IMG/VR virus record: IMGVR_UViG_3300030385_001001
Coordinates: 1-27,803 of that record
DNA: 27,803 nucleotides
Strand: one strand, 5' to 3'
Source of the DNA: a virus
The position numbers were made by a program, and so were the translations under genes. Below the pieces are notes generated by a model. That model had not been told where the DNA came from. It worked only from the letters and a program-made list of their open reading frames with translations, and did not search any database. Position 1 is the stretch's first letter. Each line of letters begins with the position of its first letter. Shown one piece after another: positions 1 to 27,803 of the stretch.

Positions 1-216
1 GATATTAAAGTATCATTACGATCTAAGTGGTACAAGTCGGACAACGCGACATTACAAATTGCATTAATGAGGCTTACATGCACCACAGAAGAAAGAAAGA
101 AGCTAGCTATTAATTACACTGAGGTTTCTGGTGATTCTGATAAGCCAGTTGTACAAATTTTCAAATTATGGAAAGACGAGAACGGCAACGAACAAACAAT
201 GGAGTTCGGGGGGTAA
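1..216 (+). CDS. C-terminal end of a putative terminase small subunit (partial)
   Basis: The frame is open from the first base to a TAA stop and gives 71 residues; the N-terminus lies outside the window. The visible part has a helical stretch with WYKSDNATLQIALMRL followed by TTEERKKLAINYTEV, then a KPVVQIF strand and an acidic, glycine-ending tail. The pattern of a step such as 'sdnatLQiAL.rL', then an 'EErkkL' helix and a short 'KPiv.I' end, is what I associate with C-termini of phage small terminase subunits, which recognise phage DNA and load the large subunit. The gene lies 1.8 kb upstream of the large terminase with eight small genes between, which is further than usual. The missing N-terminus would carry the DNA-binding helix-turn-helix that could settle the call. 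It could also be another phage DNA-binding protein. Confidence 0.5.
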   Translation, partial: DIKVSLRSKWYKSDNATLQIALMRLTCTTEERKKLAINYTEVSGDSDKPVVQIFKLWKDENGNEQTMEFGG

Positions 217-236
217 ATAACTAAAACAAAACAATT

Positions 237-446
237 ATGAAAGAACAACTAGAAACGTTACTACCGACACAAAAGAAATTTATAGCAGCATGTCTGAAAC
301 AGTCAATCGATAACAGAGAGGCTAATACTTTTATGTTCGGTCTAGCAACAGGCAAAACACATGCACTTAAGGTGCTTGCTGGTATAATGGACTTTCCTCA
401 TCCACAGAGAGCCATTAAGGATATTATTAAATACTTAGAAGATTAA
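237..446 (+). CDS. Small protein of unknown function with a P-loop-like stretch
   Basis: A 69-residue ORF that starts after an A-rich tract (aactaaaacaaaacaatt) typical of Bacteroidota starts. I do not recognise a family. Residues 33-43 read MFGLATGKTHA, which looks like a nucleotide-binding P-loop, but the spacing is one residue short of GxxxxGK[ST] and there is no room for a Walker B strand. The C-terminal half (PHPQRAIKDIIKYLED) is predicted helical by eye. It is the first of eight small genes packed between the presumed small and large terminase genes. It is separated from the next start by 3 bp, so it is probably cotranscribed with the terminase. A fragment of a larger ATPase is possible but I see no further homology to support it. 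Confidence 0.6.
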   Translation: MKEQLETLLPTQKKFIAACLKQSIDNREANTFMFGLATGKTHALKVLAGIMDFPHPQRAIKDIIKYLED

Positions 447-449
447 ACT

Positions 450-704
450 ATGCCCCAAGACACAGCCAAATTAACAGACCTTATAACCGACATGGAAAGG
501 ATATTCGTATTTAGCACAAACATCTTACTCGAAATACCAGCAGGTATACTATTTAGGGATATGACGGTAAAACAACTTACAGCAATATCATTCCCTTTAA
601 TCGAAACGGAATACGGAAAAACAGCGCCAAAAGGTATACTTTCGGCTTTAGCTATCGAAATATTAACCAAGAGAGCAATTGAAAAAGGCTTACCAACAAC
701 TTAA
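450..704 (+). CDS. Hypothetical phage protein, 84 aa
   Basis: An 84-residue ORF beginning 3 bp after the previous stop and abutting the next start (TAA immediately followed by ATG at 705). The middle contains alternating hydrophobic segments (IFVFSTNILLEIPAGILF and LTAISFPLI), and the C-terminus is a basic helix (ILTKRAIEKGLP). No signal peptide, metal-binding cluster or known motif is visible. A reverse-strand ORF of similar size exists in the same place but lacks any operon context, so the forward frame is preferred. The position suggests an accessory protein expressed with the packaging genes; no function can be assigned. Confidence 0.6.
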   Translation: MPQDTAKLTDLITDMERIFVFSTNILLEIPAGILFRDMTVKQLTAISFPLIETEYGKTAPKGILSALAIEILTKRAIEKGLPTT

Positions 705-902
705 ATGACCAACCGCCGCGCCCTAATAACCCGAATGGAGTTAGTACTAACAAAACTCGAACAGAACTATCTAACAGGATTTTTAACCAAACACGGAAAC
801 TATAATTCAATGAATGGATTACGCAAATTAGAGGCTGTAGTAGGTCTTAAATCTACCGATGAAAAGATTATCGGGTTGTTTGAAAAATACGTGGGGATAT
901 GA
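705..902 (+). CDS. Hypothetical phage protein, 65 aa
   Basis: The ATG directly follows the preceding TAA and the stop overlaps the next start as ATGA at 899-902, the usual pattern for translational coupling in this window. The 65-residue product is mostly helical by appearance: a basic N-terminus (MTNRRALITRMELVLTKL), a central GNYNSMNGLRKLE segment and a C-terminal DEKIIGLFEKY helix. No family recognised. It is small, soluble and mildly basic, so a nucleic-acid or protein-binding accessory role is possible but only inferred. Confidence 0.6.
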   Translation: MTNRRALITRMELVLTKLEQNYLTGFLTKHGNYNSMNGLRKLEAVVGLKSTDEKIIGLFEKYVGI

Positions 903-1117
903 CAAAGTTTAACGAGTTCATGCAAGACGCTGAGAAAGCATACATACCATTACATATGGATGTTATTAGGCTTAATCCAGAAACTCACGAGCCAACAAAA
1001 GACGAATTCGCAAGACTGCATAATATATTTGATCCTATTGGCAAAAAGCATAACACAAAGGTAGTTATACATTATTGCTCAACATTTGGATTAACCGTAA
1101 TACCAACAGATTTATGA
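899..1117 (+). CDS. Hypothetical phage protein, 72 aa
   Basis: This ORF starts inside the stop of its neighbour (ATGA, 899-902) and ends with another ATGA overlap at 1114-1117. The 72-residue product has an acidic N-terminal helix (MTKFNEFMQDAEKAYIPL) and a C-terminal β-like part (NTKVVIHYCSTFGLTVIP). I do not recognise it. The tight coupling on both sides supports real translation. Confidence 0.6.
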   Translation: MTKFNEFMQDAEKAYIPLHMDVIRLNPETHEPTKDEFARLHNIFDPIGKKHNTKVVIHYCSTFGLTVIPTDL

Positions 1118-1305
1118 AATCAAAAGAAGACATACAAGAAAGGATTGACACGCTTATTGACAGGATCGAAAATAACGACGAGTTACTTAAAGATAAGATA
1201 AGCGAGGGGTCTGCTGAGGTTCATGTTATATTCTTTGTCAAGGAAGTAAACGATAAATACGAACAGGAAAAGAACGCCCTTTTATGGGTGTTAAATATAA
1301 CTTAG
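1114..1305 (+). CDS. Hypothetical coiled-coil-like small protein, 63 aa
   Basis: I place the start at 1114, where the ATG overlaps the TGA of the previous gene (ATGA), rather than at the in-frame ATG at 1075 that would overlap it by 43 bp. The 63-residue product is strongly charged and helical: MKSKEDIQERIDTLIDRIEN at the N-terminus and EVNDKYEQEKNALLWVL at the C-terminus frame a short strand (VHVIFFV). The heptad-like spacing of I/L residues suggests a short coiled coil. No known family is evident. Confidence 0.6.
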   Translation: MKSKEDIQERIDTLIDRIENNDELLKDKISEGSAEVHVIFFVKEVNDKYEQEKNALLWVLNIT

Positions 1306-1309
1306 GATT

Positions 1310-1414
1310 ATGGCGGAAAAACGCAAGGTGCTCCCAGTTAAAAACGACCATTGGAAGTATAAAATTAAAGACATAGATAAATGCATTAAATTCTACAAAC
1401 CCCAACCCAAATAA
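1310..1414 (+). CDS. Micro-ORF, 34 aa, basic
   Basis: A 34-codon frame fills the gap between two clear genes: it starts 4 bp after the stop at 1305 and its TAA shares one base with the next ATG (TAATG at 1412-1416). The product is basic and aromatic (MAEKRKVLPVKNDHWKYKIK, then DIDKCIKFYKPQPK). The filling of the gap and the coupled stop/start suggest it is translated. No function can be inferred; it may serve only to keep ribosomes moving to the next gene. Confidence 0.5.
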   Translation: MAEKRKVLPVKNDHWKYKIKDIDKCIKFYKPQPK

Positions 1415-1740
1415 TGAAAGCACTACCCCAAGCAAACCGACAACCAACGCCAGGAGAACAAGTAATCGAGGCACAGTACAAGCTAAAGCAAGTCACAAGG
1501 TTGCTCGCTATGATAGGCAAGGAAATAGGAGCCGACAAGATAATAGAGATAGCCAAATCAAACGACTATCCCAAAACCGATGAGCAGATTATTGAGATGG
1601 TTGACAAGGGTAAAAGGCTGGGGGACTTGGATAGGTATAACTTATGGCACAATCATATGGATGACAAAATAGAATACGACGAACCAGAACCTAACGGCGA
1701 CTGGGTCAGGTGGTCGGACGTGGAAAAACTTATAGGATGA
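1414..1740 (+). CDS. Hypothetical phage protein, 108 aa
   Basis: A 108-residue ORF coupled to its neighbours at both ends (TAATG at 1412-1416 and ATGA at 1737-1740). It has two helical stretches (EAQYKLKQVTRLLAMIGKEI and TDEQIIEMVDKGKRLG), then an acidic, aromatic region and a C-terminal GDWVRWSDVEKLIG. Ends of the type 'dW(V)xxsDvEkLI' recur in many small phage proteins of unknown function, but I know of no assigned role. Soluble, no membrane segment or signal peptide. Confidence 0.65.
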   Translation: MKALPQANRQPTPGEQVIEAQYKLKQVTRLLAMIGKEIGADKIIEIAKSNDYPKTDEQIIEMVDKGKRLGDLDRYNLWHNHMDDKIEYDEPEPNGDWVRWSDVEKLIG

Positions 1741-2003
1741 GAAAAGGCACGGTAAAAGAGCTTGTAATCAAAAGGAGTGATATTATTACATTTGAAGGTA
1801 AAAAGGGCGACTATTATGCGGGGGAGTGGTTTATTTCATTCATGTACAAGTATAAAGGCAATGAGTTCGGGAGTAAGCTTTACAGCATGTTTCACGCAGT
1901 GGATAGTAAGGCGTTATACAATAGTTACCTGAACAGCTTTATTAAACACCTTGGGATTCAAGACGAATTCAAGGGGGTGAATTTATTGCTAATTAATGAG
2001 TGA
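1737..2003 (+). CDS. Hypothetical phage protein, 88 aa
   Basis: I choose the ATG at 1737, which overlaps the previous TGA (ATGA), over the in-frame ATG at 1710 that would overlap by 31 bp. The 88-residue product begins MRKGTVKELVIKRSDIITF and continues with β-rich, aromatic segments (YYAGEWFISFMYKYKG), suggesting a small β-barrel or sandwich, followed by a C-terminal helix. It overlaps the start of the large terminase by 8 bp. Function unknown; an accessory packaging role would be inference from position only. Confidence 0.6.
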   Translation: MRKGTVKELVIKRSDIITFEGKKGDYYAGEWFISFMYKYKGNEFGSKLYSMFHAVDSKALYNSYLNSFIKHLGIQDEFKGVNLLLINE

Positions 2004-3462
2004 ACAAAGAACCGAAACGCTTTTCGATATAAGCGATTTCCCCACAGCTATAACATTCATAAACGCGTGCATTTCTGGAAAGTATAGTGTAGTCGTTTAT
2101 GGTGGGGCTGTTAGGGGTGGAAAGTCGTTCAATGGAGTCGGTGCACTCGTAATGCTTCACACCTTATTTCCTCACAGTCGATCCTGTATCATACGTAAGA
2201 ACCTCGAAACACTACGTCGTAACACTTTACCAACATGCAGAAAAGTAATACCCAAATCAGCAATAAAGCGGTACAACGGGACTGAATACAGTTGGACTTT
2301 TCACAATGATTCATACATGTTTTTCTTTGGCGAGAATTACGACGCTGATAAGGAGCTGGACAGGTGGAACGGATTAGAGATTAACTTCATAATGATGGAC
2401 CAGGTGGAAGAACTTCAATTTGCAGCATGGGAGAAAGCAAACGAAAGGGTTGGCTCTTACTTCATGCCTAAAGGACTCGACTTAAAACAGCCCAAGCCGC
2501 TTATCATAATGACCGTTAACCCAACTCAAACATGGGTAAAGCAACAGATTTACGACAAGTACATGGATGGCACATTACCTGACGATTGGCTCTACATACC
2601 CGCCAAAGTAACCGATAATCCACACGTAGACCCGCAATACATAGAGCAACTAGAAAACCTTAAGAAGATCAACCCAGTGAAGTACCAGCGCTTTGTAATG
2701 GGAGATTGGGAGATACAGGACAATGTAGACGGCGCGTTTTACAAAGATTTCGATTTCGATAAGTGCGTTGAAGATGTGTTTTACGATGAAGACTTACCCC
2801 TACATATATCGCTTGACTTTAACCTGAATCCATACATGACCCTGTTAGTGTTTCAGTTGGATTTTCAAGAAGGCAGGAAAAAGATAAACCAAATAGACGA
2901 ATTCTGCTTACCTCATCCAAAGAATACAACCGCTGACGTATGTAAAGCCTTTGCACGTAAATATGTCGACCATGTTGCAGGCGTGTTTATCTACGGTGAC
3001 CCAGCAGGAAAGACAGAAGGAACCGCAACGGAAAAGGGGCACAACAACTACACGGTTATTAAAAAGGAGCTCAAGAAATTCAGACCTAAAGAACGAGTTG
3101 ATAAAGCAGCGCCTTACGTTGCAATGCGTGGTGAATTTATCAATACAATATTCAGAAATCAACCCGACAAAGGCGACGAGGTTACACTAGGCTACAAGGG
3201 CTTAGAAATACATATCGATGTAGACTGTAAAAAGAGCGTGTTAGACTTCGCCAATGTACTTGAAGATGAGTCAGGGGGTAAGCTTAAAAAGAACACCACA
3301 GACAAGAAAACAAAGGTAGCCACAAGGGAATTAACGCATACCTCGGATGCATTCGATTATTTCATGTGCAGGGTATTGCGTAACGAATACAAGGAACACC
3401 AAAAAGGCGACGTGACCACAGGAAATTATCACATCCCTGTTATGAGTAGTAAGAAATTTTAA
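1996..3462 (+). CDS. Terminase large subunit (TerL): packaging ATPase and nuclease
   Basis: The 488-residue length is typical of phage large terminases, which cut concatemeric DNA and pump it into the prohead through the portal. The N-terminal ATPase has a Walker A loop GGAVRGGKS at residues 36-44 and a Walker B strand at about 131-140 (FIMMDQVEEL), where the usual 'DE' is replaced by DQVEE, so the catalytic glutamate is probably E138 or E139. The motif IIMTVNPT (170-177) fits the coupling motif after Walker B. The C-terminal RNase H-like nuclease shows LDFNLNP at 273-279, FIYGDPAG at 331-338 and HTSDAFDY at 448-455, giving D274, D335 and D451 or D454 as metal ligands. The start overlaps the preceding gene by 8 bp. 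This is the anchor gene of the packaging module. Confidence 0.95.
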   Translation: MSEQRTETLFDISDFPTAITFINACISGKYSVVVYGGAVRGGKSFNGVGALVMLHTLFPHSRSCIIRKNLETLRRNTLPTCRKVIPKSAIKRYNGTEYSWTFHNDSYMFFFGENYDADKELDRWNGLEINFIMMDQVEELQFAAWEKANERVGSYFMPKGLDLKQPKPLIIMTVNPTQTWVKQQIYDKYMDGTLPDDWLYIPAKVTDNPHVDPQYIEQLENLKKINPVKYQRFVMGDWEIQDNVDGAFYKDFDFDKCVEDVFYDEDLPLHISLDFNLNPYMTLLVFQLDFQEGRKKINQIDEFCLPHPKNTTADVCKAFARKYVDHVAGVFIYGDPAGKTEGTATEKGHNNYTVIKKELKKFRPKERVDKAAPYVAMRGEFINTIFRNQPDKGDEVTLGYKGLEIHIDVDCKKSVLDFANVLEDESGGKLKKNTTDKKTKVATRELTHTSDAFDYFMCRVLRNEYKEHQKGDVTTGNYHIPVMSSKKF

Positions 3463-3527
3463 TGTATATTCGTAACAGGCATTCTGTTAAAAATCAACCT
3501 AACAGTAACGCGGATGCATACCATTAG
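3462..3527 (+). CDS. Possible micro-ORF, 21 aa, after TerL
   Basis: A 21-codon frame starts at an ATG sharing one base with the TerL stop (TAATG) and ends at TAG. The product (MYIRNRHSVKNQPNSNADAY plus one residue) is hydrophilic and unrecognised. The stop/start overlap is the same arrangement seen at clear gene junctions here, but the region also holds a small hairpin (TAACAG 3473-3478 with CTGTTA 3484-3489) and is followed by a terminator, so it may be untranslated 3' sequence. Confidence 0.25.
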   Translation: MYIRNRHSVKNQPNSNADAYH

Positions 3528-3548
3528 AACTGCACGTGTTCATTATTT

Positions 3549-3580
3549 AACCCAGTATTAACGTGCTGGGTTTTTTATTT
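3549..3580 (+). terminator. Rho-independent terminator after the packaging genes
   Basis: The inverted repeat AACCCAGTA (3549-3557) and TGCTGGGTT (3564-3572) pairs over 9 bp with one T-G wobble around a 6-base loop. The 3' arm runs into TTTTTTATTT. This is the textbook form of an intrinsic terminator and closes the transcript that carries the terminase. Confidence 0.85.
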
Positions 3581-3608
3581 GGTTAAGTCGAAATAATGAT
3601 TACATTTA
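3578..3608 (+). promoter_or_regulatory. Candidate Bacteroidota promoter driving the leader A transcript
   Basis: TTTG at 3578-3581 is followed after 19 bp by TACATTTA at 3601-3608. The Bacteroidota primary sigma factor reads TTTG near -33 and TAnnTTTG near -7 with about this spacing; the -7 box here has one mismatch in the last base. It lies right behind the terminator, so it would restart transcription with its start at about 3611-3615, putting the following hairpin close to the very 5' end of the RNA. Confidence 0.5.
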
Positions 3609-3610
3609 CA

Positions 3611-3696
3611 CCAGAGGGTGCGACCTTTAAAAATATTATTGCTTGCTTGATGGAGTCGCACCTCCTGACAGTGAGCACTTTTAATTTATAGATATT
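3611..3696 (+). ncRNA. Structured 5' leader, copy A (homologous to 13671-13755)
   Basis: An 8-bp stem GGTGCGAC (3617-3624) with GTCGCACC (3655-3662) encloses a 30-nt loop containing AATATTATTG. A tail with GTGAGCACTTTTAATTTA leads to an ATG at 3697. A second copy 10 kb downstream has the same architecture, loop motif and tail. The stem differs at two adjacent positions and both changes are compensated on the other strand, while the loop differs by a 1-nt indel that would break any reading frame. That points to a conserved RNA structure, not coding. It could be a regulatory leader, a processing or stability hairpin, or a ligand- or protein-binding element; I know no named family that matches. 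Confidence 0.65.
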
Positions 3697-3729
3697 ATGG
3701 AAGCGGTTTGCTTGATAACATTAAACTAA
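3697..3729 (+). CDS. Possible leader peptide, 10 aa (MEAVCLITLN)
   Basis: The ATG sits at exactly the position, relative to leader A, that the LRR gene start has relative to leader B. Here it opens only ten codons before TAA, ending 5 bp before the next ATG at 3735. It may be a short upstream ORF that couples translation to the next gene, or the remnant of a cassette gene that was lost or replaced. Confidence 0.3.
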   Translation: MEAVCLITLN

Positions 3730-3734
3730 AAACA

Positions 3735-3974
3735 ATGAACGGGCAGTATATAATAAAACAGCAAGCCAACCTATTACAACGCAAGGAAACCGAGATTAAA
3801 AGCCTTGAATTACGACTGGTTGGTAAGTGTGAGGAGTTGCGATTTAACACTAAATTAATGGGCAGACTAGGTGGTCAAATAGGTGGTCAAATAGGTGGTC
3901 AGATAGGTGGTCAAATCGAGGAAGGCGTGATAGCTGAGACTATTTTCCTTATTTATTACATTTACACGCATTAA
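3735..3974 (+). CDS. Coiled-coil-like protein with GGQI tandem repeats, 79 aa
   Basis: I choose the ATG at 3735, preceded by an A-rich tract (aaactaaaaaca), over a TTG at 3708 in the same frame. The 79-residue product begins with a helical, charged segment (about 1-40) that looks like a coiled coil, with QQANLLQRKETEIKSLELRL inside it. Next comes an exact four-fold GGQI repeat (residues 46-61), then an acidic and hydrophobic tail ending in IFLIYYIYTH. A coiled coil followed by a glycine-rich repeat could be a small fibrous or spacer protein; this is inference. No family is recognised. It is the first full gene after leader A. Confidence 0.5.
   Translation: MNGQYIIKQQANLLQRKETEIKSLELRLVGKCEELRFNTKLMGRLGGQIGGQIGGQIGGQIEEGVIAETIFLIYYIYTH
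3870..3917 (+). repeat. 12-bp tandem repeat, four copies
   Basis: Four consecutive units of GGTGGTCAAATA (3870-3881, 3882-3893, 3894-3905, 3906-3917), the third with one A-to-G change and the fourth ending in C. The unit is a multiple of three and stays in frame, coding GGQI four times. Such in-frame minisatellites change copy number by slippage without breaking the gene. Confidence 0.95.
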
Positions 3975-3984
3975 AACGGAACGG

Positions 3985-4182
3985 ATGAAAAACAATAAGC
4001 TTAAAGTTATTTCCGATGGAACTGCAATCGGAACGAAAGTAATAGACAGGAACGGCATTGCAATTGATGGTTGCGAGTCGGTAGTAATAGAAATAAACGC
4101 TATTACGAACAGATCAACATGCACGCTGGTTGTTGGAGGTGTTGAGATTGAATACGAAGCGATAACGAAGCCTATTAACTAA
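3985..4182 (+). CDS. Hypothetical β-rich small protein, 65 aa
   Basis: A 65-residue ORF whose stop overlaps the next ATG (TAATG at 4180-4184). The sequence alternates short hydrophobic and polar residues: LKVISDGTAIGTKVID, ESVVIEINA and TCTLVVGGVEIEYEA. This suggests an all-β fold such as a small sandwich or barrel; the final segment resembles a β-hairpin 'tctLvvggVeie'. No signal peptide is visible. Not recognised beyond that; its place behind the terminase and before virion genes is a usual site for small accessory or cargo genes. Confidence 0.6.
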   Translation: MKNNKLKVISDGTAIGTKVIDRNGIAIDGCESVVIEINAITNRSTCTLVVGGVEIEYEAITKPIN

Positions 4183-4256
4183 TGAAAGGAATTAAACCAA
4201 TACTAGCCTTGTTCGATAAACTAGATGCGTATTATTTAGAAATTAAAGATAAGTAA
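4182..4256 (+). CDS. Micro-ORF, 24 aa
   Basis: Twenty-four codons bounded by TAATG overlaps on both sides (4180-4184 and 4254-4258). The product is one likely helix, MKGIKPILALFDKLDAYYLE followed by IKDK. The double coupling makes translation plausible; function is unknown. Confidence 0.45.
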   Translation: MKGIKPILALFDKLDAYYLEIKDK

Positions 4257-4354
4257 TGGAGCACCTAGAAAACATCGCGTTTGTATTATTCGCCCTAATC
4301 TGCTTAACTGAGTGGGGTGACGTAAAAGAGTATTTTAAAAATAGATGGCTATGA
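4256..4354 (+). CDS. Single-pass membrane micro-protein, 32 aa
   Basis: Thirty-two codons starting in a TAATG overlap and ending in TGA at 4352-4354, inside the next gene's start region. After MEHLEN comes a hydrophobic run IAFVLFALICL, long enough for a short membrane helix, then a charged tail (TEWGDVKEYFKNRWL). Small membrane proteins in phage accessory blocks can act in lysis control or superinfection exclusion, but there is no sequence evidence for either here. Confidence 0.45.
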   Translation: MEHLENIAFVLFALICLTEWGDVKEYFKNRWL

Positions 4355-4596
4355 ATAGGAATTTAACATATTTTAATAAAACGGAATTGACTGATAGTAC
4401 TACGCAATATGTGTTACGCGTATTCGGTGTTACCTTATGGGCGTCGTTATCTGATGATAAACAAGGCTGGTTTAGAATACTGGGTAGGGGTTTAATGTGG
4501 AAACATGAAGATAAAGGGCTTCGTTTTAGCGAAAGGTACGGATATACTAAATTTGTTAAGATAGGTAAATGGATTATAGAGTACTTACCAAAGTAA
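4345..4596 (+). CDS. Conserved-looking phage hypothetical protein, 83 aa
   Basis: The frame has two candidate starts: ATG at 4345 and ATG at 4351, the latter overlapping the previous TGA as ATGA and so perhaps the real one (81 residues). The C-terminal half has the pattern GWFRILGRGLMWKHEDKG, LRFSERYGYTKF and KWIIEYLP. I recognise this W-R-G-x-W-K followed by 'FSERyGY' as a recurring small phage protein, of unknown function, often near phage structural genes. β-rich, soluble. It ends the block opened by leader A; a strong promoter follows immediately. Confidence 0.65.
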   Translation: MAMNRNLTYFNKTELTDSTTQYVLRVFGVTLWASLSDDKQGWFRILGRGLMWKHEDKGLRFSERYGYTKFVKIGKWIIEYLPK

Positions 4597-4626
4597 TTGA
4601 AGTTTAAATAAAAAAGTGTAATTTTG
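4597..4626 (+). promoter_or_regulatory. Bacteroidota-type promoter for the virion operon
   Basis: TTG at 4597-4599 is followed after 19 bp by TAATTTTG at 4619-4626, an exact match to the TAnnTTTG -7 box. Transcription would start near 4630, leaving a short A-rich leader (aaacaacaaagctat) before the ATG at 4646. The -33 box overlaps the stop of the previous gene. Confidence 0.7.
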
Positions 4627-4645
4627 TTTAAAACAACAAAGCTAT

Positions 4646-5083
4646 ATGTCTAACTTAACAGTAACCACTTCAATAGTACTCACACATGAAGGGACGGTTT
4701 ACGATTTCGAGAAGTCACACTCACTAACAGGCATTACAAGCGTCTCGGACAACACAATTGAGGACATAGACACCGCCACGGTATCAGTCTTAGCCACTAT
4801 AGCAGCCCAAAACGGAGGCGCGATATTCAAAGACATTAATTTTATTTACATTGAGAATAAAGACACTGTAAACTTTTGCAACATTGGATACAAGGATACG
4901 GGCGGTAGTACTGTCTATTTCCCTTTAGACGCTGGTAGAAGTATTTACTTCTGGAATAATCAACTGGTAGTTTCTGAAACAGGCGCGGTATTAGGTGCGC
5001 TTGTAGATTGGGACACAGTAACAGCCCAATTCGATACGTTGGCTGGTGACCTGAAAGTCTTTATATGTCAAGTTACCCCGTAA
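4646..5083 (+). CDS. Putative virion structural protein, 145 aa
   Basis: First gene after a strong promoter. The 145 residues are β-rich and free of long helices or a signal peptide: LTVTTSIVLTHEGTVYDFEK, then a TGITSVSDNTIEDI region, FIYIENKDTVNFCNIGYKD, and a C-terminal LGALVDWDTVTAQFDTL. The composition (threonine, valine, aspartate, single cysteines) fits a minor virion or adaptor protein. Pieces such as 'f.yieN.dtvN...iGy.d' are like those in small structural proteins of Bacteroidota phages, but I cannot name a family. It is 3 bp upstream of the DUF1320 gene, so it may act at the head-tail junction. Confidence 0.55.
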   Translation: MSNLTVTTSIVLTHEGTVYDFEKSHSLTGITSVSDNTIEDIDTATVSVLATIAAQNGGAIFKDINFIYIENKDTVNFCNIGYKDTGGSTVYFPLDAGRSIYFWNNQLVVSETGAVLGALVDWDTVTAQFDTLAGDLKVFICQVTP

Positions 5084-5086
5084 TAT

Positions 5087-6118
5087 ATGGCTCATTTACG
5101 TAAACGCGATTATCTTACATCCATAAGAGAAAAAGACCTTGATACTATTCTGGCTCAGACAGGGCATTCACCCGACATGGTGAGGCAAGAGCAGGAGGAA
5201 AACACCATTGCAGAAATTAGCGCGATGATTTGCCACAGGTACGACGTTGAAAAAATCTTTACCGATATACTACCCTGGAACGCACTAACACAATTTAACA
5301 TAAGCGAGACGGTTGAATATTCCCAGCCCGCTTATAGTGATAGTCAAACATATATTTTAAATGCCTTAGTAAGCTTTAAAACCACCGCAAACGGGATTAT
5401 TTCAGACGACATCTACATTAACACAACAGCGGTTACCTCACCAGAAGTATTTAACGCTTCTAAGTGGACAAAACAAGATACTAACTTTTCATTATACACC
5501 GTTAAGGAGCCTGTAATTACATCCACACCAGCTACACAATTCTCTTACACTACAAACCTATTCACAGGTAATCATGATACCATACTAGGCTGGGATACGA
5601 CAAGCGACATCTTTTTAAGGCGAATCGGCAACGAAGTACGGATTTACTACAGTTCAGCAGACCGAACGAGCAATGTTAATATTATTGGGACTGTAGATGT
5701 AACCGACCAAGTAAAAAACTTTCCTTCCAATATACCAATTGGTGGAGGTGACGACCGAGAGAACTCACTAGCAGGTACCTTGTTTATAATTGGATTCATG
5801 CCAAACGGTCAAGATTGGAGTGTTGTAGCTTCGGACGCTTACCAGAAAGAAGACAAGCGAGACAGGTTAATAATCGGCATTATGATTGACTTGGTTTTGT
5901 TCAGATTGTACGGGCTCGGATCGCAACGAATGATACCTGATTTTATCGGTGAGAATCATGATAACGCAATGAAGAAACTGGAGGCTATTAAAAAGGGTAC
6001 TATTTCGCCCAAGTTGCCGCTATTTCATGACGAATCAACAGGCAGTCAAATAGCTTTTGGAAGCGCACCGCAAATATCACATACACCATTTAGAACTACG
6101 AGACAATGGAGTTTTTGA
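5087..6118 (+). CDS. DUF1320 (Mu gp36-like) head-tail protein with a large internal insert
   Basis: The two ends look like one DUF1320 protein. Residues 1-60 carry the N-terminal pattern (RKRDYLTSI, then NTIAEISAMICHRYDVEKIF). Residues about 255-315 carry the C-terminal pattern (DKRDRLIIGIMIDLVLFRLY, then AMKKLEAIKKGTISPKLP). DUF1320 proteins are about 140 residues and are thought to connect head and tail in Mu-like phages; this one has 343. The extra 190 residues include a short aromatic module at 81-131 (QTYILNALVSF, then VFNASKWTKQ), which resembles chitin-binding type CBM5/12 modules, and a β-rich domain after it. The stop lies inside the next small gene's start. The insertion is probably surface exposed; its binding function is inference. 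Confidence 0.7.
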   Translation: MAHLRKRDYLTSIREKDLDTILAQTGHSPDMVRQEQEENTIAEISAMICHRYDVEKIFTDILPWNALTQFNISETVEYSQPAYSDSQTYILNALVSFKTTANGIISDDIYINTTAVTSPEVFNASKWTKQDTNFSLYTVKEPVITSTPATQFSYTTNLFTGNHDTILGWDTTSDIFLRRIGNEVRIYYSSADRTSNVNIIGTVDVTDQVKNFPSNIPIGGGDDRENSLAGTLFIIGFMPNGQDWSVVASDAYQKEDKRDRLIIGIMIDLVLFRLYGLGSQRMIPDFIGENHDNAMKKLEAIKKGTISPKLPLFHDESTGSQIAFGSAPQISHTPFRTTRQWSF

Positions 6119-6270
6119 AGAAAGTAAAAGAAGCTAAAATTGGCTATCATATATCAGAAGGGATTATACGTGTTTGTTCGTTCCCTATTTGGTTTCCTAT
6201 TCTTTGCTACAAATACGGATTGGTTTATTCTGACATTCTAAAAGATAAGTTTATAGATAAAAATGATTAA
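6106..6270 (+). CDS. Small hydrophobic protein, 54 aa
   Basis: A 54-residue frame overlaps the DUF1320 gene by 13 bp and the portal gene by 8 bp. It begins with a basic amphipathic part (MEFLKKVKEAKIGYHI) and then has a membrane-like stretch rich in aromatics and prolines (IRVCSFPIWFPILCYKYGLV), ending in charged residues. One membrane span is plausible. It fills the gap between two firm genes exactly, which supports it. Function unknown. Confidence 0.55.
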   Translation: MEFLKKVKEAKIGYHISEGIIRVCSFPIWFPILCYKYGLVYSDILKDKFIDKND

Positions 6271-7519
6271 GGACGTTAATAATAGATTCACGCAAAAGAT
6301 TGAGGCCAGCCACAGAAAGCAGCCTAAAAACTCGCGAATATCCGTACAATTAGACTCGGTAAACAGACAAAGAAGAGTTGACGAGATAGGTAACTGGTCA
6401 CGCGCATTGAACTTAGCCGAAAGAAGAGACGACCCCGACCGAACCGACCTAATACGTATCTTTAAAAACATGCGTATTGATGGCCATATAAACGGGATTA
6501 TCACAACGTTAATCAATAAGGTACTAGCAAAGGATTTTTTAATAGTTGACTCAGAAGGTAATGAAGACGAGAAAGCAAAGTTATTCTTTGAAAGTAAATG
6601 GTTCCCAAGGTACTTAACATGGAGTATTGAGGCGCGTTTTTATGGGTTTAGCCTTATTCAGTTAAACGATATAGTTGATGGCCAGTTTAAAGATATGGAA
6701 CTTATTGACAGAGAGTTCGTAATACCAGATTTACATATCGTCAAACAGTCCGATACAAGATTTTCGGGTAGTGATGTTAGTTGGGATTATACAGCCCCTA
6801 ACTTTAGAGACTGGTACATATTTATAGGTGAAGACAAAGATTTAGGCTTATTTAATTCTGTAGCACCTCAGGCTATTGCAAAGAAGCACATGTTTTCCGC
6901 TTTATGGCAGTTTATTGAGTTGTTCGGTATGCCTTTTAGAGTTGGTAAAACAGCTATAGACGACCCAGCGCAAAAGAAAAACATGATTGACATGCTAGGC
7001 GGTATGGGTCGAGCTGGCTGGGGTGTATTTGGTGAAGATGATATAATAGAATACGTACAAGCAATTGACGCTGATTCCGCCGCGTTTATCGACTCCATAC
7101 AATTAGCAAATCAAGAAATCAGCAAGAACTTCACGGGTGTTTCGGGTCTGTTTGATGATAAGGCGTTTGTAGGCAGTGCAGAAGCTCAAGAACGTGTTGT
7201 AAAGGAGCTTATTATGTCATTCACTCGAACTATCATGTTTGATATTGACGACGGGCTCATCCCTAGAATGCAAAAACAAGGCGCGTTTCCGGAAGATCGG
7301 TTTTTCAGGTGGAAAGCAGACGACTTATTGAGCACCATGGAGAAAGGCGACTTAATCTCTAGGTTATTGCCAATGATTACCATGACGCCTGATGAGATAG
7401 GAAAAGAATTAGGGCTTAAATTTGAAGCGCCTGTTGCGGACCCTGATTCACCAGCAGGTAAAAAAGTAGCAGCAAGGGTTTTGGAGATTTACAATAAAAC
7501 TAAAAAGGAAGGTAAATAA
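6263..7519 (+). CDS. Portal protein, DUF935 (Mu gp29-like)
   Basis: A 418-residue protein with the layout of the DUF935 portal family: an N-terminal charged arm, then DRTDLIRIFKNMRIDGHING, the region AKLFFESKWFPRYLTWSIEA with 'yGFSLIQLN' after it, and the signature LFGMPFRVGK in the middle. Next come GGMGRAGWGVFGEDDIIEYV and the C-terminal helical region TRTIMFDIDDGLIPRMQKQG. Twelve copies form the ring at the capsid vertex through which TerL drives DNA and on which the neck assembles. Length is slightly short of Mu gp29 (about 510). The stop codon shares a base with the next ATG (TAATG at 7517-7521). Confidence 0.85.
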   Translation: MIKDVNNRFTQKIEASHRKQPKNSRISVQLDSVNRQRRVDEIGNWSRALNLAERRDDPDRTDLIRIFKNMRIDGHINGIITTLINKVLAKDFLIVDSEGNEDEKAKLFFESKWFPRYLTWSIEARFYGFSLIQLNDIVDGQFKDMELIDREFVIPDLHIVKQSDTRFSGSDVSWDYTAPNFRDWYIFIGEDKDLGLFNSVAPQAIAKKHMFSALWQFIELFGMPFRVGKTAIDDPAQKKNMIDMLGGMGRAGWGVFGEDDIIEYVQAIDADSAAFIDSIQLANQEISKNFTGVSGLFDDKAFVGSAEAQERVVKELIMSFTRTIMFDIDDGLIPRMQKQGAFPEDRFFRWKADDLLSTMEKGDLISRLLPMITMTPDEIGKELGLKFEAPVADPDSPAGKKVAARVLEIYNKTKKEGK

Positions 7520-8583
7520 TGGCTTCGATAGACAAAATACAAGATAAGATAATAACCGAAAAGGAAACGGCGGCGGAACTTAACGGACTGTTACCTTCTC
7601 CTGACTCTTCGCAAAACTTTTTAGAAGATATTCAATCACCGTCCCTTGTTGCTACGTGGCGTACATTTATTAGGGTTATTGCAACTTGTATTAAGTTTCA
7701 CGAAGACTTATTCGACGCGTTCAAAGCATTTGTAGAAGCGAGAGCACTAGCCATCATACCGCAAACAGATAGAAGACTGGCAATACTTGCTAAAAGGTTT
7801 CAGTTTGGAGATGAATTAGTATTTGATAGCGAGGGGCAATTTAGCTACGCAGACACAACCAGTACAGACGCAATTACAAAACAAATCATTACGCAAGCGA
7901 GTGTAAAAAGCGCTAATAGGGTTATTACTTACAAAGTAGCAAAAGCTTCTGGTGGCGGATTGACAGAGCTAACAGGAGACGAAAAAACAGCCTTTACAAC
8001 TTATGTAGACGATACTATTACAGCAGGAAGCAAGGTAACTATCATAAGCGACTTGGCCGACTTTATAAAGATAGCCTACACTATACAGTACGATCCTTTA
8101 GTAATAAAAGCCGATGGTAGCTTAATTGAAGACGGCAGTTTCCCGGTTCAAGAAGCTATTGACGCATACATAAAGGGACTTCCGTTTAATGGATTGCTTA
8201 GTGTAAAAGAGTTAACCGACGCGATCCAAGGTGCAAGGGGTGTAGTTAATCCAGTTGCCGACGTGGTGCAAGCCAGGGACGAAACAGCGGGATACACCGA
8301 TATATTGAACATTAACACTGAGACTTACCCGCCTTTCTCAGGCCACTTCGCCACGGTAGACGAAACAGGAAGCGAGGCCGTACCAGTTTACGGAGATATT
8401 CCAATACTAGCCAATAAGATAAGTGGATTATCAGACCACGACGCCACACTACTTTATAGTTTAGGTTCATTTGTTATCGAGGGTGGTGTGGTGTTTAAAT
8501 CTAATGTAGCTATTACGGGCGGCGAAGCATTCGACTCTACTAAATGGGATACGGTATCTAACTTAACGTTTATTAGCAAGTAA
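7519..8583 (+). CDS. Baseplate J-like wedge protein with a C-terminal carbohydrate-binding-like module
   Basis: Residues 1-90 are helical, and 115-260 follow the baseplate J (T4 gp6-like) pattern: ASVKSANRVITYKVAK, then an AFTTYVDDTITAGSKV segment, SDLADFIKIAYTIQYDPLVI, QEAIDAYIKGLPFNGLLSVK and the conserved-style turn DAIQGARGVVNP. J-like proteins form the wedges that ring the hub of a contractile tail. At 308-348 a small aromatic module is attached (LLYSLGSFVI, VVFKSNVAI, AFDSTKWDTVSN), similar to modules in three other proteins here. The gene lies between portal and Mu F-like genes, not with the spike and gp25-like wedge, which is unusual. The stop overlaps the next ATG. Confidence 0.65.
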   Translation: MASIDKIQDKIITEKETAAELNGLLPSPDSSQNFLEDIQSPSLVATWRTFIRVIATCIKFHEDLFDAFKAFVEARALAIIPQTDRRLAILAKRFQFGDELVFDSEGQFSYADTTSTDAITKQIITQASVKSANRVITYKVAKASGGGLTELTGDEKTAFTTYVDDTITAGSKVTIISDLADFIKIAYTIQYDPLVIKADGSLIEDGSFPVQEAIDAYIKGLPFNGLLSVKELTDAIQGARGVVNPVADVVQARDETAGYTDILNINTETYPPFSGHFATVDETGSEAVPVYGDIPILANKISGLSDHDATLLYSLGSFVIEGGVVFKSNVAITGGEAFDSTKWDTVSNLTFISK

Positions 8584-9275
8584 TGTTAAAGTATAAAATC
8601 AACTTTAAAGATTTATCCGCTGCTCTTTCGCCGTGGTTTTTCCGAGCGCCTATTTACTTGCGTTACATGTTTGCGCTTGTTAAACCGTTGGATGAACTAA
8701 ACGATAACAGTATACCAATCCAATTCTTTGACCAGAAAAACCCATCCCTATACCAATTCACAATATTTATCACTCGTTTTTTACAGGTTAACGCGTCTAG
8801 GTTGGTATTGCAGAAGTACTTAAATGAGCTATTCGACCCTACAAACGAGGGTATTCTAATAGTCAATAATGCTGTAATTGACGTTACATACAGGTTCAAT
8901 AATTCAGAACAGCACGATGAAGATTTTGATTATAATGCATGGGATATCACAGTGGATTACGCCGCTTCTGGTGAGTTTATTTTAGCACCCGATGGTAATG
9001 TGTACGAATCAAAAACAACACCTAATTTGGGTAATGAACCCCCAAACGGAAGTTTTTGGGACTTAATAAGCACAGCAAAAGAGTATTCATTTAACGAGGC
9101 AGACGAATATACGGCGGACTACACTATTAAAATACCTTTGATAATCACAACGGCCTCAAATGTTGATTATAGCAATGAAAAGTTTATGGCAATAGTAAAT
9201 CAATTTAATGCATCAGGAAGAACGTATCAAGGCATCGTGCTTGAAACTTCTGCATTCTTATTTCAAAATACATAG
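8583..9275 (+). CDS. Putative baseplate/tail protein (position of Mu gp48 or gpI) with an inserted module
   Basis: This 230-residue protein directly follows the J-like gene (TAATG overlap), where Mu-like phages place gp48 and P2 places gpI, so a wedge-associated or fibre-connecting role is likely. Residues 1-100 contain an amphipathic region (PWFFRAPIYLRYMFALVKPL) and LQKYLNELFD followed by a β strand (GILIVNNAVIDVTYRF). At 120-162 there is a module WDITVDYAASGEFIL, NVYESKTTPNLGNEPP, SFWDLI, which has the spacing of chitin-binding type modules (W at each end, central Y). The C-terminal 60 residues return to β-rich sequence (YTIKIPLIITTASNV). Family membership is not certain by eye. Confidence 0.55.
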   Translation: MLKYKINFKDLSAALSPWFFRAPIYLRYMFALVKPLDELNDNSIPIQFFDQKNPSLYQFTIFITRFLQVNASRLVLQKYLNELFDPTNEGILIVNNAVIDVTYRFNNSEQHDEDFDYNAWDITVDYAASGEFILAPDGNVYESKTTPNLGNEPPNGSFWDLISTAKEYSFNEADEYTADYTIKIPLIITTASNVDYSNEKFMAIVNQFNASGRTYQGIVLETSAFLFQNT

Positions 9276-9277
9276 TA

Positions 9278-10201
9278 ATGGATAAATTTAAATCAAAGAA
9301 TATTTTAGGCGGCATACCGAGAGTTTTAGACGACCTAAGACACGCCACAGGTCAAGATGGTGGACATGGAATATACCAATCGCTTAACAATATATTAGGC
9401 TCATTTGGTACTGATTTTGTAGTTCAAGGGTGTGAGGTTACGGGCTCTGTCCCTTCTCAATCATTATCCGAGGGTTGGATATATTTAGGAGGTGAGCTTT
9501 TAAAGGTAGACGCTGTTTCTGGAATCTTAGATACTAGTGTCGATTTTACATTTACCAAGTCGGTTACTTTTAAAGCTAGCGGTTTAAAGGATTTACAATC
9601 AGGCGGTACAGCTAATACTTACGAGCAAAATAGAGGTGTATTGTCTGGCGGTGCTGGTGCTCTTAATGTACTAACAGGTGATAGATTTAAAGATCAGTTT
9701 GACGAGTGGAAAGTATTCGATATAACAGGCACCAACGCAAACCTAGTTAGTAATAGCTTAGGTGATGGTACAGGTACAGACATAGCGCTACATTCGGCGG
9801 CTGTTTCGGGACATTTAAGATACAAGATAGTAGGCAAAACGGTTACTTGGAGTATATCGATAGTGGGTTTCGAAATCAAGTCGCAAGATGCAGCAGGCAC
9901 GCCCATTTTTAGCGTAGTAATTAAAAATCTACCATGGACGGCAAAAGTAGATCAATACAATTCTGTATTTATGCTATGTACTTCTGATACGGGGCCAGTG
10001 ACCAATACAACACGAGCAAAGCAGGTGACAAGTTCGGACAGAATTATTATAAATCAACTCGTTTTCGATAATAGCGATGTAGCCTTAAACAGGGCTTACG
10101 AATGGCTTAATACTACAAGTATGAATGAGAGCAACACCTCTGCCACGAATATAATAACCCAATGGACACTAACAGGCAACGGGTGTACTGAAATTGAATG
10201 A
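9278..10201 (+). CDS. Tail-fibre-like or baseplate appendage protein, 307 aa
   Basis: The N-terminal 120 residues (GGIPRVLDDLRHATGQDGGH, then VQGCEVTG, and SEGWIYLGGELLKVDAVSG) match the pattern of fibre N-termini in Bacteroidota phages: a helix, a 'l.GCev' segment and a 'GwvylnGellkv' hairpin that attaches to the baseplate. The middle has small-residue-rich linkers (GVLSGGAGALNVL), and the C-terminal 180 residues are β-rich (HLRYKIVGKTVTWSISIVGF, then IITQWTLTGNGCTEIE). That C-terminal domain is likely the tip or receptor-contact part. It follows the J-like and gp48-position genes, which fits attachment to the baseplate. The start is 2 bp behind the previous stop, and the end overlaps the Mu F-like gene by 4 bp (ATGA). 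Confidence 0.6.
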   Translation: MDKFKSKNILGGIPRVLDDLRHATGQDGGHGIYQSLNNILGSFGTDFVVQGCEVTGSVPSQSLSEGWIYLGGELLKVDAVSGILDTSVDFTFTKSVTFKASGLKDLQSGGTANTYEQNRGVLSGGAGALNVLTGDRFKDQFDEWKVFDITGTNANLVSNSLGDGTGTDIALHSAAVSGHLRYKIVGKTVTWSISIVGFEIKSQDAAGTPIFSVVIKNLPWTAKVDQYNSVFMLCTSDTGPVTNTTRAKQVTSSDRIIINQLVFDNSDVALNRAYEWLNTTSMNESNTSATNIITQWTLTGNGCTEIE

Positions 10202-10995
10202 TAGGGTTTGACGACATACAGACTATCTTAAGGGGAATATGGAGGGGGAACGTAACTGTCAACACATTGCCAAAACAGGTATATGACGAGAACCGAAACA
10301 GGCTCAATAATGGAGTTGAAAAAGGATTCGGCTCTAAACTAAACGACTTTAACCAAGGCACACAGGAATTCCGAACTATGCAAAGTCTACACGATAACGT
10401 AACTTTCTTTTCCGCTGCTAAGACATTCCAACAGGTCAATGATATGCAGTTTATGCGCTTTGATGAAAATGGTTTTTTACGCTCGTTCAATGACTTCAAA
10501 AAGGAGGCTTTGCCTATATTCAATCAATACAATGTAGACTGGCTAGAAACCGAATGGAATACAAGCGTATCACAATCACAAAGCGCTGAACAATGGATAG
10601 GCATACAAGCCAATAAAAAGGATTTACCGTTACTTCAATACAGAACAGCCAACGACGCGCGGGTAAGAGATGCACATAAAGCTTGGGACGGAATTATACG
10701 GCCTGTTGGCGACCCTTTTTGGGATACACGGCTACCTAATAACGGCTATAACTGTAGATGTGGAGTTATACAGCTTCCAGGTGGAGACTCAACAAACCTT
10801 AATCAACATTTGATCGATGTTAATAAACAAAGAAAGATTGAAGGTATTAAGCCCTTGTCTTCATTGAAAAACGAAGAGAGACTATTTTCTGATAACGTAG
10901 GTAAATCTGAACAGGTATTTAAAGAGACAGGCAACGCTAAACATCCATATTTTGACGCTCCGCAAAGGCGAAAAGATAATAATTTCGGGTTATGA
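10198..10995 (+). CDS. Phage head morphogenesis protein, Mu F-like
   Basis: Residues 147-192 carry the Mu F (PF04233-type) signature: QYRTANDARVRDAHKAWDG, then GDPFWDTRLP, NNGYNCRCGV, with the paired cysteines C186 and C188 and the conserved R155 and H160. Proteins of this family are minor head components needed early in assembly and are normally encoded next to the portal. Length (265) is in the family range. Here the gene is separated from the portal by the three baseplate/fibre genes. It starts in an ATGA overlap and its end overlaps the next start by 4 bp. Confidence 0.85.
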   Translation: MIGFDDIQTILRGIWRGNVTVNTLPKQVYDENRNRLNNGVEKGFGSKLNDFNQGTQEFRTMQSLHDNVTFFSAAKTFQQVNDMQFMRFDENGFLRSFNDFKKEALPIFNQYNVDWLETEWNTSVSQSQSAEQWIGIQANKKDLPLLQYRTANDARVRDAHKAWDGIIRPVGDPFWDTRLPNNGYNCRCGVIQLPGGDSTNLNQHLIDVNKQRKIEGIKPLSSLKNEERLFSDNVGKSEQVFKETGNAKHPYFDAPQRRKDNNFGL

Positions 10996-11420
10996 GCATT
11001 AAGAAAACAGGTAGCTTCGGAATAGGTAAAGCAGTCAGGGCTTATAAATTAGCTAAGAGTAGCTTGCCAGTAGTTATTGCGAATAATAGTAAGAATCATT
11101 TCTCTCAAGGATTTAGGCAAAGCGGAGGGCAAACAGACGCATCAAGAGGAGGTTGGCAACGAAGAAAGAAAGACCCGAAAGGAGCGCAGAGAGGTATATT
11201 GATTGGTCGTAAAGGTGGCAAGATGTGGAAAGCGTTGCAGGTAATTAGTAGTACTTTCTCTAAAATAGAGGTTGGTATTTTGGGCATAGCTTACGCGGAA
11301 CGACACAAGGAAGGCTTGGACGGTATGCCACAAAGGGAATTCCTAGGCAAATCGGCGCAATTAGATTCGAGCAACAGGAAAATAATACTAAAAGAACTTA
11401 ACGATATATTCAAAAGGTAA
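10992..11420 (+). CDS. Virion morphogenesis protein, Mu G-like (tail completion type)
   Basis: This 142-residue protein follows the F-like gene as gpG does in Mu. It shows the family outline: an N-terminal helix, GGWQRRKKDPKG (the 'W.pR' step), GILIGRKGGKMWKALQV (the 'L..sG.L..s' step), then KIEVGILGIAYAERHKEG with the conserved 'vG....YA..HqeG', and MPQREFLGKS ('P.ReFLG'). These proteins join completed tails to heads or act in late morphogenesis. It overlaps the next gene by one base (TAATG). Strongly basic. Confidence 0.75.
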   Translation: MSIKKTGSFGIGKAVRAYKLAKSSLPVVIANNSKNHFSQGFRQSGGQTDASRGGWQRRKKDPKGAQRGILIGRKGGKMWKALQVISSTFSKIEVGILGIAYAERHKEGLDGMPQREFLGKSAQLDSSNRKIILKELNDIFKR

Positions 11421-11950
11421 TGTCTGAACTAAAATTACACAACGACATAGTAACAAGCCTAAAGGCTATCGTAGATGAAAACGGTGATAGGGTTTTTCAT
11501 ACTGTTGGTTTGTGGAACGATCAAATATTAGAAGCTAACGAAGGGAAAGAATCACCATTCAACTATCCAGCTTGTTTTATTCAATTTGCAGAAATACCCT
11601 GGACTCCACGTAACGACGCGGGAGGCTCAAGAACTAATATAACAGAAGAACAGCAAGGAGGGTTATCTGTTATAAGGATACATATCTGCCACTCTCATTT
11701 AGAGAATGTAGAAGATAGTTTTCCATTAATTCACCCTAAGAATCTACAAGTTTACTACGCTATACAAGGCATGCCAAATACTGCCTTGTATAGCAGACTT
11801 AACAGGATTTCGGGCGCAATACCAGAAACAAACCACGACAGAATACAAGACTGGCAAATGGAATTCAGTGTTACAATGGTACAGACAGGACAGATATTAA
11901 ACAAAACGACTATCGAAGCGGGTACATTAAGCACAACAATAGTAGAATAA
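11420..11950 (+). CDS. Putative tail terminator / neck protein, 176 aa
   Basis: A 176-residue protein with an N-terminal helix (LKLHNDIVTSLKAIVDENGD), then PFNYPACFIQFAEIPW, a long disordered-looking loop (NDAGGSRTNITEEQQGG), LSVIRIHICHSHLE and a C-terminal QDWQMEFSVTMVQTG. The order helix, exposed loop and paired β strands ('g.ls.irIhI', 'dWqmeFsvtm') is what is seen in tail terminators, which cap the tube and dock to the neck, and the position right after a G-like gene agrees. I cannot confirm the family. TAATG overlap with both neighbours. Confidence 0.5.
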   Translation: MSELKLHNDIVTSLKAIVDENGDRVFHTVGLWNDQILEANEGKESPFNYPACFIQFAEIPWTPRNDAGGSRTNITEEQQGGLSVIRIHICHSHLENVEDSFPLIHPKNLQVYYAIQGMPNTALYSRLNRISGAIPETNHDRIQDWQMEFSVTMVQTGQILNKTTIEAGTLSTTIVE

Positions 11951-13287
11951 TGGCTAAAAAAGTAAGACCTAATCTGATAATCGACAACCTAGTATACAGG
12001 ACTGGATTGAGCGACCCATCCTGCACGGTTGGTGTAATAATAAAGATTACTTCGCCTACATCAATAGGGGGGTCTAATGGGAAAGCGGCGGCTAATGTTT
12101 CAAAGGTTCAGGGTAATCTTACTTATTTATGGTCTACGGGCGCAACAACTCCAACAATATTAAACCTATCAGAAGGACTGGTGTCTGTAACCGTAACAGA
12201 TGACCATTCGAAGCTATGCACAGCATTCGCAGAAGCTTTCGTACCAGACCCTGTTGCCCCACCTGCTCCAAGTTGCAGTATAAATATCGATAGTATAATG
12301 ACTACCCCGCCGTCTACATTGGGAGGTAGTGACGGTACAGCAACGGCGTTTGTTTCTGGCAATACAGGAATTATAAATTATGGGTGGTCTAATGGTGAAA
12401 CAACCAACCCGGCCACAGGTCAATCGGCGGGCTCTATATCTCTAGCAGTGTCCGACTCAGGGGTAGGGGTTACGTGTTTAGATTCTCTAGATACCACTGT
12501 AGGCGCGGGAGACGCTGGCGCTTCTGCATTTATTGCAGCGGCTGGAATCACGGGATCCAATCAAATAAACGCATTAACCCAATTAGTAGCTGATCTAAAA
12601 GGCACAGGGGTAACAACTAACAATACGGATGTATGGTGTAGGCTACATGCATTTTACCCATACTGCCCTATTGATGATACTACAGCCACGAGGGACGCAT
12701 ATAAATTCAATCTAATTAACTCCTTAGATACTGACGCAGCATTTAGGATTACATGGTTTAATAATCCGACAGTTACAATAGGAGGTGTTACGGGCAATGC
12801 CACAAATCAATATGGTAACACGCATTTCAGACCGACAACACACGCTAATTCTATAGATGATTTTGGAATGTCTGTGCATAACTCAACAACGGTAGGCACG
12901 AGTAGTAATATCGATATAGGGTGTTCGGATGGGGGAAACTTTATTCAAATCAGCCTTGCAAATACAACGTTTACTGGTATCATAGGATCGATAACATCCA
13001 ACACTCAAGGAACTGTAAGCACAGCTGCTGTAAGAACACTATCAAGATCGGCCTCAAACGACCTAAAACTATACGCTAACGGTGTATTAAACGCTTCTGA
13101 TATAACACTTTCGGGTTCGTTAGTGCCTTACGATATAACGGTATTAGGCCGAAACACTACGGGCTCTCCTAGCTTCTTATCTGCTAGAACTTACACTATG
13201 CACGCAATACACGAAGGATTAACCGCTAATGAAGCGCAAGACCTATACGATTCAGTTGTTAAATATAATACAGCCCTAGGAAGATGA
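11950..13287 (+). CDS. Fibre-like adhesin with two SprB-type repeats and a lectin-like region
   Basis: Residues 25-90 and 108-176 are two diverged copies of one repeat: 'GGSNGKA...G.LTYLWSTGATTPTI.NLSEGLVSVTVTD...C' and 'GGSDGTA...G.INYGWSNGETTNPATGQSAGSISLAVSD...C'. Each has a C, GGs/dG, WSxG, aG..s..V.D and C. This is the pattern of SprB repeats, found in the gliding adhesin SprB and other large surface proteins of flavobacteria. From about 190 on the protein resembles a module common in Bacteroidota phage fibres (FIAAAGITGSNQINALTQLV, AFYPYCPID, DTDAAFRITWF), ending in a concanavalin/LamG-like β region (to 445). It lacks a signal peptide, so it is a virion protein, probably a receptor-binding one. 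Ends with a 4-bp overlap (ATGA). Confidence 0.65.
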   Translation: MAKKVRPNLIIDNLVYRTGLSDPSCTVGVIIKITSPTSIGGSNGKAAANVSKVQGNLTYLWSTGATTPTILNLSEGLVSVTVTDDHSKLCTAFAEAFVPDPVAPPAPSCSINIDSIMTTPPSTLGGSDGTATAFVSGNTGIINYGWSNGETTNPATGQSAGSISLAVSDSGVGVTCLDSLDTTVGAGDAGASAFIAAAGITGSNQINALTQLVADLKGTGVTTNNTDVWCRLHAFYPYCPIDDTTATRDAYKFNLINSLDTDAAFRITWFNNPTVTIGGVTGNATNQYGNTHFRPTTHANSIDDFGMSVHNSTTVGTSSNIDIGCSDGGNFIQISLANTTFTGIIGSITSNTQGTVSTAAVRTLSRSASNDLKLYANGVLNASDITLSGSLVPYDITVLGRNTTGSPSFLSARTYTMHAIHEGLTANEAQDLYDSVVKYNTALGR

Positions 13288-13487
13288 AAGCAGTAGTAAT
13301 TAATAAATCCGATTCCGATAAATTCCCTCTTCTGAATAAGGAAAAAGATAGTCATTGGATGTACCTCGATAATTTAGTTAGTGGCGACTTATGGCTATCA
13401 CTTGATTCCGAAACAGACATTAAGAAAAGTGGAATTAGTTATGCAATAAAGGATGTAGAGATAATTAAGGTAAACGATTTAACATAA
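13284..13487 (+). CDS. Hypothetical protein, 67 aa
   Basis: A 67-residue ORF that starts inside the stop of the fibre gene (ATGA, 13284-13287). It reads MKAVVINKSDSDKFPLLNKE, then SHWMYLDNLVSGDLWLSLDS and ends SYAIKDVEIIKVNDLT. The alternation suggests a small β fold. Being coupled to the fibre gene, it could be an accessory or assembly helper of the fibre, but this is only inference from order. The stop is followed by an A-rich tract and the next small gene. Confidence 0.55.
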   Translation: MKAVVINKSDSDKFPLLNKEKDSHWMYLDNLVSGDLWLSLDSETDIKKSGISYAIKDVEIIKVNDLT

Positions 13488-13493
13488 AAACAA

Positions 13494-13652
13494 TTGAACA
13501 AAGAAAAGGATATAAAGAACGATAGAGCCAAGTATGTACAGAAGACTGTTAATGAGTCGAAGAAAACGGGTAGGGCGGTTAACAAGTTGGCTAAACAGTT
13601 GTTTTTATCTAAGCGCACAATTTATGATGATTTAAGTCGTGATGTTGAATAA
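13494..13652 (+). CDS. Small helix-turn-helix DNA-binding protein, TTG start
   Basis: A 52-residue frame from a TTG at 13494, preceded by an A-rich start context (ataaaaacaa), to TAA at 13652; there is no ATG in this frame. The N-terminus is basic and helical (NKEKDIKNDRAKYVQKTV). Residues 28-47 read RAVNKLAKQLFLSKRTIYDD, a good helix-turn-helix of the kind 'vnkLAkqlflSkrTIyddL' found in small regulators and in terminase small subunits. It is the only obvious DNA-binding candidate complete in this window and lies directly upstream of leader B and the LRR gene, so it might regulate them. A TTG start lowers confidence. Confidence 0.5.
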   Translation: MNKEKDIKNDRAKYVQKTVNESKKTGRAVNKLAKQLFLSKRTIYDDLSRDVE

Positions 13653-13670
13653 TTAGTTTATATTAGCAAC

Positions 13671-13755
13671 CGAAAGGGTGCATCCTTAACAATATTATTG
13701 ACTGCTAGATCGAGATGCACCTCGTGAAGGTGGTCATTTTTAATTTAATAACATT
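13671..13755 (+). ncRNA. Structured 5' leader, copy B (homologous to 3611-3696)
   Basis: The stem GGTGCATC (13677-13684) and GATGCACC (13714-13721) pairs perfectly over 8 bp around a 29-nt loop with AATATTATTG. The tail GGTGGTCATTTTTAATTTA matches the tail of copy A and leads directly to the LRR start at 13756. Relative to copy A, two neighbouring base pairs are changed on both sides and still pair, and the loop is one base shorter. Upstream sequence is also related (tattagcaacc against tttacacc). A weak -7-like TATATTAG lies at 13659-13666 but I see no good -33 box, so the promoter for this copy is uncertain. Confidence 0.65.
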
Positions 13756-14541
13756 ATGAAAGAAAGTACATTAACGTTCGATGAAGGATTTACAGTAGGA
13801 GCCGCTATAGGTTATATTTTCGGCATGATGTGCTGGGTAATACTAATGTCTATACCCGCACAAGCACAGGTATACATTCCTGACTTAATGTTTAAAAGGG
13901 AATTAATCAACAATTTAGAACTAAACACAAACGGAGATATATCAATATCATACGAAGAGGCAGAAGCATACACGGGAGAGATTAACTTGCAAGGTAAGGG
14001 GGTATTTGTATTAACGGGACTAGAAGCGTTTACCTCATTAACTGGGTTCAACTGCGTAAATAACTACTTCATTACAAAGGTAGACGTAAGCCAAAACACC
14101 GAATTAACAAACCTGCGAGTTGATAATAACCGATTAATCGAGCTAGATATTACTAATAACCCACTTTTAGAAGTTTTGGCTTTAGCTGGCAATAACATTG
14201 ACGAATTAGACGCCTCGAACAATCCATTAATCACTTTCCTTTCGTGCTACAATAACGATATGAAGTATTTGGACATTAGAAACTGTAATATCAATATGGT
14301 ATTCGGCGCTACATTAAACCCTAATCTATGCATCGCCGTAGATGATACTAGCTACGCAAATACTACTTGGGATTTCATAGACGCCACAGCAATGTTTACC
14401 ACTGATTGTTCAGTAGGCATACAAGAACACACCATTAAACCTCAAGACATTACAACCATTTACGACATACAAGGCCGTAAAGTCAATCAAACAACATCAG
14501 GTTTTTACATCATTGGTCGTACGGTAAAAGGGTACAAATAA
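13756..14541 (+). CDS. Secreted leucine-rich-repeat protein with T9SS-like C-terminus (probable accessory gene)
   Basis: This 261-residue protein begins with a hydrophobic segment at about 13-33 and an AQAQ site near 37, a plausible signal peptide with a long N-region. Residues 39-100 (VYIPDLMFKRELI, NTNGDISISYEEAEAYTG, LTGLEAFTSLTGFNC) and LRRs at about 100-185 (ITKVDVSQNTELTNLRVDNN, RLIELDITNNPLLEV, NIDELDASNNPLITFLSCYN) match the secreted LRR proteins of flavobacteria, as does NPNLCIAVDDTSYANTTW (188-205). The last 30 residues (TTIYDIQGRKVNQTTSGFYI, IGRTVKGYK) look like the second half of a T9SS sorting domain. It would be exported by the host to its surface. A phage cargo (moron) gene acting on the host cell, such as receptor masking or colonisation, is inferred. 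Confidence 0.75.
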   Translation: MKESTLTFDEGFTVGAAIGYIFGMMCWVILMSIPAQAQVYIPDLMFKRELINNLELNTNGDISISYEEAEAYTGEINLQGKGVFVLTGLEAFTSLTGFNCVNNYFITKVDVSQNTELTNLRVDNNRLIELDITNNPLLEVLALAGNNIDELDASNNPLITFLSCYNNDMKYLDIRNCNINMVFGATLNPNLCIAVDDTSYANTTWDFIDATAMFTTDCSVGIQEHTIKPQDITTIYDIQGRKVNQTTSGFYIIGRTVKGYK

Positions 14542-14632
14542 CCCCCCTTTACATTATCGTATTTTTATATATGATTTTGTGCAACTACCGTTTTAGCCCC
14601 TTCTAATCTTACCGCTTCGCCTGTACTATAAT

Positions 14633-14640
14633 TAGTTTTG
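14633..14640 (+). promoter_or_regulatory. -7 box just before the protease/scaffold start; possible leaderless transcript
   Basis: TAGTTTTG matches TAnnTTTG exactly and ends only 4 bases before the ATG at 14645, so transcription would begin at or next to the start codon. No convincing TTTG lies 19 bp upstream. The gap 14542-14644 otherwise holds a C-run after the LRR stop, an AT-rich stretch and no ORF or clear terminator. Confidence 0.5.
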
Positions 14641-14644
14641 TAGT

Positions 14645-15832
14645 ATGGATTTCAAAGATTATTCACCAAAGCATATACAAAACCTCACGAAAGAAGAGGC
14701 GCACATCAATCTATTTAGTGAGATAGGCGGCGACATGGGAATTAACGGACAATCCTTTGCTGACGAAATACAAATGTTAAACGCGTTCGGCGTTGAAACT
14801 ATAAACATTCACATTAATTCTGGCGGCGGTTCTGTAATAGATGGGTTCTCTATCTTTTCAGCAATCAACAATAGCAAAGCACACACAAACATATTTATAG
14901 AAGGTATAGCCGCTTCAATGGCTGGTGTAATCGCAATGGCTGGCGACAAAATACACATGACCGACTTTAGCAAGATAATGATTCATAACCCGCACAACAA
15001 CGGGCACAACGAAGAAGACGAAAACGTAAAGAATGCTTTAGGGGCAATGCGTGATTCTTTGTTAATCATAATGAATAATCGATCCGACATAACAGAGGCT
15101 AAGATGTCTAAAATAATGGATCAAGAGACATGGATTAGTCCAAAAGATGCCCTTGAGATGGGTATTATCGATGAGATCGTAAAAACAAAGAAAGTAAAAA
15201 CACAGACAAAGGCTGCTATTTCTGGTATCCTAAACTCTTATAGTAATAACAGTAGTAATAATAACACAATAAAAAACGATATGAAAAACATCGCAAAGCA
15301 TTTGAATCTAAATGAAGATGCAACAGAGGCTGCAATTTTAGACGCAATCAAAACAGTTGAATCTAATCTTGAGAAGTCTAGCGAAGACTTAGTAAAAGCT
15401 AAAACAGATTTGAAAGCATCTACCGAAGAAGTAACAGCACTTAAATCAGAAGTTGCAGACTTTAAATCAGAAGCCGACAAGCTTAATGATAAGTTAGTAG
15501 AAGAAACCATTGATAAAGGTATCGAAGACGGCAAGTTTGACAAGGACGCTAAAGAAGATTTAGTTGCTGAGTTTAAAGGCAGTCTTTCAAGTCTTCAAAT
15601 GATTGTTGGAAAGGTAAAAGCTAAAGCGCCAAATATTGCGAATCAATTGCAAAGATCAGCCGACGGTACAACCGACAGTAAATTACCAGAAGCACTTGCA
15701 AAAATGAATTGGAGAGAAGCGGATAAGGCGGGCAAATTAGATAAGATTAAAAGCATTGACTCAGGTGCATACTTTGCTCTATACGAGACTCAGTATAGTA
15801 AACCTCACCCTGACTTTGTAGAAGCAGTTTAA
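14645..15832 (+). CDS. ClpP-like prohead protease fused to a scaffold-like domain
   Basis: Residues 15-185 are a ClpP-type (S14) protease: INIHINSGGGSVIDGFSIF, FIEGIAASMAGVIAMAGDKI with the nucleophile S91, IMIHNPH with H114, and ETWISPKDALEMGIIDEI. In phages this protease matures the prohead by cutting scaffold and capsid proteins. A polar linker (SYSNNSSNNNTIKND, 198-212) joins it to a charged coiled-coil region (about 215-330) with KSSEDLVKAKTDLKASTEEV and DFKSEADKLNDKLVEE, typical of phage scaffolds. The C-terminus (NWREADKAGKLDKI, YSKPHPDFVEAV) may bind capsid protein. The protein probably self-cleaves. An internal ATG at 15281 may make free scaffold. Confidence 0.85.
   Translation: MDFKDYSPKHIQNLTKEEAHINLFSEIGGDMGINGQSFADEIQMLNAFGVETINIHINSGGGSVIDGFSIFSAINNSKAHTNIFIEGIAASMAGVIAMAGDKIHMTDFSKIMIHNPHNNGHNEEDENVKNALGAMRDSLLIIMNNRSDITEAKMSKIMDQETWISPKDALEMGIIDEIVKTKKVKTQTKAAISGILNSYSNNSSNNNTIKNDMKNIAKHLNLNEDATEAAILDAIKTVESNLEKSSEDLVKAKTDLKASTEEVTALKSEVADFKSEADKLNDKLVEETIDKGIEDGKFDKDAKEDLVAEFKGSLSSLQMIVGKVKAKAPNIANQLQRSADGTTDSKLPEALAKMNWREADKAGKLDKIKSIDSGAYFALYETQYSKPHPDFVEAV
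15281..15832 (+). CDS. Possible nested scaffold protein from an internal start, 183 aa
   Basis: In the same frame as the protease, an ATG at codon 213 follows an A-rich stretch (caataaaaaacgat) like the contexts of the other starts here. It falls exactly at the junction between the asparagine/serine linker and the coiled-coil part, giving MKNIAKHLNLNEDATEAAIL and onward. In lambda (C/Nu3) and Mu (I/Z), a protease gene contains an in-frame internal start for the scaffold; the same design is likely but unproven. Confidence 0.45.
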   Translation: MKNIAKHLNLNEDATEAAILDAIKTVESNLEKSSEDLVKAKTDLKASTEEVTALKSEVADFKSEADKLNDKLVEETIDKGIEDGKFDKDAKEDLVAEFKGSLSSLQMIVGKVKAKAPNIANQLQRSADGTTDSKLPEALAKMNWREADKAGKLDKIKSIDSGAYFALYETQYSKPHPDFVEAV

Positions 15833-15850
15833 TATTAAATAAAAGAAATT

Positions 15851-16186
15851 ATGTCAATAAAATATCCATTCGGAGCAGCGGTAACAACTGCATTAACAGC
15901 AACAGGAGCGCAAGCCATTACTGTTACAGACGGATCAACAATCATAGACGGCGAAACAGTAGAAGCTACAGGTAACAGAACAATCGATTTAGCAATTGAT
16001 TCGGAAGTAAACGCAGGCGCTAAATTGTTTTTGAAATCTAAAACTAATGGAACGGAAACAACCATTTTCGGAACTGGGATTACATCTGTAACTATTACAG
16101 GCGTAGCGGGAAAAATTAAAACACAGGCTTTTACTTATGACGGAACGGCATTTCTTCCTGACGGGTTATCTGTACAAATCGATTAA
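15851..16186 (+). CDS. Putative capsid decoration or head protein, 111 aa
   Basis: A 111-residue β-rich protein sitting between the protease/scaffold and the major capsid protein, the usual place for decoration (gpD-like) or stabilising proteins. It is rich in threonine, alanine and glycine (FGAAVTTALTATGAQAITVT, then EATGNRTIDLAIDSEVNAGA, TGVAGKIKTQAFTYDGTAFL). The absence of long helices and of charged clusters suits a trimeric outer-capsid protein. No specific family recognised. It starts after the A-rich tract aaataaaagaaatt and lies 22 bp before the capsid gene. Confidence 0.5.
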   Translation: MSIKYPFGAAVTTALTATGAQAITVTDGSTIIDGETVEATGNRTIDLAIDSEVNAGAKLFLKSKTNGTETTIFGTGITSVTITGVAGKIKTQAFTYDGTAFLPDGLSVQID

Positions 16187-16208
16187 TTAATAAATAAAAA
16201 GTAATATC

Positions 16209-17126
16209 ATGGCATCAACGCAGACATTAACAGAAGACTGGGTAACCGACATTGAAGACATATTGTTTGAGAACGAAAACTCGTTTATCACTATGTCTCG
16301 AAATCACGATGAATTCGTAGTAAACAAAACAGTTCATATTCCTCAGGCTGGATCGTTAGCGGGAGTAACAAAGAATAGGAGTACGTTCCCTGCTGTAGTA
16401 GAGCAAAGAACAGATACTACGCTAGACTACACTCTAGAAGATTATTCTGTTGATCCTGCATTAGTAGAGGACATTGAAGAACTTCAAAACAGTTATTCTA
16501 AGCGTGATTCTGTACTGTTCGATCACAAGAACAAGCTAAAAGAAGAAATCGCATTAAACACCATGTTTGATTGGGCTACAGTTGACGCAACGCAAATCGT
16601 TAGAACGTCAGGTAGTGCAATTGCTGGTAATGCACCAGTAGGGGCTACAGGTACTAGATTAGCATTTACGCTTAATGACTTGATTAATTTGAGTGCAAAC
16701 TTAGATTTACAACTAGTTCCAGACGACGGTAGACGTGTTCTATTGTTGCCTACTAGAATGTACAACGATTTATTCAGAGACCCTCAGTTAGTTACTATTG
16801 ATACTATGAATAAAAAATCCTTACCTACAGGCGTACATGCTGGTATTATGGGATTCAATATTATCAAAAGAAGCTTTGTTGTTAATTACAACACAGGGGC
16901 CACAGCATTAAATGCAATTGGCGGCGCTGTAGCTGGAACTGATAACTCAGGCGGTATTGCATGGCATCCAGACTTTGTTACAAAAGCATTGGGTTCTGTT
17001 AAAATGTTCTTCGAAGAGAATTCACCTATTTACTTCGGTGATATCCTTTCTTCTCAAGTGCTATTTAAAGCGCACCACATGAGAACAGGAAAAATCGGAA
17101 TCGCAGCTATCGTACAAGCTAATTAA
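16209..17126 (+). CDS. Major capsid protein (HK97-fold expected)
   Basis: At 305 residues this protein has the size and position (after protease/scaffold and decoration genes) of the major capsid protein of a Mu-like phage. Visible features: an acidic N-terminus (EDWVTDIEDILFENENSFIT), the E-loop-like stretch HIPQAGSLAGVTKNRSTFP, then DYTLEDYSVDPALVEDIEEL, a spine-helix-like RDSVLFDHKNKLKEEIALN, and LQLVPDDGRRVLLLPTRMYN in the A-domain region. The C-terminal IAWHPDFVTKALGSVKMFFE with SPIYFGDILSSQVLF and RTGKIGIAAIV is typical of capsid P/A domains in this group. No long N-terminal scaffold arm, in keeping with a separate scaffold. Confidence 0.85.
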   Translation: MASTQTLTEDWVTDIEDILFENENSFITMSRNHDEFVVNKTVHIPQAGSLAGVTKNRSTFPAVVEQRTDTTLDYTLEDYSVDPALVEDIEELQNSYSKRDSVLFDHKNKLKEEIALNTMFDWATVDATQIVRTSGSAIAGNAPVGATGTRLAFTLNDLINLSANLDLQLVPDDGRRVLLLPTRMYNDLFRDPQLVTIDTMNKKSLPTGVHAGIMGFNIIKRSFVVNYNTGATALNAIGGAVAGTDNSGGIAWHPDFVTKALGSVKMFFEENSPIYFGDILSSQVLFKAHHMRTGKIGIAAIVQAN

Positions 17127-17155
17127 TTTTATTAACCCCAAGTAAATAAATTAAT

Positions 17156-17509
17156 ATGACAAAAGACGAATTAATAGTAAAGAGCGCACATTACTTTGAT
17201 GATAAAAACATCGAGGTAATGGTTGCTACAGGCGATGGTCATTTCTTTCATTCAGACCGTACATCTAAAGGTTATGCAGCGCAACACGCTAAAGTTAGAA
17301 GTGTGTTAGTGCATGACATTACACGCGCAGATGTAGCTGAGATGTTAGAAAAGAAAGGCGGCAAGTCAGACGAACCAGTAGTATCCAAAACTTCGCAAGA
17401 AGACCAAGATATCATTGACGAAATCGAAAAAGAAGAGGCAGCGAAAGTTGAAACTTCTGACGAACCAAAGCCTAAAACGAAGCCTAACAAAGGCAGCGGT
17501 AAAAAATAA
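17156..17509 (+). CDS. Small head-associated protein with charged tail, 117 aa
   Basis: Residues 1-65 form a compact domain (TKDELIVKSAHYFDDKNIEV, VATGDGHFFHS, AAQHAKVRSVLVHDITRADV). The remainder is highly charged and probably disordered, with an acidic stretch (QEDQDIIDEIEKEEAAKVE) and a lysine/proline tail (KPKTKPNKGSGKK). It lies between capsid and sheath genes, where Mu-like phages keep small head-tail proteins. The role may be neck or connector formation, but I do not recognise the family. A TAATTTTA at 17124-17131 near its start is one base off a -7 box. Confidence 0.55.
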   Translation: MTKDELIVKSAHYFDDKNIEVMVATGDGHFFHSDRTSKGYAAQHAKVRSVLVHDITRADVAEMLEKKGGKSDEPVVSKTSQEDQDIIDEIEKEEAAKVETSDEPKPKTKPNKGSGKK

Positions 17510-17517
17510 ATTAAATT

Positions 17518-19200
17518 ATGGGACTAAGCGGAATATCCTTTAACAGAACGCAAGGCGGTTTAGACAGGCAGTTAGCTGGTGAAGACCATTTTTCTTCGCT
17601 AATAAACTACACGGCTGGCAGTTTACCTGCTGGTTATACCTCTTCTGATCGAATCAAAAAGTTATTTTCAATAGACGAGGCTGTTAGTCTTGGAATTGTA
17701 GATGACCATGCAGACGAAACAAAAGGAACGGGTGGACAAGTTACTGTAACAGGTACTTGGATTATTGGTGAGATAGTAAGAATAGAAATTGCAGGTGCTA
17801 GTTTAGGACAATTCGTTTTAACAGCTACTACAATAACTTCTGTTACTGCTGGTTTGGTTGCGGCTATAAACGCTAATACAGACACAGGATTAAAGCATGG
17901 TTGGGTTGCTACAGACGCAGACCCTATTATCACTTTAGTACAACCTTCTAAATTAGGAGTGGTAAACAATGCAGGTTCAAACCTTGCCTTTGTTCACCGT
18001 AACGCTGCTGATTCTGCTGCTTCTGCTGGTGGTAGCTCTACAGATGTACAATTCTCTAACGGTGTAGGTTCTTACTTTGCTATAATGCATTACCATATCA
18101 GCGAGTACTTTAGAAACCAACCTCAAGGGGTTTTATGGCATGCTATTTACCCGCAAGGAACTTACGACGGTACAGAAATTAAAACTGTAACAGACTTTGC
18201 AAACGGATCGATTAGACAATCAGGTGTTTTGGTTACGCATGAATCATTTGCAGCTAGCCACTTGACAGCTTCACAAACTGTTCTAGATACTATTGACGGT
18301 GAAGATGCACCACAAAGTTTAGTGTTTCATTCAGACTTAACTAGCGCTACACTTAGTACGTTACCAAATCTAACCACTTTATCAAATGAGCGCGTTTCAA
18401 TGCTTATCGGTGAAGATGGAGATTGGCATCAAGGCACGTATAGTAATGCTAGGGCGTATCTATTAGGTGACAAGGTTACGTTTCAAGGTAAATCTTATAT
18501 CTCTAAGAAACGAACTACAGGCAACTCACCATGGGACGCTACGGTATGGACTTCATTAGGAATTAATCTAAATGCAATAAGCGGCTTTACTATCGGTACG
18601 GTTGGCGCTGCATTAGGTACGGTTTCTTTCTCTTCTGTTCATGAAAGTATTGGATGGGTTGGAAAATTCAACTTAGTTTCTGGTACAGAGTTGCAAGAAG
18701 CGGCATTTGCTACTGGTGATTTATGGGACAACGTAACGCCTGCATTGAAAGACACACTCGCAGACTTTCACTATACATTCTTATCTAAACAACGAGGTAA
18801 AACTGGTACGTTCTTTAATAATAGCGATACGGCAATATCTGAGACTAATGATTTTGCTACAATAGAGAACAATAGGACTGTAGATAAAGCACAGAGAGAT
18901 ATTCGAACAAACAACCTCGATAACATCAACAGCCCTATTTATACCAACACGCTTACTGGTAAGTTATCGGAAGAGACAATTGCAACGTTCAAGAACGACA
19001 CCGAGTCGGCATTAATTGCAATGCAAACGGCTGGCGAGATCAACGGATCAACGGAAGAGCCTGGGTATAAGGTATCTATAGACCCTGATCAAGAACCATT
19101 GACCACTAGTGAAATACAAATAGGTGTTTCTGTTATCCCAGTTGGGAAAGCTAGTTTTATAACGTTTAACATAGGTTTAAAATCTAAATTAATACAATAG
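17518..19200 (+). CDS. Tail sheath protein (DUF2586-like) with two apparent inserts
   Basis: A 560-residue protein with the sheath layout: N-terminal GLSGISFNRTQGGLDRQLAG; a middle FRNQPQGVLWHAIYPQGTYD; 'SNERVSMLIGEDGD' at 289-302; GTVGAALGTVSFSSVHESIG (360-379) with GWVGKFNL; and the conserved C-terminal domain NRTVDKAQRDIRTNNLDNIN, EINGSTEEPGYKVSIDPDQE, VIPVGKASFITFNIGL. Hundreds of copies surround the tube and contract to drive it through the envelope. A β-rich insert lies at about 73-160. A second short aromatic module at 302-348 (WHQGTYSNARAYLLGDKVTF, QGKSYISKK, WDATVWTSLG) interrupts the family core between 'IGeDg' and 'G..GtalG', and looks like a carbohydrate-binding-type module that would be displayed on the sheath surface. 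Confidence 0.85.
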   Translation: MGLSGISFNRTQGGLDRQLAGEDHFSSLINYTAGSLPAGYTSSDRIKKLFSIDEAVSLGIVDDHADETKGTGGQVTVTGTWIIGEIVRIEIAGASLGQFVLTATTITSVTAGLVAAINANTDTGLKHGWVATDADPIITLVQPSKLGVVNNAGSNLAFVHRNAADSAASAGGSSTDVQFSNGVGSYFAIMHYHISEYFRNQPQGVLWHAIYPQGTYDGTEIKTVTDFANGSIRQSGVLVTHESFAASHLTASQTVLDTIDGEDAPQSLVFHSDLTSATLSTLPNLTTLSNERVSMLIGEDGDWHQGTYSNARAYLLGDKVTFQGKSYISKKRTTGNSPWDATVWTSLGINLNAISGFTIGTVGAALGTVSFSSVHESIGWVGKFNLVSGTELQEAAFATGDLWDNVTPALKDTLADFHYTFLSKQRGKTGTFFNNSDTAISETNDFATIENNRTVDKAQRDIRTNNLDNINSPIYTNTLTGKLSEETIATFKNDTESALIAMQTAGEINGSTEEPGYKVSIDPDQEPLTTSEIQIGVSVIPVGKASFITFNIGLKSKLIQ

Positions 19201-19201
19201 T

Positions 19202-19624
19202 ATGGCACTAATAAATGGAGTAAGTTATGACTTCGTATCAGTAAGAATAGTGATAGCTAATGTCCCTATCACTGGTATTCAAGAGCTTAAATACAAGGAA
19301 GAGCAAGAAGTTACAGGGAATTTAGGCACAGGAAATAGAGTGCATAGTGTAGGTTTTGGCGGTATTGAGTCAGGCGCTACGATTGGCCTTTCAATGAACG
19401 AGGTGGAGAAAATGCGAGACGCGGTAAAGATTGCTGGTTTTGCTTCTGGTTCTCTTTTACAGTTCCCTTTCTTCGATATAATCGTGGTGTATGACAACCC
19501 ACAAAGGGTAGTTACTCATACTTTAAGAAGTTGCAGATTTAAAACAGACGAGGGCGGAGGCTCGGTAGGCGACACCGAGATAACTGGCTCTTATGATTTA
19601 TTCGTCGCCGAAATATCTTACTAA
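19202..19624 (+). CDS. Tail tube protein
   Basis: One base after the sheath stop, a 140-residue β-rich protein follows in the expected sheath-then-tube order. It shows INGVSYDFVSVRIVIANVPI, then TGIQELKYKEEQEVTGNLGT, GFGGIESGATIGLSMNEVEK, and a C-terminal TLRSCRFKTDEGGGSVGDTE with 'tgSydLfVaeIsy'. This 'YSY...k..e.v.g.G..P.g...G......g.i.l...e...l' style is that of Mu gpM/P2 FII-like tubes. Stacked hexamers make the inner tube. Confidence 0.8.
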   Translation: MALINGVSYDFVSVRIVIANVPITGIQELKYKEEQEVTGNLGTGNRVHSVGFGGIESGATIGLSMNEVEKMRDAVKIAGFASGSLLQFPFFDIIVVYDNPQRVVTHTLRSCRFKTDEGGGSVGDTEITGSYDLFVAEISY

Positions 19625-19627
19625 AAA

Positions 19628-19996
19628 ATGACAAACCCCAAGAATGTCGGAAGAGTAGAAGACTACAACCCGAACGATAAAGAAGACCTAAAAGAATTAA
19701 CAAAGCTTTTCGACGCAGCGCAAGCGGAAAATTCTAATGTTAAGTATCAGCTAGTGGTGGAGAATAAGACGTGCTACCTTAAAAAACTAGATCGAGAAAC
19801 ATTAGAGGTTGCACTAGGTTATTTAATGCCAACACGCGGCAATCCCAAACCTATCACGTCAGGAGAGCGAATTATAAATACTTGCTGGGTTTCTGGTGAC
19901 ACAGAAATAAGAAGCGATGAAGACTTATTTGTAACTGCATGCTTACAGGCCGCTGAGATAATCGACAATAAATCTTCTTTCTTAAAAAAAAGATAG
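19628..19996 (+). CDS. Tail assembly chaperone, short (0-frame) form
   Basis: The 122-residue 0-frame product lies between tube and tape measure, where tail assembly chaperones are encoded. It is acidic and helical (KEDLKELTKLFDAAQAENSN, CYLKKLDRETLEVALGYLMP, SDEDLFVTACLQAAEIIDN), and ends in SSFLKKR at a run of eight A's directly before TAG. By analogy with lambda gpG, it would coat the tape measure during tube assembly. A -1 frameshift on the A run adds about 61 residues (separate entry). The start follows the tube gene by 3 bp. Confidence 0.75.
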   Translation: MTNPKNVGRVEDYNPNDKEDLKELTKLFDAAQAENSNVKYQLVVENKTCYLKKLDRETLEVALGYLMPTRGNPKPITSGERIINTCWVSGDTEIRSDEDLFVTACLQAAEIIDNKSSFLKKR

Positions 19997-20175
19997 AAGA
20001 CTACAAAATAGAAGGTAAACGAGGCGGATTGCGGTTGTATAATACCTTGATCCGCTTTTACTATAAGGAAGACCCGGAAGACATGGATGACGACAGACAC
20101 TGCATGTTAAGCGCTGAGATAGATTATCTTATAGATGTCGGAATAATACCCTTAGAAATAACAAAGAATGGCTAA
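19628..20175 (+). CDS. Tail assembly chaperone, long form by -1 frameshift (G/GT type)
   Basis: Reading the 0 frame up to AAA at 19988-19990 and then shifting back one base opens a frame from 19990 to a TAA at 20173-20175, for 182 residues in all. The added part starts KIEDYKIEGKRGGLRLYNTL and includes IRFYYKEDPEDMDD and a helix LSAEIDYLIDVGIIPLEIT. It is composed like a real protein, has no ATG near its start, and ends overlapping the tape measure start by 8 bp. Long-tailed phages generally make this fusion at a few percent of the short form, and the T-like part binds tube subunits. Positional and coding evidence is strong; the efficiency is unknown. Confidence 0.8.
19984..19991 (+). promoter_or_regulatory. 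-1 frameshift slippery site A_AAA_AAA in a run of eight A's
   Basis: In the 0 frame the sequence reads TTA AAA AAA AGA TAG. The heptamer A AAA AAA at 19984-19990 lets both P- and A-site tRNAs re-pair after slipping back one base, and the 0-frame stop follows only one codon later. Eight A's could also give slippage of RNA polymerase, producing the same fusion. Confidence 0.8.
20024..20055 (+). other. Hairpin downstream of the frameshift site
   Basis: GCGGAT (20024-20029) pairs with ATCCGC (20050-20055), continued by two G-T wobbles, one mismatch, and GGT with ACC. The stem starts 33 bases after the slippery run, further than the usual 5-9, so a stimulatory role in frameshifting is possible but uncertain; it may just reflect coding sequence. 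Confidence 0.35.
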
Positions 20176-22216
20176 TAAAGTCAGTTATATAATAGAGTTA
20201 CGTGAGCGAGTTCTTAAAACGGCTGGCAAGGTTAATAATTCCCTCAATAAAATTAACAAAACCGTAAACAAATTAACCCCTTCTTTAGGTGGTTTAACTA
20301 GTCAAATGGCTGGCCTTGCATCGGCGGCGGCTGTGGGTGCTATATTTGTAAAGACCACTCAAGGCATTCTGGAATTTGAAACAGGCTTAGTAGGTGTTGG
20401 TAAAACCACAGGTCTTGCAGGTGAACAGTTAAAAGCTTTAGGTGATAGCGTTCTGGTTACATCTAAGCAACTACAAACGATATCCTCTGATAAACTATTA
20501 GAACTAGCTCAAGTAGCGGGACAGCTCGGCATTAAGGGTGAAGAAAGTATATTGAAATTTGCCACCGTTTTAGCTAAATTAGAAGGGGCTTCTGATATTA
20601 AAGGCGAAGAGGGGGCGGCTTCTATTGCTCGACTACTTACAATTACGGGCGAAGGTGTTGGTATTGTGGATAGGTTTGCGGCTTCACTTGTTGGCCTTGG
20701 TAACAATTCGGCGGCAACAGAGAGTGAGATATTATCTGTAGCTAGCGAGGTAGCAAGATCAACGGCGGCGTTTAAATTAAGTTCATCCGAAATACTTGGA
20801 ATATCCACCGCTTTAAAATCTTTAGACGTTGCACCAGAGGCAGCAGGTACGGCAATTGCTCAAGTATTTAGAGGTATAGAATTAGCTACGATCAACGGCG
20901 GTGAAAAACTTCAAAACTTCGCGGCAATAATGGGTCAAACCACCGAGTCAGTAAAAGAGAATTTTGCAAAAGCACCGCTGGAAAGTTTCGAGACATTCAT
21001 AAAAGGACTTAATAGAGTTAGTAATGAAGGTGGTAGTTTAACTAAATCATTGCAAGATGTCGGGCTTTCTGGTTTGATTGTATCGAAGGGCATTGTTCCG
21101 CTGGCTACAAATTTCGACCTATTGCATGATAAGTTAGCTTTGGCGAATAAGGGTTTCATGGAAAATACAGCCGTAAATGAAGAGTTTGCAGCCTCTCAAA
21201 AAACCGTACAATCAGGACTTAATGCAGTTGCCATAGCCTTTCAAAATACATTTACTCAAATCGCTACCTCTGGTAGTGCTTTAGGTAGTTTGCAAGATGC
21301 GCTATTCTTCATATCTACCAATATGGAAACTATTATTGCAGTATTAGGTGTTGCGGCGGGCTCTTTTGCAGCGCTCAAGACTGTAATGTTAGTAATTACA
21401 GCAGTTACAGCAGCGTACAATATAGTATTGGGAATATCTACAGCTCTTACTGGTGGGTCTGCATTAGCATTACAGAGTAGTACTATAGCTATGTCTGCTT
21501 ACAAAACAGTAACAGCCATAGCAACCGCTGGGCAGTGGTTGTGGAATGCAGCATTAATAACAGGTGCGGCTGCAATGGCCGTCTTAACGTCTCCTATATT
21601 TTTAGTTGCCGCCGCTATAGGTATATTAGTATCTGGAATAATGGCATTCAGAAATAACTGGGATAACATAGTTAACGCGTTCGAAACAGGTAGCCTAGTA
21701 GACGGATTCAAGGCTATAGGGGTTACAATACTAGATGCCGTGCTTATGCCACTTCAAAAAATGCTCGAACTTATGGGGAGAATCCCTGGGCTTGGAGGTC
21801 TCGCGAAAGGCGCAGCTCAAAGTGTAGAAGATTTACGTAACAGGATCGGTATTGACAATACACAAACGGAAGAGTCTAAGAGATTTAGCGGGATTGCTAA
21901 CGAATTTGCATCAGGAGCTAGGAGTAGGATTGCTAATAAATTCGCAGCAGGCAAGTTAGCAGCACAAGACCCATTTGCTAGGGGTTCGATTAAAGCACCA
22001 GCAGGAGCCACAACAGGAGCAGCGGCAGACGTTGCAGGGGCGGGAACTACGGTTAAATCAGCAGCACCTAAAGTATTTAACTTACAAATAGGATCGTTAA
22101 TTCAAGAGGTGAATATAACCAAAACCACCACCACGGAAAGCATAACCGAATTCACTAACATGTTAAAAGAGTCTCTTTTAGGAACCCTTAACGACGTACA
22201 AACCGAATTAGCGTAA
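20168..22216 (+). CDS. Tail tape measure protein (TP901-like)
   Basis: At 682 residues this is the longest gene and follows the chaperone. It has an N-terminal helical part (KVNNSLNKINKTVNKLTPSL), then the TP901-type core about 65-320 (LEFETGLVGVGKTTGL, TISSDKLLELAQVAGQLGIK, SSSEILGISTALKSLDVAPE, AAGTAIAQVFRGIELATING, SLQDVGLSGLIVSKGIVPL). Hydrophobic segments follow at about 388-427, 447-470 and 474-493, which in tape measures may help cross the inner membrane. The C-terminal alanine/glycine-rich part precedes a helical end. At roughly 1.5 Å per residue, the family rule, it would set a tail tube of about 100 nm; that is a rough inference. The stop shares a base with the next ATG (TAATG). Confidence 0.9.
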   Translation: MANKVSYIIELRERVLKTAGKVNNSLNKINKTVNKLTPSLGGLTSQMAGLASAAAVGAIFVKTTQGILEFETGLVGVGKTTGLAGEQLKALGDSVLVTSKQLQTISSDKLLELAQVAGQLGIKGEESILKFATVLAKLEGASDIKGEEGAASIARLLTITGEGVGIVDRFAASLVGLGNNSAATESEILSVASEVARSTAAFKLSSSEILGISTALKSLDVAPEAAGTAIAQVFRGIELATINGGEKLQNFAAIMGQTTESVKENFAKAPLESFETFIKGLNRVSNEGGSLTKSLQDVGLSGLIVSKGIVPLATNFDLLHDKLALANKGFMENTAVNEEFAASQKTVQSGLNAVAIAFQNTFTQIATSGSALGSLQDALFFISTNMETIIAVLGVAAGSFAALKTVMLVITAVTAAYNIVLGISTALTGGSALALQSSTIAMSAYKTVTAIATAGQWLWNAALITGAAAMAVLTSPIFLVAAAIGILVSGIMAFRNNWDNIVNAFETGSLVDGFKAIGVTILDAVLMPLQKMLELMGRIPGLGGLAKGAAQSVEDLRNRIGIDNTQTEESKRFSGIANEFASGARSRIANKFAAGKLAAQDPFARGSIKAPAGATTGAAADVAGAGTTVKSAAPKVFNLQIGSLIQEVNITKTTTTESITEFTNMLKESLLGTLNDVQTELA

Positions 22217-22929
22217 TGGCAAACGAGCAGTTTAAGTCTAACACACTACCTGTAAAAATAGATAGGGAAGTATTCTCTACTAGGCTAGGCACGAACCTTA
22301 AGCAGACTTTGCCCGCTTTTGCTGTGGCTGCTGCACAAACCGCTGGTCTTGTTACGGTATTCAGAAGAAAACCATTAAACGCACAAACTACAGCAGATTT
22401 TAAAGTAGATGAAGTTCTGAAGGAAACCACAGATATTAAATCTCTTCTTGGTACACCTGTATTTCGCCAACTGCAAATACAAAGCGGCCAATTTTTCGAG
22501 CTTGACGACGTAGAAGGTGAAAACCCAATTCAATACGAGGGAATCGTAATGCAGGACATTTTAATGGATGTATCTCAATCTAAAAACATTGTTAAAACAG
22601 CCATTCAAGGCCGCGACGGCACAGTAAAAGAGTACGTTTCGCAAGGTGATTACGTTATTAGCATTCAAGGCAATATAGTTGGTGTCACAAACGGCAATAC
22701 CGTAGAGGACATAGGCAACACTTACCCAATTGTTGATACAAAAAGAATTATTGAGATATGTAAAAGCCCTGATTCAATAGAGGTTACTAGCGAGTTTCTT
22801 CAAATGTTTGGTATTAATCGCATGGTGATAACTGATTATAAATTCGCCGAAAAAGCAGGGTTTAGAAATATTCAACCGTTTCAGATTACCGCCCTAAGTG
22901 ATACACCTATTAATCTTGAAGAGTTATGA
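22216..22929 (+). CDS. DUF6046-like tail/baseplate protein
   Basis: A 237-residue protein after the tape measure, with the sequence style of DUF6046 tail proteins of Bacteroidota phages. It has an N-terminal region (NLKQTLPAFAVAAAQ), then a β-rich segment QYEGIVMQDILMDVSQSKNI at 106-125, VKTAIQGRDGTVKEYVSQGD (126-145), YVISIQGNI, then YPIVDTKRIIEICKSPDSIE and VTSEFLQMFGINRMVITDYK. This position, between tape measure and hub, matches the DNA circularisation or hub-adaptor gene of other Mu-like phages. The part at 109-154 is echoed by the next small gene, which looks like a partial duplicate. The end overlaps that gene by 4 bp. Confidence 0.65.
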   Translation: MANEQFKSNTLPVKIDREVFSTRLGTNLKQTLPAFAVAAAQTAGLVTVFRRKPLNAQTTADFKVDEVLKETTDIKSLLGTPVFRQLQIQSGQFFELDDVEGENPIQYEGIVMQDILMDVSQSKNIVKTAIQGRDGTVKEYVSQGDYVISIQGNIVGVTNGNTVEDIGNTYPIVDTKRIIEICKSPDSIEVTSEFLQMFGINRMVITDYKFAEKAGFRNIQPFQITALSDTPINLEEL

Positions 22930-23147
22930 TGATTTTAGGAGTACATATAGAAGTTTTGCACTGGTCGGTGGATAGTAAAAAGGATATTAAAACACAGACC
23001 GTAAAGGGTAAAAAGGGAACTATAAAAGAAATAATATCGAGCGAAGATGTAATAAAAGTTACAGGATTTATAGGCGAAGATCAAAGCAAGGTTGTTAACA
23101 TCCAGATTACGGCACCTAGTGGTGAATTAGATGTAACAACGTTATGA
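22926..23147 (+). CDS. Small paralogue of the DUF6046-type core, 73 aa
   Basis: The start is either ATG 22926 (overlapping the previous TGA) or the directly following ATG at 22929. The product lines up with part of its upstream neighbour: VDSKKDIKTQTVKGKKGTIK (15-34) with 'VSQSKNIVKTAIQGRDGTVK' (119-138), and EIISSEDVIKVTGFI (35-49) with 'EYVSQGDYVISIQGNI'. This is a small β module, 73 residues, which may occupy the same position in the tail as the core of the larger protein, or bind to it. No independent function is known to me. It overlaps the hub gene by 4 bp (ATGA). Confidence 0.6.
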   Translation: MMILGVHIEVLHWSVDSKKDIKTQTVKGKKGTIKEIISSEDVIKVTGFIGEDQSKVVNIQITAPSGELDVTTL

Positions 23148-24151
23148 AAAGATTAGTAAGCAGAACTACAATAGGCGAATTTGTATTTAATTACACTACT
23201 GCTATTGATATAAATAAAAGCTTCGATAAACTGACTAACACGGCGACAATTGTAATGCCTAATAAGTTTTTGCAGGACAATAAAACCATAACTGTAGGTA
23301 GCAATAACGTGTTCAACCGTAACGACATAGTTAAAATAGAAGAGGGTTATTTCCCTAATCTTAATGTTGAGTTCGAAGGATTTATTTCTAAGATAACACC
23401 TGATTCACCTTTAAAGCTAGAGTGTCAAAACAGAATGTACTTATTGAAACAGGTTAATATCCCTTCTAAGTCATTTAAAAACGCTACAGTAGGCGAGGTG
23501 GTTAGATTTGTTGCACCGAACGAAACCATTGAATTCGACGATGAAAACGCGCACATAGGAGCCTTTCAAATAAATAATAATTCATTTGTAAATGCTGTCA
23601 AGGTGTTTGAGTTGCTTAAAAAGGAATTCGGGTTCAAGGTATTTTACATAGGCGACACTCTGCACGTTAGGTTATTGCCTAGTATACTATCTCAGGCGGT
23701 AGACGTTGCTACAATTAGTTTTCAGAAACACATTATCGCATCCAATCTTAAGTACATAAAAGAGGAAGATGTTGATTTGGTACTTAAGGCGGAATCGATA
23801 CTGGTAGATAATTCCAGAATTATACTTTACGGATCAAAGAACGGGGGTAAAGTCAGAATAACTAAAAAGCCTCAAACCGCTGCACAGACTAAGCCGCTTG
23901 TTGTATATAATTTTACCGAGGCGCAACTCAGGGCAGAGATCGAAAAACGGATAGATGATTTTATTTACGAAGGGTACGAGGGTAGTTTTACGATGTTTTT
24001 AGAGCCTAGACTAAATCCCGAAGACAAGGTAACGCTGGTTGACAATAAGAACGTAGAGCGAAACGGAACCTATTTAATAAAATCAGTTAGAAAGACTTTC
24101 GGAATAGATGGAGGCAGGCAAATTGTTGAACTTAGAAATAAGATAGGGTAA
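23144..24151 (+). CDS. Baseplate hub protein (T4 gp27 / Mu gp44-like)
   Basis: This 335-residue protein precedes the spike gene and has the hub pattern: two β-barrel-like segments at the N-terminus (YTTAIDINKSFDKLTNTATI, VFNRNDIVKIEEGYFPNLNV, EFEGFISKITPDSPLKLECQ) including the typical 'ly.G.is.i....pl.l.ceD.m..L' run ending in NRMYLLKQV. Then come AFQINNNSFVNAVKVFELLK (a helix typical of hub domains) and FGFKVFYIGDTLHVRLLP. The C-terminal part has RLNPEDKVTLVDNKNVERNG with 'tYlIksV...FG.dGgrqivelr', as in D/gp44 hub proteins. The hub trimer joins the tube to the spike. It ends in a TAATG overlap with the next gene. Confidence 0.75.
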   Translation: MKRLVSRTTIGEFVFNYTTAIDINKSFDKLTNTATIVMPNKFLQDNKTITVGSNNVFNRNDIVKIEEGYFPNLNVEFEGFISKITPDSPLKLECQNRMYLLKQVNIPSKSFKNATVGEVVRFVAPNETIEFDDENAHIGAFQINNNSFVNAVKVFELLKKEFGFKVFYIGDTLHVRLLPSILSQAVDVATISFQKHIIASNLKYIKEEDVDLVLKAESILVDNSRIILYGSKNGGKVRITKKPQTAAQTKPLVVYNFTEAQLRAEIEKRIDDFIYEGYEGSFTMFLEPRLNPEDKVTLVDNKNVERNGTYLIKSVRKTFGIDGGRQIVELRNKIG

Positions 24152-24642
24152 TGCCAGAGGTAGATGAAATTATAGAAGGTTTTTCACAGCGCATTATTGA
24201 CGGTAATAAGTTTTATTCTCAGTACGGTAAAGCTACGGATGTAAACGAAGCAACACGCACATGTACTTTCCTTCCTGCTAATGATGAAGGCGAAACATTT
24301 GACGTTAGATTCCAAGCCTTAATGAGCCAAACCACAGGTATAGTTATAGTTCCAAAAGAAGGTAGTGATATTGCGGTATCATTCATCAACAAGAACACAG
24401 GATTTATAGCACTAACAACTGAGGTTGAAAAGATTTTAATAGACACGGATTTAGTACAGTTTAACGGCGGCAATAATGGTGGCCTTGTAAATGTAGATTA
24501 CTTACTAACTAAGGTTAACGACTTAGAAACTAAGGTAAATATAATATCTACATGGGCGGCAACAGTAACGCCACCATTAACAACCGCGCCGTTATCACTG
24601 ACATTAAAAAATAATCTAGAAGACGAAAAGGTAAAGCATTAA
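24151..24642 (+). CDS. Baseplate spike protein (gpV / Mu gp45-like)
   Basis: A 163-residue protein, directly coupled to the hub gene. The N-terminal part resembles the OB-fold of tail spikes: YGKATDVNEATRTCTFLPAN ('g.v..vd...r.c.v.p'), then FQALMSQTTGIVIVPKEGSD and IAVSFINKNTGFIALTTEVE ('G..V.V.F.n...gfi.....e'). After EKILIDTDLVQFNGGNNGG ('i.i....i.fnGG...glv.i..L..kln.le'), a C-terminal coiled-coil-like region follows (YLLTKVNDLETKVNIIST) and a proline-rich end. It lacks an obvious long β-helix or metal-binding tip, so it may be only a partial spike assisted by another tip protein. Confidence 0.7.
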   Translation: MPEVDEIIEGFSQRIIDGNKFYSQYGKATDVNEATRTCTFLPANDEGETFDVRFQALMSQTTGIVIVPKEGSDIAVSFINKNTGFIALTTEVEKILIDTDLVQFNGGNNGGLVNVDYLLTKVNDLETKVNIISTWAATVTPPLTTAPLSLTLKNNLEDEKVKH

Positions 24643-24733
24643 TGAAGACCCTTAAAAATCTTGGGTACTCATCCCGACCGACGGACTAACAGTTTCATTA
24701 CTGTTAGGTCGGGGTGGGTTAATTTAAAATATT
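24642..24733 (+). promoter_or_regulatory. Intergenic region with a bulged hairpin before the gp25-like gene
   Basis: CTAACAGT (24686-24693) pairs with ACTGTTAG (24700-24707) around a 6-base loop, and CCCGAC (24673-24678) pairs with GTCGGG (24708-24713), leaving a 7-base bulge on one side. No T run follows, so it is not a standard terminator. The sequence after it (GGTTAATTTAAAATATTATG) resembles the tails of leaders A and B before their ATGs. A 15-codon frame (24642-24689) starts in the spike stop (TAATG) and ends in the hairpin; it may be a leader peptide or nothing. Processing, attenuation or mRNA stability are all possible. Confidence 0.5.
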
Positions 24734-25042
24734 ATGGCAGCGCAAGACTGGGAATTTATAGATGATATGACAATTGAAAACGGCGACTTTAAAATAATAG
24801 AGTCAGACCAGCAGCATATTGAACACATATTAAAAGCTCAAAAGGGACACTTTTACGAACACCCAACATTAGGCGCCGGCATAGATGATTTACTGAATTC
24901 AAGCGAGACTAACGCACGGATAAACCAAATCATAACCGAGAATTTAGAGCAGGACGATTTTGTTGTAAAGGATATTTTAATAAGTATGATTGACAATGAA
25001 AAGACCGTCGAAATAGACGCGAAACGAAGAAAGCAAGTATGA
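24734..25042 (+). CDS. Baseplate wedge protein, T4 gp25-like
   Basis: A 102-residue protein with the gp25-like pattern: a β-rich start (WEFIDDMTIENGDFKIIESD), then QHIEHILKAQKGHFYEHPTL with GAGIDDLLNSS, the well-conserved 'i...L.t..GE.~.~p..G.gi..ll' step, and a helix plus strands (ARINQIITENLEQDDFVVKD, ILISMIDNEKTVEID). In contractile tails gp25 belongs to the wedge core that links to the sheath. The position after spike and before a LysM-like protein is common, but its usual partner J lies 16 kb upstream in this genome. The end overlaps the next gene by 4 bp. Confidence 0.7.
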   Translation: MAAQDWEFIDDMTIENGDFKIIESDQQHIEHILKAQKGHFYEHPTLGAGIDDLLNSSETNARINQIITENLEQDDFVVKDILISMIDNEKTVEIDAKRRKQV

Positions 25043-25323
25043 ATGTAACGGTAGAAAAAGAGCAAAACATTTTTGACATTGTATTGGCTAAATACGGTAC
25101 ACTTGACGAAACGGATAGATTCAGAGAAGATAATGACTTGACATTTAACAGTAAGTTGAATTCAGGACAAGTTGTAGTTGTGAATAATTCGGGTGTCGGT
25201 AACGAACGAATTAAAAAAGCTGTAACTTTACAGAAAATAGTATACAATAACAACCAAGGTGAGACCGTCCCACCGCTTGTAGGAGGAGATTTTAATATTT
25301 CTTTCGCTAAAGACTTCTATTAG
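25039..25323 (+). CDS. LysM-like tail protein (gpX-type), 94 aa
   Basis: Residues 4-48 read VEKEQNIFDIVLAKYGTLDE with 'trf..dN.lt....l.sGq.vvV' following: the LysM outline of a start strand, 'G.n.fdIa...yG', a helix and a Gq.v.v end. P2 gpX-type proteins with a LysM domain are part of the baseplate hub and may touch peptidoglycan. The C-terminal 40 residues (IKKAVTLQKIVYNNNQ and a GGDFNISFAKDFY end) are extra. No signal peptide. Its start overlaps the gp25-like stop (ATGA). Confidence 0.6.
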   Translation: MNVTVEKEQNIFDIVLAKYGTLDETDRFREDNDLTFNSKLNSGQVVVVNNSGVGNERIKKAVTLQKIVYNNNQGETVPPLVGGDFNISFAKDFY

Positions 25324-25324
25324 G

Positions 25325-26818
25325 ATGGCAGTAAAATCGACAGCAAATTTAAAGATATTCATAAACGCCAACGTAACAGCGAATGGTGTAAACTCCAATA
25401 CCGGGGCGAATATGAATACTATCTTAATTGATATTGTAGATAGTTTCTTTAGCGTTGTATCCGTGCCAGCCGTTACGGGTTCGGGTATTGCAAACAGAAT
25501 GACTCGATGGGCCAGCACTCAAATTGCTGAGTCTGGCACATGGACAAACGCAGGTAATACGCTTATTCCTGTTACAAATAACTCAGCATTAGGAAGCTTA
25601 ACATTAGGTGTTCAATCTTTTCATGCAGCGGCAACAAGTACAACAGCCTCTTTAAATATAAAGACTAGCGCGGGAACTGATCCGAGCTCACCAGTAGAAG
25701 GCATGTTATGGTATAACGGTACAAACCTATACTTTAGAGATTCTAGTACATCGGTAGATATATTGGCTTCGGCTACACTGACAGGTTCAGGAACTACTAA
25801 CACGCTACCAATGTTTACCGCTAGCGGGGTTATTGGCGACAGCCCTGTTAAGCATGATGGCAGTGGTAATATTAATATCGAAACAGGAAATTTAAGTGTA
25901 GGTATCGCTATTGCTAGTGCACCTCTACACGTTCAAGATAGTACCAGTAATATAACTTTCATATCTGAAAATCTAAAAACTTCTGGAGACGCTTACGCGA
26001 TGGGTGCGCAAACCAGCGGCTCTAACGGTTCCGGTAAGAATGTTGGTGTTTACGGTATTACAGATAACGGTGGGATCAACGTGGGAATAGCAGGTATTGG
26101 CGGTATTTTAGACCCTGACCATTGGGCTACAATGACTACTGCTCACGCCTTGAATGATGTAGGCGGGGCTTTCTCTGTAAGAGCAACAACAGCTGAAAAA
26201 TCTTCTGCAATCATAGGTTATAACCCAGCAGATACAAGTTCTGACGCTTACGGTATTGACTTATTAGTTAGTAATACTGGTACTGGTACACCTTACGGAA
26301 TGCGAGTACAAGACGGTACAGAAGGCATAGGTAAAGTATTAACCTGCATTACGGCAGATGGTAAAGCGCAATGGGCAGACCCGAACCCCGTAATTATCGG
26401 CGGTCTAGTGGTAACCTCTACAAGCACAACAGATGTATCAAACGGTTCTTATAATATATTAGAAGATACTACAGCGTTAACCTCTGTAAGTTCTGGAATT
26501 GCTCAAGATTCAGATTGGACGCTAGAAATAACAGAAGCGGGAATAACAAACCAAAAAGGGAGAGTATCGGCAGTTATTAAATGCGAGAAAACAGGGGGTG
26601 CGGGCCGACAATACGATTTTGCTATATTTAAAAATGGCAGTATTATATCAGATTCAGAAATGACAGATTTAACCTTAGAAAATAACGACACATGGAGTAA
26701 TATTAAATGCACTGCACCTGTCGAACTGTCTACAGGGGATTTATTTAGTATAAGAGTATCTGGAAACGGGACGGGGGATGATATAGAATGTACAAACGGA
26801 ACTATTTATATAAATTAA
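25325..26818 (+). CDS. Tail fibre protein, 497 aa
   Basis: A long, low-charge protein rich in S, T, G, A and N, as fibres are. Residues about 1-75 (NTILIDIVDSFFSVVSVPAV) form an attachment part. The module GIANRMTRWASTQIAESGTW with 'NTLIPVTNNSALGSLTLG' is common in Bacteroidota phage and host repeat fibres, and it is followed by PVEGMLWYNGTNLYFRDSST, TASGVIGDSPVKHDGSGNIN ('GdSpi.~~g.gni.i..gnl.vg'), and PLHVQDSTSNITF. A tip region (about 215-340) and a β-rich C-terminal domain (YNILEDTTALTSVSSGIAQD, RQYDFAIFKNGSIIS, FSIRVSGNGTGDDIEC), which looks like a jelly-roll-type domain, complete it. Receptor binding is the likely job. It follows the LysM-like gene by 1 bp. Confidence 0.7.
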   Translation: MAVKSTANLKIFINANVTANGVNSNTGANMNTILIDIVDSFFSVVSVPAVTGSGIANRMTRWASTQIAESGTWTNAGNTLIPVTNNSALGSLTLGVQSFHAAATSTTASLNIKTSAGTDPSSPVEGMLWYNGTNLYFRDSSTSVDILASATLTGSGTTNTLPMFTASGVIGDSPVKHDGSGNINIETGNLSVGIAIASAPLHVQDSTSNITFISENLKTSGDAYAMGAQTSGSNGSGKNVGVYGITDNGGINVGIAGIGGILDPDHWATMTTAHALNDVGGAFSVRATTAEKSSAIIGYNPADTSSDAYGIDLLVSNTGTGTPYGMRVQDGTEGIGKVLTCITADGKAQWADPNPVIIGGLVVTSTSTTDVSNGSYNILEDTTALTSVSSGIAQDSDWTLEITEAGITNQKGRVSAVIKCEKTGGAGRQYDFAIFKNGSIISDSEMTDLTLENNDTWSNIKCTAPVELSTGDLFSIRVSGNGTGDDIECTNGTIYIN

Positions 26819-26821
26819 ACC

Positions 26822-27682
26822 ATGAAATTAGCAATAAAGACAACAAGCATTGCAGCAACGGTAACGAGTTTAAAGGCTATCAACGAGGCTTTAGTTAATG
26901 ATTTAGAAAGCAATTATATAACCTCTACGGGCGCGGTTGTGAGATATGAAAAGATATCTACGAAAGGAGACTACGCGCCAGACGATCAATTAAACAGTAC
27001 GGGGTATTGGGTTAAAAATAAATCAAACCCTTTTTATCTTGTTGATAATAGCTACGATTTTGCAGCAAATAACGCTACGGACAAATCACAGGATTTAATC
27101 CTTTTGAGTGTTCACGGGCGTAAATTGTGTACGGATTACTACCAGTTTAGAACGCTATTAAATGAACAATTAGACGTTAAGACTTGGGCGGGTTGCTCGG
27201 ATGCTGAAAAGGATTTGATAATAAAAATCAACGTAAAAGAGAGCGCAATTAGCTACGCAACGGATGGGACTAATAAAGTAACCCATTTAATTACGTCAGG
27301 ACAATCAGCTGATACGGAATCAGCTAGGTTATTCCTTGTTGATGCGTGGGCGTATCATCATATTTTAGACGTAGATGCGTGCGGTTCTAGGTCGGTTTCT
27401 TTGAAGCTGTACGAGATAATGGGCAGGTATTTGACAAAGGCCGATTCAACAGATTTCTTTACTACGGTTGAAAATTTGTATTTTGCATTCGAGAAACAAG
27501 CCATAAAAGGAAGTTTAGACGGTTCGGAGGTTGCCGTATTTGATTACATAGAAAGTACACCCGGAACGGTTTACGAGTTCACAGGCTTAGAATCAAAAGG
27601 ATATACGATGCAGAACGGGGATACTGATATGACCAATTTTATAGTCGATATTATGGATATTTTAAGGAAAGGAAATTATTAA
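26822..27682 (+). CDS. Unknown protein of the fibre cluster, 286 aa
   Basis: The product of 286 residues starts 3 bp after the fibre stop. The first 75 residues contain a β-rich part (TGAVVRYEKISTKGDYAPDD, STGYWVKNKS); the remainder is helical and charged (CTDYYQFRTLLNEQLDVKTW, AGCSDAEKDLIIKIN, RSVSLKLYEIMGRYLTKADS, FFTTVENLYFAFEKQAIKG). There is no signal peptide or membrane segment. Position suggests a fibre chaperone or a virion component, but I recognise no motif. It ends in a TAATG-type junction with the next gene. Confidence 0.55.
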   Translation: MKLAIKTTSIAATVTSLKAINEALVNDLESNYITSTGAVVRYEKISTKGDYAPDDQLNSTGYWVKNKSNPFYLVDNSYDFAANNATDKSQDLILLSVHGRKLCTDYYQFRTLLNEQLDVKTWAGCSDAEKDLIIKINVKESAISYATDGTNKVTHLITSGQSADTESARLFLVDAWAYHHILDVDACGSRSVSLKLYEIMGRYLTKADSTDFFTTVENLYFAFEKQAIKGSLDGSEVAVFDYIESTPGTVYEFTGLESKGYTMQNGDTDMTNFIVDIMDILRKGNY

Positions 27683-27803
27683 ATGAAGGCAGTATTCACA
27701 CCTGAAGAGATGTTATACAATCAAATCTACAAGGATCGCATTATGTGGGTTGAGATAGATGGAGTTGAAGGTCAAAAGATAATTGATTATATAAAGTTAG
27801 TAC
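27683..27803 (+). CDS. 5' end of the next gene (partial)
   Basis: An ATG directly after the previous TAA opens a frame that runs off the window (40 residues visible: MKAVFTPEEMLYNQIYKDRI, then MWVEIDGVEGQKIIDYIKLV). Acidic and soluble; nothing recognisable. The coupling makes it a real gene of the same operon. Confidence 0.6.
   Translation, partial: MKAVFTPEEMLYNQIYKDRIMWVEIDGVEGQKIIDYIKLV

What the first reader, a model, noticed from the sequence alone, without database searches (positions are those of the whole stretch)
3611..13758. Two homologous 5' leader RNAs with compensatory base changes, each before accessory genes
Copy A (3611-3696) and copy B (13671-13755) share an 8-bp stem, a 29/30-nt loop with AATATTATTG, a matching tail (cacttttaattta against catttttaattta) and an ATG at the end. 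The stems differ at two neighbouring base pairs (GGTGCGAC/GTCGCACC and GGTGCATC/GATGCACC) with both sides changed, which is what selection for RNA structure produces. A 1-nt indel in the loop excludes a shared coding function. Copy A also sits between a terminator and a promoter. Copy A precedes a block of unknown small genes and copy B precedes a secreted LRR protein, so the element may be a portable leader for independently expressed cargo genes. I know no named RNA family for it.
Basis: partly seen in the sequence, partly recalled or inferred. Interest (0 to 1): 0.85.

Follow-up and report, generated by a model that had tools for sequence, protein, structure and literature searches.

The report
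Kissing-hairpin RNA leader of phage cargo
A Bacteroidota phage carries, directly upstream of interchangeable accessory genes, an RNA leader of about 80 bases predicted to fold into two hairpins whose loops pair with each other; the loops differ from copy to copy but always match within a copy, so the fold is under selection and no known RNA family describes it.

Summary
In detail: two 77%-identical copies, each ending at an ATG. I found two more copies in two related phage contigs (L003, L022), four in all. A short hairpin (AAGG[6-7 nt]CCTT) and a long hairpin (8 bp, tandem G.A in three copies, 4 bp, 6-7-nt loop) carry loops that differ between copies yet are complementary within each: GTGCGA/TCGCAC, GTGCAT/ATGCAC, GCACA/TGTGC, GTGTAG/CTACAC. 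Loops are the least conserved positions but always pair; long-hairpin pairs also covary. Three copies have a TTTG-N19/20-TAnnTTTG promoter 5-7 nt before hairpin 1, so the RNA should start at the fold. The long hairpin ends 17-20 nt before ATG, leaving the ribosome-landing zone open. Homology ends at the ATG; the genes behind it are unrelated, and copy B plus its LRR gene is absent from relative L022 at that site. No Rfam match; no copies found in 50,697 GenBank phages or about 790 sampled genomes. Best reading: a cis-acting 5' structural leader (works like a T7 gene-10 leader) that protects the mRNA and sets expression of swappable cargo. Structure is well supported; function is inferred.

The parts
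3549..3572 (+). Intrinsic terminator closing the terminase unit, directly upstream of copy A
   Evidence: 10-bp stem followed by TTTTTT; equivalent terminator 5330-5359 in L022
3578..3608 (+). Bacteroidota-type promoter of copy A: TTTG (3578-3581), 19-bp spacer, TACATTTA (3601-3608)
   Evidence: 9 of 10 consensus positions, 5 nt before hairpin 1; only 6 such matches on the + strand of the window; C and D have the same score and position; consensus from PMC7366714
3613..3628 (+). Copy A hairpin 1: AGAGG[GTGCGA]CCTTT, kissing loop 3618-3623
   Evidence: sequence; energy
3640..3677 (+). Copy A hairpin 2: lower stem 3640-3647/3670-3677, tandem G.A (TGAT/TGAC), upper stem 3652-3655/3662-3665, kissing loop TCGCAC 3656-3661
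   Evidence: RNAalifold consensus; pair counts
3678..3699 (+). Copy A AU-rich ribosome-landing tail and ATG (ATG at 3697 opens only a 10-codon ORF, MEAVCLITLN)
3700..4594 (+). Variable cargo slot 1 (small unknown genes), unrelated to the genes at the same place in L003 and L022
   Evidence: DNA homology stops at 3699 and resumes at 4594; no Pfam or PHROG hit
13674..13687 (+). Copy B hairpin 1: AAGG[GTGCAT]CCTT, kissing loop 13678-13683
13699..13736 (+). Copy B hairpin 2: lower stem 13699-13706/13729-13736, tandem G.A (AGAT/TGAA), upper stem CGAG/CTCG 13711-13714/13721-13724, kissing loop ATGCAC 13715-13720
   Evidence: MFE fold
13737..13755 (+). Copy B AU-rich tail, 19 nt, before ATG 13756
13756..14541 (+). 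Cargo 2: 261-aa leucine-rich-repeat protein with an N-terminal hydrophobic segment
   Evidence: Pfam PF23952 LRR_EndoS E=2.2e-6; absent at this site in L022

Best explanation
It is the structured 5' end of an mRNA: promoter, then two tandem hairpins whose loops kiss, then about 19 nt of unstructured AU-rich RNA, then the start codon of a swappable cargo gene. Most likely it works in cis, independent of ligand, as a 5'-terminal structural leader: the compact fold caps the 5' end against 5'-end-dependent decay and keeps the start region clear of structure, so that any gene placed behind its ATG is expressed well and independently of its neighbours. In this it works like the T7 gene-10 leader (5' hairpin plus AU-rich stretch plus start codon). 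Shown here by comparison: homology of four copies, covarying helices, private loop-loop complementarity, near-fixed distance to ATG, end of homology at ATG, unrelated cargo. Inferred: transcription from the TTTG/TAnnTTTG promoter, the kissing contact in solution, and the effect on stability and translation.
For: Four copies. Each loop 1 pairs best with its own loop 2 (longest Watson-Crick run 6, 6, 5, 6; best of all 24 assignments); random second loops reached 5 bp in 0.2-0.9% of trials per copy and never in all four (0 of 200,000); loop letters are only 57% alike against 78% in the lower stem and 82% in the tail. Lower stem 31 of 32 cells paired with 2 double changes, falling to 31-59% when slid by 1-3 columns. 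RNAalifold alone predicts hairpin 2. A generic kissing-hairpin descriptor finds exactly the four copies plus one chance hit in the three phages, with about 0 in shuffles. Promoter 5-7 nt before hairpin 1 in A, C and D. Hairpin 2 ends 17-20 nt before ATG; -20 to +20 is generally unpaired in Flavobacterium johnsoniae mRNAs (PMC6847099). Unpaired positions are AU-rich without a conserved pocket, which argues for a structural role.
Against: No expression, probing or decay data. Copy B has no good -33 box. Copy A's ATG opens only a 10-codon ORF. Lower-stem G.U wobbles are conserved, which a pure stabiliser would not need. A U-rich run follows hairpin 2, so a terminator or attenuator is not excluded. 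Copy A alone folds preferentially as the extended 8-bp stem in a nested model.
Confidence: 0.45

Rival explanations
1. Attenuator or small-RNA gene: hairpin 2 followed by the U-rich run is an intrinsic terminator, so most transcripts end as an RNA of about 70 nt, and conditional read-through expresses the cargo.
For: Hairpin 2 is -13 to -19 kcal/mol and followed by 4-6 U within two bases; copy C has a 15-bp uninterrupted stem and U6.
Against: The U run is short (U4 in A and D) and merges with a conserved AATTTA tail at near-fixed distance to ATG; the kissing contact would not undo hairpin 2, so no antiterminator is visible; the phage's terminators have U6 and cleaner stems.
Confidence: 0.2
2. 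Binding site of a phage or host RNA-binding protein that controls translation of the cargo (operator).
For: Conserved wobble-rich lower stem and tandem G.A in A, B and D; fold ends at the edge of the ribosome footprint.
Against: Loops, the usual contact points, vary freely; no candidate regulator is common to the three phages next to the element; cargo genes are unrelated, so no autoregulation.
Confidence: 0.17
3. Processive antitermination RNA like HK022 put or the LoaP leader hairpin, loaded onto RNA polymerase at the start of a long late transcript.
For: Two hairpins at the start of long units following a terminator, two copies in one genome.
Against: Only weak terminator-like sites downstream, no more than in shuffled DNA; copy B is missing in L022 although the same late genes follow.
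Confidence: 0.1
4. DNA-level element: inverted repeat bound by a dimeric protein, or a conserved boundary for recombination that swaps cargo.
For: Homology ends at the ATG, so the element does mark a module boundary.
Against: Half-sites differ between copies but match within a copy, unlike a shared protein site; second helix and hairpin geometry are also kept.
Confidence: 0.05

Closest known systems
T7 gene-10 leader (from knowledge)
   Same: 5'-terminal hairpin, AU-rich stretch, start codon; phage late gene; mRNA stability and strong translation
   Different: No Shine-Dalgarno here, two hairpins with kissing loops, no sequence relation
HK022 put RNAs (from knowledge) and the LoaP-dependent leader hairpin (PMC12691694)
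   Same: Hairpin structure near the start of a transcript; put has two copies in one phage
   Different: No convincing downstream terminators to override; loops form a kissing contact; no UNCG loop
Guanidine-II riboswitch (mini-ykkC; from knowledge)
   Same: Two small hairpins whose loops contact each other, in a leader
   Different: ACGR tetraloops with invariant letters there; here 6-7-nt loops of free sequence; no Rfam match
Phage morons (from knowledge)
   Same: Accessory gene with its own promoter inserted between late genes
   Different: Carries a conserved structured leader shared by unrelated cargo; no terminator seen after the LRR gene

Membership tests
Any Rfam 15 family | Covariance-model match at or near the gathering score | tested here: not met
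   Whole window: none at E<=5; each of the four copies alone: only chance hits far below gathering
H-type pseudoknot / single 8-bp stem | 8-bp P1 kept by covariation in all copies | tested here: inconclusive
   Full in A and B; flanking pairs lost in D (A.G, C.A) and bulged in C, loop core kept
Kissing-loop tandem hairpins (structural class) | Two stable hairpins with mutually complementary apical loops in every copy | tested here: met
   geometry not proven by experiment
Intrinsic terminator | G+C-rich stem plus U tract of about 7-8 | tested here: inconclusive
   U4-U6 then AA; stems with several G.U pairs
Guanidine-II riboswitch | Two hairpins with ACGR loops | tested here: not met
   Loops GTGCGA, GTGCAT, CGCACAA, AGTGTAG
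Processive antitermination RNA (put-like) | Read-through of downstream terminators | not testable with these tools
   Only weak terminator-like sites downstream
Moron | Gene and own promoter inserted between genes that adjoin in relatives | tested here: met
   L022 has 88 nt between the HTH gene and the protease gene; the window has about 1 kb with copy B and the LRR gene; promoter of B weak
Moron | Own terminator after the gene | tested here: not met
   No terminator-like site listed after 14541 in the scan of 1-14700

The most novel reading that the evidence does not exclude
A new class of phage cis-leader: a self-contained expression cassette (promoter, kissing-hairpin 5' cap, open ribosome-landing zone, ATG) into which unrelated accessory genes are swapped, where the kissing contact is the functional switch or 5' shield and copies in one genome carry different loop pairs that favour their own partner.
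Probability: 0.3. Interest if true: 0.75.

Novelty: new variant of a known kind. Interest (0 to 1): 0.52.

Why it matters
Bacteroidota largely do without Shine-Dalgarno sites, and little is known of how their phages secure expression of late and accessory genes. A compact leader that works in front of any gene would show how morons are made portable, and could be a ready-made expression part for this phylum. The loop pairs give a direct test by compensatory mutation.

Tried and rejected
Pattern scans of IMG/VR gave only L003 and L022 as true relatives; other hits (L002, L006-L021) lack the fold. Protein-guided scans with terminase and portal gave L003 and L022 as close relatives. Terminase in genome contigs: none; portal: two distant loci. 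Covariance model R1 on about 790 sampled genomes (phylum and class of two distant portal-bearing Bacteroidota genomes) and on Flavobacterium phages lotta8-2 and FPSV-S27: none. Distant prophages found by portal (L039-L041, L044, L045) do not carry the fold. Chance DNA hits in Enterococcus and Synechococcus phages were dismissed. A frame-keeping coding role is excluded by the 1-nt indels. Ribozyme and riboswitch readings were set aside: no conserved unpaired core. The sigma-70-like hit at 3605 was rejected because the count is no higher than in shuffles.

Full report
OBSERVATION. They form the longest direct repeat in the window, 77 nt at 77% identity, and the core pattern has two matches against none in 100 shuffles. 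Nested folding of single copies is only modestly better than shuffled sequence (z -0.9 to -1.6), so stability alone would not have made the case; comparison does.

RELATIVES. The window is a 27.8-kb virus record of a tailed phage with Mu-like portal and F proteins, a Clp-type prohead protease and a PBSX-type terminase. Its nearest named relatives by protein are Flavobacterium phages of the family Winoviridae. A Bacteroidota host is therefore inferred. Two closer relatives were found in IMG/VR: L003 (terminase 83%) and L022 (portal 72%). Each carries one copy at the place of copy A, behind the terminase gene: copy C at L003 1542-1627 and copy D at L022 5413-5495.

STRUCTURE. Folding C and D showed two tandem hairpins rather than one stem, and copy B folds the same way. 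Hairpin 1 is AAGG/CCTT with a 6-7-nt loop. Hairpin 2 has an 8-bp lower stem, a symmetric internal loop with tandem G.A in A, B and D (ordinary pairs in C), a 4-bp upper stem and a 6-7-nt loop. RNAalifold on the MAFFT alignment predicts hairpin 2 by itself, with three pairs that show compensatory change. The lower stem pairs in 31 of 32 cells, with two pairs changed on both sides; sliding the partner by 1-3 columns drops this to 31-59%. With only four sequences the tool's letter shuffle is weak evidence (33 of 500). A column-shuffle control never gave a helix of that quality anywhere in the alignment (0 of 600), and gave one like the loop helix in 0.3%.

KISSING LOOPS. Across copies the pairs are GTGCGA/TCGCAC, GTGCAT/ATGCAC, GCACA/TGTGC and GTGTAG/CTACAC. 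Loops are among the most variable parts (57% mean identity), but each pairs best with its own partner, the best of all 24 assignments; random second loops would reach 5 bp in 0.2-0.9% of cases per copy and in all four in 0 of 200,000 trials. The copies share ancestry, so this is not a strict probability; but the loops have changed and the match has been kept. The P1 alignment was made by hand with the structure in mind; the lower-stem alignment is gapless and was not. A descriptor with free sequence (two hairpins, complementary loops), written after seeing the fold, returns exactly the four copies and one chance hit in the three phages, against about 0 in shuffles.

CONTEXT. A and C lie after a strong terminator and D after its equivalent. 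A, C and D have TTTG-N19/20-TAnnTTTG-type promoters (9 of 10 positions), with the -7 box ending 5-7 nt before hairpin 1 (consensus quoted in PMC7366714). Transcripts should thus begin at the fold. Copy B has only a weak match. Hairpin 2 ends 17-20 nt before the ATG, and the tail is AU-rich and unpaired. In F. johnsoniae the region -20 to +20 is generally unpaired and Shine-Dalgarno sites are lacking (PMC6847099). Homology stops at the ATG: the 19 nt before it are 47-89% identical between copies, the 45 nt after it 20-40%. Behind the ATG are a 10-codon ORF followed by small unknown genes (A), an LRR protein (B), a 68-aa unknown protein (C) and a 241-aa unknown protein followed by an HU-like protein (D). 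In L022 the HTH-like gene and the protease gene are 88 nt apart, whereas the window has copy B and the LRR gene between them, so B plus cargo is an insertion in the window lineage or a loss in L022.

FUNCTION. What is conserved is geometry, not an unpaired core; this argues against a ligand-binding riboswitch or ribozyme. I favour a cis-acting 5' structural leader that protects the mRNA and offers an open landing zone to any cargo (0.45). Conserved G.U pairs and the U-rich run leave room for an attenuator (0.2) or a protein operator (0.17). A put-like antiterminator (0.1) is weakened by the lack of convincing downstream terminators and by L022 doing without copy B.

KNOWN OR NEW. No Rfam family matches. 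No copies were found in 50,697 GenBank phage records by DNA or in two draws of about 395 genomes each from the phylum and class of distantly related host genomes. The filters of those genome scans are strict, so this is weak evidence of absence. The element is a new, narrowly distributed structured leader: a new variant of phage 5' leaders, with an unusual kissing-hairpin design.

Noticed in passing
L022:2669-5185: The terminase large subunit of the relative L022 is interrupted after GGAVRGGK (Walker A) by an intein-like insertion of about 350 aa ending in VTHN before SFNG; the window's terminase has none.
   Followed up: partly
L022:5215-5288: tRNA-Met(CAT) gene between the terminase gene and the terminator in front of copy D; L003 has at about 1240-1345 a tRNA-like stretch with an acceptor-like inverted repeat and TTCGAAT loop that neither ARAGORN nor Rfam accepts.
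   Followed up: partly
window 14555-14644 and L022:16935-17020: A second conserved leader, in front of the prohead protease gene, ending in GTACTATAATTARTTTTGTAGTATG, with TACTA/TAGTA able to pair next to the start codon.
   Followed up: no
window 13756-14541: The LRR cargo protein ends in a motif (YDIQGRKVN...GFYIIGRTVKGYK) that resembles type IX secretion sorting domains, from memory; Pfam and NCBIfam do not list one. It might be displayed on the host surface.
   Followed up: partly
window 3868-3915: Tandem 12-bp repeat (ATAGGTGGTCAA) coding GGQI repeats at the end of a small cargo protein.
   Followed up: no
L022:7882-8505: A GIY-YIG-like homing endonuclease gene (read from the translation, IGVYQI..YIGSS) sits between two conserved head genes that adjoin in the window.
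   Followed up: no
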